Assembly: GCF_900102185.1 (NCBI RefSeq)
Contig: NZ_LT629690.1
Span: 2,046,001 to 2,110,000, forward strand
Reading direction: 5' to 3'
Origin: Terriglobus roseus
Lineage (GTDB): Bacteria > Acidobacteriota > Terriglobia > Terriglobales > Acidobacteriaceae
Length of the DNA stretch: 64,000 bases
Each line of letters begins with the position of its first letter. The first letter of the stretch is position 1. Shown here piece by piece: positions 1 to 64,000 of the stretch. The position numbers and the translations under genes were made by a program. The notes below the pieces were generated by a model. That model saw only the letters and a program-made list of their open reading frames with translations, did no database searches and was not told the origin of the DNA.

Positions 1-3000
1 ATTGCCGAGCCCGGTTGCAACAACCTGTGTACGGGCGGCGCCTGTGCCAATGAAGACCGGGCCGCTGGGCGTGAGAGGAAAGTCTGCCGCGCTGGTTGGT
101 TTGAAGTACTGCAAGCCTGCTCCATTGCGATAGGGCGTGACCTTCAGCATCTTGTCATTGCCATTTGGGCGTTGGCTGTTGACGCCTGGGAACTGGTTAG
201 ATTGCGTAATCGTGAGCGGCAGACCGGTGCGGCCTGTGAAGATGGGACTGATTTCAATGTTGCGCGTGAACCAGGGGCCGCGCGTCTTGTATGAGATAGC
301 TAGGGTGTAGTTGTTCCGCACATCGAAGGCAGAGTTGCTGCGTTCCTGTGTGCGGCGAATGTTCGAGTCAGATGGATACTGCCCTGCATTCAAGCCATTC
401 GCTTGCGAGAAGTTGAAGATACCCGAACCGTCGTCGATGGTGTGCGACCACGTGTACGAGCTTTGCATGGAGAAGCCGCTACCAAAACGCCGACGTGCCG
501 TGACTTGCAGGCTGTTATAGCTGGACGAACCCACGTTGTACGATCCCGGCAACGAGCCCAGGCTCGAAAATTGGCGAGCATTCTGCGTTGCCAATGTGGT
601 GTTCGCATATGCCACGGCTGTGGCTTGGTTGAATGCGGGGAGATTGTCATTGAGATAGAGCGGCAAGTGAACGGCATGACTGCCGACGTAGCCGATTTCG
701 ATGACTGTGCCAGCCCCAATAGATTGCTGAACGCTGGCATTCCACTGCTGGTTGAGGCTCAGAGGATTGATGCTCTGATAGCTGATACCAGGAGAGAACG
801 GACTGGATGGTGTTGCGGATGCTAGTGCCGCTGCCGGATTATTCAGGTCCTGCACACCGATAAGCGGCATGCCTTGGTTGAGCGTGAAGGGCTGCGCCAC
901 GCGTGTGCCAAGGTTATTGAAGTTGACCGGCACGTCATAGCCAGGGAACGAAACCTGGCCACCAAGATTGGACATGATCTGTCCGTAGAAGGTGCCAAAG
1001 CCTGCGCGCATCACCATCTTGTTGTTAGGCGCGAAAGACAGACCGATGCGTGGTGAGAAGTTCAGCTTGGCCGCGTCGATATTGAGCGTGCGAGAAGCGT
1101 TCTTGTTCGCCACCAGAAGGACGCCCGTCCGGTTGTCAAAGCGGCTGTAACGATCAGTGGCGATATACATGGGCGACTCATAGTCGTAGCGGAGGCCGAT
1201 GTTCGCGGTGAGCTTAGGAGTGATACGGTAGTCGTCCTGAATGTAGACGCCGATGTTGAAATTGCGACGACCGAGTAGCGGCTGCGGTATGGCGTAGCTT
1301 GAAGTTTTAACGGAACCCAGCAGGAAGTCTGCCAGAGCATTCGTAGCTTTGCCGCCAGACCCGGTAATGTCTGTGACGGCACCAGTGAAGCTATAGGACC
1401 CCTGGAAGGACGAACCGGTATTGAAGACGTTCACCTGGTCCTTACGCAGGAGGGCGCCAACCTTAAACGTATGCGGACCGATCACCTTGGTGACAGAGCC
1501 ATAGGGTGTGAACGTGTTGCTGTAGGTCTGGCTGGTCGATCCGTTGGTTGCTCCAAAGGTACTGTAACTGGAGATGTTGATGGCGGGCGTTTCCTTGTAG
1601 GAATAGCGCTGAATGCCTACCGTCTGTGACGGATCAGTCCCCAAGCTGGGAGCGGTACGTTCTTCCACCCAGCGGTTGAAGCCAAAACGAACGTCCACCA
1701 CGGTGGTCGGATTCACAGTGACTGTGCCACCCACAACGGCCTGCCATCCTTGATCGCAGTTGCAACCGGGAGCAGTAGCCAGGATGGGGTTATTGAAAGC
1801 CTGTTGCGCAATGGTCGCTGCGATCCAGCGGTTCACACTTCCCAACAGACGGATGTTGTCACCAATGGCATGATCAATGCGGCCTGAATAACGTGGAGCC
1901 GTATAGGGTGGCGAGTTCTGGAAGGTGTAATTGTTCGTGTAGCGGTTACTCACACTGTCAAAAGTGCCGGTCGTATTCGGTAACGGCAGCAGAGCCATGT
2001 ATGCAGCCGCGGTCTTGTCGATGCGACCCGCCGGGATCTTGTTTCCAGCAAACGGCAGGTTGGTAAGCGGGTCGTAGACGATGACAGGCGACGCGGAGAA
2101 ATCACCGGAACGGAAAGCTGCACTTGGCACACTCTGCGTTTGCGAAGCGGCTGCACGCTGCAAAGTCTGGTCGTAGTTCAGGTAGAAGAACGTCTTCTCT
2201 TTGCCGTTGTAGACCTTGGGGATCCAGACAGGACCGCTAAGCACAACACCGAACTGGTTGTAGTTGTTGGCAGGACGCTTTTGTACGGGCGTCTGCAGCT
2301 TGTTACCAAAAGTGTTGGCGTTCAGGACGGCGTTGCGGAAGAGTTCGTACACACCCACATGGAATTTGCTGGAACCGCTGCGGGTCAGCATGGTGACCAC
2401 ACCGCCGGAGGTGCGGCCGTATTCCGCTGGAGCGTTCGAGGTGATGACGCGAAACTCGCCGATCATGTCCGGTGAGGGCAGACGGCTGATCTGACCGGTG
2501 ACCCCTTCGACGACCGAGTTGCCGTCGAGCAGCGTTTCGGAGTTGAGGGTACGGCTGCCGTTAATGGACAACTGAGCGGAGTTCACGTTGGTGGCATTGC
2601 CACCATGCACTACTCCGGGCGCCAATGCGATGAGGTTGGTGATCTCGCGATTTGGCAGAGGAAGGTTCTGGACGTCGCTGGGGCTGATGAGGGTGGAGAT
2701 CGTCGCGTCGCTGCGATTTAGCTCCTCTGCCTTGGTGGTCACGATGACCGTCTCTCCGACATTGCCAAGAGCGAGGGTGATGGGCAGGTCAACGCGCGAG
2801 GCGACGGAAAGCTGTACCTGGGTCTCGGTGCGCTGGAAACCGGGTGCTTCCACTGAGAGCGTGTACGTTCCAGGAGGTAGTTGGAGAGCGTTGTAGACGC
2901 CGCGTTCGTCACTGGTGGCGTGGGCGACCTCTGCCTTAGTAGCGGGATTGGTCAGGGTCAGCTTTGCGCCTGGGATGACGGCGCCGGTTGGATCACTCAC

Positions 3001-3096
3001 AGTGCCGGAAAGCCGGGCGGAGGTGTCCTGCGCAACTAGAGTAGCGGCAGGTAAAACAAGAACGGCGGCAATGGCCAGATGCCGGGAACGAAACAT
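1..3096 (-). CDS. TonB-dependent receptor, Oar-like (partial, C-terminus cut by window edge)
   Basis: Outer-membrane receptor that would import a large ligand, probably a glycan or oligosaccharide, with energy from TonB. Reading frame is open from the ATG at 3096 to the window edge (1032 codons), so the end of the barrel is missing. Residues 1-22 are a signal peptide ending in LVAQ; about 25-105 form a carboxypeptidase-regulatory-like beta-sandwich (LSGTVSDPTGAVIPGAKL); then a plug domain (NGSRTLNSETLLDG, EYGRTSGGVVTMLTRSG) and a long beta-barrel rich in Tyr/Asn. A good ribosome site AAGGAG lies 8 nt before the ATG (3105-3110). This architecture is the SusC-like class typical of Acidobacteria. 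It is divergent from a winged-helix regulator gene. Substrate cannot be told from sequence. Confidence 0.93.
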   Translation of the reverse strand, partial: MFRSRHLAIAAVLVLPAATLVAQDTSARLSGTVSDPTGAVIPGAKLTLTNPATKAEVAHATSDERGVYNALQLPPGTYTLSVEAPGFQRTETQVQLSVASRVDLPITLALGNVGETVIVTTKAEELNRSDATISTLISPSDVQNLPLPNREITNLIALAPGVVHGGNATNVNSAQLSINGSRTLNSETLLDGNSVVEGVTGQISRLPSPDMIGEFRVITSNAPAEYGRTSGGVVTMLTRSGSSKFHVGVYELFRNAVLNANTFGNKLQTPVQKRPANNYNQFGVVLSGPVWIPKVYNGKEKTFFYLNYDQTLQRAAASQTQSVPSAAFRSGDFSASPVIVYDPLTNLPFAGNKIPAGRIDKTAAAYMALLPLPNTTGTFDSVSNRYTNNYTFQNSPPYTAPRYSGRIDHAIGDNIRLLGSVNRWIAATIAQQAFNNPILATAPGCNCDQGWQAVVGGTVTVNPTTVVDVRFGFNRWVEERTAPSLGTDPSQTVGIQRYSYKETPAINISSYSTFGATNGSTSQTYSNTFTPYGSVTKVIGPHTFKVGALLRKDQVNVFNTGSSFQGSYSFTGAVTDITGSGGKATNALADFLLGSVKTSSYAIPQPLLGRRNFNIGVYIQDDYRITPKLTANIGLRYDYESPMYIATDRYSRFDNRTGVLLVANKNASRTLNIDAAKLNFSPRIGLSFAPNNKMVMRAGFGTFYGQIMSNLGGQVSFPGYDVPVNFNNLGTRVAQPFTLNQGMPLIGVQDLNNPAAALASATPSSPFSPGISYQSINPLSLNQQWNASVQQSIGAGTVIEIGYVGSHAVHLPLYLNDNLPAFNQATAVAYANTTLATQNARQFSSLGSLPGSYNVGSSSYNSLQVTARRRFGSGFSMQSSYTWSHTIDDGSGIFNFSQANGLNAGQYPSDSNIRRTQERSNSAFDVRNNYTLAISYKTRGPWFTRNIEISPIFTGRTGLPLTITQSNQFPGVNSQRPNGNDKMLKVTPYRNGAGLQYFKPTSAADFPLTPSGPVFIGTGAARTQVVATGLGN

Positions 3097-3225
3097 AACA
3101 AGGACTCCTTTGTTGTTCCTCGCCCGCTTCTGGATCGTGGTTTGGCTTCGATGGCAGGGCTGTTTTCGGAACAATCGATACAGTCGTTATGGCCGCTAAC
3201 CGTTGCCAAGTGCTTAGCCCAGAAA

Positions 3226-3246
3226 ACATTGTTAAGACATTGTTAA
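3226..3246. promoter_or_regulatory. Tandem 10-bp direct repeat with 11-bp period, candidate regulator site
   Basis: The sequence ACATTGTTAA occurs at 3226-3235 and again at 3237-3246, exactly one helical turn apart, in the 289-bp space between the divergent receptor and regulator genes. OmpR/PhoB/CadC-type winged-helix domains are known to bind direct repeats with this spacing, and the neighbouring gene encodes such a domain, so an operator for that protein is a reasonable inference. No clear -35/-10 pair was identified around it. Confidence 0.4.
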
Positions 3247-3385
3247 ATATTGATAGAGAAGCACTTACATTGGATGATCAACTGAGCAAAGCACGGTTTC
3301 GGGCCGCAAATCGATAAGCCCCGCTTGCGACTGTAGGTGCGGTTTTTGTACCGTTGGCTAGCAACCGAAAGTGTTTTGAAGAAGT

Positions 3386-4726
3386 ATGGCGACCGTCCTT
3401 CCCCCCATTCGTGAAAACAACGACGTCCCGGCGCCCGCCGCAAGCGTGCCTGCGCACGGCAGCGAGCATCTGCCGTTGGTGGAGAGGATTGCCAATAGTG
3501 AGCCGTTCCAAAAGTCGAGCCGATTGCCTGTACTGCTTCGTTATCTGGCCACTTGTACCCTGCAAGGTGATCGTGCAGGACTGACCGAACAGGCCATTGG
3601 GCGCGCTGTATTCGAAAAGACCGCCGACTTTAGCCCGACGGAGGACAGCTCCGTCCGGGTGTACGTAAGGCAATTGCGGCTGCGACTCTACGAGTACTTC
3701 CAATCCGCCGGAGCCGACGAGCGCACCATCATCGAGATTCCTAAGGGTGGTTATGCATTGGCATTCCAGCCGAGGCATGTGCTGTCTTCGGATGCTGGAG
3801 CAGATCCGACGCCAACTACCACCTCTGCCCCCGCTGCTTTGGAGCAGGCAACCGGAAAGCAAACACTATCAACATGGTTTCCATGGGCCGTGGTTGCGGT
3901 CATGGCTCTCGTTGCGATTGCAGGATGGACGCGATGGTATCGTTCCGCATCGGTCGCGTTGCCGCCTTGGCCGCTGAACGAGGTGGTGGATCGGCAGCGA
4001 CCGACCACTGTCGTGCTGGCCGATGTCAGCTATGTGCTGCGCCTACTCGGGGATCGGCAGGTCACGTTGGATGAGTATGTCGACCACAAGTACACCAAGG
4101 GGCTGATCCCAGAGAATGCTTCCCGTGGGGAGTTAAGCCTGTTCCACTACCTACAGGACTCGCAGATCACGTCCATGACGGACGCACGTGCCGCCTCAGT
4201 CCTGACCCTGCTTGCCGGATCGCTGCATGACAAGTTGGTATTTCGCTCTGCTAAGGAAGTAAACGGCGAGACGATGCTGACTGGAAACTTCATCATCGTG
4301 GGCGCCAAGAACTCGAACCCCTGGGTGGAACTATACGAACCGAAGATGAACTTTCGCTTCATCGAAAGTGGCCCTCACGGATCCAGGTACATTGACAATC
4401 GTGTGCCAAGACCGGGCGAACAGGCGTTCTACGCTGTGCATGAACCTACTGGGTACTCCGGCGAAGACTATGCCACCATTTCCGTCATGCCAAGTGTGAC
4501 CGACCAAGGCTCCACTTTGCTGGTACAAGGTCTTCGACGCGAAGGCACCGAAGCAGCGATCCAGTTCCTGAACAGTGCAAGTCGTCGTGATTCCCTGGCG
4601 ACAAAACTCCGTGCGGCAAACGGGGGAAGACTTCCAAAGTATTTCGAAGCCTTGATCCAATCACATGCAGTCGCAGGTTCCGCCACTTCGATCGACTGTA
4701 TAGCCGTTCATCCGCTGCACCCATAA
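3386..4726 (+). CDS. Membrane-anchored winged-helix transcriptional regulator
   Basis: One-component regulator predicted to bind DNA in the cytoplasm and sense something outside the membrane. Residues about 28-125 match the OmpR/CadC-like winged-helix domain common in Acidobacteria: a 'RLPVLLRYL' helix, 'LTEQAIGRAVFEKTADFSPTE', the recognition part 'SSVRVYVRQLRLRLYEYF', and a wing ending in 'IEIPKGGYAL'. A linker of Thr/Ala is followed by one transmembrane helix at about 162-181 (WAVVAVMALVAIAGW). The 265-residue C-terminal part is extracytoplasmic and not a family I recognise. The ATG follows a GAAGAAG ribosome site. It is divergent from the TonB receptor gene and likely regulates it. Confidence 0.8.
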   Translation: MATVLPPIRENNDVPAPAASVPAHGSEHLPLVERIANSEPFQKSSRLPVLLRYLATCTLQGDRAGLTEQAIGRAVFEKTADFSPTEDSSVRVYVRQLRLRLYEYFQSAGADERTIIEIPKGGYALAFQPRHVLSSDAGADPTPTTTSAPAALEQATGKQTLSTWFPWAVVAVMALVAIAGWTRWYRSASVALPPWPLNEVVDRQRPTTVVLADVSYVLRLLGDRQVTLDEYVDHKYTKGLIPENASRGELSLFHYLQDSQITSMTDARAASVLTLLAGSLHDKLVFRSAKEVNGETMLTGNFIIVGAKNSNPWVELYEPKMNFRFIESGPHGSRYIDNRVPRPGEQAFYAVHEPTGYSGEDYATISVMPSVTDQGSTLLVQGLRREGTEAAIQFLNSASRRDSLATKLRAANGGRLPKYFEALIQSHAVAGSATSIDCIAVHPLHP

Positions 4727-5311
4727 CGCCTCGCGGACGTCCATATAGGCGGGATAGACGGGCCGCCGTCTGTGAATATTCGCTGGACTCAAGGGATACT
4801 TGCGCACTTCCCACCTGGTGGAACTCGTTATCGCTTGATTGCCGATAGCGATACTTCGGCATCTGGTGGTATCGGAGTGCATAGCAATCCTACGTTGGAA
4901 GGCTTGGCCGCCATCGTTAGACCACCTGCTTCCGCCCCTACAATCAATAACATCAGTCTTCAGAATTCGCTTCCGTCAATGTGAGACCACGAGGTTGAAT
5001 CTGAAGAAGACTATCTTTGCTAACATACGGCGAACATAGCGGGTGCTATACGGAAGAACGTGTGGAAGTGCACGAATCCGGATTCCGAAAATGCACGCTG
5101 AGTCAGTCTCATTGCCGCCAACCTAATACGCCCCTCAAAGTAGCTGTGCAACCTTACCGACCAAGATGGCACGGTGAACGTGCAAAACATGGCTTCGAGA
5201 GTAGTTGCCTAACGTTTTCGAATCATGTACGACTCACCCAAAGCAAATGCCACAAGGCAAAAGATCAGTATGCCATCTCTGGCTTAGTCGATAGGCAACG
5301 CGACTCGACGA
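4727..5311. other. Gene-poor stretch, no supported gene
   Basis: About 580 bp after the regulator. Several short open frames exist on both strands (for example 4772-4984 plus), but none shows a recognisable domain, a good ribosome site or biased composition. The base composition is lower in GC than the flanking genes. I see no RNA gene or repeat here. Confidence 0.4.
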
Positions 5312-5545
5312 TTGACGAGAAAAACTATCCTATGCGTTTTTCTGGTGGCAGTGTTTGGAATCACTTCGTGCACAAGTCTTGGAGAGTTTTCTCTCCAAAG
5401 CTCCAAAGTGTATCCAAATGAGGTTTCAACCACTCGCATGCAAACGCATAGTGAGCCTACATCCATCAACAGCAAGGTTCTGCAAGAGCAGCTTCGCGTT
5501 GGCAAAGGCTCGGGCATATTGCCCGATTGGAAGACTGTTGGTTAG
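5312..5545 (+). CDS. Possible small lipoprotein (low confidence)
   Basis: A 77-residue frame with a TTG start. Its N-terminus has a basic start (MTRK), a hydrophobic run (ILCVFLVAVFG) and then ITSC, which fits a lipobox with Cys20 as the lipidated residue. The remaining 57 residues are hydrophilic and match nothing I know. There is no convincing ribosome site before the TTG and no partner gene nearby, so it could be chance. If real, it would be a small secreted lipoprotein between the regulator and the P450 operon. Confidence 0.3.
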   Translation: MTRKTILCVFLVAVFGITSCTSLGEFSLQSSKVYPNEVSTTRMQTHSEPTSINSKVLQEQLRVGKGSGILPDWKTVG

Positions 5546-5779
5546 CGTATGCGAATAGCATCCAGCCACACCAGGTTCTCTTCTGAAACCGCTGGTGCTC
5601 TCATATGCCCTACAACGAGGCATCGCAATGATTCGACCAACCAAGTGCATCTATCTTAATTGGGAATCTAGCTACGTAGAAGCAACTCAGCTAAAGATTT
5701 AATCCTGTTATAGCGGGCAGTTTAGAGCTAGCCTAAAAGGAAAATCCTATGCTTACAGAAGCAAAGCTCGATGCATGGC

Positions 5780-7153
5780 TTAAGCAACGCATGTCGCGGG
5801 TTCAGTAATTCCGTTAAAGCTCATGCGAATACCATGCTTCGGGCGCAGGATCACCATGGCGCGCGGCTCGATAGTCTGGCCCGGAGGTACCTCGAAATCG
5901 TACTTCGTAAGAAGCTCTTTGAGGATCATGAGGATTTGCAGCATGGCGTAGTGCAAGCCAATGCAGCCACGGGGCCCGCCGCCGAACGGGAAGTACGTGA
6001 AGGGCGTTCGCAGCTTGTCGCTGCCTTTGACGAACCGTTCCGCATCGAACTCCTCTGGCTTCTGCCAGTGGGCAGAAGCATGATGTGCACCATAGACGTA
6101 CACGATGACAGTCGATCCGGCCGGAATCACTGTGTCTCCCACGCGGTCGTCAGCCACTGCAATGCGATCAATCATCCAGAACGGAGGGTAGAGACGCAAG
6201 GACTCCTGAACGACCTGCGTAGAGTATTCGAGCTTCGGCACATCTCCATGACTCACCTGACGATCACCAAGGACGGAATCAAACTCCTGCCTCATTTGTT
6301 CCAGGACATCTGGCCGTGAACTCAGTAGATACAACAACCATGACAATGAGTTGGACGATGTCTCATGACCGGCGACGAGTAGCTGCATGCTCTCGCTAAG
6401 GATGAGTTCGTCACTCATTCCTTCACCGTCGGTATAACGAGCATCCATCAAGGTCTGCAGCAGGTCGTCACTGGGTGGTTCATCGCGACGCTTTTTGATG
6501 TAGCTCATCAGAACAGCGTCAGCACGAACGCGCATCTCCTCGTGCTTGCGTAGTTCCCCCGACACCTCGAACCACGGATTCAGATACGGCTGCAGCGTCT
6601 GCTTAACGATGAATTCCTGAACGGTGCAGATGGTATCGCTGACAAGGGAAATATCCTCCGCTTTCAGACGCGCTCCAAACAACGAACGCGCAACCATCGA
6701 GAAGGTAATCTCCATCATGTGCGGATAAATATCAACCGGGCCCTTCTGAATGTGGCTGTCGAAGATCCGCAGCGAATCGGTCAGCGAGTCCTGCATGATG
6801 GTGGAGAGCGCATCGAGTTGCTTCGGAGAAAAGCCCTTCTGAATAAGGCGGCGCTGAGTCTTCCAGGCCTCGCCGTGCGTGGTCAGCAATCCCTTACCCA
6901 GAAAATGCCCCATCCGCTTTACCTGAATGTCTGACTTCTCATAGTTCTCATGGTTCGTCTTCAGCACGTGCTGAACAATCGCGGGATCGATAGTCACGAT
7001 CGCCTCTTTCAGGCCTCCTAAATAGAACCGGAAGGTATCCCCAAGAGTGTCGTGATACTTGCTCAGAATCTGAAGCGGATTCTGAAACATAGCGCGAGAA
7101 TCCGCGAAGGAGCGAAACCGGGAAACAGCAGGAATAGATGTCGGTGTGTTCAT
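5780..7153 (-). CDS. Cytochrome P450
   Basis: Heme monooxygenase of 457 aa, soluble bacterial type, with no membrane anchor. The I-helix oxygen-activation motif AGHETSS is at about 261-267, the K-helix ExxR at E317/R320 (ESLRLYPP), and the heme-binding loop FPFGGGPRGCIG carries the proximal ligand Cys397. It starts 8 bp after the stop of the upstream desaturase gene, so the two are co-transcribed, and it lies in a locus with a fatty acyl-AMP ligase/thioester reductase. A fatty acyl chain is therefore the most likely substrate (hydroxylation or further oxidation), as an inference. Redox partners are not encoded next to it. Confidence 0.95.
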   Translation of the reverse strand: MNTPTSIPAVSRFRSFADSRAMFQNPLQILSKYHDTLGDTFRFYLGGLKEAIVTIDPAIVQHVLKTNHENYEKSDIQVKRMGHFLGKGLLTTHGEAWKTQRRLIQKGFSPKQLDALSTIMQDSLTDSLRIFDSHIQKGPVDIYPHMMEITFSMVARSLFGARLKAEDISLVSDTICTVQEFIVKQTLQPYLNPWFEVSGELRKHEEMRVRADAVLMSYIKKRRDEPPSDDLLQTLMDARYTDGEGMSDELILSESMQLLVAGHETSSNSLSWLLYLLSSRPDVLEQMRQEFDSVLGDRQVSHGDVPKLEYSTQVVQESLRLYPPFWMIDRIAVADDRVGDTVIPAGSTVIVYVYGAHHASAHWQKPEEFDAERFVKGSDKLRTPFTYFPFGGGPRGCIGLHYAMLQILMILKELLTKYDFEVPPGQTIEPRAMVILRPKHGIRMSFNGITEPATCVA

Positions 7154-7161
7154 ATGCAGAA

Positions 7162-8295
7162 TCAGTTCTCAGTTCCCAATTGCTTCAAAAGAGTCAGGTG
7201 ATACCAAATGGCACGCCACATCGTGGGATGCTGCCGGTACGGGACACCGAATTCTTCGGCCGTTTCTTTAATAATCCTGGTCAGCGGCGCGTAGTGGGTA
7301 TGGCACACATATGGGCAAAGATGATGTGCGACATGGTGATTGAGTCCGCCGACAAGCCAGCCAACCATCGGATTCTCCGTCGCATAGTCAGCCGTCGTGG
7401 CGAACACGTGATACACGCCATTCTCAAATTCGCCACGATCCAACGGAAAGTAGGTGTCCTCAATGATATGGGTCGTCTGAAAGACCAGCACCACACTGAT
7501 GCCGACGACCAGATGCACCATGAAGAACGCTGCCACAACCAGTAGAACGGGCTCCTGCATCACCAAAATGGGCAGCACCAGCATGTAAGTCAGATAGAAC
7601 GCTTTACCTGAGAACAGGATGACGTACTCGCGGACAGGATGCTTCGTACGCGTGAGGTAATCATGGGCCGGGAAGAAGAAGCTTTGGAAATCGCGGACAA
7701 ACACATATTCCAGCGAAAACAGAGCATAAAGGAACAACGCATAGATGTGCTGGAACCGGTGCAGGGCTGTGCGCGGATCATGCGGCGTAAAACGGAATAG
7801 GCCACGCCCTTCGATCGCATCGTCTTCGCCGTGAAGGTTGATGCAAGAGTGGTGGCCGCGATGGTGGAGGATGCGCCACATGTACGAGCTAATGCCGCAC
7901 AAGTCGAAGACATAGTTTAGGGTCTTGTTGACCGCCGGACGAGTCGAAATCGCATTGTGGTTGCTGTCGTGGGCAATATTCAGCAAAAGAAACGTCTGGG
8001 CAAGTCCGCCAAGAACGTAAAGGGATAGGAATTTCCAAGAACCTGGTCGGTGTATGTACAGCGTGATCCAGCTTGCAGCTAACACCGCCATTCCTAGGGC
8101 GATCTTGCCCCACATGGTGCTGTCAGCCTTTGGAGACACTTTTGCTTCAGCGAAAAAATTATTCAGGCGGTAGCGCAGCACCTTAGGAAAGGTCGCCATT
8201 CCGGCCGTTTCAGTCGCGAATGCTGCCTGGCTCTCTGCCGGAACAAGGTCTGCAGGCTCAGGCACTACAGCGACCACCGATTGTGTTGCGCACAT
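7162..8295 (-). CDS. Membrane fatty-acid desaturase, di-iron
   Basis: Integral-membrane non-heme di-iron desaturase or related acetylenase/hydroxylase, 377 aa. The three histidine boxes are present: HDSNH at 109-113, HHRGHH at 144-149 and HHVAHH at 320-325, with hydrophobic segments at about 66-108 and 215-265. The C-terminal box order resembles linoleoyl-CoA-type desaturases. The gene is first in a two-gene operon with the P450 and divergent from the acyl-AMP ligase/carrier/reductase gene, so an acyl chain loaded on that carrier protein is a plausible substrate. The double- or triple-bond position cannot be predicted from the sequence. Confidence 0.93.
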   Translation of the reverse strand: MCATQSVVAVVPEPADLVPAESQAAFATETAGMATFPKVLRYRLNNFFAEAKVSPKADSTMWGKIALGMAVLAASWITLYIHRPGSWKFLSLYVLGGLAQTFLLLNIAHDSNHNAISTRPAVNKTLNYVFDLCGISSYMWRILHHRGHHSCINLHGEDDAIEGRGLFRFTPHDPRTALHRFQHIYALFLYALFSLEYVFVRDFQSFFFPAHDYLTRTKHPVREYVILFSGKAFYLTYMLVLPILVMQEPVLLVVAAFFMVHLVVGISVVLVFQTTHIIEDTYFPLDRGEFENGVYHVFATTADYATENPMVGWLVGGLNHHVAHHLCPYVCHTHYAPLTRIIKETAEEFGVPYRQHPTMWRAIWYHLTLLKQLGTEN

Positions 8296-8683
8296 CTCGG
8301 GGCGCCTCCGTCCGAAGTCTCAGTTCCCACTAAGAGCGATTGTAGAGGCACATCCCCAGACAAGCCAGACGGCAAAACGTGTGTATCTATGTAAACTTGC
8401 TTTGCTACCATAACGTCGATTGAACTGTTCTGAACCTAGTCTCCGTTCTGCTCATATGCGCTCAGTTGAGCTGCGCGTCCAATTCCACACCCGCAGTACT
8501 GGCAGAAACCACTGGCTGCCTGCAGGTGAAATGGCGTGCATGCTGAAGAAAATGAACGCGTATAGTCACAGTCGTCCTCTATGTTCCGTCCGCAAGTTTG
8601 CGAAGCAGTTGCATTCACCCCGCTTCTGGCGAGGGAAGTTTCGTTCTACAAATTTTCGTTTCGTCGTTTTGGGAGATTGCTGA
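8296..8683. promoter_or_regulatory. Divergent promoter region of the lipid locus
   Basis: 388 bp between the desaturase/P450 operon (minus) and the acyl-AMP ligase gene (plus). It should hold both promoters. A TATAGT hexamer lies near 8563 on the plus strand, but no good -35 sits 17 bp before it. No obvious dyad symmetry or gene was found. Confidence 0.4.
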
Positions 8684-11600
8684 TTGACCACGCCATCGAT
8701 TTTGGGCCAACTGCAGCTATTGGCAGCTGAACACCCGGATAAACTTCTGTATTCGTTTCTCGATGTAGATGGCGATCCGCTTGAGAGCTACACCTACGCC
8801 TCGTTCCTCGACCGAATTCGAGCCGTAGCCGGACACTTGTTGAACGACGGCCGTTTCACGGCGGGCGACCGCTTGCTGCTTGCCTACCCCCCGGGACTTG
8901 AAATGCTTTGCGCGTTTTTTGGTTGCGTACGCGCCGGCATGATTCCCGTGCCCGTCTACCCGCCAAGCTCTCGCGGCTTCCAAAGTGCCCTGTACAAGAT
9001 GGTTCATATCGCCAAGGACTGCCAGTCAGCTGGCGTTCTGACGAGCCGTGACTACCACGCGTCACTGAAGACCAATCTCACTCGGAGCGGCGTTTCCACC
9101 TCCGGCGTAGACGTGGACTACATCTCCGGCCTGCCCTGGGTCACTACAGAAGACTTCATCGACCCCACAATCGACGTGCCGATTGTGGAGCCATCGAAGA
9201 TTCTGTTTCTGCAGTACACCTCAGGCTCAACCATGGAGCCCAAGGGAGTCGTCGTATCCCATGAGAACATCCTGTCGACAGCTGCGCTCGTGGTTGAGAA
9301 CGAGTCTCCGATCGTGGTGTCATGGCTGCCGCAGTACCACGACATGGGGTTGATCGGCTGCTACCTGTACCCAGCCTTGCGCGGAGGCACCACGTACGGA
9401 TTCGCGTCCATGGACTTCATTCAACGCCCGGCGTTGTGGTTCGAGACGATGTCCAAGTATCGTGCCACGTCTACGGCCGCTCCAAACTTTGCCTACGACT
9501 ATTGCCTGCGCAAGGGCCGGCTGCCAAAGGAAACGCTGGAATCCTGTGATCTGAGTTCGCTGCTGGTATTGATGTGCGCAGCCGAACCGGTCAAGCCCGA
9601 TACCTACATCCGCTTCCTGGAAACCTTCCAGGCATATGGCCTGAAGGCCGAGGCTTTCTATGTTGCGTATGGACTGGCTGAGAATACGCTTGCCGTTACC
9701 CTGCATGGACGCAATATCGTCTCGGTGAACAAGCGCGCTCTGGCGCTTGGCAAAGCTCGGATGACCACCGAAGTCTCCGAGATCGACAATGCCAAGCAGA
9801 TCGTAAGCTGCGGAAAACCGATTCCTGGTCTCGATTTGAGAATCGTCGATCCGGAAACGCACCTTTCGCTACCGGACGGACGCATTGGCGAAATTTGGTT
9901 GGCTGGTGCGGGCAAGTGTCAGGGCTATTGGAACAACGCTGAACTGACGCTGAAGCAGTTTCGTGCGCGCATCGTCGACGACACACCATACGACGACGGC
10001 TTCCTGCGCACCGGCGACCTTGGCTTCATGCACGCGGGTGAACTCTACGTTTGCGGGCGCATCAAGGACATGATCATTCTCCGTGGGCAGAATTACTACC
10101 CGCACGACATCGAAAACGTCGTGGAGAAGTCTTCCAGCCTGGTTCGCCATAATTGCGTGGCTGCCTTCCAAATTCACGAGGACAACGAACCGGCACTCGC
10201 GATTGTTGCTGAAGTAAAGAATCCGAAGGTCTTTCCGGATGCGCGCAAGATCGCCACTGCTGTTCGGAATTACCTCAACGTGGAAGTAGCCGTAATAGCG
10301 CTCATTGCGCCACGCGCCATTCCCAGAACGAGTTCTGGGAAGATCATGCGCAACAAAGCCAAGCAGATGTGGCTGACTGGCGAGTTCAATGTGCTGTCGG
10401 ACTTCTCGCGTGACAGCGATGTCAATACAGACGAATCGTCCGTTGACATGAATACGCCATTTGCGGAATTGAAGACGCGTTATAACCTGACCGGCCAGGA
10501 GTCATACAACCTCATTGAGGCGGGCCTGGATTCACTGGATTTAGTCACCTTCATGCACGAACTGAAGGAACTGCTCAAGGATAAGGGCGCCGAACTGCTT
10601 GCACGGCAGGTGGATATTGGCCTTGTGCAGCGAGTCAGCGTTGCAGAGCTATTTGGCCTGGCAGATCAGCTGGAAAGCGCTCCTGAAGAGGCTCTTGAGC
10701 ATCTGAGAACATTCCTCGCCGCATTCCGTGAAGAGCAGGCAGCTCTGGAACGTGACATGATGCGCAATGACTGCAAGCTTCTCTTTGATCCGCCTGCACC
10801 GTTGCCCGTGCCGGAAGTTCCAGCACCCAAGCAGATCCTGCTTACGGGAGGCACAGGCTTCATCGGGCCGTTCCTGATGAAGAGCCTTCTGGAACAGACA
10901 CATGCAACCATCCATGTGCTGGTTCGCGCTTCCAACGAGATCCTAGGCAAGCAGCGCCTGAAGACGGCGATGGAGTCCATGGGAACCGTCGCCCCAGAGT
11001 TGATGGAAATGTTTGAAGCGCGCATTGTGCCTGTTTGTGGCGATCTTGGGCAACCGGGCCTTGGACTCATGCAGGATGCGTGGGATTTCCTTACCACCGA
11101 AATCGACACCATCTTCCATAACGGCGCGACCGTAAACTACCTGTTCAACTATGACATGATGCGCGACGCGAACGTGTTGGGCACCAACGAAATCCTTCGC
11201 ATGGCCTTTGAGGGGCGTTCGAAAGAGTTCAACTACGTTTCGACGACGTTCATCCATGGCTGGGCCCACAAGGCATCTCTATTTGAGACCGACTGCAATG
11301 CTGAGATGGCATTGTTGGATTTCGGCTACAGCCAGACAAAGTGGGTGGCAGAACAGGTGGTCTTCGCCGCACAGGATAAGGGCTTATCGGTCCGTGTCTT
11401 CCGTCCGGCGCTTGTCAGCCCTTCTGTCGATGGCGGCGGCAACAACTTCGATATCGCTGTCCGCCTTGTCGCCTTCATGGTGAATCATGGTATCGGCGTG
11501 GACACGCTCAATCAGGTCAGCTTCGTTCCGGCGGACATTGTGGCGAACAACATCGTCGCAATTTCCATGACGCCAGGTACAGCAAACCAGACGTATCACG

Positions 11601-12001
11601 TGGTGCGCGACGAATACTCCAACATGACCGACATCACCCGTCTGATCACAGAGTCGACGGGCCGTCAGTTCGACGCATTCCTGCTGCCGGATTTCGTACC
11701 AGAGTTGATCCGCCGTTGCCGCAAAGAAGATCTGCTCTTCCCGCTTCTGGACTTCCTTGTGGGCTCTGTCGACAACATTTCGGCAATGGAATTCAAGCGC
11801 TACGAGAGCTCGACGTATCAGGCAGCACGTAATGCCTCGGCGTGGGGCCAGCCGGATCCTTCGCTGGAAGATACCGTCAACGGCATCCTGAAGTTCATGA
11901 ACCGCAAGGGCATCATCTCCGTCACGGTGCGTGAGGATGGCGCGGAGCCGATGAGCGAACAACTCATCGACTCCAACGCACTTTCGGTTACTGCTTCTTA
12001 A
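8684..12001 (+). CDS. Fatty acyl-AMP ligase / acyl carrier / thioester reductase fusion
   Basis: 1105-aa multidomain enzyme. Residues about 1-575 are an adenylating domain of the fatty acyl-AMP ligase type (core motif YTSGSTMEPKG near 177-187, TGDLGF, and a late GKIMR). Residues about 590-685 are a carrier domain with GLDSLD; the Ser near 616 would take phosphopantetheine. Residues about 715-1080 are an NAD(P)H thioester reductase: TGGTGFIG near 720 and catalytic YSQTKW near 880. The expected reaction is fatty acid activation, loading, and reductive release as an aldehyde (or alcohol). Start: TTG with GGGAG 8 nt upstream; a stop codon just before it rules out a longer frame. Its last 14 bp overlap the convergent gene. 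Confidence 0.93.
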   Translation: MTTPSILGQLQLLAAEHPDKLLYSFLDVDGDPLESYTYASFLDRIRAVAGHLLNDGRFTAGDRLLLAYPPGLEMLCAFFGCVRAGMIPVPVYPPSSRGFQSALYKMVHIAKDCQSAGVLTSRDYHASLKTNLTRSGVSTSGVDVDYISGLPWVTTEDFIDPTIDVPIVEPSKILFLQYTSGSTMEPKGVVVSHENILSTAALVVENESPIVVSWLPQYHDMGLIGCYLYPALRGGTTYGFASMDFIQRPALWFETMSKYRATSTAAPNFAYDYCLRKGRLPKETLESCDLSSLLVLMCAAEPVKPDTYIRFLETFQAYGLKAEAFYVAYGLAENTLAVTLHGRNIVSVNKRALALGKARMTTEVSEIDNAKQIVSCGKPIPGLDLRIVDPETHLSLPDGRIGEIWLAGAGKCQGYWNNAELTLKQFRARIVDDTPYDDGFLRTGDLGFMHAGELYVCGRIKDMIILRGQNYYPHDIENVVEKSSSLVRHNCVAAFQIHEDNEPALAIVAEVKNPKVFPDARKIATAVRNYLNVEVAVIALIAPRAIPRTSSGKIMRNKAKQMWLTGEFNVLSDFSRDSDVNTDESSVDMNTPFAELKTRYNLTGQESYNLIEAGLDSLDLVTFMHELKELLKDKGAELLARQVDIGLVQRVSVAELFGLADQLESAPEEALEHLRTFLAAFREEQAALERDMMRNDCKLLFDPPAPLPVPEVPAPKQILLTGGTGFIGPFLMKSLLEQTHATIHVLVRASNEILGKQRLKTAMESMGTVAPELMEMFEARIVPVCGDLGQPGLGLMQDAWDFLTTEIDTIFHNGATVNYLFNYDMMRDANVLGTNEILRMAFEGRSKEFNYVSTTFIHGWAHKASLFETDCNAEMALLDFGYSQTKWVAEQVVFAAQDKGLSVRVFRPALVSPSVDGGGNNFDIAVRLVAFMVNHGIGVDTLNQVSFVPADIVANNIVAISMTPGTANQTYHVVRDEYSNMTDITRLITESTGRQFDAFLLPDFVPELIRRCRKEDLLFPLLDFLVGSVDNISAMEFKRYESSTYQAARNASAWGQPDPSLEDTVNGILKFMNRKGIISVTVREDGAEPMSEQLIDSNALSVTAS

Positions 12002-12860
12002 ACACCAGCTTCTCGGTCACATGTTGGCCGGTCTCCAATGTAGCCGTGGTGGACAGCGTCATCTGCTGTCCATCACTGGAGACCTGCCACTTGTCCTTTT
12101 GCGTCACCTGGTTGTCACGGCGATACGTGGCATCCACAGTGTGCGGATCGGCCAGAGAAAGCGCGACAGTATCGTTGCGCGAGTTCTTCACATCGTAGGA
12201 CTTTCCATCAAAACGCGCGGTGTAACTGTATTCCCCAAGAAAACGGACCCCACCGCTGCCATCCGACTCAATCTTGAGCACGGAAGCCTGCTTCATCCGT
12301 GTCTTGCTCTGGTCCTGCGTCCACTCACCTGCGAATGGGTCTTTCGGATTCTTTGCGCCACCGGTGCGTGTCCACACAGTGATCTGCGGTGCTTTGCCAG
12401 GAGCCGTTGTGGTGCTCGTTAACTCGTTGCCGTCATTCGAGAGCTTCTCGTGCACCGTAGCCACCAGCGCCCCGTCTTTCTTCTCCAGAACATCCGCACT
12501 CTTCCGGCCGCCACGATGCAATTCGATCTGGTTAAAGCCCAGGTTACCGGGCGCAGCAGCCTGATGTCCGTTGGTGTTCGCTGTGAAGTCGAGGTGGGCT
12601 TCTCCTGACATCACCACGTGCATTCCGTTCGGCACAGGTGTAATGGAGAGCTTATTCGCTGGATCAATGCTGGACTGTGCGGACACGAGAGTCCACGAGC
12701 CAATGCGAGGATCGGTGCTTCCCGGCTGGAAAGCGGCGAACAGGGCGAGAAGTGCAATAGTACGAATGGTGCCTCCTGCGTCGAAGGGGTAAATGTGCAG
12801 CCAACGCTGCCAAACCTCCGCGAGAGTATACCGCGGTAAGATGCGCACGCTGGGGTTCAT
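11988..12860 (-). CDS. Secreted protein of unknown function
   Basis: Up to 290 aa, not assigned to a named family. After residue 32 there is a signal-peptide-like segment (IRTIALLALFAAF), then a repetitive beta-rich protein of two similar halves beginning 'DPRIGSWTLVSAQ' and 'DPFAGEWTQDQSK', which suggests a lipocalin-like or duplicated beta-barrel fold. The start is uncertain: the ATG at 12860 has no clear ribosome site and would put 30 residues before the hydrophobic segment, whereas a perfect AGGAGG (12772-12777) sits 4 nt before an in-frame ATT at 12767. It is convergent with, and overlaps, the acyl-AMP ligase gene. A periplasmic lipid-binding role fits the locus but is a guess. Confidence 0.7.
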   Translation of the reverse strand: MNPSVRILPRYTLAEVWQRWLHIYPFDAGGTIRTIALLALFAAFQPGSTDPRIGSWTLVSAQSSIDPANKLSITPVPNGMHVVMSGEAHLDFTANTNGHQAAAPGNLGFNQIELHRGGRKSADVLEKKDGALVATVHEKLSNDGNELTSTTTAPGKAPQITVWTRTGGAKNPKDPFAGEWTQDQSKTRMKQASVLKIESDGSGGVRFLGEYSYTARFDGKSYDVKNSRNDTVALSLADPHTVDATYRRDNQVTQKDKWQVSSDGQQMTLSTTATLETGQHVTEKLVFKKQ

Positions 12861-12934
12861 GTTGGAACACCGCTCAATCTCTCGTTATTTTTTGCCCCGA
12901 AGGCGTTTTATTAAAAGAAGTCGGCGTCTATGAC

Positions 12935-15175
12935 ATGATGGGTTCCATGCATATGCGTCGGTTTTGGGTGGCTGGGATCGTCCTGGCAGCAGCTCTTGTA
13001 TTGCTCCCATTCTCCTTCCACGCAGAACGCTCGCTTGAGACGGCAACCCGTGTGGAAGGCAGCCAGGCTGATACCGTTCGCAATGAGTTGGCAGACCGCT
13101 TCCATTCGCCGTTCGTCGATCAGGTGGTGCTGGTAGTGCAGGGACTTCCCTCCGCGGACTCGGCCGAGGGCGCACAGACATTAGAACCAATCGTGACCGG
13201 ATTGAAAGCGCAACCTGGTGTCTCCGGTGTTGTCTCCTACCTCGACTTGCACGACCCTGTCTTTCTCGGTCGAGGCGGCGGAACCTACGTTCTGATCGGT
13301 CTATCGTCAGCCGATGGACCAGTCGAGTCGCTGGTACCCGGTCTGCATCAACTGGCGTCTTCCCTTCAAGACAAGCTCAAAGCACATTACCCCGCAATCA
13401 AGCTCCAGCTTTCCGGCGAGATTCCGCTGAACTTCGACATCCGGAAGGCCAGCGCGGACGATGTACGCCGCGGCGAAAGCCTCGTGATTCCCGCGACTCT
13501 TGCGTTGCTACTGGTGGCCTTCGGCAGCCTTGTCGCTGCGCTGATTCCTCTGGCGATTGGTGAACTGGCCATTGCCACCACGCTTGCGATTACAGGCTTC
13601 CTGGCGCATCGCTGGCACCTGTCGATTCTCGTACAGAACCTTGCCACTATGTTGGGCCTTGGGCTTGGCATCGATTACGGTCTGCTGATGGTCAGCCGCT
13701 TCCGTGAAGCAATCTCATCCGGATTGAATGGCTCTGAAGCCGCAAATGTCGCAGCCCGTCAAGCTGGTAAAACGCTGATCATTTCCGCATCGACGGTGGG
13801 TATCGGTTTTCTTGCGCTACTGACTGTTCCTATCAGCGAAATCCGTTCCATTGGCATTGCAGGATGTGTGGTCGCAAGCTTGAGTGTTCTGTTGACGAAT
13901 ACGCTTGTCCCGGCACTGCTATCGCTGCTTGGCCCACGCATCGATCTTGGCAAGATGCCGTTCACGCCGAAGCTGGACTCCCATCGTGCGGAATGCATCG
14001 GTGTTCGCTGGCGGCTATGGGGACAAGTCATCGTGGCGCACCCCTGGATCGCTCTCGTGCTGGCTGGCATCCCATTGCTGCTACTTGCGATGCAGGTCCG
14101 GCATCTGGACACCAGTGTTCCTGAGGGCGACTGGCTGCCGCAGTCCGCGGAATCAGTACAAGCATTGCATGCGCTTGAACACATGGACCGCGGCGGTATT
14201 GTGGAATCCTTGCGCATCATCGTCGAGTTTCCAAAGGATTCTATCGCCCAAAGCGATACGGCATGGAATGCGCTGGACAACATGACTAAGCGCCTCGAAA
14301 AAGATCAACGCGCCGATCGCGTCATCTCGCTCACAACCATCGCGGAGAGCAACCGTGCTTCTTTACCGGAATTGTCGCGCGAGACACGTAGAACACTTCT
14401 GAGCAGCGATGGGCATGCTGCCCTGATCCAGGTGTTGCCAAAAGGTGCGGTGACATTGCGTGAACAGGTCGATTGGGTTCGTGAACTTCGCAAAACCGGC
14501 GCACCTGCTCTAACAGGCGTCCCAGGAACCACCATGCTCGTGGGTGGCATCCCCGCCCTTAATGCTGACTATGAAACGATCATCCGTGACCGTTTCCCAT
14601 CCGTAATGGCGTTAGTGGTGGGCGGAACGTTTCTCGCACTTCTGTGCGGATTCCGATCCATATTCGTTGCGGTAAAGGCGATTGCCTTAAACCTTGTCTC
14701 AGTTGCCGCTGCCTTCGGAGCGCTCATCATCGTTTTCCAACACGGCTACGGCAGCCGATTCCTGGGCGTCCCCGGCGGTACAGGCAGTATCTTCCCGCTG
14801 GTGCCCATCGTGACCTTTGCAATTGTCTTCGGACTAAGCATGGACTATGAGGTCTTTCTTGTTGCGCGGGTGCTGGAAGCAAGACGAAGCGGTCTCAATG
14901 AAGTGGAAGCGATCCCAGAGGGAATGGCCCGGACCGCTGGGCTGATTACTAGCGCCGCTGCCATCATGATCGTCGTCTTTGCTGCGTTTACCTTCGGCGG
15001 ATTCCTCGTCGTCAAGATGATCGGATTCACCCTGGCTGTCGCAGTGTTGATCGACGCAACCATTGTTCGAATCGTGGTCGGTCCAGCGCTCCTTCGCCTA
15101 GCCGGAGACTGGAACTGGTGGCCCGGAGGACTTGCAACCAAGCCAATAGACTCTCATCTCCTCGATAAATCCTGA
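12935..15175 (+). CDS. MMPL/RND-superfamily lipid exporter
   Basis: Inner-membrane exporter of 746 aa with the RND two-fold layout: a first transmembrane helix (residues about 7-25), a periplasmic loop, a block of about five helices (about 185-335), a second periplasmic loop (about 370-540) and a final helix block (about 550-735). It carries the MMPL/SSD signatures GLGIDYGLLMVSRFRE and the matching FGLSMDYEVFLVARV in the second half, whose Asp residues relay protons. MMPL proteins export lipids and lipid-linked metabolites, so the product of the neighbouring acyl-AMP ligase/desaturase/P450 genes is the likely cargo. The start is ambiguous among ATGs at 12935, 12938, 12947 and 12953. Confidence 0.9.
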   Translation: MMGSMHMRRFWVAGIVLAAALVLLPFSFHAERSLETATRVEGSQADTVRNELADRFHSPFVDQVVLVVQGLPSADSAEGAQTLEPIVTGLKAQPGVSGVVSYLDLHDPVFLGRGGGTYVLIGLSSADGPVESLVPGLHQLASSLQDKLKAHYPAIKLQLSGEIPLNFDIRKASADDVRRGESLVIPATLALLLVAFGSLVAALIPLAIGELAIATTLAITGFLAHRWHLSILVQNLATMLGLGLGIDYGLLMVSRFREAISSGLNGSEAANVAARQAGKTLIISASTVGIGFLALLTVPISEIRSIGIAGCVVASLSVLLTNTLVPALLSLLGPRIDLGKMPFTPKLDSHRAECIGVRWRLWGQVIVAHPWIALVLAGIPLLLLAMQVRHLDTSVPEGDWLPQSAESVQALHALEHMDRGGIVESLRIIVEFPKDSIAQSDTAWNALDNMTKRLEKDQRADRVISLTTIAESNRASLPELSRETRRTLLSSDGHAALIQVLPKGAVTLREQVDWVRELRKTGAPALTGVPGTTMLVGGIPALNADYETIIRDRFPSVMALVVGGTFLALLCGFRSIFVAVKAIALNLVSVAAAFGALIIVFQHGYGSRFLGVPGGTGSIFPLVPIVTFAIVFGLSMDYEVFLVARVLEARRSGLNEVEAIPEGMARTAGLITSAAAIMIVVFAAFTFGGFLVVKMIGFTLAVAVLIDATIVRIVVGPALLRLAGDWNWWPGGLATKPIDSHLLDKS

Positions 15176-15693
15176 AAACCAAACCAATGTTGGGATAAGA
15201 CGGGTGTCCAAACCGACGCCCAAACAGCTCGATTGCAAAGGTACTGACAGAACGACCAGCAGGAGGGATTCGACGCCGCATCCAGTGCGATGGTGATGCT
15301 GGCCAGCACCTATCGGAACGCTCAGACGGTAAAACGACATTCCGGGCATACTCCTGTTGATTCTTCATCCCATGTGAGTGCGTCAGGTGTCAGAGAGCGA
15401 TTTTCGGTTTCATCTAGCGCGTTTGATGATTGCCCCAACAAAATGACTTGGGATGAATTCTCTGTTTTGATCGTTCTCAACAGCGTTTGTTGTGGCTTGA
15501 TCATGATCCATGAAATACAGATTCAGGGAAGGACCAGAATCCTTAAAATCAGAGGGCTTTGAATCGTAAACCCAGTGTTTGCGGCAGGCTGTGCAGTGAC
15601 TTGCGCTGAGGCCCCCTGTGACAAAAAATTCATGAAGACTTTGGCAGCCTGCTCAATCGACGGACTGTTGACTGGTAGATCGGACATGTCCGT
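15176..15693. other. Gene-poor stretch after the MMPL exporter
   Basis: About 520 bp without a supported gene. A plus-strand frame at 15290-15562 lacks any recognisable motif or ribosome site. The region adjoins a decayed reading frame (next entry), so it is probably non-functional sequence left by gene loss. Confidence 0.4.
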
Positions 15694-15925
15694 CTATGCA
15701 CCCATCCACTTGTAGTTATCCCACTTGTTATTGGTTATTGTGCTGCTCGCAACATACTTTCCGGTCAGGTAGCCGACGTGCGTGAAATCAGTCTAGAACC
15801 AGTTGTGGAGATCCCGTGTCATGATGTGCAATGCAGCCAAAGCATAAACTTCTGGGACGCCAGAATTTGTGAAGACGCTCCTTCGAGCTGTAGCGTAGTT
15901 CGATCCCCGCGGGCCAGCGGGTGGC
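15694..15925 (-). pseudogene. Degenerate C-terminal gene fragment
   Basis: Reading the minus strand from about 15925 gives a protein-like sequence with VPEVYALAALHIMTRDLHNW, then an in-frame TAG (15793-15795), then TDFTHVGYLTGKYVASS and a natural-looking end (NNKWDNYKWMGA, stop at 15694-15696). The residue pattern reads like the C-terminal end of a real protein interrupted by one stop, and no start codon or ribosome site remains. I cannot name the family with certainty. Confidence 0.4.
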
Positions 15926-15926
15926 G

Positions 15927-16697
15927 CTATGAACGCTTGCTCGTGCGCAGGCTTTGCCAGCTACCATCGGCTGTCCAACCACCATCAATTGCCACGGCCT
16001 GACCGTTGATGAAGCCGCTTTGTACTGGATCAGCGAGGAAAAGGATCGCACGAGCGATGTCGTCAGAACTGGCGAAACGCCCCATAGGAACACGATCAGT
16101 AATGTCATCGTCGGTGTAGCCAGCGCTCGCCTGATCGGCGAGATCCATCTCTGTTTTCACCCAGCCCGGACACACAGCGTTGACTCGAACCCCACGGCCT
16201 CCCCACTCTCCGGCAAGAGTACGAGTCAGTCCGATCAAACCATGTTTCGAAGCGTTATAGGCGGTGCGATCACTCACACCTACCAGACCGGCGATGGAGG
16301 CAACATTCACAATACTGCCCTCACGCTGCGCGAGCATGATGGAGCCGAATGTACGCGAAAGAACAAACGGTGCAACAAGATTTATCTCAAGCACGCGTCG
16401 AAATGCGGAAGCTTCAATCGTCTCAGCGGGAGCGATGAAACTAATGCCTGCATTATTGACAAGAACATCGACTCGGCCCCAACGTTTCATGACGACCGTC
16501 ATCGCCAATGCGATGAAAGTTTCGTCAGCGATGTCGCCGCTGAGTGCTTCAACGTCACAGCCCGCCGCACGCAGTGCGAGTAAGTTTTCGCAGGGCTGCA
16601 GATCGAGCAGCAAAAGGGCATAACCGGCCTGAGCCAAAACTTCGGAAGTGCGACGCCCGATACCCTGCGCTGCTCCAGTTACGATGGCAACTCTCAC
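15927..16697 (-). CDS. Short-chain dehydrogenase/reductase (SDR)
   Basis: Cytoplasmic NAD(P)-dependent oxidoreductase of 256 aa, classical SDR. The Rossmann motif GAAQGIG is at 8-14, the structural motif NNAG at about 86-89, and the catalytic Ser and YNASK (Tyr/Lys) are at about 138-156; the late PGWVKTEM and a final GG loop are typical. The substrate is not evident. It lies between a decayed fragment and a TonB receptor and close to the acyl-aldehyde-forming locus, so reduction of an aldehyde or ketone from that pathway is possible but unsupported. Confidence 0.9.
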   Translation of the reverse strand: MRVAIVTGAAQGIGRRTSEVLAQAGYALLLLDLQPCENLLALRAAGCDVEALSGDIADETFIALAMTVVMKRWGRVDVLVNNAGISFIAPAETIEASAFRRVLEINLVAPFVLSRTFGSIMLAQREGSIVNVASIAGLVGVSDRTAYNASKHGLIGLTRTLAGEWGGRGVRVNAVCPGWVKTEMDLADQASAGYTDDDITDRVPMGRFASSDDIARAILFLADPVQSGFINGQAVAIDGGWTADGSWQSLRTSKRS

Positions 16698-16990
16698 TCT
16701 CCCACTTTACCCGAGTGGATCTCAGCGAGGATCTGCAGGACGAGTTGCTGCGTACGAAGCCAACGTAACGGTACGATTTTCAACGAACGAGGCAAAGAAG
16801 GCTACCCCGGACGGTTCGACAAGATTCTCGGTTTTCCTCATTTCGCCACTCACTGAAACACCGTTCACGTTAGGTAGCTAGATCGCACACCCGACAAATA
16901 TCGATGTTTGCAGTCTTTGCTTTGTGAGCGTAAATTGGCGAGGCGAAAAAACGTTTCAATATTCTGCGCCCATTTTCAGGAGAGCCATCT

Positions 16991-19900
16991 ATGAACACAC
17001 CACGCGGTCTATGGTGCACGGTAGCACTGGTAAGTCCCCTGCTTCTGATTAGTGCCTCAGCACACGCTCAAAGCAGCTTCGGTCAAATTTCAGGCGTCGT
17101 CACTGACCAGACCGGAGCCGCCATTCCCAACGCGAACATCTCCATCACTTCGGCAACAACTCAGGCGACACGCACGACAGTATCCGATTCCGGTGGGAGC
17201 TACATAGTCACAAACCTTCCCATCGGCGAATATGTCATCTCGGTCAAGCAGCCCGGCTTTCGCGAAGCGAAGCAGTCCAATGTCACCATCACTGCCGACG
17301 CGAAGGTGACCTCAAACTTCTCCCTGCAGCTCGGCCAACTTTCCGAGGTAGTCGAAGTTCAAGGTGGCGCGATCGAAACACTCAACACTACCTCCGGTGA
17401 AGTGTCCCGCGTCATCGACGCCAAACAAGTTGAGAATCTGGCACTGAACGGACGCAACTACACCCAATTGCTCACGCTCGTGCCCGGCGCGGTGGTGACC
17501 AACCCCGACATCTTTGCGGTTACAACATCTCTCGCTTCAAACAATCAGACCATCAACGGAAACCGCTCCGACTCCAACAACCTTACCGTTGATGGAGCCT
17601 ACAACCAGGTGGCAGGATCCAACGGTTCTCTCATGAACAATGTGGGCGCCGACTTTATCAGCGAAGTTAAGATCAACACCTCGAATTCGTCTGCGGAATA
17701 CGGTCGAACACAGGGACCGACTTTCAACATCGTCACAAAAAGCGGATCGAACGCGTTTCATGGTGGAGCTTTTGAGTTCCATCGCAACAGCTACCTGGAT
17801 GCAACGAACTATATCGCTCGCAAGAAGACGCAGCTAATCTACAACGACTTCGGATTCTTCGTCGGCGGCCCAATTCTTCGAGACAAGCTCTTCTTCTTCG
17901 TAGGAGAAGAATGGAAGCGGCTGCGCCAGCAAGCCACCGCGAGCACATTTACAGTACCAACGACCGCCATGCTGAACGGCGACTTCAGTGCCCTTTGCTC
18001 GGCATCGAAAGATGCTGCCGGGAATCCCGGAGCGTTCAACGGCGCAGGCGTTTGTTCGGCCGTCAGCGGAACCTTTGGCCAGTTGTACTACCCAGGCACA
18101 ACGACGCCTATACCGAACAACAACATCTCGTCGCTGATGTCGGTCGACGGAAAAGCGATTGCGAACATCTACAAAACGATCATTGCCGGCGGATTGAGCT
18201 ATCGTGATGGCGGCATTCCATCGAACAATCTGACGCTTGCCCCTCCCAACCCTCTCAACTTTCATCAGGACCTTGTGCGGGTGGACTACGTCATTAACCA
18301 GAAGCACTCATTGTTTGCCCGCTGGATTCATGATCAGAACACCCTGATCGATCCCTTTGGCACGTTTGCCAATGGTGGCATTCTCAACACCACTCCAACG
18401 ACGCGTAACCGCCCAGGACAGAGTTACCTCATCAGCGAAACCTGGACCATTCGTCAGAACCTGATCAATCAGGTGCAGGCGAACGCCAGTTGGGCCGCGC
18501 AGCGCATCCCGCCATATGGCGATAACTGGAAGCGCGAGACCTATGGGTTCGCCTTCAACAAGCTTTATCCGGGCGTGGGTCCATATCCAAACGGTATTCC
18601 GATCGGGAACATCACCAACTTTGCGGGCTTCCAGGGCCCCAACTTCTCGCTCATGTCGCCATCCACTGACATTCAGGTTGCAGACAATGTCACGTATGTG
18701 AAGGGCAGTCAGAATATAAAGTTTGGTGTCGTCTATATCCGAGATCGTGTGGATCAGAATGGCCGCTCCAACTACACCGGAACAGTAACCTTCAATCAGA
18801 ATGGAACCGCGACCGCACGTTCCAGCAACTGCGGCCAGGCGACTTTTAACACTACCTGCTATTCCCTGTCCGATGCCTTCCTGGGCAACTTCCAATCGTA
18901 TTCAGAGAACAGTGCGGATCCCGTGGGCCACTTCCGCTTCAATCAGATTGAGGGCTACATACAGGATCAATGGCGCATCACGAGGAATCTGAGCCTTGAC
19001 CTTGGGCTTCGGTACCAGTGGCTTCAGCCCTTCTATGCTCAGGGAAACAACCTGACCAACTTTGATCCGGCGGTATATAACAGCGCGAACGCCGTAGCAG
19101 TGACTCCTGGCGGTACGTTAGCCAACCCCGGCGTAGGCAATCCATACAACGGTCTTATTCGTGTCGGCGATGGCGTACCCCAGGATCAGCAGAAGCGGGT
19201 GCCAAATGTAAACACTTCTCTTTTCGGTCTGATTCCCGCGGGTGCGCCTCGCGGATTCTACAAGATGAATGGAGCCGTCGGACCGCGCTTCGGCTTTGCC
19301 TATGCCGCGGATGACAAGACATCAATCCGAGGCGGCGCCGGCCTCTTCTTCTATCGTCCACAAGGCAACCTGGTTTTCAGCCAGCTCAACCTGCCGCCCT
19401 TCCTGCAGAACACGCAATTTGGCGTTGGCAACCTCGCAACACTGAACTCGCTTTCCGCAACCAGTACAGGATTGCAGGCAGGCATCAGTGCCGTAGATCC
19501 CAAGGGCAAGTCTCCCTACACATGGCAGTACAGCCTGGGTGTTCAACGGCAATTGCCGGCCAAGGTTCTAATCGAAGCAAGCTACGTAGGAAGCGTGGCA
19601 CATCACCAGTTGCGCCAGCCAAACATCAACATTCCTGACTTGGCGCCAGTTTTTGCCAATCAAAATTCCACGTCACCAAATTCGTCGATCGCCGCGTTCA
19701 ATCCTTACCTCGGATTCAATGCAATCAGCTCCAACCGCTTCGACTCCAATTACAACTACAACTCTATGCAGTTGTTTGCTTCCAAGCGTAGCGGGGCGCT
19801 CACAACGACACTCTCCTACACGTATTCCAAGGCGTTGGGAGACTCCTCGGGCAACAACATCACGCTAGAAAAATGGCGTGATCTCCAATACAACTACGGC

Positions 19901-20470
19901 CCGCTTTCAAACGACCGCCGTCACGCGTTCGTCGCAAGCTTTACACTGCAGACTCCTGAGTTAAAAGGCCGAAACTTCCTGCTGCGCGAGGTCGCGGGCG
20001 GCTGGCAACTGAGCGGGGTCGCACGACTTCAAAGCGGCGCGTACTACACCATCCAGCAGACATCCACCATTCAGCTCGGTACAACCCGTGCTGATTACAC
20101 GCCAGGGCAAGGACGTGTCTACAACCCCCACGCGGGCCTCTGCGGCTATCTGAACAATGGCGGCGGTGGTACCTGCAACGACAGTGCAAAACCCTACGTG
20201 ACCACCCCGAAGGCTCAGGCTAGTCACTACGGCAATGCGCCCGTAGGTGGGGTAGTTGGGCCGGGACTTGCACAGACAGACGCGACCCTCTCCAAGACGT
20301 TCCCTTTTGGCGAGATCGCGCGGCTCAAGTTGCAGGCCGACATGTTCAACGTTCTGAATCGTACAAACTTTAACGGCCTCAATCTGAACACCAGCAGCAG
20401 TAACTACGGCACCATTTCGTCTGCGTTTCCCCCGCGGCAGATGCAGCTTGGTGCACGAATTCTTTTCTAA
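16991..20470 (+). CDS. TonB-dependent receptor, Oar-like
   Basis: Complete 1159-aa outer-membrane receptor. It has a signal peptide (1-27, ends SAHAQ), a carboxypeptidase-regulatory-like domain (FGQISGVVTDQTGAAIPNA, about 28-115), a plug (NGNRSDSNNLTVDG, EYGRTQGPTFNIVTKSG, about 130-240) and a barrel that ends in MQLGARILF, with the terminal aromatic residue needed for barrel assembly. AGGAG lies 9 nt before the ATG. A strong terminator follows. It precedes, on the opposite strand, a GH2 enzyme and two Tat-exported proteins, so it probably imports oligosaccharides released by them. Confidence 0.95.
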   Translation: MNTPRGLWCTVALVSPLLLISASAHAQSSFGQISGVVTDQTGAAIPNANISITSATTQATRTTVSDSGGSYIVTNLPIGEYVISVKQPGFREAKQSNVTITADAKVTSNFSLQLGQLSEVVEVQGGAIETLNTTSGEVSRVIDAKQVENLALNGRNYTQLLTLVPGAVVTNPDIFAVTTSLASNNQTINGNRSDSNNLTVDGAYNQVAGSNGSLMNNVGADFISEVKINTSNSSAEYGRTQGPTFNIVTKSGSNAFHGGAFEFHRNSYLDATNYIARKKTQLIYNDFGFFVGGPILRDKLFFFVGEEWKRLRQQATASTFTVPTTAMLNGDFSALCSASKDAAGNPGAFNGAGVCSAVSGTFGQLYYPGTTTPIPNNNISSLMSVDGKAIANIYKTIIAGGLSYRDGGIPSNNLTLAPPNPLNFHQDLVRVDYVINQKHSLFARWIHDQNTLIDPFGTFANGGILNTTPTTRNRPGQSYLISETWTIRQNLINQVQANASWAAQRIPPYGDNWKRETYGFAFNKLYPGVGPYPNGIPIGNITNFAGFQGPNFSLMSPSTDIQVADNVTYVKGSQNIKFGVVYIRDRVDQNGRSNYTGTVTFNQNGTATARSSNCGQATFNTTCYSLSDAFLGNFQSYSENSADPVGHFRFNQIEGYIQDQWRITRNLSLDLGLRYQWLQPFYAQGNNLTNFDPAVYNSANAVAVTPGGTLANPGVGNPYNGLIRVGDGVPQDQQKRVPNVNTSLFGLIPAGAPRGFYKMNGAVGPRFGFAYAADDKTSIRGGAGLFFYRPQGNLVFSQLNLPPFLQNTQFGVGNLATLNSLSATSTGLQAGISAVDPKGKSPYTWQYSLGVQRQLPAKVLIEASYVGSVAHHQLRQPNINIPDLAPVFANQNSTSPNSSIAAFNPYLGFNAISSNRFDSNYNYNSMQLFASKRSGALTTTLSYTYSKALGDSSGNNITLEKWRDLQYNYGPLSNDRRHAFVASFTLQTPELKGRNFLLREVAGGWQLSGVARLQSGAYYTIQQTSTIQLGTTRADYTPGQGRVYNPHAGLCGYLNNGGGGTCNDSAKPYVTTPKAQASHYGNAPVGGVVGPGLAQTDATLSKTFPFGEIARLKLQADMFNVLNRTNFNGLNLNTSSSNYGTISSAFPPRQMQLGARILF

Positions 20471-20487
20471 CCAAACAGCAGAAACTC

Positions 20488-20520
20488 AAAAGGGAGCGGC
20501 TCTTCAGCCGCTCCCTTTTT
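20488..20520 (+). terminator. Rho-independent terminator, TonB receptor
   Basis: An 11-bp perfect stem, AGGGAGCGGCT (20491-20501) with AGCCGCTCCCT (20506-20516), a CTTC loop and a run of T. The A-rich left side means it can also stop the convergent minus-strand GH2 transcript. Confidence 0.92.
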
Positions 20521-20542
20521 CTGCGTGGCCGATATGTGGCCG

Positions 20543-22426
20543 CTATTCTGCTTTACCGATGCTGTGTTCCGTGTAAGCTTTTCGAACTACGACGGCTGCC
20601 TTCTTCTTTTCCATGCGTTCGGAGAACAACCCTTTGCGGTTATATCCATCCTGTAGCTTCGGAATGTTGCGCGTGGTGGACCTGAAATCCATCAGAACCC
20701 ACGGCGTGACGCCCCTCACCTGCGGAATCTTCTCCATCATCTTGAACTGATGTTCCAGGACATTGGCCTCTTGTTCTTCCGTCCAGCGATCATGATCACC
20801 ACCGTGATTCCCGTACTTGGCCTCCGCTCCAAACTCTGAAAATATCAGCGGCTTGTTTACCGAGAACGTCCACGACTTGCGATCGGCATCTTCAGGCTGC
20901 CCTTCGTACCATCCGATGTATTCGTTCTGACCGACCACATCCAGCGCCTGCATCAGTTGATCATCCTGACGGACCTGATCCTCACTCACTTTCGGCCCAA
21001 TCAACGCCGAGGTAATCAGGCGAGTCGGGTCTGTGCGGCGTGCCTCGTTTGCCAGATCGGTGAGAAACTTCGTACGCACCGGATTATTCGGCGTTTCATT
21101 CGATACAGACCAGAGTATGACCGATGCCTTGTTGCGATCGCGTCGAATCATCTCGTGCAGCATGATCACCGCCTTGTCATACACATCGCTCTTGTCGAAA
21201 GAGATGCGCTGCCACAGAGGAATTTCGGACCACAGCATAATCCCTGTTCTATCCGCGTATCGTTCCATACGTTCATCGTGGGGATAGTGACAGAGACGCG
21301 CAAAATTGGCATTGATCTGTTGAAGCATGCTGAACAGGTTCTTCACATCCTCATCCGTTGTGACGCGTCCACCACGGACTGGTGCCTCTGCGTGCACGTT
21401 CGCTCCCTGGAGGAAAACAGCTTTGCCGTTCAGCAGAATCTTCGTACCATCCACGCGAACATCGCGGAAACCTATGTCATCGGTCACCTCATCCGCACCC
21501 GACGCAAGGACGACTCGATACAGTTTGGGCGATGCGGGTGACCACAAGCTTAGGTTGGTGGCATTGACCGTGAACTCCGCCCGTCCGTCCGCGTTGGTTG
21601 TGAGTGTTTTCTCCACGCCTGCCTCAGGAATCCGCAACGTCACGGATGTTCCGGCAGGCGCATCCTGCACATGAACGTAGCCTGTGAGCGTACGCGCATC
21701 CTTCGATGAGAACGTCCCGCCATGCTGCAGATGAACGTCATAGTCGTCAATGAAGTGAGCCGGTACCGTCACCAGCGAAACATCACGCGTGATGCCGCCA
21801 TAGTTGAACCAGTCATAGGACACGCTGGGGATGTCGTCTCTGTGGCGAGTTGAATCCACGGCAATCACTACGGCATTGGTGCCGGCATGCGCCGCTCCTG
21901 TCACCTCGCAATCGAACGGCGTGAAGCCGCCTTCATGCTGACAGATGCGTTTGCCGTTCACCCAGACGAACGATCTGTAGTTCGCTGCTCCAACATGCAG
22001 AAAGGTGCGCATTCCCGGTTTCGGCTCTATGGGAACATCCCGCTCATACCAGACGACGCCTTCAAAACGGAACAGCGTCGGATCATGCGTGTTCCAATCC
22101 CCCGGAACCTTCAGCGTCGGAGCTGTGCTGAAGTCATACTCCGAGTTGTGAGGGCCTGACGTGATGTTCGGGTGGGTATTTTGTGCATAGCCTCCATCGC
22201 GCACGTTGCCTTTGTCGTCATACAGTTCGCGTGCCGGCGGCTGCTCCACCAGGTAATGCCAGTCGCCATTTAAGGATTGTGTATGTCGATGATCGACGCC
22301 AACAATCAATGTCCGCAGAGGCTCTTGCGCGGAGCCACAACGTAGTGTCATTGCAAAAACTAAGGCCGCTGTAGCGCCTCGAAGCAAAGGCTTCAAAGAC
22401 CATTGGGCTGCGTGAAGACCAGGCAT
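20543..22426 (-). CDS. Glycoside hydrolase family 2 (beta-glucuronidase/galactosidase-like)
   Basis: Secreted or periplasmic retaining glycosidase of 627 aa with a signal peptide (1-33, ends GSAQ). It has the GH2 order: sugar-binding jelly roll (LNGDWHYL, WYERDVPI, NYRSFVWVNGK; about 50-220), an immunoglobulin-like domain (about 225-330) and a TIM barrel (NGKAVFLQGANVHAE onward). The acid/base Glu is in WSVSNET and the nucleophile Glu in FSEFGAEA. Length and motifs are closest to beta-glucuronidases, but galactosidase activity cannot be excluded. It sits downstream of two Tat-exported proteins on the same strand and is convergent with the receptor gene. Confidence 0.9.
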   Translation of the reverse strand: MPGLHAAQWSLKPLLRGATAALVFAMTLRCGSAQEPLRTLIVGVDHRHTQSLNGDWHYLVEQPPARELYDDKGNVRDGGYAQNTHPNITSGPHNSEYDFSTAPTLKVPGDWNTHDPTLFRFEGVVWYERDVPIEPKPGMRTFLHVGAANYRSFVWVNGKRICQHEGGFTPFDCEVTGAAHAGTNAVVIAVDSTRHRDDIPSVSYDWFNYGGITRDVSLVTVPAHFIDDYDVHLQHGGTFSSKDARTLTGYVHVQDAPAGTSVTLRIPEAGVEKTLTTNADGRAEFTVNATNLSLWSPASPKLYRVVLASGADEVTDDIGFRDVRVDGTKILLNGKAVFLQGANVHAEAPVRGGRVTTDEDVKNLFSMLQQINANFARLCHYPHDERMERYADRTGIMLWSEIPLWQRISFDKSDVYDKAVIMLHEMIRRDRNKASVILWSVSNETPNNPVRTKFLTDLANEARRTDPTRLITSALIGPKVSEDQVRQDDQLMQALDVVGQNEYIGWYEGQPEDADRKSWTFSVNKPLIFSEFGAEAKYGNHGGDHDRWTEEQEANVLEHQFKMMEKIPQVRGVTPWVLMDFRSTTRNIPKLQDGYNRKGLFSERMEKKKAAVVVRKAYTEHSIGKAE

Positions 22427-22534
22427 GATTCTCCCTCGTACTATCCGTGAATGACTGAAGCGGTGCTTCCAGCCAGCAAACAGTTCAGCCGCGAAATCAG
22501 TGACGCTGCTGTCCTTTGGATGACCGCGCTTACA

Positions 22535-24019
22535 TTAGACCAATTTCAACCCGCGGATAGCTTCGCCGGCTGCACGCAGATTTGCAAGCTTCATCTCGGA
22601 ATATTTGCGCGAGAGCAATACTCCATCTGCACCACCATTGAAGGCCGCCTCAACCACTTTCCGTGTGCCTTCTGGCGTGCATTTCGCGCTGCCATTGCCC
22701 GTGGGGATATCAATATCAATACCCGGCCAAAGCTTGGTCTGGGTGCCTGCGAGACCAGCTTTCGCTCGCTTCGTCTCGCACAACACATAGTCGGCCGAGA
22801 ATCCCGCAGCGGCAAGGTGTTGCATATCAGCTTCAGGACCATAATCCAGCACGCGATAGTGGAAGTCGAGCAACTCCTGTTTCGGCACGTCTGCGAAATA
22901 AGTCGAGCCGACCGAATTGACATAATCAACCATGCGTTCACCAGCGCAGTTTTGATAGATGACAACCTTTAGAAAGTCGGAGTAGGGAGCCATCTCGGCG
23001 TAGTCCTGCGCTGCGCGATAGATCGGGCTAAACGAGTTGTTGTGCCAGATGTGCCAGCCCACTCCCATCTGTGGCTTGATGGATTTAACTTTGTCATACA
23101 CTGCTTTCTGCGTATCACGAAGACTTTGATTCCATAGCGATTCCCATGCCAGTAACTCGGGATACTTCAGCATGAGGCGCCACAGCGTGACATAGTAGCC
23201 GTCCGCAGGCCGCACTCCCTTGCGCGAAGCGGTGACAAACTTTTCGAGGTCCTCATATCCCTTTCGTGCGCGCTCCGGGTTGATCCCCTGAGACTTCGCC
23301 TTCGCAATCGTGTGTTCCGAGAAGTCGCAAACACTGGATAAGGACGGATGCGAATGGCTCGCTCCGAGCGCGTTCGACAACGGCCCCTGCCGCTCCGATC
23401 CCCACATAATTCCATCCAGATCATAGTTGTGGGCCCAGTTCTCAACCATGCCCAGGATCCACGCACGATATTCCTGCGCGTTGAAATTCATGGTTGAGAT
23501 CTTCTCTCCCTGCAGATTCACATCCTGCATGGGTTCGATGCCGGGAAGATTCTTTCCCATAACGTCTTCAAACCAGGCAATCGTTTTAACGCCATGCTTC
23601 CGGGCCTTGGGGATCACATCCTCCAGCACGTCGTAGTTGCCCAAGTCTGGCGCGCGAAAATTCTTGAGCGTGGTATCAGCGAAATATTTCTTGTCATAGT
23701 TCGTGTAGCAACCGCCGACAAACGTGTCCTTGTCATACTGCTGCTTTCCATGATCCGGCAGGGGTTGCCCCGGAATTTGCCGGCCACCGATACCACGGCC
23801 ATACGTGAAGGTCGCAACAAAAAGCGTGTCGACGAAAGCATCGCGCTGGCATTCCTCAATGACGGCATCCGTTCCTTCGTCAGTGAAAGAAACTGCGCCA
23901 ATTTGGATGCCGATCATCTTCTTCGGCTTGGGTACCTGTGGATTCATCACCTGAGCGGGCGCAACCGCCGCAGTCAAGGCTGCGCCTGTTGCTGTTTGGA
24001 GAAACTGCCTGCGATCCAT
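22535..24019 (-). CDS. Tat-exported protein, probable TIM-barrel sugar-active enzyme (copy 1)
   Basis: 494 aa. The N-terminus MDRRQFLQTATG is a twin-arginine signal, so the protein is exported folded. The mature part has TIM-barrel-like strands: 'IGIQIGAVSF', 'DTLFVATFTYG', 'VKTIAWFEDV', 'YDLDGIMWGSERQGP', 'GVGWHIWHNNS', and near the C-terminus 'GADGVLLSRKYSEMKL'. Acidic residues in the WGSER strand resemble glycosidase active sites. It is a clear paralog of the upstream gene (same motif order, shared end SRKYSEMKLANL). I do not recognise an established family. Its place beside a GH2 enzyme suggests work on a plant or microbial polysaccharide. Confidence 0.8.
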   Translation of the reverse strand: MDRRQFLQTATGAALTAAVAPAQVMNPQVPKPKKMIGIQIGAVSFTDEGTDAVIEECQRDAFVDTLFVATFTYGRGIGGRQIPGQPLPDHGKQQYDKDTFVGGCYTNYDKKYFADTTLKNFRAPDLGNYDVLEDVIPKARKHGVKTIAWFEDVMGKNLPGIEPMQDVNLQGEKISTMNFNAQEYRAWILGMVENWAHNYDLDGIMWGSERQGPLSNALGASHSHPSLSSVCDFSEHTIAKAKSQGINPERARKGYEDLEKFVTASRKGVRPADGYYVTLWRLMLKYPELLAWESLWNQSLRDTQKAVYDKVKSIKPQMGVGWHIWHNNSFSPIYRAAQDYAEMAPYSDFLKVVIYQNCAGERMVDYVNSVGSTYFADVPKQELLDFHYRVLDYGPEADMQHLAAAGFSADYVLCETKRAKAGLAGTQTKLWPGIDIDIPTGNGSAKCTPEGTRKVVEAAFNGGADGVLLSRKYSEMKLANLRAAGEAIRGLKLV

Positions 24020-24072
24020 ATCTGGTTTCCTCGCCGTAAGAAGACTTACTCAGATTCTGAAACATTCGGGAA

Positions 24073-25569
24073 TTAGATTGCCTTCATCTCGCGTAGTGCA
24101 TCACCTACCGCGCCAAGATTGGCAAGCTTCATCTCAGAATATTTCCGCGAAATGACGATCCCCTTGCCGCCGCCTTCAAGGCAAGCCTTTGTACATGCCT
24201 TTATGGTTGGCGGAACCGTATGACTGTATTCGTCGGGCATGTTGGAGATATCGACGTCGAGACCGGGCCATATCTCGGTCTTCGTTCCCTCAACATCGGC
24301 AACACAACGCTTCGTCTCGTTTAGAACGTAGCTCTCATCCAGTCCCATGTACGGTAACTGTTCATAGCTGCGTCCTTGATAGCCCACCACCTTGTACTCA
24401 AACTCAAGGGCCTGGTCAATCGACATGTCACCGTACATCGTACGGTGAGCGCTTGTAATGTAGTTCTGCATGCGCCATCCGCCCAAATTGTTGTAGACCG
24501 TCATCTTCAGGAAGTCTGAATATTCGCCGAGCTTCTTCAGATCCGTTTGCGCGCGGAAGAACGCACTGTAACTGTGCGCATGCCACACATGCCAACCAAC
24601 GCCCGCGGCAGGCTTCACGCCCTTCACCATCGTGTACATGGATTTGTATGTGTTATGTACGCCGTCGTTCCACATGGTTTCCCATGCAAGGACCTCAGGA
24701 TATTGAAAGAGCACACGCCAGAAAGTTACGTAATGGCCGTCCGGAATCTTCGCACCACTGCGACAAAGATTGACCCACTTTTCGAGTTCGTGAAATCCGT
24801 CGATGGCCCGCTGCACATCAATACCGCGCCGCTTGGCTTCGGCCTTACAGAAGTCGCAGAAGCAGGTGACCTTCGTAGGATCATTCCCCTGTGGGTTATG
24901 GACCGATTCGACCATGTTGCCGAACGGACCGTAACGCTCAGACCCCCACAAGATGCCATCAATGTCATAGGAGCGAATGAAATCCTCCTGTACACCGAGG
25001 ATGAAGTTGTGATGGTCAGGATTGTAAAAGCATGCCGTCCCTTGGGGGCGTCCGTAGAGATCGCGCTCCGCAATCACATCGAAGTTCGGGATGCTCTTAT
25101 TCCATACATCCTCGCTCCAGGTGTACGTCTTCATTCCGCGTTTCTTTGCTCTCGGAATGACGTCTTCCAGCACGTCGTACCTGCCGCCATTGTCCGGAGC
25201 TTTCGTAGGCTTCATCCGGGTGTTCTTGTAGTACTGAGGATGGGGTGTAGCGTAATTGCCGCCAAAGAAGTGATCATTGAGATTCTGCACCCCGTGGTCC
25301 GGAAATGGATGATCTGGGATCATGCGACCGGCAATGCCGTTGCCGTATGTGAACGAGGCGATGAAGAGCGCGTTGATACCGCCCTTCTCCTGAAGTATGT
25401 CGAGCACCTTCTCGGTACCTTCGTCCTGAAAGGAGATCGCACCGATCTGGATGCCAATCGTCGGAACATCTTTTTTGACGCCGACCTGAGCCATGAGACC
25501 TCCCCCCAGAGTTGCCTGCGTTGCCGCAAGTACGGCGCCCCCACCAGTGATGAATTCACGACGATCCAT
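24073..25569 (-). CDS. Tat-exported protein, probable TIM-barrel sugar-active enzyme (copy 2)
   Basis: 498 aa, first gene of the tandem pair. It begins MDRREFITGGG, a twin-arginine signal. The blocks parallel the downstream copy: 'IGIQIGAISFQDEGTE', 'INALFIASFTYGNGIAGR', 'MKTYTWSEDV', 'YDIDGILWGSERYGP', 'GVGWHVWHAHS' and 'GKGIVISRKYSEMKL'. Unlike its neighbour it has a CFCDFC cysteine group near residue 240, which might bind metal. The 53-bp spacing between the two suggests one transcript. Function unknown; a glycosidase or uronidase-like role is inferred from context. Confidence 0.8.
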   Translation of the reverse strand: MDRREFITGGGAVLAATQATLGGGLMAQVGVKKDVPTIGIQIGAISFQDEGTEKVLDILQEKGGINALFIASFTYGNGIAGRMIPDHPFPDHGVQNLNDHFFGGNYATPHPQYYKNTRMKPTKAPDNGGRYDVLEDVIPRAKKRGMKTYTWSEDVWNKSIPNFDVIAERDLYGRPQGTACFYNPDHHNFILGVQEDFIRSYDIDGILWGSERYGPFGNMVESVHNPQGNDPTKVTCFCDFCKAEAKRRGIDVQRAIDGFHELEKWVNLCRSGAKIPDGHYVTFWRVLFQYPEVLAWETMWNDGVHNTYKSMYTMVKGVKPAAGVGWHVWHAHSYSAFFRAQTDLKKLGEYSDFLKMTVYNNLGGWRMQNYITSAHRTMYGDMSIDQALEFEYKVVGYQGRSYEQLPYMGLDESYVLNETKRCVADVEGTKTEIWPGLDVDISNMPDEYSHTVPPTIKACTKACLEGGGKGIVISRKYSEMKLANLGAVGDALREMKAI

Positions 25570-25802
25570 TGTTGTGCCCTTCCGTTTGTCTAGAAAGATC
25601 TTGATTGCTCTCTACGGCGTACCGCCTGCATGAAGAGTAGATGTCACCGGTTCCATAGATGCGGGACCACTAGCCACGCTGCGTTCGCGAAATTTGAATA
25701 GCTTGCCATGTTGAACGCCATCTTCGAAGAGGATGTTACGCCGGGACGCGGTGTAGGTATACAGTTCCACTACCTTCCGGTCTCACCCATGTCGGGTATA
25801 TG

Positions 25803-26393
25803 TTATTCAGACTGCCGCAGGTTGAGTGGCCTGATCTGAATTTGCCTGGCGAGCGCGTAGGCGCGCGAAAGATCGCTTTCGTTTTCTACCAGTGTGCGGA
25901 CGATGACGAGGACCGAAGGGCTGGGTGAAGGAATGTGCGTCATCCCCTGAGGGATCGAGCCTTTCCAGCGGCCTCCGCTAATCACATACTCTCCGGCATC
26001 AGTACCAGTAGTGCGTGTTCCCACATACGCAAAGTTCTCGTTCTTCGACGGATCAACGAACTGTACGCTGTAATACCGACCGGTCATATCGGGCACACAC
26101 AAGCATTGAGGCCCTCTTGCGAGATCCAGCCATCCCACTGAGAGCAGTGTGTCGTGGTTGACGCCTCTTGTCATGAGTTCGGAGTCGCGAAGGGACTGAG
26201 AAGTAATCGGTTCTGCAAACATCTTTTCGGGTTGTGTATAGAGCGTATTCACCGGAACAGGGCCCTCCCCAAAACCCCGCACAAGAATTGCGCTCTTGAA
26301 CACAAAGAGCAACATGCGCGGCCAGAAGAGGATGAACAGAAACCATCCAGTCACCACTAAGGAACCGAAGATCAGCAAATGGCCATATTGCAT
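25803..26393 (-). CDS. DUF1254-domain membrane-anchored protein
   Basis: 196 aa with one N-terminal transmembrane helix (about 7-33) and then a DUF1254-like domain: SELMTRGVNHDTLLSVGWLDL, GRYYSVQFVDPSKNENFAYVG, and a C-terminal VRTLVENESDLSRAYALARQIQI. The function of the family is not established. It starts four bases after the stop of an upstream DUF1214 frame, the usual two-gene arrangement for these domains. Because the partner is frameshifted, this gene may be losing function. Confidence 0.8.
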   Translation of the reverse strand: MQYGHLLIFGSLVVTGWFLFILFWPRMLLFVFKSAILVRGFGEGPVPVNTLYTQPEKMFAEPITSQSLRDSELMTRGVNHDTLLSVGWLDLARGPQCLCVPDMTGRYYSVQFVDPSKNENFAYVGTRTTGTDAGEYVISGGRWKGSIPQGMTHIPSPSPSVLVIVRTLVENESDLSRAYALARQIQIRPLNLRQSE

Positions 26394-26397
26394 GTGG

Positions 26398-27065
26398 TCA
26401 CCCCCTCACGCGGACAACCGGTGGTACCTTGTACTGGCGTTCAAGAATCGGCTCTCTTGGCATGTAGGCTCTCAGCCAGAGTCGGAAGCGGCCTTCAGGA
26501 GCGGGCAGCCAGTTGGATTCACGTCCGACAGGAGCAACATGCTGCAAATAGATGTCGACTGACCCGTCAGCGTTGGGTTGAAGTCCGGATCGATTGCTGA
26601 CGCAATACCGATGGATCGGGTTCGCCACAAAACGCTCTTTTGCATCGGCCATCGTCAGCGACCAGAATGCCTCCACCGGAGGTAGACCGCCAGGCGAGAA
26701 ATGGAGGACGTATTGGTGCTCTCCCGAGAGAGCATTGCCAGTTTCATCCACCTGCGTTCGCCAGTAGACAGCTTCGCGCACAGAGTTGACTGGGCCAGAA
26801 ATATCCGGGCACATGCGGCTCGGAACAACATGCCATGACCAGGCTCACCGCATCCGTAGATGGTTAACCAACCGTTGCTCCTTGTCGCCTTACGTCTCGC
26901 CACGATCTCGACCGTGACTACGGCCAGTCCGCAACCAACGAAAACACCTTGAACCAGAGCGTTCCTAAGGGTCAGGGACTCTGGACGCAAGAACCGGTGT
27001 ACGATGACCCCTCCGCACACAAGGCCGATGAATGCGGTGAACAACGCGTAGGTTCTCTCGCTCAT
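26398..27065 (-). pseudogene. DUF1214-domain protein, frameshifted
   Basis: Two overlapping minus-strand frames make one protein. The N-terminal frame (from ATG 27065) has two hydrophobic segments and ends a natural block NGWLTIYGCGEP...FRAACAR. The family continuation (NSVREAVYWRTQVDETGNAL, PPVEAFWSLTMADAKERF, LRAYMPREPILERQYKVPPV) is in a different frame, readable from about 26814 to 26398. The shift falls near 26806-26830. This is either a real inactivating indel or a sequence error. It is paired with the DUF1254 gene immediately downstream. Confidence 0.7.
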
Positions 27066-27568
27066 AGTGTTTGCTCTATTGCCGAACCCGCAGGCTCACT
27101 CGGCCCGAGGAACGGCGTTCTGAGAACTAGCGGATGATCCTAACGACAAACCGGCTTATGAGGACTCACTGTGTCGAGCCTGTCGCTCTACATACAGACT
27201 TACTAGCGTTGTTCCGTCATTGTCGGACACATCTGCAGCACTCGACCATGCCATCAATGTTTGTCGATGACACACCCAACCTATCACGGGAATGGCAGAC
27301 GTTTGGCCATCCGAATGTATAGGGAGAAGCGCCATTCCCGGCAGAAGAGCCTAGGGCGCAAAGGGAAAGGTGCGGCAATGGGGAACGAGACAATTACGAA
27401 ACTCTCTTCGCGTTAGCGCGTATGAGCCGATGGTGTGCGGCAACAACCTCCAGTTGCCAAAGGGATCGATGTTTGAGCAGTTGTTCAACATGTCCGCGCA
27501 GTGCAGTACGCTCAAACCTGTCACAAGATGCGCTGTCCGCGGAACTGCGTGGAGTGTAGCGAAAGGAT

Positions 27569-27775
27569 GCTCTAGAGATGGCAGAGATGAGCCTCAAACA
27601 GATGCAGGATGCGGTTGCGGAGTCGCTCGAGCAGCGGAAGATGGCGATACATCTGGTGGCGGGCTTCGGCATGGGGGCGCTGGTGTTGTCCGTAGTGGGA
27701 ATCTACGGTGTTCTGTCCTATTCAGTGTCACGACTAACGCGAAAAATCGGCACCCGAATGGTTCTGGGATTAAAG
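27569..27775 (+). pseudogene. Scrap of an FtsX/MacB-type ABC permease
   Basis: The plus-strand frame reads MSLKQMQDAVAESLEQRKMA, then a hydrophobic helix (LVAGFGMGALVLSVVGIYG) and VLSYSVSRLTRKIGTRMVLG. This matches the last cytoplasmic-to-membrane portion of the large acidobacterial MacB/FtsX permeases, normally followed by further helices. Here only about 65 residues remain, without start or end. The rest of 27066-27803 shows no other supported gene, so this is a decayed spot between the DUF1214 and nitrate loci. Confidence 0.6.
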
Positions 27776-27803
27776 GGAAAACCACCCAGGGGCCCTCTGC
27801 TCA

Positions 27804-28199
27804 TTAACACAACGTTGCATTGGGGTTATCGAATGTGTCTGCATTGTTTTCATCGTCTCTGTCGATACAGGCAAAATCCTTCTCTATAGAGATATGCAAC
27901 CTCTCTCCACCGAACAGAACCTGTTCCGCGTACAGTCCAACTGCTGCATCGTTCGCTGCCCACGAGCGTATCGTCTCGCTCGGCACGGAGACGCGGATGG
28001 ACGCCCCCCTCAAGTTTGCCGAGATTGCCTCATAAGAGGGACGGTGCTTGATCGAGTAGCAGAAACGGTCGGAGGAACTGCCGAGAGCGAAGGAAGTGAA
28101 CGCGGAGATTTCTCCCTCGTCCGCCAGTTTGGCTACCTCCGTCCGCAGGAGTCGGAACCGGATCGAATTGTCCTTGATGCGCAACTTCAACTGACACAC
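27804..28199 (-). CDS. Small conserved protein at the end of the nitrate operon (DUF7009-like)
   Basis: 131 aa, soluble. It opens LKLRIKDNSIRFRLLRTEVAKLADEG, continues with a beta-rich core and ends with the LHISIEKDFACIDR block. I recall small proteins of this pattern annotated DUF7009 near molybdenum-enzyme and nitrate genes; that link is from memory and not checked. It starts 3 bp after the porin stop, so it is most likely the last gene of the nitrate-assimilation run. Function unknown. Confidence 0.65.
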   Translation of the reverse strand: MCQLKLRIKDNSIRFRLLRTEVAKLADEGEISAFTSFALGSSSDRFCYSIKHRPSYEAISANLRGASIRVSVPSETIRSWAANDAAVGLYAEQVLFGGERLHISIEKDFACIDRDDENNADTFDNPNATLC

Positions 28200-28202
28200 C
28201 CC

Positions 28203-29654
28203 TTAAAGATGTTTTTGGAACTTATAGTTCAATTCCATATAGCCATAGTTCGAATCATGCATACGCGGATACGTCCCCGCGATGACCGCCTTTCCATAAG
28301 CATGTGCATAGTAGGCGGTGAGGGAAACGCGAGGCGTCACTGCATAATCTGTGCTGATGTCGAAGAGAGACGAGAAGCTGTTGTGTCCATTCGATGGGCG
28401 GCCTGTGTATCCAAATACCTTGGAATCAAAGGCACCTCCGCCCTGATACCAGAGATCCTGGTTCGACGTGAGCTGTAGGAAATGGAGATCGCTGCGGATT
28501 TCTACTTTCTTTCCCGGAGTGTCGACCATCTGCACAAAGCTGTCGGTAGAGTTCATCAGGTTGTAGAACGGATCGCGCGCATACACTCGCGGCGTCGGAA
28601 GGACCTGAAAAAATGTGTTGTGTTTTCCATCGGCGGGATTGTTGTCGCCAGTCGAGCGGAAATAACCGCCACGCACCCACGGCATTGATGGCACAGTATT
28701 CAGTCTCAGGCCACCTTCGATCGCAATCGCTCCGGCAGAGTGATCCAACAATCCCCAGTGGCCACTTTGCCCTGCGCCCCATACCATGAAGTCCACAACC
28801 GTTTTCCCCGCAGGGATCGCAGCAACAAAATCCCCACCATAGGTCCCAATGCGAATGTTCGCATGATCCGAAGCTTTCGCTGTCGCAGAGCGATTGTCTG
28901 TCTTGGTAATCCCGGTGCGTCCGTCGTGATAGCCAAGGCCAAAGCCACGGAGTACGGCATGCTGTCCGACGGAATGAGAGTACGACGCATACTGGATATC
29001 AACGTTAAGTTCGGGGTTGGCATTCATATTGAAGACGCCTTGCGTAGCGCGACCAGCCATAGCCGTCACATCCCATGCATGGTTTCCAAGCTTAACGTCA
29101 ATACCATCAAACGATCTCTGGCCATTCGAGAATCCAAAATTACCAACGAGACGTTGTGCGACGCGGTTGGTTTGTAGCCATCGAACGGATGTATCCTTCG
29201 ACGTTCCCTCCTGTCCGTCGAAGAACTCAAAACGACCAACACGGACGGTGTCAAAGTCGTTGTGAAAGTGATAGCGAAGGTAGCCCTGCCGAAACGATGC
29301 CGCAGCGGGGTACGCATTGTTACTGTTCGCGGCGTAATACGTGCCTCCAAGTCCAAGTTGTCCTTGTGCCGCCACGGGAGAGACAGCATCGGTCGGAAGA
29401 GCCAACTCGGCGCTTTGTCCAAGGTCCAACATGTAATCCACGTTGTGTATTCGTTGCGCCAAGGAAAGACGCAGCAACGAGTCTTGGTGCCCATACACTT
29501 CGCTCGTTGGCGTCGCAGCAAACCACTGGGTCGCGTTCGTCCTTTGGCGAATCGAAACGGAGACGGTTGGCCCGCCTGTTGCCGGGGAGGACGTTTGAGC
29601 AGACAACAAGGGAGCAGAACTCGCAAGCGCGAGCACGAAGAGCGAATTCTTCAA
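28203..29654 (-). CDS. Outer-membrane alginate-export-type beta-barrel porin
   Basis: 483 aa with a signal peptide (1-19, ends LLSAQ) followed by a repetitive beta-strand protein of the alginate-export/AlgE-like type: VSVSIRQRTNATQW, DTVRVGRFEFFDGQE, FDGIDVKLGNHAWDV, RVSLTAYYAHAYGK and the final strand YMELNYKF. AGGAGA precedes the ATG. It lies directly downstream of the nitrate/nitrite transporter, so it probably provides an outer-membrane path for nitrate or another anion; that is inferred from position only. Confidence 0.8.
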   Translation of the reverse strand: MKNSLFVLALASSAPLLSAQTSSPATGGPTVSVSIRQRTNATQWFAATPTSEVYGHQDSLLRLSLAQRIHNVDYMLDLGQSAELALPTDAVSPVAAQGQLGLGGTYYAANSNNAYPAAASFRQGYLRYHFHNDFDTVRVGRFEFFDGQEGTSKDTSVRWLQTNRVAQRLVGNFGFSNGQRSFDGIDVKLGNHAWDVTAMAGRATQGVFNMNANPELNVDIQYASYSHSVGQHAVLRGFGLGYHDGRTGITKTDNRSATAKASDHANIRIGTYGGDFVAAIPAGKTVVDFMVWGAGQSGHWGLLDHSAGAIAIEGGLRLNTVPSMPWVRGGYFRSTGDNNPADGKHNTFFQVLPTPRVYARDPFYNLMNSTDSFVQMVDTPGKKVEIRSDLHFLQLTSNQDLWYQGGGAFDSKVFGYTGRPSNGHNSFSSLFDISTDYAVTPRVSLTAYYAHAYGKAVIAGTYPRMHDSNYGYMELNYKFQKHL

Positions 29655-29753
29655 GTTGGTCTCCTGGCGATCTATGCGCTACCCAACCTTGGGTTAGGCC
29701 GCGGCTTAAGGCTGAAATGCAGACCTCTGAGGATTGGGTGACTCGTCACAACC

Positions 29754-31013
29754 TCAAACGGCGATCGCAGGGCTTGCCGGAACAATGACCTCGGAACTGT
29801 CCGGTGTTGGAGACATCGCTCTTCCACCCTTTCCAACCCACGTTCGTGTCCAACGTCGAGCAACAAGCCGCATCACGATCAACACCGCGATGGCGAACAC
29901 CGCATATACAGCAAAGCCTGCGGAGAAGGAACCCGTCTTCTGCTTCGAGATACCGAGGACATTGGGAAGTATGCTTCCCCCAAGTGCGCCGATCTCGCCA
30001 ATCATGCCGCCCGCAATCGCCGTGGTGAGTGGCCACCGCAACGGGACGAGCTGAAAGGTTGCGCCATTCCCAGCACCCAACGCGGCAAAGCACAACATGA
30101 AGAGAAGTGTTGTCGCCGCTAACGACGGGGATGTCGTAAGACCAAAGATGCCCGCGATGGCCACCAGAAACACGACAGAGAGCGTCGTGATTCCGCCGAT
30201 CTTATCGGACAACCAACCGCCCAACACACGTGTCGCGCTTCCCAGTAACGTCGCCATCATGGTCAAGGTTCCAGCCTCCGTCTTTGCCATGTGGAACTGC
30301 GACACAAACAATGAGGGTAGGAATGTTGCGAGCCCCAAGAAGCCGCCAAACGTGATGATGTAGATCAAATTGAAGTACCAGCCATCGGCCTCCACAAGAC
30401 ACTTGAGGTGCTGCCCTAGAGTTTGGTGCTCTTTGTCAGGTGGCTCCTTCGCAAAGATGATCATGGTTAGCAGAGGCAAGAGCATGAAAAGCGCAGCGAC
30501 GCCGTACACATTCGACCATCCGTAGACCTTCGCGAGACGCGGCGCGAAGAAGGCAGCAAGCGCTGTTCCGCTATTCCCTGCTCCCGCAATCCCCATCGCA
30601 AGGCCCTTGTATTCTTGCGGAAACCATCCTGCTCCAAGTGATAGTGCAACACCGAAGCTAGCGCCTGCGGTTCCCAATAAGACGCCCATGGCAAGCACAT
30701 TGGAGAAGGTGTGAACAAAGAAGAACCCATACATCAACGCCGCAATGATGGTCAGCATCTCGATGATGGCCGCACTCTTACGTCCGATGTACTGACCAAG
30801 CACACCTAACGGGAAGCGCATTAACGCCCCTGCCATGGTGGGGATGGAGACCATCAACCCTGTCTGTGCAGGGGAAAGATGAAACTGCTCGGTAATGAAT
30901 GGCCCCATGGCACCATTGAGGACCCAGACAGCAAAGCTGAAGTCAAAGTACAGGAACGCTGCGAAGAGAGTCGGTGGATGTCCGGAACGTAAGAACGCCT
31001 TTGCGCTGGCCAT
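29754..31013 (-). CDS. NarK/NasA-type nitrate/nitrite transporter (MFS)
   Basis: 419-aa major-facilitator protein with about 12 transmembrane helices. The nitrate-signature segments are present: AGWFPQEYKGLAMGIAGAGN in TM5 and LGAGNGATFQLVPLRW in TM11, and the N-terminal half carries the RFPLGVLGQYIGRK loop. It imports nitrate and may also move nitrite. It lies 129 bp downstream of the nitrate reductase gene on the same strand, completing the uptake plus reduction set. Confidence 0.93.
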   Translation of the reverse strand: MASAKAFLRSGHPPTLFAAFLYFDFSFAVWVLNGAMGPFITEQFHLSPAQTGLMVSIPTMAGALMRFPLGVLGQYIGRKSAAIIEMLTIIAALMYGFFFVHTFSNVLAMGVLLGTAGASFGVALSLGAGWFPQEYKGLAMGIAGAGNSGTALAAFFAPRLAKVYGWSNVYGVAALFMLLPLLTMIIFAKEPPDKEHQTLGQHLKCLVEADGWYFNLIYIITFGGFLGLATFLPSLFVSQFHMAKTEAGTLTMMATLLGSATRVLGGWLSDKIGGITTLSVVFLVAIAGIFGLTTSPSLAATTLLFMLCFAALGAGNGATFQLVPLRWPLTTAIAGGMIGEIGALGGSILPNVLGISKQKTGSFSAGFAVYAVFAIAVLIVMRLVARRWTRTWVGKGGRAMSPTPDSSEVIVPASPAIAV

Positions 31014-31142
31014 GATGTGGCTCCTAAAGTCGAAGTGAGTTTGGTTTGGAAACTACGCTTACGGCTTGTGGTGCGGAGCGAACGTCATGGTTCGACTCGT
31101 TACTGCGGGTGAAGCTCTCGCGGCGGCCATGGCCGAGAGGAA

Positions 31143-33311
31143 TTAGCGGCTGCGCTCGACGCGCACAGCACACTGTTTGAAGTTTGGTTCGCGGCTGATG
31201 GGATCGAACGCACCCAACGTAACGAGGTTGGAGTTCTGCTCCGCGAAGTGGAACGGCATGAAGACCTGTCCGGGCGCGACAATCCCGGTGATTCGCAGCT
31301 CGATGCCCTCCACTCGCGCTCGACGAGACACCAAAGCGATCCGGTCGTGCTGACGCAACGAAAGACGATCCGCATCGATCGGATTCATCTCTAACCACGC
31401 GTTGGGAACCATCCGGTCAAGCTGAGGAACAGCGCCCGTCTTGGTACGCGTATGCCAGTGCTCCACCGTACGTCCTGTATTCAGGATGAAATCGAATTCC
31501 TTATCCGGTTGCTCAGAGAATGGCAAGCACGGAACACAATGCAATTTTGCGCGTCCACCGTCATACGGAAATACGCCGTCGCGATAGAGACTCGTACCAC
31601 CCCACTGTGCGCCGCCTTGTTCTTCCAACTGGGCCCAGGTGAATGCACTGTAATCGCATAAACGTCCTGCTGATACACGCTGCCATTCCAGCCACGCATC
31701 GTGCGAAGAGATCCATCCGGAAAACAACCTCTCGCGAACACCAAGCCGCTCCGCGATGGAAAGAAAAATATCGAAGTCCGAACGTGCCTCTCCCGGAGGG
31801 GCAACGAACGCGTTCACCTTGCTGACACGACGCTCCGAGTTGGTGTAGGTTCCTTCCTTCTCGCCCCAGATCGCAGCAGGCAGTACCAGGTCGGCATAAT
31901 CCATGGTGGGAGTTGGATAGAAGCCATCCTGCACCACAACAAACTCTGCCGTAGACAATGCCTGGGTCAGCAGCTTTACATTCGGGAAACTCACAACCGG
32001 GTTTGTCGCGATGAACCATAGGGCACGGACACGCTTATCGAGCGCGGCCTCAATAATGTCTGGATAGGCAAGTCCGCGCGACTTGGGCAGTTCCTCTTCG
32101 TCGATATTCCACAGTACCGCGAGTTCCGCGCGATCCTTTGCGCTATCGAATTTGCGATATCCCGGCATACCAGAAGTAAAGCCACTCTCTCGCGTTCCCA
32201 TCGCGTTGCACTGTCCTGTAATGGAAAAAGGAGCAGATCCCAATTGCCCAATTTTTCCCGTGAGGAGTGCGAGATTGTTGATCGCTGCAACCGTGACCGA
32301 TCCTTGCGTGGAATGATTCACTCCCATCGTCCATCCGATGAAAGCGGAAGACGCAGTTCCATACAAGAAAGCGATATTCTCAATCGTCTCCACGGTAAGC
32401 CCGGTCGTTCTTGCGACCGTCTCCGGAGTGAACTCGGCAACAAAGCGCCGCAACTCGTCCAGGCCTTCAGTGTGACTCTCAAGAAAGGCCTCATCAATCA
32501 TGCCGTCGCGCAGAAGAATGTGCGCAATGCCATTCAACAACGCGATGTCCGAACGAGGTTTGACCGGTAGATGAATGTCGGCCATCATCGCCGTTTTGGT
32601 CACGCGAGGGTCGGCAACAATCAGAACCTGGCCCGGCCTCTTGCGGAGACGGTTGCACAGAATCGGATGATTGTCCGCGATGTTAGAACCAACAAGGAGA
32701 ACGACGTCTGCATGTTCCATGTCGGCATAGGAACCGGGCGGTCCATCAGAACCAAAACTGAGTTTGTAGCCCGATACTGCGGATGACATACACAGTGTGG
32801 TGTTGCCGTCGTAGTTCCGGCTGCGAAAACCGAGTTGAACTAGCTTGCCGAGCGTGAAGAACTCTTCCGTGAGCAATTGCCCCGTTCCGATCACGCCAAG
32901 TGTGTCGGAACCATACGTCCGCTGCAGCCCCGTAATACGTGCCACCATGACGTCCAGCGCTTCGTCCCACGAGATGGGTTCAAGCGGCGATCCTTTTCCA
33001 CCTCGTCGCAGCAATGGCACACGAGCTCGACCCGGTGTATCAATCATCTGGTGTTCACTCAGCCCTTTAGGGCAAAGCTTGCCAAGATTGACAGGATGAT
33101 CAGGATTGCCGCGCACCGCCACTGCCTTGCCATCCCGAGTTCCCACCAGCATCCCGCAACCGACAGAACAGTAGCCACAAGTTGTCTTCGTCCACTGGTC
33201 AGCAACGCGGGATTCTGAGATATGTCCGAAAACTGGATCGTTTCCATAGGCATATTTCTTCTTCGCGGTGTCTAGTCCCAGCGCTCTCATCACTCGCTGC
33301 GAAATCTTCAT
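31143..33311 (-). CDS. nasA: Assimilatory-type nitrate reductase, molybdopterin catalytic subunit
   Basis: 722-aa molybdopterin-guanine-dinucleotide enzyme that reduces nitrate to nitrite. The N-terminal [4Fe-4S] site is C45-x2-C48-x3-C52-x27-C80. It continues with MGD-binding blocks (GVIGTGQLLTEE, GWTMGVNHSTQG, LLTGKIGQLGS, ITGQCNAMGTRE) and ends with the molydopterin dinucleotide-binding domain (NTGRTVEHWHTRTKTG). There is no Tat signal, so it acts in the cytoplasm. Its start overlaps the stop of the upstream iron-sulfur/DmsC gene by 4 bp (ATGA), showing translational coupling. Confidence 0.92.
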   Translation of the reverse strand: MKISQRVMRALGLDTAKKKYAYGNDPVFGHISESRVADQWTKTTCGYCSVGCGMLVGTRDGKAVAVRGNPDHPVNLGKLCPKGLSEHQMIDTPGRARVPLLRRGGKGSPLEPISWDEALDVMVARITGLQRTYGSDTLGVIGTGQLLTEEFFTLGKLVQLGFRSRNYDGNTTLCMSSAVSGYKLSFGSDGPPGSYADMEHADVVLLVGSNIADNHPILCNRLRKRPGQVLIVADPRVTKTAMMADIHLPVKPRSDIALLNGIAHILLRDGMIDEAFLESHTEGLDELRRFVAEFTPETVARTTGLTVETIENIAFLYGTASSAFIGWTMGVNHSTQGSVTVAAINNLALLTGKIGQLGSAPFSITGQCNAMGTRESGFTSGMPGYRKFDSAKDRAELAVLWNIDEEELPKSRGLAYPDIIEAALDKRVRALWFIATNPVVSFPNVKLLTQALSTAEFVVVQDGFYPTPTMDYADLVLPAAIWGEKEGTYTNSERRVSKVNAFVAPPGEARSDFDIFLSIAERLGVRERLFSGWISSHDAWLEWQRVSAGRLCDYSAFTWAQLEEQGGAQWGGTSLYRDGVFPYDGGRAKLHCVPCLPFSEQPDKEFDFILNTGRTVEHWHTRTKTGAVPQLDRMVPNAWLEMNPIDADRLSLRQHDRIALVSRRARVEGIELRITGIVAPGQVFMPFHFAEQNSNLVTLGAFDPISREPNFKQCAVRVERSR

Positions 33312-34825
33312 GCGACCTCCGCGCGGCTGCCGATGAAGGTGAGGCCCATGCTAAGCGGCACAACAGACACAAAGAAGAGGTATCTGCCGATCACGACGGT
33401 TACTGTGCCTGCAAACAGCGCAAGCCAAGGCAACGGAGCATATGCGAATAGGACCGACGCTCCTGCACTTAGGAATGCCAGAGCTACCCAATAGACGAGC
33501 TGCTCACCACGTAGCAGGTTGTAGCTGGCGCGCCTCTCAAACAGGTTTGCGGAACGAAGCCGAGCAATACGGATCGATTGATTTAATCCCCACAACACAG
33601 CAAAGACCAAAACCAGGTTGCGGTGAAGCACGAATCCCCTTGTCATTACATCTGCGACAAGACTGCCGAGATAGGCAGCGGAAACGAGAAAATCAACGGG
33701 CGTATGGATCGTGTTCCACGAGGGTCTTGCTTTCACAAGATAGAGCGCGGCGCTAGCAAGCGTGCCGCACATTCCAAGCAATATGCCGCAATAAGCAAGC
33801 GGAGTTATGGCCCACTGGAATTCTCGAAGCCACGCTGCGGCTGCACATGCAGTCACACTGCCGTAGAAGAGACCGAAACACAAGACTTCGCGGCTAAGCC
33901 AGGAACGCCGCCACATGCGGATTGCGCGCCATGCATATGCAGGCCTCCCCAGATGAAACACGGAAACATTCAACGCGAATGTTGTCAGCAGCCAAAGAGA
34001 TGTCAGAACCGCTGCGCTTAGTTCATGAGCCAGCGTCATGACGGCAAGTGCTCCAAAGGACGCCTGCATCACCGTCGTCATCGCTATCAAGGATGGATGC
34101 GCATGCTCGAGGTGAATCGAGCCTGTATCTACGCGCTCCAACCAAGAAGACGACTGTTCAGGCAACGTAATGCGAGTTGTCGAGATGGTCTGTCCAGCCG
34201 CAGGCATCCCAGGCGACTCTGCAGTATGAAAATCCTTACCCCATGCTTCCTTGTTTACGATTTCAATCTGAATCGCATTTTCCGGACACGCATTCACACA
34301 TGCAGGCTCTCGTCCATCCAGCAGACGACCACGACACATGTCACATTTCCCCACCACTCCACGCTCCGCATTGAACTGCGGAACGCTATAGGGGCAATTC
34401 CACACACAGTATTGACAACCGATGCATGCATCCGTTGAATGCAACACAATCCCCGTGAGCGGATCTTTGGTATACGCATTGACTGGACAACCGCGCAGAC
34501 AGTCCGCACTGAGACAGTGATTGCAGCCCATCGAAAGATAAGTGCGCTGCGTGTTCGGATAGACGCCGCCCTCCAGTTCGCCAACACGTCGCCACTGGAT
34601 ATGCGCCGGGTTGCCATTCTGCTCGTTACACGCCACCTCACACGAACGGCAGCCGATGCACTTCGTCATATCGAAGTGGAAGCGATATTGCTCTCCTGCC
34701 TCAAGCTGCCGCGATGGAATCAGAGCCTGAGCAAGCTCTGGTGACGCGCCATTTGCGACGAGCGTCATTCGCACCAAATCGGCGCTCTCTGCTTCCATCG
34801 CAATTTCTTGAAGAGGAAGAGGCAT
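33308..34825 (-). CDS. Fused DmsB-like iron-sulfur protein and DmsC-like membrane anchor
   Basis: 505 aa in two parts. Residues about 50-200 are a four-cluster ferredoxin domain of the DmsB/NrfC type: CIGCRSCEVAC, CNHCLSADCLRGC, CIGCQYCVWNC and CDMCRGRL..ACVNAC. Residues about 245-500 are a DmsC/YnfH-type quinol-oxidising anchor with eight predicted helices. It would pass electrons from the quinol pool to the nitrate reductase encoded next (overlap 4 bp). That is a respiratory-style electron path in an operon that otherwise looks assimilatory. The fusion of two normally separate subunits is unusual but the frame is clean. Confidence 0.9.
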   Translation of the reverse strand: MPLPLQEIAMEAESADLVRMTLVANGASPELAQALIPSRQLEAGEQYRFHFDMTKCIGCRSCEVACNEQNGNPAHIQWRRVGELEGGVYPNTQRTYLSMGCNHCLSADCLRGCPVNAYTKDPLTGIVLHSTDACIGCQYCVWNCPYSVPQFNAERGVVGKCDMCRGRLLDGREPACVNACPENAIQIEIVNKEAWGKDFHTAESPGMPAAGQTISTTRITLPEQSSSWLERVDTGSIHLEHAHPSLIAMTTVMQASFGALAVMTLAHELSAAVLTSLWLLTTFALNVSVFHLGRPAYAWRAIRMWRRSWLSREVLCFGLFYGSVTACAAAAWLREFQWAITPLAYCGILLGMCGTLASAALYLVKARPSWNTIHTPVDFLVSAAYLGSLVADVMTRGFVLHRNLVLVFAVLWGLNQSIRIARLRSANLFERRASYNLLRGEQLVYWVALAFLSAGASVLFAYAPLPWLALFAGTVTVVIGRYLFFVSVVPLSMGLTFIGSRAEVA

Positions 34826-34830
34826 AGGTG

Positions 34831-36573
34831 TTAGTACACGTCCCGGTGATAGCGGTTTTCGTCATGCAGCGCGGAAACATATTCCTGTGCTGCCTCATTT
34901 GTTAGGTTGCCGTGCATCGACACAATCCGATGCAGTGCGACATCCACATCCTTCGCCATACGACTCGCATCGCCACAGACGTACAAGGACGCACCATCAT
35001 TCAGCCATCGAAATAGCTCGGCGCCGGATTCAAGCATTCGATCCTGCACATACACTTTGTGCGCCTGGTCACGAGAGAACGCAGTATCGAAACGAGTCAG
35101 ATGGCCGTCGTCAACGAAGGACTTCATCTCGCAGCAATACAGAAAGTCCGTCTCTGCGCTGCGCTCTCCGAAAAACAACCAATTCTTCCCGGTATGCCCA
35201 AGTGCGCGACGCTCATGAAGAAATGCACGGAAGGGTGCAACACCCGTTCCGGGACCAATCATGATGATTGGGGCCTCGGAATTCTTCGGTAGACGAAAGC
35301 GCTTGTTGGGATGCAGATAAATCGGCACTCGGGCGCCGATCTCCATTCTCTGTCCCAGCATCGTGGACGCCACACCACCCCGGTCACGGCCGTGCGCGGT
35401 GTAGTTCACGACCCCAATTGTGCAGTGCAGCTCCCGCCCATGCGCAGTGGGACTAGACGAGATGGAATACAGTCGAGGCGTAAGCCGTGGCAAAAGTTCG
35501 ACCAGTTCGGCCGCGTTCGAAAGCACTCCTGGATAAGCATGCAGAAGATCAATCAACCCACGCCCATAAAGGTATGTCTCCAGTTCCCCCGTCTCTGCAA
35601 TGAGAAGCGTGGAAAGCGTCTGACATTCGGCCTTCTCTGCAAACCGTTGGACTACTTTGCGCGTCAACTTCGTGATTTGAAGATGATGCCGAAGGAGCTG
35701 TTCTACTGTGAGTGGTCCCGACTTAGGAAGAATGGCCGTATCACTCGGTGAAAAACTGAGTAGCTCGAGAATCTCATCCACAAGCGCGGGATCGTTCTCA
35801 GCCAACACACCACATGCATCCCCGGCTTCGTACTGCAGCTCCGCGTCCGTCAAATCAAATCCCACATGCACGGTTTGTTTGCTCGATGAGGGATGGGTCA
35901 ACAGACGCTTATCAACCAGCGGTGCATGATATGGATTTTCACGTGTATGCGTGAGATTCGCGGCAGCAGGAGAGGTGGTGACCTGTGCCGCCTCGCTCGA
36001 CTTCGGCCCGAAGTCACAGAATGCCTTGAGAAACTGCGAACTCCATGCACTGAATGCCGTATCGACATCCAAGTCACTCTCGACGCGTGCCGTGATGCGA
36101 GAGGCTCCGAGAGAGTTCAATCGATCGTCTAGTTCGATTCCAAACTGGCAGAAGTGCTCATACGCACGATCGCCAAGACAGAAGACTGCGTAACGAAGTG
36201 CTTGCAAACGGGGAGCATTGTCTGAGAAGAGAGCATCTCGAAAAACGCATGCATTCTCAGGAGGCTCTCCGTCGCCGTAGGTGCTGGCAAAGAACAATGC
36301 GTACGTCTCTTGTGCCAGCGCCGACAACGATAAGCTTTCCACTGATTGCACCTTCGGTGCATGTCCGGCTTCCTTAAGAAGCTTGGACATTTTCTTGGCA
36401 AGCCGCTCCGCCGTACCGCTCTGCGACGCGAAATAGACACTCACACGAAAGCTCACCGGCGGCTCCGTGGAGAGGGGCTTAGGGAACAAGTCAGCCAGTA
36501 ACTTGTTGAGCCACGCTCGCTGTTCCGCGCTGAAGGGTGCATCTTCAGGAATGAATGGTGTCACGACTTTCAT
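34831..36573 (-). CDS. NADPH diflavin reductase, CysJ-like
   Basis: 580 aa. Residues about 42-190 are a flavodoxin-like FMN domain (VYFASQSGTAERLAKK, FFASTYGDGEPPENA, VFCLGDRAYEHFC). The rest is a CysJ/P450-reductase-type module with FAD motif RLYSISSSP, connecting helices, and NADPH site GPGTGVAPFRAFLHERR. It should move electrons from NADPH to the partner oxidoreductases, most likely the siroheme nitrite reductase whose stop overlaps its start (36570-36573). The C-terminus DRYHRDVY resembles the CysJ end (…RYVRDVY). Confidence 0.92.
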   Translation of the reverse strand: MKVVTPFIPEDAPFSAEQRAWLNKLLADLFPKPLSTEPPVSFRVSVYFASQSGTAERLAKKMSKLLKEAGHAPKVQSVESLSLSALAQETYALFFASTYGDGEPPENACVFRDALFSDNAPRLQALRYAVFCLGDRAYEHFCQFGIELDDRLNSLGASRITARVESDLDVDTAFSAWSSQFLKAFCDFGPKSSEAAQVTTSPAAANLTHTRENPYHAPLVDKRLLTHPSSSKQTVHVGFDLTDAELQYEAGDACGVLAENDPALVDEILELLSFSPSDTAILPKSGPLTVEQLLRHHLQITKLTRKVVQRFAEKAECQTLSTLLIAETGELETYLYGRGLIDLLHAYPGVLSNAAELVELLPRLTPRLYSISSSPTAHGRELHCTIGVVNYTAHGRDRGGVASTMLGQRMEIGARVPIYLHPNKRFRLPKNSEAPIIMIGPGTGVAPFRAFLHERRALGHTGKNWLFFGERSAETDFLYCCEMKSFVDDGHLTRFDTAFSRDQAHKVYVQDRMLESGAELFRWLNDGASLYVCGDASRMAKDVDVALHRIVSMHGNLTNEAAQEYVSALHDENRYHRDVY

Positions 36574-38357
36574 GCGCCCACCTCACTGAAGCGTTCGACC
36601 TTGCAAAAGCCACGCAACTCCCTGATAGTGTGCCGACCGCAGAACTCCAAGAACGACTCTCCCTGGACGGCTTGTTCCATGTACTGCTTCATGATGTTGT
36701 GCAGCGCGGATTGGACTTCTTTATAAGGCAACCCGGGAAATAGCTCTCGAGCCAGCGCTTGATCGTTGTCAGCACCACCGCCCACGCTCACCTGATAGCC
36801 GGGCTCGCCACCGATCTTCACTCCCATCAAACCGATATCGCCAATGTAGTGTTGTGCACAGGAGTGAGAGCAACCGGTGACGTGGAGGTTGATCGGCTGA
36901 AGAACCGGAAACGTTGCATCAAGTGAAGTTGCAAGTTCAAGAGCATGTCCTTTGGTGTCAGTCGCTGCGAAACGACATCCACGACTTCCTGTGCATGCCA
37001 CCGTACCGCTCAACACACGACCTCCTTCAACTTCGAGTCCGGCATTTCGAAGAGCTTCACGAGCCGCATCTAAGTTCTGCGTTGTGATGTTCGGCAGCAG
37101 CAGGTTTTGCCAGACGGTCAGGCGAATTTCTCCCGATCCATACCGATCGGCGACATCGGCAAGTGCGCGCGCTTGACCAACGGGAAGCCAACCCACAGGA
37201 ACAACCACTCCGATGTAGTGCAATCCCACTTGCGGTTGTGCATGGATGCCAAGATGGGCTGTACGGTCAATCGCATTCCGCGCCTCAGACTCTTGTGCCG
37301 AGATCCGTACGATTGGAAATGTCAGTTTCCTCTCTGTCTCTTCAAGAAAACGACCTGTCCCCCACTTGTCGATCAGGTACTTTAAACGAGCCTTTTTACG
37401 GTCGGTTCGATCACCATGTTCTGCAAAGACACGCACCATGGCGGCTGCAACAGCAACCAATTGGTCCGGCCGCAACAGCAAACCACAGTCGGATGCGAAC
37501 TGCCGGTGCCCCGTGATCCCGCATAGCAACACGCGAAAGTAAACACCAGAGGGGACAGACTTTCCTTCCGCGATACGAACAGCAAGAAAGCCGATGTCGT
37601 TTGTATCTGCGAGTGTGCTAATCGTGCCGCCACCATCAAATGCGATATTGAATTTGCGCGGCAGCCCGAACATATCGCGAGAGTTGAGGATGTAGGACTG
37701 GAGCGCGTTCGCATACGGCCTCACGTCGATTAGTTCTGCAGCATCAATCCCCGCAAGTGGAGATGCCGTGATGTTCCGGATGTTGTCCGCACCTGCTCCC
37801 TGTGATGTCATACCAAGGGCTCGCACTGCATTCAAAACATCAACGATAGATCGCGGGGCAAATTCTCGAATCTGGATTCCGGCACGTGTCGTGATGTCGA
37901 GACGGCCGCAACCAAATTGCTCTGCGATATCCGCCAGCCCTCTTAACTGATCGGTGCTTACAATTCCGCCCGGTGCGCGGAGACGCATCATGAAACTATC
38001 CTGCGCTGGAGCTACATGAAACAATCCATGGAACTTGAAGCGATAGCGCAACTCAGCATTGGGAACTTTGTCTTCCGCCGCATGCTCGAGCAATTCATCC
38101 CACAGATCCAAAGGATTGGATTCATACTTCCAGCGTTCTTCCGCGCATAAGTCTTCTACGGGTGTGTTGAAGAACGTTGGAGCATCCGCCAGATTCGGTC
38201 CACCAAGATTCGGATCGGCACTGAATTGTCCCGAACCGACCTGTCCCACATAGGGATAGTTTTGAGCGACCGCAGCGAAAAAGCCCTGCAGATAGGCCTT
38301 TTGCTCCGACAAGAACTCTCCGGAGGCAATGATTTCAGGTGCTTGAACCTCTGCCAT
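36570..38357 (-). CDS. nirA: Siroheme nitrite reductase (NirA-type)
   Basis: 595 aa from the ATG at 38357; a GTG six codons earlier also opens the frame, but AGGAAGAG lies just before this ATG. It reduces nitrite to ammonium using a coupled siroheme/[4Fe-4S] centre. The cluster ligands are C455-x5-C461 and C496-x3-C500 (ACTGSRGCRFA; TGCSHSCAQHYIGDIGL). Two pseudo-repeats of the ferrite-reductase domain are visible (GLFHVAPAQDSFMMRLRAPGG; GLHYIGVVVPVGWLPVGQ). It is first in the run with the CysJ-like diflavin reductase, DmsBC fusion and nitrate reductase. A sulfite reductase role is possible but context favours nitrite. Confidence 0.9.
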   Translation of the reverse strand: MAEVQAPEIIASGEFLSEQKAYLQGFFAAVAQNYPYVGQVGSGQFSADPNLGGPNLADAPTFFNTPVEDLCAEERWKYESNPLDLWDELLEHAAEDKVPNAELRYRFKFHGLFHVAPAQDSFMMRLRAPGGIVSTDQLRGLADIAEQFGCGRLDITTRAGIQIREFAPRSIVDVLNAVRALGMTSQGAGADNIRNITASPLAGIDAAELIDVRPYANALQSYILNSRDMFGLPRKFNIAFDGGGTISTLADTNDIGFLAVRIAEGKSVPSGVYFRVLLCGITGHRQFASDCGLLLRPDQLVAVAAAMVRVFAEHGDRTDRKKARLKYLIDKWGTGRFLEETERKLTFPIVRISAQESEARNAIDRTAHLGIHAQPQVGLHYIGVVVPVGWLPVGQARALADVADRYGSGEIRLTVWQNLLLPNITTQNLDAAREALRNAGLEVEGGRVLSGTVACTGSRGCRFAATDTKGHALELATSLDATFPVLQPINLHVTGCSHSCAQHYIGDIGLMGVKIGGEPGYQVSVGGGADNDQALARELFPGLPYKEVQSALHNIMKQYMEQAVQGESFLEFCGRHTIRELRGFCKVERFSEVGA

Positions 38358-38751
38358 GGCAACTCTTCCTCGCACTGCATCAAGTAGGCGAGCCCAGAGT
38401 CAAAGATTCGGAGTGGGTCAGCGGCACAAGCTTCGAGAACACGCGGACGCACACTCAATCGCGAATCGAGTGACATCTGGGCTCATCGTGGAGCTTGTTT
38501 CGTAACGCTGGAACCGGCGCACCTTGGGGCCAGTCAAAAGAAGGAAGGAAGCTGTCCGGCAGTCATGGCAGGACGTACTTCAATACGCGAAGTATGACAT
38601 GACACGTTCCGAACCGCAATGGGAAAGATTCCTAACCATCGCCAAGGATCATGTTCTGGGCCGGCACAGAATGCAGTTCGAACACGTTACACTCAAGAAA
38701 CTTCGGCAGTTTTCTGTTTTAACCGCTGCCCATTCTCTTTGGGAGTAATGC
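38358..38751. promoter_or_regulatory. Divergent control region between nitrite reductase operon and HemD-GAF-ANTAR gene
   Basis: 394 bp. On the minus strand this is a long potential leader for the nitrite reductase mRNA, the kind of place where ANTAR proteins act. It holds an imperfect 21-bp inverted repeat at 38452-38472 (arms CACTCAAT / ATCGAGTG, one G-T pair) and a second at 38576-38594 (TACTTC / GAAGTA). I looked for the paired hexaloop hairpins and a terminator used by known ANTAR systems and could not establish them by eye. Confidence 0.5.
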
Positions 38752-40395
38752 ATGCGTCATGCCAGCTTCGATGGTCTGCGAGTGCTATCGCTTGAGACCC
38801 GTCGCGCCCGCGAAGTCGAAAAGCTGATCCGCACGTATAACGGCGACCCCATCGTAGTGTCCGCGATGCGAGAGATTCCCCTCGAATCGAATACCGATTG
38901 CTTCGCATTCGGGGAACGTCTACTCAACGGCGACTTCGATCTCCTAATCTTTCTGACAGGGATCGGGGTCACCAAACTCCTCCAGACTTTAGAGACCAGG
39001 TATTCACAGGGCGCAATCCTGGAGCAATTCCGAAAACGTGAAGTGGTCACGCGTGGAGTGAAGCCTGTTGCCGTTTTACGGGAGCTTCAGGTGCCCGTGT
39101 CCGCGTCGACTGAGGAACCCAGCACATGGCATGAAGTGCTTGCACTGCTCGATTCGCAGTATGGGCAGCAGCTCGGCGGGTTTCGCGTTGCGGTACAGGA
39201 ATACGGCGCAACCAATCCGGAATTCATCGCGGAGCTGGTTGGTCGTTGCGCAGAGGTTACAAAGGTTCCCGTATATCAATGGGGCCTGCCACTTGATCTC
39301 GAACCATTGCGCGATGCAGTACGCCGCCTTTGCGACGGTGAAATTGACGTTGTCTTGTTCATGACCGCAGTACAGGTGATTCATCTGTTCCAAATCGCTG
39401 ATGAATTGGGTTTACGCGAGATGCTGAGTATCGCCTTGCAGCAAGCCATGGTCGTTTCGATTGGACCCACTACCACTGAGGAGTTGAAGCATTACGGCGT
39501 TCAGCCAGACTTCGAGCCTTCGCGTCCTCGCATGGGCTTCATGGTGAATGAAGCTGCACAATACGCCAAGAAGCTTCTGGCCGAGAAGAGATCAGTGCAA
39601 ACGTCGTCTATCGCCGCACCCAACGTGAGACCGCGTCCACCCTACCGAGGGAGCGTGCAACAGGTCGCACCTTCTACTTCTGCGATGTCTGGATTCCGAG
39701 ACGGCTTGGCTCCGTTTGACGTGCTGCAGGAAATTAGCAGTCATATCGCATCTACGGACCCACTTCACGTCACACTGTCGCGTATCGTGACGCTCGTGTC
39801 CATCGTCATTCCATGTGATTCATGCTTTCTGTACACACTGGAAGATGACAAACTTGTCTTACGCGCCTCACGGAATCCCCATACGGAAGAACTCGACCAT
39901 CTCAATCTCTCCATCGGCGAAGGCGTTACCGGTTGGGTTGCAGAGCATCGTGAAACCGTTGCTATTCCGGAACGAGCAAGTGAAGACCCTCGCTTCAGTG
40001 CGTTCGTCAGTCTGCCGGAGGACCGCTTCGAAGCGATGCTGTGCGCACCGGTAAGCTGCGCAAATCGCGTCGTCGGAGTTCTGAATGTGCAGCACAGGCA
40101 GCCCTATCAACATAGCGAGTTGGAGCAGAGAATGCTCTCCACAGTTGGCATTCTCGTAGGAGCAGAAATTGAACGCGCTCGTCTCGAAACGGAGAACTCT
40201 GTCCTCACAAACAGGCTCGAAACTCGGAAGCTAGTCGATCGCGCCAAAGGCATCTTGCAGCGTGATCTGAATCTCTTCGAGGACGACGCATACCGAAACA
40301 TGCAGCGAGAAAGCCGGCAGCGAAGAAAGTCCATGCGCGAAATCGCTGAAGCAATTCTCTTGGCTGACAGCTTGAGACGCGACAAGAACGTTTAA
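38752..40395 (+). CDS. HemD-GAF-ANTAR fusion, probable nitrate-locus regulator
   Basis: 547 aa with three parts. Residues about 8-270 match uroporphyrinogen-III synthase (HemD): LRVLSLETRRAREVEKL, FDLLIFLTGIGV, VPVYQWGLPLDLEPLRDAV, IDVVLFMTAVQV, VSIGPTTTEELKHYG. Residues about 321-475 are a GAF domain (FDVLQEISSHIA, NLSIGEGVTGWVAEHRE, AMLCAPVSCANRVVGVLNVQ). Residues about 478-540 are an ANTAR RNA-binding domain (RKLVDRAKGILQRDLNLFEDDAY, IAEAILLADSL). ANTAR proteins such as NasR and NasT relieve termination in nitrate-assimilation leaders. It is divergent from the nitrite reductase operon. GGGAG lies 7 nt before the ATG. The HemD part may sense a siroheme precursor rather than catalyse. Confidence 0.88.
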   Translation: MRHASFDGLRVLSLETRRAREVEKLIRTYNGDPIVVSAMREIPLESNTDCFAFGERLLNGDFDLLIFLTGIGVTKLLQTLETRYSQGAILEQFRKREVVTRGVKPVAVLRELQVPVSASTEEPSTWHEVLALLDSQYGQQLGGFRVAVQEYGATNPEFIAELVGRCAEVTKVPVYQWGLPLDLEPLRDAVRRLCDGEIDVVLFMTAVQVIHLFQIADELGLREMLSIALQQAMVVSIGPTTTEELKHYGVQPDFEPSRPRMGFMVNEAAQYAKKLLAEKRSVQTSSIAAPNVRPRPPYRGSVQQVAPSTSAMSGFRDGLAPFDVLQEISSHIASTDPLHVTLSRIVTLVSIVIPCDSCFLYTLEDDKLVLRASRNPHTEELDHLNLSIGEGVTGWVAEHRETVAIPERASEDPRFSAFVSLPEDRFEAMLCAPVSCANRVVGVLNVQHRQPYQHSELEQRMLSTVGILVGAEIERARLETENSVLTNRLETRKLVDRAKGILQRDLNLFEDDAYRNMQRESRQRRKSMREIAEAILLADSLRRDKNV

Positions 40396-40902
40396 TCCAC
40401 CCATTGCCGATTTGGTAAAAGTTGCGAGACACTATGTCGAGCTGCAGGGGTATCTGCAGGCAATGTCATGGAGAGGATCAAAGAGATCTTGCCGCGTTCC
40501 CTCCTGACGACTCCAGTCATCAGGAGACGCAGAACAAAACCATACTGCACCCTTTCTCAGAAGATTACCCTACCGAACTAGCTCTGATGTATGGACTTCG
40601 AAGGCTAGCTCCGTACGGGTACGGACAGCGCGGCTCCCCTCACCATTGCGGCTGCTCACAGTCATTACCTCGTCCGCTGCCAAGCCATCACTCGCATGGA
40701 GAGATCGGACGACGGCTCGTCCGCCTTGCTGGAGCTAAAGAGACCAACCCAATCTCGTCGGGCCAGCCATTTCGCCGAGCATAGCGCGATTCCAGATGGG
40801 AAAATTGCCTGTTCCAGAAAAATGTTTTTAGGGGTGTCACATCCCCCAAATGGGGTGTTGAAAGCATCTTGCCGGAGGCCGACAAACCGTTCATCTTAAG
40901 AG
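40396..40902. other. Intergenic stretch between the regulator gene and the mobile element
   Basis: About 500 bp with no supported gene. A small perfect inverted repeat (TCCGTAC/GTACGGA, 40610-40625) and short G/C hairpins at about 40830-40858 were seen, without a clear T-run. Before insertion of the element this would have been the region downstream of the tRNA-Glu gene. Confidence 0.4.
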
Positions 40903-40956
40903 GGTTTTTGGTAGCGATACCGGGGCTCGAACCCGGACTCTTCGCCTTGAGAGGGC
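40903..40956 (-). repeat. Left attachment site: displaced 3' part of tRNA-Glu
   Basis: A 54-bp copy of the 3' end of tRNA-Glu, covering the anticodon arm, T arm, acceptor 3' strand and CCA, with no 5' half. It differs from the right copy at 40920 and 40936, and the two changes form a complementary C-G pair in the T stem, so it is a real former tRNA end and not random decay. Confidence 0.9.
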
Positions 40957-41082
40957 AATTTTCAGGGTTTGCAGCGAGTTGCACCGCGCTGCACCGAGCT
41001 ACATAACCCTTTCTTTTATATATACTTGCAGCGATTTATCTTTTGCAATGCCTTGCAGGGAAACGCAGAATTACCGGTACAA

Positions 41083-41104
41083 AAGTGCCACCAAAGTGCC
41101 ACCA
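41083..41104. repeat. Integrase arm-type sites, left end (two 11-bp repeats)
   Basis: AAGTGCCACCA occurs twice head to tail, at 41083-41093 and 41094-41104, just before the integrase gene. The same 11-mer occurs in four near copies at the right end of the element. Repeats at both ends near the att sites are typical of arm-type binding sites for the N-terminal domain of tyrosine integrases. Confidence 0.75.
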
Positions 41105-41134
41105 AGAATTTTATGATGTTTTTGGGGGCTTCAG

Positions 41135-42310
41135 ATGGCGAGACGACCGAAGGAAATTCGAGGCATCAAGTTCCGACCAGATAGAGGCACCTGGGAGGCC
41201 CAATACAAGGCTGACGGGAGCCGTGTCCGGAAGAACTTCACGGATCGGCAAGCAGCCCTCGATTGGTTAGAGACAGCCAAAGGGCTACGCCATAAAGAGG
41301 GTGTCGCTTCCCTGCCTTCCAGTGCGCTGGAGCCGATCCTCACGGTAGCTGAGAAGAAAGAGTTGCAGAAGTATCGAGCTGACACCTTGCTGCTCGGTGA
41401 ACTCTGCGATCAGTACCTTGCCCATATCCAGAACCCGAACAACCCGGAACGTCCGAAAGACCAGGTGAATCCGCCGCAGCGTGTTGGGGCTATCAAGGAT
41501 GCTTTCGGTCATCGTCCTGCCGTGTCTCTGGAGCCATATGAAATCAAGGATTGGCTCATCTCGCTCGGTCGTGCTGCTGCGACGTTGAATCGCTACAAGT
41601 CCACGCTATCGGCGATCTATACCTACGCGAAGGAACGGAAGTTCGTCGAGTCGAACCCCTGTCGTGATGTTGCACACTTTGCCGTCACACTCGGGATTCC
41701 CCGATGGATGAGCGATGCCGAAGAGGATCGACTCCGGGCCGTTCTGGAACGCTGGATTGCAGAGACGCCCGAAGACTACGAGATGACCCGCCTGGAGCTG
41801 CGCGAGCATCCGAACGAAATCACTGTTGGCTCACAAACCGGCATGCGCAAAGGCAATCAGTACGCGCTCACATGGCCGGATGTGAACTTCAAGCTGCGCC
41901 TCATTACTCTGCCTGACACGAAGACCGGCGTACCTCATACGGTTCCGATGACAGATGACGTATTCGAAGCGCTGAAGGATCAGCAAGACATTCAAGCCCG
42001 GATGCAGGAACTACGCGGTCACAAAGAGACCAAGACGATGAAGCTCGATGGTAGGGTGTTCACCATTCGAGAGAACCGTGAATGGTTTGAGAAGGCAAAG
42101 AGAGAAGCTGGCATCACTGATTTGGGATGGCATCAACTGAGCCGCCACACGGCTGGCTCCCGCCTCGCAGCGAATAATGCGAATCAAAGAGTGATTCAGG
42201 AAGTGCTAGGGCACAAGACGATTGCCATGAGCGCCCGGTATACACATCTCAGCAAGGCACACGTTTCGAGCGAGATGAATGCGGCGTTGTCCCGTAGCCG
42301 TAAAGCCTAG
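41135..42310 (+). CDS. int: Tyrosine recombinase / phage-type integrase
   Basis: 391 aa; catalyses integration and excision between attP and the tRNA-Glu site. It has an N-terminal arm-binding part (about 1-65), a SAM-like core-binding domain (about 85-175) and a catalytic domain with the active-site set: Arg near 238 (TGMRKGNQYAL), His-x-x-Arg near 332-335 (WHQLSRHTAG), His near 358 (LGHKTIAMS) and the nucleophile Tyr near 369 (ARYTHLS). It lies 180 bp inside the left att repeat and reads inward. Confidence 0.95.
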   Translation: MARRPKEIRGIKFRPDRGTWEAQYKADGSRVRKNFTDRQAALDWLETAKGLRHKEGVASLPSSALEPILTVAEKKELQKYRADTLLLGELCDQYLAHIQNPNNPERPKDQVNPPQRVGAIKDAFGHRPAVSLEPYEIKDWLISLGRAAATLNRYKSTLSAIYTYAKERKFVESNPCRDVAHFAVTLGIPRWMSDAEEDRLRAVLERWIAETPEDYEMTRLELREHPNEITVGSQTGMRKGNQYALTWPDVNFKLRLITLPDTKTGVPHTVPMTDDVFEALKDQQDIQARMQELRGHKETKTMKLDGRVFTIRENREWFEKAKREAGITDLGWHQLSRHTAGSRLAANNANQRVIQEVLGHKTIAMSARYTHLSKAHVSSEMNAALSRSRKA

Positions 42311-42502
42311 CGCGTTTTCGCTCTGATGGCATCTGGTGCTTTGAGCACAGAGGAGCAGACATGCTCCTCATACCGGGCAATCTTCGCGGCAAGGGTGGCA
42401 GTCAAGGCCGTGCGAAGCGCGCCGCGCAGCGGGCGAAGCGCCTTTACGGACGCCTTTGCCGCGAGTATGTCGGGGCATGCAACGCCTTGCTGGCGATAAC
42501 GA

Positions 42503-42745
42503 TTAGGCAACTATGCGCTCCGGATGATCGCCGCGCGCGTAGCGCCGGAGGTCTGCTACTGGAACCAGTACCCTTCCTCCGATTCGTCTTGTGGGCAGTT
42601 TGTGGTTGGCAATCAGGTAGTCAAGCCCACGCTGGCTGATCGAAAGTAGCTGAGCGGCCTCGCCACGACTGACGAGCAGCTTCTCTTCGGCGGGAATCAT
42701 GGCTCGCGCTGGTGGCTTCCTCTGTGTCACGTTTACTGGCTGCAT
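42503..42745 (-). CDS. Excisionase-like helix-turn-helix protein
   Basis: 80-aa small DNA-binding protein. Residues about 22-70 (LLVSRGEAAQLLSISQRGLD, YLIANHKLPTRRIGGRVLV, VADLRRYARG) fit the excisionase/MerR-like winged helix that directs the integrase toward excision. A strong GGGAGG stands 8 nt before the ATG. It lies between the integrase gene and the relaxase gene on the minus strand. A role as a relaxase-region repressor is also possible. Confidence 0.85.
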   Translation of the reverse strand: MQPVNVTQRKPPARAMIPAEEKLLVSRGEAAQLLSISQRGLDYLIANHKLPTRRIGGRVLVPVADLRRYARGDHPERIVA

Positions 42746-42772
42746 CGTGCGATCCTCCCAAGATTTCGTTAC

Positions 42773-45538
42773 CTATAAACCCAATCCGTATCCCATACTC
42801 CGCTCGACCACATGCTCTGAAGCTGGCCCGATCTTCTGTGGTGCTCCAGGCATAGCCAACTCTGGCTGGAGTGCGCTCTTATGCGAAACATCGTGGCTCA
42901 ACGCCTGCACCAGCTTCTCGCGGTCGTTGGTGAATATCTGCGCGTCCCATTGTCCGCGTGATACAGAGACGTAGGCCATGCGGTGATTCAGCAGGTCGTT
43001 GGCTCCAAGCTCTGTGTCTGCATGAATCAACACACGCTCAGCCGTCAGCCCCTGGCTTGAATGGCTCGTGACCGCATAGCCGTGATCGATATGCGGAAAG
43101 CGGTTCGTCACCACCTCAACACTGCGGCCACTCTCCAGCTTCAGACGCATTGCGCCATCCGTGCCAATCTGTTCAATGTTTGCGAGCTCTCGATTCGCAA
43201 CCTTCAAGTCTTGATTGGGTGCCGTGAACTGAACACGATCTCCGATAGAGAATGTTTTCTCTTCGGCTCTGTAGACAGAAACGCCCATCTGACGACGCGG
43301 ATCGTATGTAGCCTGCTCACCGTTGCCACGCATCACCGTGAGCAGATTGTTCTGTCCATCCACGGCTACCACTCGCGCGTACTCACCTTTGGCGATGCCG
43401 GTTTCCTTCGATGTCCGTGAATAGTGCAGCACATCATTGGGCTGATACCTCTGCGCCCAGCTACGATCTGCTCCAGTCAACTCCTGTCTAGGCACAAGCG
43501 TCTGGATCGTATGCTCTCGCTTGCTGACCTTGCCCTTCTCCTGTAGCTCACGATGAATCGCAGTGTTGATCTCGGCACGGGAGCGGTTGTCGGGTGACAC
43601 AACGAGTGTGTTTTCCGGCGAAGCGGCATACTCTCTCGCGATTGCAGAGATGCGAGCTTCGCGCCCAATCACTTCATGCACGCGGCCTTGGATGTCGAGG
43701 TTTTCGATAGCCGCTGCAACCTGGCCGCGCGCCAGCAGTTCGACGACCTCTTTCAATTCCGGATCGCGTTGGCGAAGAATCTCATCCAGCTTGACCGTGT
43801 GCATCCCGGCTTCCTGAAGCTGGTCGAACGGACGCCCCGCCTCTACGCCCTCATGCTGGCGCACGTCGCCCACTAACAACACTCGGTCATTGCGATGAAG
43901 ACTAGAAAGAAACTCGTGCATTTGCCGAGTGGATGCGAGCGAGGATTCGTCCAGCACGAATAGACGCTTCTCGCCCGCATCAGGCCTTTCACCTCTGGCA
44001 AGATGATGCTGAAGCGTCGATGTTGTCATTCCAGCTTCAGCCAACTTCTGCGCTGCACGACTGGTCGGGGCAAAGCCGGTCACTCGATAGCCTTCGGACT
44101 CGGCCCCTTCACGAACGACAGCAAGCGTCGTGGTCTTGCCCGCTCCCGCCACCCCATCAAGGCCGATGATCTTCTCGCGCGTAACGAAGATGTCATCCAC
44201 TGCGGCAAGCTGAGACTTGCTCAACTCTGGATGACGATCTTCAGTCTGGATTCGCAGAATCGGAGAGACGAGCATCGTGCTTTCGGAGCGACCTTCATTG
44301 TTCTTCTGCACAAAGCCAAGCATTTCCCTTTCCAGTCGAACCATCTCAGAGGTGGTGTACTGTGGTGCAGCTCTTCCATCAGAACGCTCGACCTTACGAA
44401 ACTCTCCATGCCGTACTCTCTGGTCGAACTCTTGGCGTACCTGGCTGTAAGTAGCACGGCCCATGCTGCGATCCATTGCCGCTTGCAGGATGCTCCGCTC
44501 ATCCTGCACGGCTGAACGCTCGAAGACATGATTGCGCGAATAGGTGATCGACTGCTGGGCCGTCTTCTCTGGTCGCTCCTCGATTCCCTGTTCCCGTCCT
44601 TGCGCCTTTGCCACTACCTGCCCCGGTTGGTTGCCAAATTTAGCCGCGAGATCACGATGTCGTTCTAAGACCTCGTCACGCGAAAGCAGGTCTTTTCCAT
44701 CTCGCGTTCGATGAGCCGCAACCTGCGCTGCTCCTGCACCGTCGCGGCCAATCTCGTGGAGATGTTCTTTGATCTGAGCACGCCGTGGGCTTGATGCTTC
44801 CAGATACTCTTGCGAATACCCCTTGATCTCCGGCTGTCCGTGTACGCCACGCTCAATCTCATAACCAAGCACCTGCAACCTAATGGCAAGCTCGGAACGA
44901 TACACGCTCGTCGCATAGTGCTGCGACTGGAAGAGGCTTCGTTCTTGTAAGGCTCGCGTCTGTCCGTTGTCGCGCTCTGTGATGTTGAAGATCACTGCGT
45001 GCGTGTGAAGCTGAGGAGCAGCGTATCCATCAACCGGTCTCGCGGTGTCATGTTCAAAAGTGGCTGCAACAAATTTGCCCGTCGTTTCCGGTGCGTGAAT
45101 ATTGCCGATACGAGCTTGGGTATACCGCTCCAGTTCATGCAGTGCAACGCGAACGCTTTCACGATGGGCATCACGCACACGCTCATCCCCACCAACTAGC
45201 GCGGTGATCGATACAGACTTGGGAGCGGAAAACGTAGCGTCCCACCCTGCACGATGTTCTGCGCTTGTGATCTGCTTGCCATACTCGTTCTCATACGTTC
45301 TTGCAGGCTGGTGCTTCACAAGCTGCGCTGCACTCACTGGATGTTGGCCTTCACTCAGCAGAGCGAACTGTCCATCTGCGACGGAGCTTTGCAAACCCCA
45401 TTCACGAGCAAGCTGTCCTTGCCACTCGCTGTGCCCCTGCCGATCACGGCTCCAGTAGTTCTGCTTCTCAGACGTAAACTCTCGCGCATGGTATGTGCGG
45501 GCTTGATTGGCCGATAGCGCTTTGGAGAGAGTCAACAT
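42773..45538 (-). CDS. MobF-family relaxase/helicase (TrwC/TraI type)
   Basis: 921 aa from the ATG at 45538; a TTG 13 codons upstream also opens the frame, but MobF proteins begin near 'MLTLSKAL' and GAGG precedes this ATG. The relaxase domain (about 1-290) has the candidate nicking tyrosines Y16 and Y28 and the metal triad H163, H178, H180 (PQLHTHAVIFN). The C-terminal part is a RecD-like 5'-3' helicase with Walker A GVAGAGKTTT and Walker B VLDESSLAS. It nicks oriT and unwinds the transferred strand. This is the main transfer gene of the element. Confidence 0.95.
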   Translation of the reverse strand: MLTLSKALSANQARTYHAREFTSEKQNYWSRDRQGHSEWQGQLAREWGLQSSVADGQFALLSEGQHPVSAAQLVKHQPARTYENEYGKQITSAEHRAGWDATFSAPKSVSITALVGGDERVRDAHRESVRVALHELERYTQARIGNIHAPETTGKFVAATFEHDTARPVDGYAAPQLHTHAVIFNITERDNGQTRALQERSLFQSQHYATSVYRSELAIRLQVLGYEIERGVHGQPEIKGYSQEYLEASSPRRAQIKEHLHEIGRDGAGAAQVAAHRTRDGKDLLSRDEVLERHRDLAAKFGNQPGQVVAKAQGREQGIEERPEKTAQQSITYSRNHVFERSAVQDERSILQAAMDRSMGRATYSQVRQEFDQRVRHGEFRKVERSDGRAAPQYTTSEMVRLEREMLGFVQKNNEGRSESTMLVSPILRIQTEDRHPELSKSQLAAVDDIFVTREKIIGLDGVAGAGKTTTLAVVREGAESEGYRVTGFAPTSRAAQKLAEAGMTTSTLQHHLARGERPDAGEKRLFVLDESSLASTRQMHEFLSSLHRNDRVLLVGDVRQHEGVEAGRPFDQLQEAGMHTVKLDEILRQRDPELKEVVELLARGQVAAAIENLDIQGRVHEVIGREARISAIAREYAASPENTLVVSPDNRSRAEINTAIHRELQEKGKVSKREHTIQTLVPRQELTGADRSWAQRYQPNDVLHYSRTSKETGIAKGEYARVVAVDGQNNLLTVMRGNGEQATYDPRRQMGVSVYRAEEKTFSIGDRVQFTAPNQDLKVANRELANIEQIGTDGAMRLKLESGRSVEVVTNRFPHIDHGYAVTSHSSQGLTAERVLIHADTELGANDLLNHRMAYVSVSRGQWDAQIFTNDREKLVQALSHDVSHKSALQPELAMPGAPQKIGPASEHVVERSMGYGLGL

Positions 45539-45854
45539 GCGTAGAAGCCTCAACACATGAACTGCAAAGTCTCGCAACTGCTTGCTGCATAGCGTAACCC
45601 CTAACGTGGAAATAAGGGGCGCAATTCTAAGATTTATTTTTATGCACGATCATGCGTTTACCCCTATGGATATTGGTCGAATGCGCTATTCGCATTGAAT
45701 TAGATAGCCAATTAGAGAATGAACGGAGGGGCGATAAGTGATCGAATTTGACCTTGAATCATCATCTCTACGCAAGCAATTCTTCGTGCTTATTCCATCT
45801 GTTTAGTGGAGAGCATTGCGGCCTGTGAGCAGTCGCTCGGAAGTGCGTTTATAG
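45539..45854. other. Candidate origin of transfer (oriT) region
   Basis: 316 bp between the relaxase gene and the membrane-protein gene, AT-richer than its surroundings. It contains a 6-bp perfect inverted repeat AATGCG-CTATT-CGCATT at 45680-45696, nested within ATTGG (45672-45676) and CCAAT (45708-45712). A CCCCT/AGGGG pair also occurs near 45598-45619. MobF oriTs carry inverted repeats beside the nic site and usually lie next to the relaxase gene. No nic site can be assigned from sequence alone. Confidence 0.5.
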
Positions 45855-46712
45855 CTACTCAATCCACTGCGATTCATCCCATACACGATGGGTTTTCCCG
45901 CTCCGCTCGAAAGCTCGCGCTCCAGGGAAGATTGAGCGAGGCATTGGTTTCCGTGAAGAGGCTTCCTCAATCGCTTGATTCGCAGCCTTAAAAGGATGTC
46001 TTTCAATGGGCTTCGAACGAGTCTCATCCGCTCTCTTTGTCGGTGTCTGTTTGGCAATACTCTCAGGGTTGAACGGTGCTACATCTAACTGCGCACTCCT
46101 TCCTTCTTTCCACCAGATGAAGAAGGCCGCTAAACGCTGTTTGAGTGCAGGAAGATTGACGATCAAATCGTCTCCGAACGGCCCCGCATAGAACCGCTTC
46201 CATTCATCCTTGATGTCGCGCCTCAAATAGATCACGCCAACGAGAAAGAGGAATGGAACAATGCTGGCCAAAAGCATCGGCTGAGCGATCACTTGCGAGA
46301 AGGTTCGTCCATCGTAGAAGTCTCGCTGAAAGAATGTTTCCAGTTCAGGTGAAGCCCATCTTTGAGCAGGCAACTTTACGAGTTGCGTCCAGCCATCCTG
46401 ACGGGCGGAAAAGGACAACTGAACGGGCGACAAACCAAACCCATTGAACGCCACATCCTCCGAGATTGCAGGAACGCTTTTCCGCCCGGAAGCGGCTTTG
46501 TAAAGCCACTGTATTTCGATCACGTTCCCGGCGCTAGAAGCCCCCTTAGAGGATTCCCAATACTCCATCAAGTAGTAGCCCTGAAGTGGTGGCAACTCCC
46601 ACCGAAACCACGCCACAAAGATCGCCAGAAGGAAGAACGGAACCGCACACACAAGAAGCGTTGTATTCCATGGAAAACCCCGTCGGAATCCAGCCCTTCG
46701 CATGGCGCACAT
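45855..46712 (-). CDS. Two-helix membrane protein of the mobilisation region, unknown
   Basis: 285 aa with two transmembrane helices at about 17-38 (LLVCAVPFFLLAIFVAW) and 142-162 (LLASIVPFLFLVGVIYL), a periplasmic loop of about 100 residues and a basic cytoplasmic tail. The layout recalls the membrane-anchoring N-terminus of coupling proteins (two helices, small loop), but no ATPase domain or Walker motif follows. It sits between the RHH relaxosome protein and the relaxase on one strand. A docking role for a helper coupling protein is only a guess. Confidence 0.6.
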   Translation of the reverse strand: MCAMRRAGFRRGFPWNTTLLVCAVPFFLLAIFVAWFRWELPPLQGYYLMEYWESSKGASSAGNVIEIQWLYKAASGRKSVPAISEDVAFNGFGLSPVQLSFSARQDGWTQLVKLPAQRWASPELETFFQRDFYDGRTFSQVIAQPMLLASIVPFLFLVGVIYLRRDIKDEWKRFYAGPFGDDLIVNLPALKQRLAAFFIWWKEGRSAQLDVAPFNPESIAKQTPTKRADETRSKPIERHPFKAANQAIEEASSRKPMPRSIFPGARAFERSGKTHRVWDESQWIE

Positions 46713-46717
46713 GCCCC

Positions 46718-47134
46718 CTATTTGCTGGTGCTCTTCAGCCGTCTTTGTGCAAGGTTTTCGATGGCCTTTTGATCCTTAATCGAGTCCGCATACAGCCGCA
46801 TCTTCTCGATGTCTTCTTTGGTCAAAGGCCCATTGGATGCTTGGGCGAACAGGTTGACCATGAGGTTACGTATCCCGATGATCTCGGCGAGAAGAACCAC
46901 GTCAGTCGGCATTTCTTCCGGAGTACGGACGGCGGAAAGAGCGGTATCCCGGAGCCATTCGGCCACCTTCTTTCCCGCTTGAAAAGCTGCCGCTTCAATC
47001 TCCGCAAGCTCTGCTTCCGTGAGCCTGGTCGCCACTGATTTGGTACGGGAAAGTTCACCTGCACTTGAGGACGGGGTTTCTGAGGCAGGAATTTGTTGCG
47101 GATTGCTGGCGTTAGGGGCCACGGGCAGGATCAC
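46718..47134 (-). CDS. Relaxosome accessory protein, ribbon-helix-helix (MobC/TrwA-like)
   Basis: 138 aa; GTG start. After a low-complexity Pro/Ser N-terminus, residues about 31-62 (TKSVATRLTEAELAEIEAAA, KKVAEWLRDTAL) match the ribbon-helix-helix DNA-binding fold of plasmid mobilisation proteins such as MobC and TrwA. A helical C-terminus follows. Such proteins bind near nic and help the relaxase open oriT. It is first in the minus-strand run with the membrane protein and the MobF relaxase. Confidence 0.82.
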   Translation of the reverse strand: MILPVAPNASNPQQIPASETPSSSAGELSRTKSVATRLTEAELAEIEAAAFQAGKKVAEWLRDTALSAVRTPEEMPTDVVLLAEIIGIRNLMVNLFAQASNGPLTKEDIEKMRLYADSIKDQKAIENLAQRRLKSTSK

Positions 47135-47186
47135 CTATCGAACATCGCTGGTGTCTGCTTCGATGCGAATTCGCACTATTCGGTTC

Positions 47187-47426
47187 TCAGTTGACACGAA
47201 CAATCCCCTCATATTTCGCGGAAGGGCGTTTGTTTACATCCGTGAACGCAGATTCACTAAGTGTTGAACATAAACGAGTTAACGAATTTCCATCCGGCAT
47301 TACTTCACAGTTCCCCTCTGGGGATGACGTGTCATCCTTATTCCGCTGCAAAGCAGCGTATTGCTCCCGGCTGACAAGGGCATCCTGATTCTGTAGGGCA
47401 CATTCAAGACGTTCACGGGTTGACAT
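47187..47426 (-). CDS. Small open frame divergent from the STAS gene (low confidence)
   Basis: A 79-residue frame from the ATG at 47426, MSTRERLECALQNQDALVSR onward, with normal-looking composition and no recognised domain. It would be divergently transcribed from the STAS-like gene with the palindrome between them. The ribosome site is weak. A longer version of the same frame reaching 47723 is only antisense to the STAS gene and is not supported. Confidence 0.3.
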   Translation of the reverse strand: MSTRERLECALQNQDALVSREQYAALQRNKDDTSSPEGNCEVMPDGNSLTRLCSTLSESAFTDVNKRPSAKYEGIVRVN

Positions 47427-47448
47427 GGCCAGCAGAACGTCGTAACGT
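47420..47448 (+). promoter_or_regulatory. Promoter of the STAS/GHKL operon
   Basis: TTGACA at 47420-47425, a 17-bp spacer, and TAACGT at 47443-47448. Transcription would start near 47455, giving a leader of about 20 nt that is entirely right-hand palindrome sequence and has no ribosome site. Confidence 0.5.
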
Positions 47449-47473
47449 AATTCACGTGAGCCACGTGAATTAC
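47447..47473. promoter_or_regulatory. Perfect 12-bp inverted repeat abutting the start codon, operator candidate
   Basis: GTAATTCACGTG (47447-47458), spacer AGC, and CACGTGAATTAC (47462-47473) form a perfect dyad. The ATG of the STAS-like protein follows at once at 47474, so the palindrome covers the promoter start site and the place a ribosome site should be. It can act as a repressor operator (the STAS protein has its own winged-helix domain) or, as RNA, as a stem that hides the start codon. Confidence 0.8.
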
Positions 47474-48049
47474 ATGAATAAGCATCTCCGCATTTCAGAT
47501 CTGTCGCCGGGAACCGTTCTTTCTGGAGCACTAAGGGGCCAAGAGTTGTTGGCAAAGCTTCTCCCTGAAGCCGCAGCCGAACCATCATCGCCGCAGCCGC
47601 TCTATCTCGACTTTTTCGGAATCGAAGCTGCAACAGCCAGCTTCTTGCGTGAGAGTGTCCTCGCGTTTCGTGACATCGTGCGGAGCAGACGCTCAACGGT
47701 TTACCCAGTCGTCGCAAATGCAAACGAACTCGTTCAGGAAGACTTGCGTGAGGTCATCCGTTCTCGGGGTGGTGTCCTTCTAACCTGCTCGCTCTCCATG
47801 GATGGCACGGTGTCAGCCGCAGGGATGATCGGCGAGTTGGACCCTAAGCAACAGTTGACGTTCAATCTCGTGTGCAAACGCGGACAAGCGGATGCGCAAG
47901 AACTCATGCGCGAGTATGGAGCTAATGAACCAATCGGCGTGACTGCTTGGAATAACCGGCTTTCTTCGCTAGTCGCATTAGGAGTTTTGATCGAAGACAT
48001 CAGTACTGGACGAACTAAACGCTACCGGCCATTACTGGCAGGAATATAG
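47474..48049 (+). CDS. STAS-like (DUF4325) protein with winged-helix C-terminus
   Basis: 191 aa from the ATG at 47474, placed directly after the palindrome; an upstream ATG 18 codons earlier lies inside the promoter. Residues about 40-105 match the STAS-like DUF4325 pattern (LYLDFFGIEAATASFLRE, then VYPVVANANELVQEDL). Residues about 118-185 look like a winged helix (FNLVCKRGQADAQELMREYG, LSSLVALGVLIEDIS). STAS proteins often form partner switches with GHKL ATPases, and one is encoded three genes downstream. It is probably both sensor partner and autorepressor of the operon, which is an inference. Confidence 0.75.
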   Translation: MNKHLRISDLSPGTVLSGALRGQELLAKLLPEAAAEPSSPQPLYLDFFGIEAATASFLRESVLAFRDIVRSRRSTVYPVVANANELVQEDLREVIRSRGGVLLTCSLSMDGTVSAAGMIGELDPKQQLTFNLVCKRGQADAQELMREYGANEPIGVTAWNNRLSSLVALGVLIEDISTGRTKRYRPLLAGI

Positions 48050-48058
48050 GAGACAGTT

Positions 48059-48406
48059 ATGGGAGCTGATTTCATAAAGCGCGCAGCAAAGACTTTTGTA
48101 AAGCGTTGGGATGAAGGACGAAGGATGCTCTCTACGGCTGACCTCTTTACACGGGAACCAGTATGCGGCGCTCACTCAACCGCATTCGATTTGGAACGGA
48201 ATGCGGACGTTTTTATAGGCGAAAGGCTGACTGTTGAAAAGGACGGTGAGACCTTAGTTGCGCGTCACGGCCTTTCCGAAATAGCCCGCGCCCTCCATCC
48301 ACCAGCGGATTTGCTAGAGGCGGTTGAGCGTTCCTGCGGCATCGCAATGGGAACCATTGAAACCATCCACGTTGCGGCCAATATCGCGGAGATTTCTCTA
48401 TGCTAA
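48059..48406 (+). CDS. Small operon protein of unknown function
   Basis: 115 aa with AGGAGA 6 nt before the ATG. The N-terminus is basic and amphipathic (GADFIKRAAKTFVKRWDEGR), followed by a compact domain (VFIGERLTVEKDGETLVARHG, IHVAANIAEISL). No known family. Second gene of the STAS/GHKL operon, its stop overlapping the next start (ATGCTAA). The basic first helix could bind nucleic acid or membrane. Confidence 0.65.
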   Translation: MGADFIKRAAKTFVKRWDEGRRMLSTADLFTREPVCGAHSTAFDLERNADVFIGERLTVEKDGETLVARHGLSEIARALHPPADLLEAVERSCGIAMGTIETIHVAANIAEISLC

Positions 48407-49542
48407 CGAGGATCGGCGAACACCAGCCCCAGAACAGTCATCGCAATCTACGCCGAGAAAAGCGGCTATGGCATGACGAGTCTACAGGTATCAGATCGCT
48501 GGGTTGCGGTCAGTGCCCAGATCGTACCTTGTGTGGCGGCTTGGAAGTGAAAGCGCCCCTTTTTGATTGCTTAGATTTCTGCTGCCACAATCCGAACAAA
48601 TGCGATACCGTATGTCGCAGGCAACCTGAATACGCGGGTCACGTACGTGAAATTGCTGGATTCGATCTGGCAAATGTGTCCCGCACAGAAGTCCTCTCGG
48701 CCCCGGCCCTGCCCCGTGTTATTCCGATGCTTTTCCATGGGAGCAGTCGCCAGAATCTTCTAAGTACCGACTTCGTAGCACTGCCTCTTTCTCGCATGTT
48801 TAATCGCCGTGATGGCTCCGCTAGGCATGATTCACGTGAAGCTCTGTGCGCTGCTTATGGGGTGTCTCCAGAGGCTTCCATTATCCTCACGGGAACAGAC
48901 ACAGATGCTCCCCTGGAGAGGTGGTGGGGCTTCGGTGAGGCTAAACGGCGTGAGCTCATTCGTATGTTGATTCGGCTTGGAGTACAGCTAACGACGAGTC
49001 CAAATTACAGCCTGTTTATAGATGTGCCTCGCTGGGACGACATGCATGCGATGAAACGTATTGCAATCGTTCATTCTGAATTTCAGTCAGAGGGCTTGCT
49101 CGCCGCACTGCATGTGAATGGTCGGACTGACTCCGACTTTAGACGCTGGGCTGAGTTTGTTGGAGCGCGTCCCGAGGTCACGCATCTGGCCTATGAGTTC
49201 ACAACGGGCACTGGCTGGGCAGAACGTCAAGAGCAACACGCAGATTGGTTATGCGGACTTGCGAGCACAGTAAAGCGACCGCTCAAGCTGGTTCTCAGGG
49301 GTGGTATGGATGTTGCGAACAAACTGGCAAGCGCATTCGATCAAGTGACAATTCTCGACACCACGAGTTTCTTCAAAACGATGATGCGGAAGCGTGCCTC
49401 GCTGAATGGCCGATTGGCATGGGTCGAGGCTCGCACTGCGGCGGGCAGTCCAGTGGATGCACTATTTGCTGAAAACATCAGGTCGGTTGGAAGCTGGATC
49501 GAAAAGTCGCTCAGTACACCGGGGGTGACAGAAACCCATTGA
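48400..49542 (+). CDS. Cys-rich protein with DUF4417-like region
   Basis: 380 aa. The N-terminal part has eight cysteines at 36, 39, 45, 57, 61, 62, 68 and 72 (CGQCPDRTLC, CLDFCCHNPNKCDTVC), enough for a metal or Fe-S site. The remainder has a region that resembles DUF4417 (TTSPNYSLFIDVPRWDDM, then LLAALHVNGRTDSDFRRW and LAYEFTTGTGW); this match is by eye. It overlaps both the preceding and following genes, so it is translationally coupled. It is the least explained component of the operon and the likely effector or sensor. Confidence 0.7.
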   Translation: MLTRIGEHQPQNSHRNLRREKRLWHDESTGIRSLGCGQCPDRTLCGGLEVKAPLFDCLDFCCHNPNKCDTVCRRQPEYAGHVREIAGFDLANVSRTEVLSAPALPRVIPMLFHGSSRQNLLSTDFVALPLSRMFNRRDGSARHDSREALCAAYGVSPEASIILTGTDTDAPLERWWGFGEAKRRELIRMLIRLGVQLTTSPNYSLFIDVPRWDDMHAMKRIAIVHSEFQSEGLLAALHVNGRTDSDFRRWAEFVGARPEVTHLAYEFTTGTGWAERQEQHADWLCGLASTVKRPLKLVLRGGMDVANKLASAFDQVTILDTTSFFKTMMRKRASLNGRLAWVEARTAAGSPVDALFAENIRSVGSWIEKSLSTPGVTETH

Positions 49543-50336
49543 GCGACACCCTTACGCCATTTACTTTTTCAGAACTCGACGGCGTGGCTTTCGCTGCCGA
49601 GCGGGGATTGCGCGGAACGGAGCCACCTATGGCCGCGTCCGAAATTGGCCCGATCTTCGAGTTAGGCCTTCTTTCAAAGGCGGGGCTCGTACCTTGGCCA
49701 GGTGATTCCGGCTGGTTGCATTTGAACGGCGTTGCCTCTTTGATGGCAGGACTCGCCAAGCGTAAGCACTTTTGGACTTGCCCAAGTACACGAGCAATGG
49801 GCCTCTATCGCACGTACGTGACACCACCTTCTGACGAATCTCTGTGGATAGAGTTTGGCGTAGCCGCACAATACTGCGCGACTCAGGCAGGATTTTCGAG
49901 GGATGAGAGTGCGCAACTCGTTGGTGCAATCGGCGAGATGCAAAGCAACATCTATGAGCATTCCAAGGCATCTTCAACTGGCATCGTCGCCTTCAAAGGT
50001 TCCCCAGGGACTTTCGAGTTTGTACTAGCTGATCGAGGTATCGGAGTGCTCGAAAGCCTTAGAGCCTGTTCTGAATACTCTCATCTGACAAGTCACGGAC
50101 AAGCACTCCAGATGACATTGACCGAAGGTGTATCACGACACGGATCGTCCAGCGGACGTGGACTTGGCTTCCGCCCTCTCTTTCGTGGCCTGTCAAATTT
50201 AAGCGGCTCGTTGCGATTTCGTTCAGGAGACTATGCTCTGACGATCGACGGAAAGAGTCCCGGCATCATTCCTGCGAAATTGTGGCAGAAGCCTTCACTG
50301 AAGGGATTCTTCGCTTCGATTGTTTGTAGGTGTTGA
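49539..50336 (+). CDS. GHKL-fold ATPase (histidine-kinase-like ATP-binding protein)
   Basis: 265 aa; TTG start overlapping the previous stop (TTGA). Residues about 100-230 carry the GHKL ATP-binding motifs: N-box EMQSNIYEH (E133, N137, H141), G1 box DRGIG at 165-169 and G2-like GRGLG at 206-210. There is no phosphoacceptor domain and no membrane helix, so it resembles RsbW-type or MutL/Hsp90-type ATPases instead of a true sensor kinase. With the STAS-like protein it could form a partner switch. It ends with a VCRC tail. Last gene of the operon. Confidence 0.8.
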   Translation: MSDTLTPFTFSELDGVAFAAERGLRGTEPPMAASEIGPIFELGLLSKAGLVPWPGDSGWLHLNGVASLMAGLAKRKHFWTCPSTRAMGLYRTYVTPPSDESLWIEFGVAAQYCATQAGFSRDESAQLVGAIGEMQSNIYEHSKASSTGIVAFKGSPGTFEFVLADRGIGVLESLRACSEYSHLTSHGQALQMTLTEGVSRHGSSSGRGLGFRPLFRGLSNLSGSLRFRSGDYALTIDGKSPGIIPAKLWQKPSLKGFFASIVCRC

Positions 50337-50390
50337 TACAGTTTTCCATGCGCTTGCCTGTACGCAAACACCAAGTTGCATCATGCAAAA

Positions 50391-50418
50391 GGGCTGCTGC
50401 CAGAATAGGCAGCAGCCC
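50391..50418 (-). terminator. Rho-independent terminator between convergent genes
   Basis: An 11-bp perfect stem, GGGCTGCTGCC (50391-50401) with GGCAGCAGCCC (50408-50418) and a 6-nt loop. On the minus strand it is followed by TTTT, so it ends the 50438-50656 transcript; on the plus strand it may also stop the GHKL operon. Confidence 0.85.
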
Positions 50419-50437
50419 CAGAATGTGCTCGCATCGC

Positions 50438-50656
50438 TTAGACCGCGCGCCAATGATCTGGGCGCTTCTTATCGTTCAAATGACGCACGCGCGCGACGTG
50501 AGGTGTATGGCCCTTGGCTTTCGCCCAATCAATCGCCGCCTTCTGAGTGGAAAACGTACCGAGTACAGTGTCACCGGCAGTTTCGACTACGTAGTCATCA
50601 ATACGGGTACCTTCTGGGCGTCCCTTGGGACGCGCTTCAACAAACACACTGGCCAT
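50438..50656 (-). CDS. Small conserved protein (DUF2188-like)
   Basis: 72 aa. The C-terminal half, TFSTQKAAIDWAKAKGHTPH and VRHLNDKKRPDHWRAV, resembles small DUF2188-type proteins that are widespread and unstudied. GAGAGGAAATAG lies just before the ATG at 50656. It is convergent with the GHKL gene and shares the terminator. Role in the element unknown. Confidence 0.6.
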   Translation of the reverse strand: MASVFVEARPKGRPEGTRIDDYVVETAGDTVLGTFSTQKAAIDWAKAKGHTPHVARVRHLNDKKRPDHWRAV

Positions 50657-50746
50657 AATCTATTTCCTCTCTATTTGACGACCTTGCCCAAACCCATTCC
50701 GTCATCTAAAGTATGACGAGAACGTATAGGGCTTGGCCCAAAATTT

Positions 50747-50774
50747 GACGGTCATGCCATGTGGCACATCCGTC
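50747..50774. promoter_or_regulatory. 28-bp near-perfect dyad, candidate XRE operator
   Basis: GACGG at 50747-50751 and CCGTC at 50770-50774 frame an inner GCCA-TG-TGGC; 10 of 13 bases per arm are complementary. It lies 44 bp before the XRE gene and 91 bp before the divergent small-protein gene, a fitting place for autorepression. An 8-bp palindrome CGAATTCG lies at 50788-50795. Confidence 0.5.
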
Positions 50775-50817
50775 ACTATTTACTATACGAATTCGTCTAT
50801 AGGTCGTCAAGTCTCAA

Positions 50818-51156
50818 ATGCCTGAAATTTTTGCCTCACGTCTTCAATCCGCTCGTCAACTGCGCGGCTTGAGCCAGTCGGAGTTGGCCTCCAAGTCCGG
50901 CTTGCAGCCATCGGCTGTCTCTCACTTCGAGAATGGTCGGCGATCACCGTCGTTCGACAACCTAAAGTCTCTATCGAATGCCCTAGATGTTACAACCGAC
51001 TATTTGTTAGGGCGCGTGGATTCTCCGACACTCACAGGCAATGTTCGCGACGAACTGTTTAGGCACGCTGAAAACATGTCTAAACATGATCTGGATACAT
51101 TAACCTCATTCGCAGAAATGTTGGCTAAGAAAGCTGAACAGAACAAAAAGGACTGA
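50818..51156 (+). CDS. XRE-family helix-turn-helix regulator
   Basis: 112 aa. Residues about 7-62 form a classic XRE domain (LQSARQLRGLSQSELASKSG, PSAVSHFENGRRSPSFDNL, LDVTTDYLLGR). The C-terminus is a short helical tail. No ribosome site is seen before the ATG. Its stop is 3 bp before the metallopeptidase gene, a standard pair in mobile elements in which the XRE repressor is cleaved by the ImmA-type protease. Confidence 0.9.
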   Translation: MPEIFASRLQSARQLRGLSQSELASKSGLQPSAVSHFENGRRSPSFDNLKSLSNALDVTTDYLLGRVDSPTLTGNVRDELFRHAENMSKHDLDTLTSFAEMLAKKAEQNKKD

Positions 51157-51159
51157 ACT

Positions 51160-52065
51160 GTGGAAGTTGATCCGTGGTGGAAAGCTGAGGCTTGCGCTAC
51201 AGAGGTTCTTGGGCAATTGAAGATCGCTTCCTTGCCGGTGGATCCTTTCAGGATCGCTGCCACAAAAGACATCCTTTGTGAGGAGAAAACCTCGCTAGAA
51301 GAAGGCATTTCCGGATGCCTGATGCGCGTGGGCGATGTCTTTGGAATCATCTACAGCGGCAGATTTCAGAGTCATGGTTATCGCAAATTCACCGTTGGAC
51401 ATGAGCTGGGGCACTACTTCTTAGAAGGGCACGTCGACCATCTTTTTAGAGACGGAAAGTCAGCTCATGTATCTGCAAGCGGCTTCGTTTCAGATGATCG
51501 CTACGAACGCGAGGCTGATGCATTCGCAGCAGCGTTACTAATGCCGAAGGAATTATTTAGCAAAGCATCCTCGCAATTTCGGATTGGTATGAACTCCGTT
51601 GTGGCCTTGGCCTCACTCTGCGAAATGTCCCTAACCTCGACGGCTATCCGCTATGCGCGTCTTTCGAGAGATCCAGTTGCAGTCGTATTGTCTGCGGAGC
51701 AAAGAGTCCTCTTCTCAGTGATGTCTCCAGTCTTCCGGGCTTATCGGGGCCTGACATGGTTGAAGAAAGGGATGGGTGTGCCACAGGGTACCCCCACGTT
51801 CAGTTTCGGTCTGGACGCAATGAACATTGCACAAGCCAGGTCTATAGATGGAGTGAGCAGTCTTGCGGATTGGTTCGACGGTCCCGATTGCGAACTCACA
51901 GAGGAAGTGATCGGCTTGGGCTCCTACGGTCGGGTGTTAACTGTACTTTCTACAGAGTCGCTGCCTGAGCCAGAAGAGAACGTCAGTCGCTCCGATGGCC
52001 GTACCGACGACGAAGCAGAATACCTATTGCCATCAGAGCGATTCTTCCGCAAGACTCGTCCTTGA
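51160..52065 (+). CDS. ImmA/IrrE-family metallopeptidase
   Basis: 301 aa, GTG start. The zinc site is HELGH at 81-85, with a downstream glutamate in YEREADAFAAALLMP (near 113-127). The C-terminal 170 residues are an added domain without a known match. Family members such as ImmA and IrrE cleave cognate XRE repressors to induce element excision or stress genes. It is co-transcribed with the XRE gene. Convergent with the helicase gene. Confidence 0.88.
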   Translation: MEVDPWWKAEACATEVLGQLKIASLPVDPFRIAATKDILCEEKTSLEEGISGCLMRVGDVFGIIYSGRFQSHGYRKFTVGHELGHYFLEGHVDHLFRDGKSAHVSASGFVSDDRYEREADAFAAALLMPKELFSKASSQFRIGMNSVVALASLCEMSLTSTAIRYARLSRDPVAVVLSAEQRVLFSVMSPVFRAYRGLTWLKKGMGVPQGTPTFSFGLDAMNIAQARSIDGVSSLADWFDGPDCELTEEVIGLGSYGRVLTVLSTESLPEPEENVSRSDGRTDDEAEYLLPSERFFRKTRP

Positions 52066-52102
52066 ATCTGTGCGGGTGTATCCAATGGCGTGAGACGCTG
52101 CT

Positions 52103-54640
52103 CTACTCTCTCCCCACCACAGTGTCATACAACCCGTAGTGCGTGAGGCCCTCATGACTCTCGATACCCGTGTAGCGCAGTGATGCATCTTCATAGCGGC
52201 GGAAAGCGAAGACAGCTTGATTCATTTGCTCAGTGTTGAAAACCTTGAGACGAACGAGCAGATGAAAATCTTTTACCGTGAGTCCCGTCACGGCCACGAA
52301 CAAATCCGGTTCTAGTTTAGTAATAACGTCTTGCAGGGTGTTCTCGCGAAAATCAGTAAGGTACATGAACGCAGGAATGCGTGTGGCGAACTTGATTAGT
52401 TTTTCCTGCACTAGCTTTCGCTTGGACTTGTACTCTTTCTCTTCCTCGGTGAGCTGCCTCTTCTGCTTTTCAGTGAGGTCTTTGGTCTTCGCCTTATTCT
52501 TAAGTTCCTTGACCTTTTCGCTCTTGTTGATGATGGTCTCGATAATGTTGTCGCCAAGCGCGCGCCATCCCTCAATGCGTTCCACAGCAGCCATGGCTTC
52601 GGGACTGTCCAGAACGCGACGGAGAGTATCGTTATCTACGTTCACAAGCAACGCACTTTCCCACTTCCGTGCCAGGAGCGTTGCTGAAGTTCCCGCCATC
52701 GCGATATCTAAGATTCCGCCAGCGTCAATCTGAGTCATGTTCGCGCCGTCGTATGCAAGAACAGGCAGAAATGACACCAACTCTTTCACCGCTGTTTCCG
52801 GGTTCGCTTCGTTCGGGGAAAGACCAATGCCATATTCAGAGAGTTGCCGAAGTGCCCGAGTGGGCGCGAAATCGAACACGAAGCATATTGGCTTAAGAAT
52901 CTCTTCCTCATTCGGGTCATCACCGTTTGGGTTCTTGATTGACCACGGAGATTGAACGCGGAAGGCAGCCTGAAAGTACGTCTCAGGGCTTTTCAAATTG
53001 CGCAACATAAGGATCGAAGACCATTGCGGCACCGTCACACCGGTCGTCAATTTGCCGCAGGACAGCGTGATAGTTTTCGTTTCAAAGCCGCTACCAATCG
53101 AATCTCGTACTGGTGGGAGAGCTTCGAGCCCGATACCTGCTGAGGCACCCGCAGCAACCACTACCGCATATTCATGCCAGAAGACATTCTGCTTCTCTGC
53201 TAGCAGGTTAGCCATTGCATGACATGAGGCTACGTTTGGCAGAAACCAAAATGAGTGGTTTAGGTAAGGCAGCAGACGCACATCTGAATAAGGGAAAGGG
53301 GGACGCGTTCCAGTCTTCAGGCCCTCGACGAACTTCGCCGCATACTGTCCACGAATGATCTCCAGCCACTTCTGCACGTCATCTTTATGTTTGAACCGGG
53401 CGCTCTTTGCCGTTCCCGTCGCGGCGAAGAACTCATTCAAGTCGAACTCGTCAAACTCGCCGGCACTGGCGACTGTCAGCAGCTCGTCTGGCATTTGGTA
53501 GGTGAGAAGACGCATCTGGGGCAGAGCCCCGTATGGATTCCACTTGCCGGGATTTTTTGCAGCGAACTCCGCCTTAGCTCGCTGCTCATCGGTATACGTC
53601 CAATTGAAAATCTGTTCTTCGATGAACTCGCCTGTGGCAAGCGCTTTAAACGGCGTCCCGGACAGATAGAGATATGCTCTGGTTGTAATTGGAAGGAATT
53701 CGGTCTCTTTTTCGGAGAGGATGCCCAAATCTTCGTTGACGTTTTCTAGGCCAGGGGCGTATTCGAGTTTGGCTTCTTTACGAGCAACAGCTTCTTCCTC
53801 ACCCTCGAAGAGTTCTTTCGCGGTTTCGCGCCATGCGCCGAAGTGGTACTCATCGAAGATCACCAAATCCCAGTTCACTTCATGCAGCCATTCATTCTTC
53901 GGCTTGATGTTTCCTGCTGCGTCGCGCCCAAGTAAATCTTGAAATGAGCCGAAGTAGACAACAGGTTTCTTGGGATCGATCTGAGTGGGGTCTGCACCAG
54001 CGGACTTTGAAAGATACTGCCAACCGTCAAAGTCCACGTGACTCTCAAGATCGGTTTGCCACGCATCTTCTACCGCTGGCTTGAAGGTCAACACCAGCAC
54101 ACGTTTCGCGCCAAGGCGTTTCGCAAGCTGATAGCTCGTGAACGTCTTGCCGAAACGCATCTTTGCGTTCCAAAGGAAGCGCGGTACTGCGTGGATGTCT
54201 TCCGCCCAACGGGACAGAAAATATGCATGCGTCAGCTTCACCGCTTCGCTCTGTTCACGACGCATTGGGAAGGTCTGATGATGGGTGCCAGTAAAGCACT
54301 CTCCGGCACGCAGTTCCGCGAGTACTGTCTTGACGTCCTCGACAGTGCAGCGAATCCACTCCAGTTCTGTATTCGTAAATTTCTTTTTGACAAGCGCCGC
54401 GCGTACTTCGTGATCGCTGAACACAGTCCCGTCTTTTCGTTCGGCGAGTTCGTCTACTTCAATCCTGTAATTCTTGATCGCCGCAGTCTTCAACTGCTCT
54501 GCGATTCGCTGCCTAACGTCCCGAGTAGTCTGACCAATCTTGAGCAATCCCGTGTGAGCCTGATCGTGAATGGAGTAGGCATAAATACGAGGGCGAACTT
54601 CTGGCCTGGGAGTGAGCAGTTCTTCGATTGACTTACTCAT
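52103..54640 (-). CDS. GIY-YIG/helicase restriction-type protein
   Basis: 845 aa from the ATG at 54640, which overlaps the methyltransferase stop (gATGAGTAAg) and has a GAGGGGG site; the frame is open 16 codons further upstream. Residues about 20-115 resemble a GIY-YIG (T5orf172-like) nuclease: YAYSIHDQAHTGLLKIGQTT, RQRIAEQLKT. The rest is an SF2 helicase/translocase with motif I MRFGKTFTSYQLA, motif II IFDEYH, LSGTPFK and a late QAAFRVQSP. A lysine-rich coiled-coil segment precedes the C-terminal domain. It is probably the restriction subunit that cuts unmethylated foreign DNA. Confidence 0.82.
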   Translation of the reverse strand: MSKSIEELLTPRPEVRPRIYAYSIHDQAHTGLLKIGQTTRDVRQRIAEQLKTAAIKNYRIEVDELAERKDGTVFSDHEVRAALVKKKFTNTELEWIRCTVEDVKTVLAELRAGECFTGTHHQTFPMRREQSEAVKLTHAYFLSRWAEDIHAVPRFLWNAKMRFGKTFTSYQLAKRLGAKRVLVLTFKPAVEDAWQTDLESHVDFDGWQYLSKSAGADPTQIDPKKPVVYFGSFQDLLGRDAAGNIKPKNEWLHEVNWDLVIFDEYHFGAWRETAKELFEGEEEAVARKEAKLEYAPGLENVNEDLGILSEKETEFLPITTRAYLYLSGTPFKALATGEFIEEQIFNWTYTDEQRAKAEFAAKNPGKWNPYGALPQMRLLTYQMPDELLTVASAGEFDEFDLNEFFAATGTAKSARFKHKDDVQKWLEIIRGQYAAKFVEGLKTGTRPPFPYSDVRLLPYLNHSFWFLPNVASCHAMANLLAEKQNVFWHEYAVVVAAGASAGIGLEALPPVRDSIGSGFETKTITLSCGKLTTGVTVPQWSSILMLRNLKSPETYFQAAFRVQSPWSIKNPNGDDPNEEEILKPICFVFDFAPTRALRQLSEYGIGLSPNEANPETAVKELVSFLPVLAYDGANMTQIDAGGILDIAMAGTSATLLARKWESALLVNVDNDTLRRVLDSPEAMAAVERIEGWRALGDNIIETIINKSEKVKELKNKAKTKDLTEKQKRQLTEEEKEYKSKRKLVQEKLIKFATRIPAFMYLTDFRENTLQDVITKLEPDLFVAVTGLTVKDFHLLVRLKVFNTEQMNQAVFAFRRYEDASLRYTGIESHEGLTHYGLYDTVVGRE

Positions 54641-56294
54641 CTTCCCCCTCGGATGTTGGCTGAACACTGAACAGATCACCCGAAACATCCATCGGGCGAA
54701 TAGTTGAATCTACGAGAGCAATCTCATCCGCATTGAGTCCATACTTGGTGTACAAGCGTTCATCATTCCACGGGCCGGAAAAGTCTTGAACAGGAACGAA
54801 CGAATAAGCGATCCTTGGTAGATCCTGTGCGGAAGTTCTTGTAGCAACCAGGAAGCGAAAGAATTTCGTTGTGACATATGAGAGACAATGCTGCGCCTCC
54901 AGCTCTGAATCATATGCTCCAAGAATCACGTAAGTTTCCGTTACAACCGAACCTGGAGGCAAGATTCCAGTCAGTGACAAGACCCTCCTCATGCCGTTTC
55001 TATCCGCTTGTCCGGCGTGCTCAGAAGATGATTTGGAAGTGAACACCTTCCACTTATCGATGAGCTCGACACCTTCATTGATAGTCTTCCTCGCAACCCA
55101 AGCAGTACCGCCGTTTTGCTGCACTAAAAGGTCGTCGGGACGCTTCTTTTTATCGCCTCGAAAAAATGTTCGAAGACCAAACGGCTTTTGCCCACTAACC
55201 TGGGAGTCAAAGCGACGCTCCGGAGGAAGCGCGATTCCATTCGCATCATTGCCTGATTCCTTTGCAGCAATCTTCCTTAGAATTGCGATGCTCTCGCTAT
55301 TGCGAATGAACACACTCGCCCCGGGCTCCATTAGCGGACGGATGCTACTAGTCTGGTTTCCGTGCAAGTCGTTTGTGACTACTTCGCAATCCCCCTCATC
55401 ATCGCGGTTCCACAAAAAATAGCAGACGCCTCCTGCTACATCTACAGATTCGAAGGCTTGTCGACTATCGGGGAAATCAACAAGCTTTCTGACTCGCCGA
55501 TCCTCAAGCATTGAATTGCGAAATGCATCAAGCCCTCTCCCTCCGAAGAGCCATCGGGCAGGTATGACCATGACCAGGAATTTGGGGTCAAGCGCTTTCG
55601 CTTGATCTACAAATTTGTTGTAGATCGGCATAGCACTTGCTCCCTGCCCGCCGTCGGAAAGTTGATATGGGGGATTGCCTATCACTACATCGAACTGCAT
55701 ATCTCCTCCGAACATTTCTGCGACTCGAGTACCAATATCTTTGGCGTGAATGAATGCATATGCATAGTTCTCTACACCCTTCCCACGGTCTAACGTTTCT
55801 TTGTTAGCGCCGCAGAAGAGGCATCTACCTTCCGACCACTTATGCTCTGTTCTTTCAAACCAGATGTTGCCTTCTTCCGTACTGAATGTCGTAGCGATCG
55901 AGTGCGGTCCATTAGCGTGTTTAGAGCAATAAAGGCTTCGTCTGGCAAGAAAGCTGGTCAAGCGAGTGATTGCGATACCGAAGACTTGTTTTGTGAGGAT
56001 GTGATTGACGCGCTCCTGAAGATCAGGAATTTCCGTCGCCAATCCTTTGGTCAAACGATTGGTTATCTCCCGCAGAAAGACACCCGACTTTGTAAAGGGA
56101 TCGAGAAAGCGAACAGAACTATCTGCCCAGAGGTTTGCGCCGTCGTTGCTTGCGGCCCAAGCCTCGGCTAAGGTGTCCAGCATCCGGTTCGCAAATTCTG
56201 GAGGGGTGAATACCTCATCGTTGGAGAGGTTCGCAATACAAGTGAGCACATCGGGATTTCGTCCTCGAAGTGTAAAGCTCGCCTGATCGATCAC
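54633..56294 (-). CDS. Adenine-specific DNA methyltransferase (Eco57I-type)
   Basis: 553 aa. It carries SAM motif I in the form FLDPFTKSGVFL (near 64-75) and catalytic motif IV NPPY near 207 (VVIGNPPYQL). CSKH and CLFC in the insertion between them could hold zinc. The C-terminal half should be target recognition. It overlaps both neighbours by a few bases (ATGA at 56291-56294; 54633-54640), so all three genes are translated together. It protects host DNA from the helicase/nuclease. Confidence 0.88.
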   Translation of the reverse strand: MIDQASFTLRGRNPDVLTCIANLSNDEVFTPPEFANRMLDTLAEAWAASNDGANLWADSSVRFLDPFTKSGVFLREITNRLTKGLATEIPDLQERVNHILTKQVFGIAITRLTSFLARRSLYCSKHANGPHSIATTFSTEEGNIWFERTEHKWSEGRCLFCGANKETLDRGKGVENYAYAFIHAKDIGTRVAEMFGGDMQFDVVIGNPPYQLSDGGQGASAMPIYNKFVDQAKALDPKFLVMVIPARWLFGGRGLDAFRNSMLEDRRVRKLVDFPDSRQAFESVDVAGGVCYFLWNRDDEGDCEVVTNDLHGNQTSSIRPLMEPGASVFIRNSESIAILRKIAAKESGNDANGIALPPERRFDSQVSGQKPFGLRTFFRGDKKKRPDDLLVQQNGGTAWVARKTINEGVELIDKWKVFTSKSSSEHAGQADRNGMRRVLSLTGILPPGSVVTETYVILGAYDSELEAQHCLSYVTTKFFRFLVATRTSAQDLPRIAYSFVPVQDFSGPWNDERLYTKYGLNADEIALVDSTIRPMDVSGDLFSVQPTSEGEDE

Positions 56295-56947
56295 AGCGCA
56301 ACTCCACCGTTGCGTACGGAAGATAGCGCAGCCAGCTCACGCACAGTCATCGAAGGGTACGACATCATTGGAGTGAATACCTCGTGTTTTCCTAAATGAG
56401 CAAAGAGTGTGCCCTCCTGGCTGAAGGAAGACATCTGTGCCAATACTTCAAAGCGAAAATCACGGCGCTGAAACTTTCCTTTGCCGATATAGCCCCACTC
56501 GGCGAAGGTTATGGGCTGTCCGTCGTGCATCAGCATTGTTAGAGCATCGCCATGGACAAGGTTCTGAGACAAAACATAGGAGGCAGCATGGAAAGATTCA
56601 TCTGTGTCCGCAAGGTCTAAATAATCGGCAAAGACCTCAAGCATGTTTGCGCGGCATTCGGCGATGTTGTCTGTCAGAAGCTCGATTCCGTATGTACACA
56701 TGAGCGCCAACACAGCATAGTGCTGCCGCTCAAATTCTGCGCCGCCAAACTTCTGTTGGACGGCAGCCAGTTTCCGCTTCAATACGGGGACGAGGAAGTT
56801 TCCGCTCCCACAGGCTGGCTCCAAGAAACGTGAGTCGATCCGCTCTGTCTCACCCTTCACGAGATCGAGCATATTTTCGACCAACCAGTCAGGGGTGAAT
56901 ACCTCTCCGTGGTCTGCAACGCGCTTTTTGGATTTGATTAGACTCAT
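56291..56947 (-). CDS. Short N6-methyltransferase-like protein, no NPPY motif
   Basis: 218 aa. The N-terminus DHGEVFTPDWLVENMLDLV and SAM motif I FLEPACGSGNFLVPV are typical of N6-adenine methyltransferases, but motif IV (NPPY) is missing and the protein ends soon after (EWGYIGKGKFQRRDFRFE). Its opening repeats the EVFTPP block of the next gene. It is either a helper subunit to the 553-aa methyltransferase or a shortened enzyme. First gene of the restriction-modification operon. Confidence 0.8.
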   Translation of the reverse strand: MSLIKSKKRVADHGEVFTPDWLVENMLDLVKGETERIDSRFLEPACGSGNFLVPVLKRKLAAVQQKFGGAEFERQHYAVLALMCTYGIELLTDNIAECRANMLEVFADYLDLADTDESFHAASYVLSQNLVHGDALTMLMHDGQPITFAEWGYIGKGKFQRRDFRFEVLAQMSSFSQEGTLFAHLGKHEVFTPMMSYPSMTVRELAALSSVRNGGVAL

Positions 56948-57018
56948 GGATAGTCGTGCGATCTCGTTCGGCGTTCACCCATTGGGTTTCAGCCACAAGC
57001 TCACATATTTGAATATAT

Positions 57019-57034
57019 CGCTATAATCGTAGCG
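57019..57034 (+). promoter_or_regulatory. AbiE promoter with overlapping inverted repeat; probable leaderless start
   Basis: TATAAT at 57022-57027 lies 7 bp before the GTG start (57034), so transcription probably begins at the start codon. The repeat CGCTA (57019-57023) / TAGCG (57030-57034) overlaps it; AbiEi antitoxins are known to repress their own promoter through inverted repeats. No good -35 was seen. Confidence 0.6.
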
Positions 57035-57771
57035 TGGCTACGACAAGTAAGAGCAAACTAAACTCGCTCTATGCCCAAACGCCTTCAGGAGTACCTCTAG
57101 CCTCGCATGAGCTGGCGAACCTGGGCATATCGGCTGATCTTGCCGTCCACTACGCTCGCTCTGGTTGGCTGGTTCGTCTTGCTCGGGGGGTATATAGCCG
57201 TCCCGGCGAAGCACTTCAGCTCCATCCTTCGCTGCAGCTATTAGAGCGCACCATAGAAGGCTTTCACGTCGGCGGCAAGACCGCACTCAGCTGGTATGGC
57301 GTCCGCCACTTCGTTGCGCAGCAGGAAGAGCTTCATCTATACGGCACCAAAGCCGCCAAACTTCCAGATTGGTTTTTAGAGCGGTTCCCTGCCGAGTATC
57401 ATCGCAAGCGGCTCTTCGATGAAGAGGTTAGTTCCATGCTTGCAGTCTCTTCCTTTGAGGCGCGCAAAGACGGCCCTCTCACATCATCACCGGAGCGCGC
57501 TCTCCTGGAACTTCTCAGCGAAGTTGGAATACGACAACCGCTCCAAGAGGCGCGTGAACTCATGGAAAGCACCTACAGCTTTCGCGCGGACGTTCTCGGC
57601 AAGCTGCTCAAGAAGTGCTCCAGCGTAAAAACCGTTCGGCTCTGTCTTCAGCTTGGAAATGAACTATCCCTGCCGTGGGTAAAGAAATTGAAACCCGCTG
57701 AACTTCCCACGGGCAGCGACCGCCCCTGGGTGTCGCGCTCTAAAGAAGGCTTGCTGGTGCTCAAACCATGA
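57034..57771 (+). CDS. abiEi: AbiEi antitoxin (type IV toxin-antitoxin)
   Basis: 245 aa, GTG start, no ribosome site. The N-terminal winged-helix (LASHELANLGISADLAVHYA, LVRLARGVYSRPG) and the AbiEi C-terminal region (FHVGGKTALSWYGVRHF, SPERALLELLSEVG) are clear. It represses the operon and counters the AbiEii toxin without direct contact. Its stop overlaps the toxin start (ATGA). Known AbiE systems abort phage infection or stabilise mobile elements. Confidence 0.9.
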   Translation: MATTSKSKLNSLYAQTPSGVPLASHELANLGISADLAVHYARSGWLVRLARGVYSRPGEALQLHPSLQLLERTIEGFHVGGKTALSWYGVRHFVAQQEELHLYGTKAAKLPDWFLERFPAEYHRKRLFDEEVSSMLAVSSFEARKDGPLTSSPERALLELLSEVGIRQPLQEARELMESTYSFRADVLGKLLKKCSSVKTVRLCLQLGNELSLPWVKKLKPAELPTGSDRPWVSRSKEGLLVLKP

Positions 57772-58682
57772 ATCAGATTTACCTCGATACAGCCCGGCTG
57801 CTGACGCAGGTCGCACCATTCGTCTTCGTGGACGACACGTTCGCGCTCAAAGGTGGCACAGCCATCAATCTATTTGTGCGCGATTTGCCTCGCTTGTCTG
57901 TCGATCTCGATTTAATGTTCCGAGATCACACGCTCCCACGGACTGAAGCATTGTCGATCATCAACGCAGCCGTTCGCCAAACAGCAGAGCGTCTGACTGC
58001 CCGTGGATTCCAAGTACATACATCCACATCGGCAGAGGCCGGGGAGACGAAGCTGCTTGTGCGTCGTGGGCTGATCGAAGTGAAGGTTGAGGTGAACTTC
58101 GTTACACGAGGAACGATTCATCCGGTCAAGGCAGCGCAACTCACACCCAAAGCCAGCGAAGTTCTGCTGGCTGATCTGGAAGTGCCAGTCGTTTCGCTCG
58201 AAGACTTGTACGGTGGCAAGCTCGCCGCCGCTATGGATCGCCAGCACCCTCGTGACCTCTTCGACGTGATGCAGCTCTTTGAACACGAAGGAATCACACC
58301 TGGCATCCGGCAGGCGTTCGTCGTATACCTTGCAAGTCATAATCGGCCGATTCACGAAGTGCTCTTCCCGGCGAAGCGGGACATTGCGCAGGAGTACGAC
58401 GGGAACTTCCGTGGCATGACGGTTGAGACGGTTGCACTCGAAGACTTGCTGGCCGCTCGTGATCGAATGCGCTCAGAGCTTCAAGGTGGATTGACTCCGG
58501 CAGAGCGGCGGTTCCTCATCTCCATCGCCCGGAACGAACCGGATTGGGGTCAACTCGATGCTCCCCACCTGGCCGAGCTGCCTGCAATTCGTTGGAAGCT
58601 CCAGAACCTCGCGCAGCTTGCGAAGAGCAATCCCGGCAAGTTCGAGGCTCAGGCTTCCACGCTGGAAAAGGCCCTCAGCTAA
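57768..58682 (+). CDS. abiEii: AbiEii nucleotidyltransferase toxin
   Basis: 304 aa. The nucleotidyltransferase signature FALKGGTAINLF followed by LSVDLDLMF is at about 26-52; the later LYGGKLAAAMDRQHPRDLFDV motif (about 144-165) is also typical. AbiEii-type enzymes are reported to transfer nucleotides to RNA targets such as tRNA acceptor ends. It overlaps the antitoxin by 4 bp and is the last gene before the right att site, next to tRNA-Glu. Confidence 0.92.
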   Translation: MNQIYLDTARLLTQVAPFVFVDDTFALKGGTAINLFVRDLPRLSVDLDLMFRDHTLPRTEALSIINAAVRQTAERLTARGFQVHTSTSAEAGETKLLVRRGLIEVKVEVNFVTRGTIHPVKAAQLTPKASEVLLADLEVPVVSLEDLYGGKLAAAMDRQHPRDLFDVMQLFEHEGITPGIRQAFVVYLASHNRPIHEVLFPAKRDIAQEYDGNFRGMTVETVALEDLLAARDRMRSELQGGLTPAERRFLISIARNEPDWGQLDAPHLAELPAIRWKLQNLAQLAKSNPGKFEAQASTLEKALS

Positions 58683-58723
58683 GAGTCAGTACCACGCTGC
58701 CCCGCACACCTCTCCACAGAGCA

Positions 58724-58780
58724 AAGTGCTACCAGAAGTGCCACCAAATTTTGTACAAAAGTGCCACCAGAGTGCCACCA
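58724..58780. repeat. Integrase arm-type sites, right end (four copies)
   Basis: Near copies of AAGTGCCACCA at 58724-58734 (one change), 58736-58746, 58759-58769 and 58770-58780 (one change). The block GTACAAAAGTGCCACCA is shared exactly with the left end. Same orientation as the left copies. Confidence 0.75.
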
Positions 58781-58840
58781 GAGCAGAAAACGACTTTAGC
58801 GCCGTTGCGGCGTTTCGATCTAAGTATTTGATTTTATTGA

Positions 58841-58894
58841 GGTTTTTGGTAGCGATATCGGGGCTCGAACCCGAACTCTTCGCCTTGAGAGGGC
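58841..58894 (-). repeat. Right attachment site within tRNA-Glu
   Basis: The 54-bp partner of 40903-40956. It overlaps the 3' part of the functional tRNA gene and its downstream CCA. Mismatches are at 58858 and 58874, the two members of one T-stem pair (T-A here, C-G at the left). Confidence 0.9.
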
Positions 58895-58923
58895 GACGTG
58901 TTAACCAGTTACACCATATCGCC
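58847..58923 (-). tRNA. tRNA-Glu (anticodon CTC), with encoded CCA
   Basis: Read on the minus strand: acceptor GGCGATA pairing with TATCGCT (one G-T pair), D stem GTGT/ACAC, anticodon stem TCGCC/GGCGA with loop CTCTCAA (anticodon CTC, codon GAG), T stem TCGGG/CCCGA with loop TTCGAGC, discriminator A, then CCA. The mature gene is 58850-58923 plus the CCA. Its 3' half is the attR of the mobile element and remains fully functional in sequence. Confidence 0.95.
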
Positions 58924-58962
58924 ACTTTATGGGGGAGTGGCCGTCACTTGCGCGACTTTCCT

Positions 58963-58991
58963 ACTATACCGCAGCATCGGCCGGATTCCAA
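58963..58991 (-). promoter_or_regulatory. Promoter of tRNA-Glu
   Basis: Minus strand: TTGGAA (-35; 58986-58991), 17-bp spacer, TATAGT (-10; 58963-58968). It lies 40 bp before the tRNA 5' end. Confidence 0.7.
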
Positions 58992-59015
58992 ATGCTTTGC
59001 TGTTGGGCTCTACAT

Positions 59016-59046
59016 TCTAGCGATGCTTCATCTCAGCATCGCTAGA
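59016..59046. repeat. Perfect 12-bp inverted repeat
   Basis: TCTAGCGATGCT (59016-59027) and AGCATCGCTAGA (59035-59046) with a 7-nt loop, between the DUF507 operon and the tRNA promoter. No T-run follows on either strand, so it is not a standard terminator, though it may end the DUF507 mRNA. Confidence 0.6.
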
Positions 59047-59114
59047 GTAACACCGGAACGAGAACTGCGCTCGTCAGAAGCGCCGGTCCACTGACGGTAC
59101 AAAGCGGATACGAC

Positions 59115-59390
59115 TTAGATCCCCAGACGCTTCACTTCGTCGTTGTAATACTTGCGGTACAGGATGTCCCACTCCTGCGTGCCTTCAAGAATGATGCGCT
59201 GCTGGGAGGTGATCTTCTGTCGTGCCGCGGCATCGATCTTCACTTCTTCCGCGAAAAGCTGTTCCAGAATTTTGCGCGCTTCCTGGCGGATCGTGTTGCG
59301 ATCTTCGAGGAACTCCGCTTCGTCCGTTTCGGCGAGCGTATCGGCAATCACATGAGCAAGTTTGTTCACTTTATCGCGTGAAATGCGCAT
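59115..59390 (-). CDS. DUF507 protein (copy 1)
   Basis: 91-aa helical protein, MRISRDKVNKLAHVIADTLAE onward, with the DUF507 end EWDILYRKYYNDEVKRLGI. Function unknown; the family occurs in Acidobacteria and deltaproteobacterial relatives, often as tandem pairs. Its ATG overlaps the stop of copy 2 (TAATG), so the two are translated together and may form a heterodimer. Confidence 0.88.
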   Translation of the reverse strand: MRISRDKVNKLAHVIADTLAETDEAEFLEDRNTIRQEARKILEQLFAEEVKIDAAARQKITSQQRIILEGTQEWDILYRKYYNDEVKRLGI

Positions 59391-59668
59391 TACAGCACCG
59401 CCTTGTACTGCTGCACCAGGCGCAGCTTAATCTTCTTGAACATCTCGGGGTAGCTGGCGCCGACTTTGCTCATCTCGCCCTGCAGCTGCTCCAGGATGAG
59501 GCGAGCTTCTTCGTTGATGCGATCTTCCAGCGAAAGCTCGTCAATCAGGCCATTGTTGACGCGTTCTGCCAAAACGGCTGGCTTGTCAGTGCGTACGACC
59601 TTCGCTTCCTGAAGCCGGCGTATTACCTGCCGCGAGAGATATCCGACGTAATCCTTTGAGAAGAGCAT
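59390..59668 (-). CDS. DUF507 protein (copy 2)
   Basis: 92 aa from the ATG at 59668; a TTG two codons upstream is possible. MLFSKDYVGYLSRQVIRRL opens the helical DUF507 pattern, with INEEARLILEQLQGEM in the middle matching IRQEARKILEQLFAEE of copy 1. First gene of the pair. Function unknown. No classical ribosome site is seen. Confidence 0.88.
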   Translation of the reverse strand: MLFSKDYVGYLSRQVIRRLQEAKVVRTDKPAVLAERVNNGLIDELSLEDRINEEARLILEQLQGEMSKVGASYPEMFKKIKLRLVQQYKAVL

Positions 59669-59693
59669 GGGCAAGAGGAGGATAGCACGCTAG

Positions 59694-60053
59694 TTAGTTG
59701 CGCTTCTCTGCCCTTCTTTCCGCGTGGGCCAGATTGGCAGGATTGTCGTGTAGCAGATGCTCTACCGGTCGGTTGTTCAGCAGGTGTTCCTGCACGATCT
59801 CTTCCGCGTCTTTCGCCTTCACGAAGCTGTACCAGACGTTATCCGGATACACCACGCAAACAGCGGCGTGTTCGCACTGGTCCATACAACTGGTTTCCAG
59901 AACACGGACACGGCCTTTCAGCCCTGCATCCTTCACCAAGTCTTTCAGTTCATCCTTCAGTTTTTTGGAGCCTTCATTACGGCACGAAGGGCGCGAGGCG
60001 CTGGGGTCGCGCTCGTTGATGCATACAAGTATCTGCCGTTCCGGAACCGCCAT
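59694..60053 (-). CDS. Thioredoxin-like [2Fe-2S] ferredoxin
   Basis: 119 aa with the (2Fe-2S) thioredoxin-like fold: Cys in ILVCINERDPSASRPSC and the later pair in SCMDQCEHAAVC, followed by VVYPDNVWYSFV. These are typical of NuoE-related shethna-type ferredoxins that carry one [2Fe-2S] cluster. Electron carrier of unknown partner. It is divergent from the 60098 gene. Confidence 0.85.
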   Translation of the reverse strand: MAVPERQILVCINERDPSASRPSCRNEGSKKLKDELKDLVKDAGLKGRVRVLETSCMDQCEHAAVCVVYPDNVWYSFVKAKDAEEIVQEHLLNNRPVEHLLHDNPANLAHAERRAEKRN

Positions 60054-60097
60054 CTTCCCATGCTAATGCCGCGCCGAAGTGAGACAATAGTACGGAA

Positions 60098-60559
60098 ATG
60101 CACCCTGACGATCTGCTCGGCCTCAAAGACGACATGATTGCGTTCATCGCAGGTAACGGCCTGCGGACGGTGAATGCGTATGTTCCGGAAGATGTTCCCT
60201 CAGTCATGTTTGAGGAACACGGCCCCGACGCATGGAAAGACTTCGTAGAGCACGCAAAGGCCACAAACGTCGCCTTCGTCACGATGAGCGAAGTCGTGCT
60301 GGAGAAGCAGGACATCGAGATGCTCATTGAACGCACTCGCGTTCACCGCTTCCCGGACGAAGCCGGTCAGGACCTCGATGATGCGCAATACCTGCTCCAG
60401 CACATCGGCAAGACCGGATATCTGCAGATTGGCTTCGCCTACAACGGAATCATGTTCCTCTACGAGACGGCAACGGATTGGTATGACCGTTACCAGCAAT
60501 GGATGGAAGCTGTAGCCGACCTGGGCAGCATTGTTCTGGATGACAGCGACGAAGACTAA
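60098..60559 (+). CDS. Conserved protein of unknown function
   Basis: 153 aa, acidic, soluble. It begins MHPDDLLGLKDDMIAFIAGN and ends LGSIVLDDSDED. Composition and secondary structure look like a compact alpha/beta protein, but I recognise no family. It is 9 bp before recJ on the same strand, so co-expression is likely. No catalytic motif is visible. Confidence 0.75.
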   Translation: MHPDDLLGLKDDMIAFIAGNGLRTVNAYVPEDVPSVMFEEHGPDAWKDFVEHAKATNVAFVTMSEVVLEKQDIEMLIERTRVHRFPDEAGQDLDDAQYLLQHIGKTGYLQIGFAYNGIMFLYETATDWYDRYQQWMEAVADLGSIVLDDSDED

Positions 60560-60567
60560 ATCCAGCA

Positions 60568-62442
60568 ATGCCTGAATCAGAAGAAGAAATCGCAACGGCG
60601 CGAAACGCACGCTGGGTCCTTCCAGACGAACCCGGTGTGGAAGCGCACGGCCTTGCGGTGGCACTGGAACAACCTCTTTGGTTCGCGCAAACGCTCGTTT
60701 CCCGCGGTATTGAAACGCCAGCAGACGCCCGGCGTTTCCTTGTTCCGGACATAGCCGCATTGCACGACCCCATGCTGCTCTGTGGCATGAAGGAAGCCGT
60801 AGTGCGCGTGCTGCAGGCAGTCGCCAAGCGCGAACCCATCCTCATCTACGGCGACTACGACGTGGACGGCACCACCGCCACCGTACTGCTGAAAACGGCA
60901 ATCGACCGCATCACGCCCGCCGGCGGTCCCTCGCTTGTGCGATATCACATCCCCCACCGCATTCGCGAAGGCTACGGCATACAGTCCAGCGTATTGGCTG
61001 AAGCCGCCACGCAGGGCATTCGCCTCGTGATCAGTGTGGACACAGGGATCCGCGCCTTTGCTGCGGCGGAAGAATCGAAGCGCCTTGGCCTGGACCTGAT
61101 CGTCACGGACCACCATCTCCCTGACGGCATGCAGGGCATCCCGGAGGCCGTTGCGGTCATTAATCCCAACCAGCCCGGCTGCGACTATCCCTACAAAGAA
61201 CTCTGCGGCGCGGCAGTCGCATTCAAACTTGCCCATGCCTTACTTCACGCCGCTACCAAACCAGCCACGGATCCCAACGCCTATCGCGCGGTCGACTTCC
61301 TGGCTCTCTGGGATAAGCTGCTTCCCTCGCTGCTGAAGCTGGTGGCCATTGCCACCATTGCGGATTCTGTTCCACTCACCGGCGAAAACCGTGTCATCGT
61401 TGCGCTTGGTTTAAGAGCACTCCGCGATCAGCGCCAGTCCGGCCTCCGTGCCTTGTTCGACCTCGCAGGCGTGGTCGCGGACGAGGAACGCGGACCGTCC
61501 GCCACCGACATCGCCTTCCGCGTTGCGCCGCGCATAAACGCAGCAGGACGCATGGATGTGGCTGCAGATGTCGTCCGCATGTTCCTGGCACGCACACCGG
61601 AAGAAGGAGCAGCGCTCGCCGCAAAGCTTCATCAACTCAACGAAGATCGTCGCAATGTGGAAGCCTCTGTACTGGCAACGTTAGAGACGCAGATGGAAGC
61701 TCTGCGTGCGGACGAACCCGCTCTCAGCAACATGGGCTGCCTTGTGCTTGATGGAGAAGGCTGGCATCGCGGCGTCATCGGCATCCTTGCCTCGCGCGTA
61801 GTCGAGCGGATGCGGCGTCCGGCATTAGTAATTGCGCATGAAGACGGGCAGGCCCACGGCTCAGGCCGCTCCGTCTCCGGGTTCCACCTGCTTGATGCCA
61901 TCACGGCTGCTCATTCTGAAGAAGAGCCACTTCTCTTCGACCGTTTCGGTGGTCACGCACACGCTGTTGGCTTCTCTCTGCCCTCGGATCGAGTTCCTTT
62001 ATTGCGTGAGCGCCTATCCGCGTACAGCACAGGCAAGCTCTCCTCAGCCATGCTGCAGGAACGCATTGCAATTGACGCAGAACTGCCTTCAGCGGAACTT
62101 AATCCCGACCTGATAAAGAAATTGCATCTGCTCGAACCATTTGGCCAGGGCAACCGGGAGCCTCTATTCCTGTCACGCGATTGCCAGGTGGAAGAAGCGC
62201 CAAAGACGCTCAAGGAACGCCACATTAAACTTCGTATCCGCATCTCACCGGAATCAACAGTGGACTGCCTGGGATGGAGCCGGGAGATCGTATGGCCAGA
62301 GAAGATTGCAGAAATGGGGATCATGTCGGGTTCACGAATAGATGTTGTGTATCGAGTGCGTGAAAATAGGCATCCACAGTTCGGTGGCGTGGAAATGGAA
62401 CTCTGCGATCTACGGCTAACATCACCCACGACAACAAATTGA
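60568..62442 (+). CDS. recJ: Single-stranded-DNA exonuclease RecJ
   Basis: 624-aa 5'-3' ssDNA exonuclease used in recombination repair and mismatch repair. The DHH motifs are intact: YGDYDVDGTTATVLL (about 95-109), SVDTGI, VTDHHLP (about 171-178), and DHHA1-type GWHRGVIGILASRVVER near 395-412 plus GSGRS and FGGHAHAVGFSL. Length is near the family norm. Start ATG after CCAGCA; the preceding gene is in the same run. Confidence 0.95.
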   Translation: MPESEEEIATARNARWVLPDEPGVEAHGLAVALEQPLWFAQTLVSRGIETPADARRFLVPDIAALHDPMLLCGMKEAVVRVLQAVAKREPILIYGDYDVDGTTATVLLKTAIDRITPAGGPSLVRYHIPHRIREGYGIQSSVLAEAATQGIRLVISVDTGIRAFAAAEESKRLGLDLIVTDHHLPDGMQGIPEAVAVINPNQPGCDYPYKELCGAAVAFKLAHALLHAATKPATDPNAYRAVDFLALWDKLLPSLLKLVAIATIADSVPLTGENRVIVALGLRALRDQRQSGLRALFDLAGVVADEERGPSATDIAFRVAPRINAAGRMDVAADVVRMFLARTPEEGAALAAKLHQLNEDRRNVEASVLATLETQMEALRADEPALSNMGCLVLDGEGWHRGVIGILASRVVERMRRPALVIAHEDGQAHGSGRSVSGFHLLDAITAAHSEEEPLLFDRFGGHAHAVGFSLPSDRVPLLRERLSAYSTGKLSSAMLQERIAIDAELPSAELNPDLIKKLHLLEPFGQGNREPLFLSRDCQVEEAPKTLKERHIKLRIRISPESTVDCLGWSREIVWPEKIAEMGIMSGSRIDVVYRVRENRHPQFGGVEMELCDLRLTSPTTTN

Positions 62443-62487
62443 AGCGCCAACTGGGCAAGAGGCGTCCTATACAATGACGATTCGGGC

Positions 62488-63738
62488 ATGAGCGAACAAG
62501 CAAGCGTTAATGGCGGCAAAATCGCAGTACGGATTCTGATTGTGGCAGTGGTCGTTGCGGCCCTTGTCTTTGGCATTCGCTACTTCACACGTAGCGAAGT
62601 GGAGATTCGTGCGGCGAAAGCCAGCTACGTTGATCTCATCAGCAATACCTCCACCACCGGCAAGGTTGAGCCCACCCAAAATTTTCAGGCGCACGCGCAG
62701 GAGCCCGGCAGTGTTCAAGCTGTCTACGTTCACAACGGACAGCAGGTTGCCTCAGGCACACTCCTTCTCAAGATGAGCTCCGCCACCGCGGAATCTCGTG
62801 TCGAAACGGCTCGCTCTGCCATCGCACAGGCACAGGCCGCGCAGGCAGACCTGCATAATGGCGGATCGAAGGACGAACGTATCGCCATCCTGGGCGATCT
62901 CGATCGTGCCAAGCTGCAGGTGCAGCAATCGCAGAAGGATCTCGCAGCACTACAAGCGCTTCAGGCACGCGGTGCAGCATCCACATCTGAGGTTGCGGCA
63001 GCGCAATCTCGCCTGTCCACTGCACAAAGCTCACTCAATTCGCTCCAGCAGCGTTCCACTTCGCGGTATTCCTCAACGGACCAGCAGCGTGTGCAGGCGC
63101 AATTAAACGACAGCCGCGCCTCCCTGGGTGCCGCCGAACAGCAACTGTCACAGGCGATTGTCCGCGCTCCGTTTGCCGGCACCGTCTACTCCCTTCCCGT
63201 GAAGGCGTATGACTTTGTAGGCGCGGGTGAAGAACTTATCCAGCTTGCCGACCTGAATCACATGCAGGTGCGCGCGTACTTTGATGAGCCCGAGATCGGC
63301 AAACTGAAAGTGGACCAGCAGGTCACCATCAAGTGGGATGCGCGCCCCAGCCAGTTATGGCACGGTCACATTGTTCGCACGCCAACCACGGTCATCACCT
63401 ATGGAACGCGTAACGTTGGCGAATGCCTCATTTCTGTCGATGATGCCACCGGTGATCTCTTGCCCAACACAAATGTGAACGTAAGTGTCACCACGCAGGA
63501 AGTGAATCACGTTCTCAGCGTTCCCCGTGAAGCTCTTCGCACACAAGGCAGCTCGACGAACTTTGTGTACCTGATCCAGAAGGGTCAACTGGTGAAGCGG
63601 ACTGTTGAAATCGGAAACTTCAACCTGTTGAATGTCCAGATCCTCTCCGGCTTGAAGGACGGCGATACGGTAGCACTGAATCCGACCAGCAGTTCCGTCG
63701 ACCTGAAAGAGGGACTTCCGATCAAGGTTGTTCAGTAA
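62488..63738 (+). CDS. RND efflux periplasmic adaptor (HlyD/MacA family)
   Basis: 416 aa, one N-terminal membrane helix (about 12-32), a lipoyl-like beta segment (TTGKVEPTQNFQAHAQEPGS), a long coiled-coil hairpin (about 100-205, Gln/Ala-rich), and beta-barrel and membrane-proximal domains (IVRAPFAGTVYSLPVKAYD, VLSVPREALRTQG). It links an inner-membrane transporter to an outer-membrane channel. The next gene overlaps its stop (TAATG), and the transporter partner presumably follows beyond the window. Confidence 0.9.
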   Translation: MSEQASVNGGKIAVRILIVAVVVAALVFGIRYFTRSEVEIRAAKASYVDLISNTSTTGKVEPTQNFQAHAQEPGSVQAVYVHNGQQVASGTLLLKMSSATAESRVETARSAIAQAQAAQADLHNGGSKDERIAILGDLDRAKLQVQQSQKDLAALQALQARGAASTSEVAAAQSRLSTAQSSLNSLQQRSTSRYSSTDQQRVQAQLNDSRASLGAAEQQLSQAIVRAPFAGTVYSLPVKAYDFVGAGEELIQLADLNHMQVRAYFDEPEIGKLKVDQQVTIKWDARPSQLWHGHIVRTPTTVITYGTRNVGECLISVDDATGDLLPNTNVNVSVTTQEVNHVLSVPREALRTQGSSTNFVYLIQKGQLVKRTVEIGNFNLLNVQILSGLKDGDTVALNPTSSSVDLKEGLPIKVVQ

Positions 63739-64000
63739 TGAAGCGTTCGCTCCAATTCGTAGCGCCGATCCTCCTGGCATCGTTGCATGCCACGGCTCAG
63801 GTTCCAGCGTCAGCAAAGACGGACGCGCACAATGGCCGTGTGGACAGCGCCCTTGCTGCAATCGCAAATGCAAAAAGTGCGGACGCGCAGTACCTTCGCT
63901 GCGAACTGTATAGCTCTATCGAAAATCGCGACCAGGCGATACAGGCATGTGAAGCCGCAACCGCAGCCGCGCCGAACAACAGCCTGTATCAACTGGAGCT
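63738..64000 (+). CDS. Secreted TPR-repeat protein (partial, C-terminus beyond the window)
   Basis: 87 residues visible. A signal peptide (MKRSLQFVAPILLASLHATAQ) is followed by a helical region with tetratricopeptide-like spacing (VDSALAAIANAKSADAQYL, QAIQACEAATAAAPNNSLY). The ATG overlaps the adaptor stop. Likely a periplasmic scaffolding partner of the efflux complex, but the rest is unseen. Confidence 0.75.
   Translation, partial: MKRSLQFVAPILLASLHATAQVPASAKTDAHNGRVDSALAAIANAKSADAQYLRCELYSSIENRDQAIQACEAATAAAPNNSLYQLE

Follow-up and report, generated by a model that had tools for sequence, protein, structure and literature searches.

The window analyzed here is a 64,000-nucleotide stretch of the Terriglobus roseus genome (contig NZ_LT629690.1, positions 2,046,001 to 2,110,000). 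It carries a gene that the initial annotation had read as a fusion of a uroporphyrinogen-III synthase-like (HemD) domain, a GAF sensor and an RNA-binding ANTAR domain, divergent from a siroheme-dependent nitrite reductase gene. Both statements were borne out: the three domains lie in one chain, each well above its Pfam cut-off, and the divergent neighbour is the siroheme-type nitrite reductase gene nirA (Table 1). In the fusion protein, a NIT domain was not matched at an E value of 0.01 and a Trans_reg_C winged-helix (wHTH) domain was not found by Pfam. The regulator holds the only ANTAR match in the genome (one contig, 4.85 Mb) and one of its two HEM4 matches, the other scoring 182.7 bits.

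Table 1. Regulator gene, nirA leader and nitrate operon of the window
Feature	Position	Strand	Basis
HemD-GAF-ANTAR regulator, 547 aa, ATG start	38752..40395	+	ORF and Pfam
HEM4 (uroporphyrinogen-III synthase-like) domain, aa 22-265	38815..39546	+	Pfam, 98.8 bits (cut-off 27.5)
GAF domain, aa 338-473	39763..40170	+	Pfam, 58.3 bits (cut-off 22.4)
ANTAR domain, aa 485-536	40204..40359	+	Pfam, 60.6 bits (cut-off 27.3)
Sigma-70-like promoter of the nirA operon: TTGCGG (38619-38614), 17 bases, CATACT (38596-38591)	38591..38619	-	Read by eye
Hairpin P1, loop CAAGGT (C1, G4), C-C mismatch next to the closing pair	38516..38531	-	Leader scan, alignment, folding
Hairpin P2, GCTC-CACGAT-GAGC, loop C1, G4, A5	38481..38494	-	Motif search, alignment, folding
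Competing helix, 5' arm GAGCCCAGA, overlapping the P2 3' arm	38476..38484	-	Duplex search, folding
Competing helix, 3' arm TCTGGGCTC, 14 bases ahead of the nirA start as listed and not followed by a T-run	38390..38398	-	Duplex search, folding
nirA, siroheme-type nitrite reductase; listed with a GTG start, possible alternative ATG at 38361	36570..38375	-	NCBIfam NF007126, 770 bits (cut-off 523)
CysJ-like flavoprotein reductase	34831..36573	-	Domain matches
DmsB-like Fe-S protein fused to a DmsC-like membrane part	33308..34825	-	Domain matches
Molybdopterin oxidoreductase, NasC/Fdh-alpha-like; probable assimilatory nitrate reductase by context	31143..33311	-	Below every model's cut-off
NarK-like nitrate/nitrite transporter	29754..31013	-	TIGR00886, 241.6 bits (below cut-off 311.7)
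Alginate_exp-family outer-membrane porin; next same-strand gene after narK	28203..29654	-	Domain match

A structure model of the regulator was built with AlphaFold from 24 aligned fusions (pLDDT 77, pTM 0.45). It has a low-confidence joint at aa 284-334 and an uninterrupted long helix at aa 456-506 that runs ahead of and into the ANTAR domain. Among the 50 Foldseek matches shown, the N-terminal part retrieved uroporphyrinogen-III synthases, with a Thermus enzyme the best, and the middle part GAF-containing proteins, with PtsP GAFs first. ANTAR structures were absent among these best 50, and the ANTAR assignment stands on the sequence match. By sequence as well as by fold, the nearest solved relative of the GAF domain is that of a PtsP-type phosphotransferase. 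Its resemblance to the GAF domains of PtsP and NifA hints, weakly, at a nitrogen-status signal, a step that draws on general knowledge of such proteins.

Judged by its content, the gene set opposite the regulator appears to serve nitrate assimilation, although two of its products, the molybdoenzyme and the transporter, score below the curated cut-offs. The DmsB-DmsC-like fusion between the flavoprotein and molybdoenzyme genes (33308-34825) would be an unusual electron route for such a set. In the alignment of the leaders, a TTGC..TATACT sequence similar to the nirA promoter of the window was seen in several relatives; it is less clear in L039 and L040.

The architecture, for which a search of other genomes had been proposed, recurs in 37 other loci, and the reading frame is therefore not a chance ORF. 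When 396 genomes of the phylum were searched at the protein level, the full-length fusions among the matches listed were confined to the window's own family; 17 fusion loci came from a search of genome contigs. A tree was built of 38 fusions, including that of the window and the near-duplicates L071 and L035/L036/L037/L074, with L082 omitted. In 27 of the 38 the gene is divergent from and adjacent to nirA, so that the linkage to nitrate/nitrite genes on which the initial annotation had staked its reading holds in most relatives. The other 11 (L044-L050, L073, L079, L083 and L091) are without nitrate genes nearby in the fetched flanks of about 10 kb or less, and they nest among the linked ones: eight (L045-L048, L050, L079, L083 and L091) form a single group (support 1.0), L049 groups with L041/L042/L081 (support 0.98), and L073 falls inside the window's branch. 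With midpoint rooting, linkage to the nitrate/nitrite operon is thus apparently ancestral. On sequence grounds, we regard both the architecture and its association with the nitrate locus as real and conserved.

Some of these loci showed further features. The one neighbour tested in the group of eight, in L079, is an SPFH/Band 7 protein, and it has look-alikes in several other members. L040, a contig labelled as a Rhodanobacteraceae metagenome-assembled genome, has the fusion together with nirA, reflecting either a binning error or transfer. In L059 (7540-9503) and L060 (7466-9429), narK survives as pieces in two frames next to a truncated HemD fragment, and regulator and nitrate pathway seem to decay together there.

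The HemD domain belongs to a lineage of its own. A strong HEM4 match of 167-233 bits, labelled canonical HemD from its score, was present in 27/27 genomes tested, 23 of these had a second match of 99-134 bits at the place of the fusion-type lineage, and G321 had a fragment. Proteins of this lineage take three forms: a stand-alone domain, a fusion to uroporphyrinogen decarboxylase and the GAF-ANTAR fusion. The second form was seen in L109 (9060-11087), a HemD-HemE protein from another acidobacterial family and the one protein tested. When plasmids were searched for relatives outside the phylum, the nearest were Deinococcus genes, 34-38% identical, that overlap nirD or lie next to it; a Thermus oshimai relative is flanked by a nitrite/sulfite reductase gene on one side and by siroheme genes on the other, and the actinobacterial relatives L151 and L154 combine HemD with a Trans_reg_C wHTH domain, which is the build of NnaR. 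A tree of 26 HemD sequences set the fusion, Thermus, Deinococcus and NnaR-type domains apart from two canonical HemD sequences with a support of 1.0, with the branching order inside the non-canonical lineage partly weak. The parallel to NnaR drawn in the initial annotation thus gained a phylogenetic footing, the two HemD domains being of the same lineage.

The excerpts of PMC11162112 and PMC6277429 report that the HemD domain of NnaR is inactive in Streptomyces coelicolor, and they suggest sensing of hydroxymethylbilane or uroporphyrinogen III. In our view, the fusion is another case of this HemD lineage being used as a sensor, here probably with an RNA output, and we infer that its HemD domain reads a siroheme precursor (again hydroxymethylbilane or uroporphyrinogen III). 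It could instead be an active uroporphyrinogen-III synthase serving the siroheme supply of NirA, with GAF-ANTAR as the regulator and the fusion merely co-producing both. The settings of the Thermus oshimai and Deinococcus genes would suit an enzyme, as would the fusion to uroporphyrinogen decarboxylase in L109 and the many HemD residues that are invariant across the 24 aligned fusions. Since the stronger HEM4 gene is also present in every genome tested, however, the fusion HemD domain is probably not needed for biosynthesis, and its NnaR counterpart is the one reported inactive; we consider a working synthase unlikely. As for NnaR itself, it shares with the fusion the role of a nitrate/nitrite regulator, and Mycobacterium smegmatis has another HemD paralog elsewhere, as the fusion genomes have a second HEM4 gene; unlike the fusion, NnaR has a DNA-binding wHTH output and neither GAF nor ANTAR, as far as the excerpted sources describe it.

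The initial annotation had proposed an RNA output with the nitrite reductase leader as its site. Candidate sites are present: hexaloop hairpins with C at loop position 1 and G at position 4 (C1/G4) lie in the nirA leader and, in the branch without the window, also on the divergent strand. The P2 string was spotted by eye in the aligned leaders and then searched for, and its consensus, GCTC-CNNGNN-GAGC, was found in exactly one copy per leader in 28/28 linked leaders. The base after the loop G is A in 26 of them and T in L040 and L089. The stem pairs of P2 are invariant, so covariation is uninformative for this hairpin.

A second C1/G4 hexaloop hairpin, P1, was sought within 75 bases upstream of P2 in 23 leaders, a set that omits the near-duplicates L071, L036, L037 and L074 (all with P1) and L086 (a miss). 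When at least four pairs were required and one mismatch was allowed, it was detected in 18/23 leaders; 300 dinucleotide shuffles, which overstate the independence of leaders sharing ancestry, averaged 2.7 and never exceeded 8. With at least five pairs, the count was 13/23 against a shuffle mean of 0.96. Hexaloops of the A..G class were near chance in the same 75 bases (2/23, shuffle mean 1.6), and the G..G class also exceeded the shuffles, by far less (6/23 versus 1.7). The five misses were inspected by hand: L034 has a hairpin with a weaker stem, L042 has U1, L078 and L082 have eight-base loops, and L090 has a seven-base loop. Over all leaders, P1 is present in 22/28, and the pair of P1 and P2 occurs in both deep branches. 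A seven-base-loop hairpin further upstream, present in the window's branch, was at first taken as P1 and was dropped for the C..G hexaloop beside P2.

The pairing of P1 was followed in an alignment of 20 leaders, selected for a readable P1 (L078, L082, L086 and L090 were dropped), which favours constancy of its loop: G4 is found in 20/20 and C1 in 19/20, and the remaining loop positions vary more. Both sides have changed in five of the seven P1 pairs, although versions slid out of register as controls still yield up to four such pairs. For P1 and P2 jointly, 84.8% of the cells are paired, and sliding by 1-3 columns lowers this to 46.4% or less. The two outer P1 pairs are broken in 10/20 and 11/20 leaders, at the position adjoining the closing pair 12/20 have A-U and 8/20 no pair, and further pair types did not exceed shuffles in the P1/P2 alignment (102 of 500). 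Canonical A1/G4 pairs numbered two in the 28 nirA leaders (L080 and L086), both away from P2, and a search of Rfam with positions 37800-38900 gave two weak matches far under their cut-offs.

Downstream of P2, a competing helix would take up its 3' arm. In 23/23 leaders, the best downstream duplex has its start at the first or second base of the P2 3' arm, a position counted without a control. By mononucleotide shuffles, the helix is individually unusual in six (the window, L072, L038, L039, L040 and L089; P ≤ 0.015) and not unusual in L034, L041, L076, L078, L081 and L082 (P above 0.5), with a mean z of -0.94 over the 23. The predicted probability of P2 averages 0.15 in the full leaders versus 0.35 with the downstream part shuffled, and opening of P2 by the downstream part reaches the 0.02 level or below in 10/23. 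P2 remains at 0.55-0.96 in the full leaders of L034, L076, L077 and L090, and it is weak even in a short prefix (0.03-0.11) in L037, L076, L078 and L085. In the window, P2 belongs to the best fold of prefixes of up to 144 bases and is absent from that of longer ones, where forcing it costs 6.4 kcal/mol. In these folding models, the window's P2 behaves as a hairpin rescued by a protein would.

None of the 23 leaders had a U-tract within 20 bases past the competing helix, and a classical intrinsic terminator is thus not evident. The ANTAR output might accordingly be post-transcriptional, on translation or mRNA stability, with the hairpins serving as its site and no terminator involved. In actinobacteria, according to the excerpts of PMC8164766, predicted terminators are seldom found downstream of ANTAR RNAs, and about 37% of these RNAs overlap a ribosome site or start codon; the window's competing helix, for its part, ends close to the listed nirA start. 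In 12/23 leaders, however, the helix ends at least 70 bases from the first aligned nirA codon (which may be some bases intragenic), far from a ribosome site, and we hold a post-transcriptional output to be possible but somewhat unlikely.

A covariance model of the leader was searched in 40 genomes, with 127 candidates scored per genome. Matches with E values below 0.01 were obtained in 16 of the 17 genomes with a linked fusion, each at the nirA leader (G241 gave 0.154 there), and in none of the remaining 23 genomes, whose best value was 0.041; as most linked leaders had trained the model, this split is largely by construction. In the window's own genome, the nirA leader scored 1.3e-6 and the next match 0.97. 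A P2 string at 1761190 of that genome, near Sua5/TrmH-like genes, was rejected as a target (model E 0.97). Leaders outside the training set were also matched, namely, those of L078, L082, L086 and L090 (6.7e-5 to 0.021) and the nirA leader L148 (0.061), which is the best match in the genome of the unlinked fusion L050. In the loci and genomes searched, targets of unlinked fusions and of GAF-ANTAR proteins without HemD were not found below E 0.01. A YTGA-flanked P2 pattern fitted 1/60 genomes of the family and was too strict, the window itself not fitting.

Of the 33 matches that the same model gave on 39 loci, 16 were at nirA leaders, 13 were next to these leaders but on the opposite strand, and 4 were elsewhere. 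The 13, none of them in training, account for most of the 17 weaker matches and fall at one place (E 0.068-2.2). All have C1, G4 and A5 in the loop, and nine have the stem GACAC/GTGTC. A second C..G hexaloop follows in L041 and L081, and seven-base loops follow in several others. These divergent hairpins are found in 13/16 linked loci of the branch without the window and are missing from L042, L089 and L090. An ATG-started ORF of at least 100 amino acids between nirA and the regulator is absent in L042 and L089 and present in L090, and L043 has the hairpin without such an ORF. Of three intervening genes tested, two encode beta-barrel-like proteins (Phenol_MetA_deg in L041, Alginate_exp in L088) and that of L077 had no match; the window's porin gene sits after narK instead of between nirA and the regulator. 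From these few cases, the porin would stay under the RNA element wherever it is placed. Before the regulator, no C1/G4 hairpin was found in the window, and those in a few of the 11 loci of its branch are weak, scattered and unconserved.

Inverted repeats near promoters could also be DNA operators of another regulator, the ANTAR domain acting elsewhere; the GACAC-N6-GTGTC form of the divergent site is operator-like, and the arms of P2 are constant. Yet the constant part common to the sites is their centre, C1 and G4, whereas the arms differ among P1, P2 and the divergent site, the P1 arms change in paired fashion, and P1 and P2 belong to the transcribed leader, past the likely promoter. We therefore regard operators as improbable.

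The ANTAR domain was then compared with that of EutV, whose contacts with RNA are described in the excerpts of PMC8934654: the flipped-out G4 stacks on Tyr164, and Arg142, Lys149 and Glu160 also contact it; A1 is without specific contact; and Met172 plugs the loop, M172A abolishing RNA binding. By alignment, from which the numbering is derived, R492, K499, E510 and Y514 of the window correspond to EutV R142, K149, E160 and Y164, and these G4-contacting residues are kept in the window and 38/38 other fusions. The counterpart of R175 is kept in all fusions read except L049. At the position of Met172, the window has R522, and Arg is found in 38/38 other fusions as well; the window further differs from EutV in Q518 for Arg168, Q523 for Asn173 and S527 for Arg177. 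GAF-ANTAR proteins without HemD have Arg at the Met172 position in 9/12 and Met in L053, L061 and L062, and in the alignments shown Met also occupies this position in Rv1626 and NasR.

As the excerpts of PMC3369931 and PMC7496416 have it, A1/G4 is the consensus for the RNAs of EutV, NasR and AmiR, and in those of PMC8164766 it is conserved at more than 50% in actinobacteria. The recognition code of the fusions would therefore differ from that of the characterised ANTAR systems, with C1 for A1 and Arg for the essential Met, and we propose that the Arg form of ANTAR goes with C1 loops. Only one side of this pairing is visible, as targets of the GAF-ANTAR proteins without HemD were not found in the searched loci. 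Given the M172A result, the Arg form may have a different target or none at all, and ANTAR could have lost canonical RNA binding, the fusion acting through protein contacts; the changes at EutV positions 168, 173 and 177 point the same way. Against this, the residues that contact G4 are retained throughout, that of R175 nearly so, and hexaloops with G4, the base that stacks on Tyr164, are conserved next door, which makes a loss of binding quite unlikely. With both A1 and the Met plug lacking, the fusion seems to work like an ANTAR system, yet it is not a standard member.

Taken together, these data led us to favor, with moderate confidence, a one-component regulator of nitrate assimilation, whose ANTAR dimer would bind C1-N-N-G4 hairpins and hold P2 for read-through; binding, signals and direction of effect are putative. 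The HemD domain, drawn from a lineage of siroheme and nitrite reductase operons, would read a siroheme precursor, and the GAF domain would supply a second signal, perhaps nitrogen status. Jointly they would set the C-terminal coiled coil and the ANTAR dimer. The active dimer would grip the hexaloops of the nascent nirA leader, P1 and then P2, and, in the branch without the window, a hairpin on the divergent transcript as well. While P2 is held, its 3' arm would be kept from downstream pairing and the operon would be read on, an antitermination step.

Among the ANTAR regulators of nitrate genes, NasT has a receiver domain. NasS-NasT likewise exerts RNA-binding ANTAR control over assimilatory nitrate genes; unlike the one-piece fusion, it consists of two proteins in a nitrate/nitrite-dependent complex (PMC3795266, in excerpt). 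NasR of Klebsiella is, like the fusion, a one-component ANTAR regulator of a nitrate assimilation operon, with two leader hexaloops (nasF), but its sensor is NIT instead of HemD-GAF, its loops are A1/G4 instead of C1/G4, and its second hairpin overlaps a terminator (PMC7496416 and PMC3369931, in excerpt). EutV, a REC-ANTAR protein with a dual hexaloop RNA, shares the G4-contacting residues and paired G4 hairpins with the fusion and, in the excerpted account, differs in its A1/G4 loops and essential Met172, in place of which the fusion has C1/G4 loops and Arg.

More tentatively, and as a possibility that we would not yet call probable, the fusions may constitute a family, evolved alongside the DNA-binding NnaR from one HemD lineage, of RNA-binding nitrate regulators in which a retired siroheme-enzyme domain serves as a tetrapyrrole sensor, nirA is gated on both cofactor supply and nitrogen status, and the C1/G4-Arg code is used. 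What the analysis chiefly adds to the initial annotation is the RNA element, well supported by sequence, whose altered loop code is matched by an altered residue in the protein. No account of the HemD-GAF-ANTAR architecture was found in the open-licence literature, a scope outside which most subscription journals lie. After NnaR, the fusion is a second instance of a HemD-lineage domain coupled to the control of nitrate/nitrite use, and comparing the two would make it possible to test what NnaR senses through its HemD domain. The fusion would also extend the ANTAR RNA code, as searches demanding A at loop position 1 would miss the C1/G4 class, and it offers defined protein-RNA pairs for testing a joint change of the loop-plugging residue and loop position 1.

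Beyond the regulator, the window takes on the look of a mobile element. A phage-type integrase gene (41135-42310, plus strand) lies directly downstream of the regulator and is followed by a gene for a TrwC relaxase/helicase (42773-45577, minus strand). An 861-amino-acid protein with T5orf172 and ResIII-like domains (52103-54688) is a possible restriction or defence gene near this putative element, and ARAGORN found one tRNA in the window, tRNA-Glu at 58847-58923.
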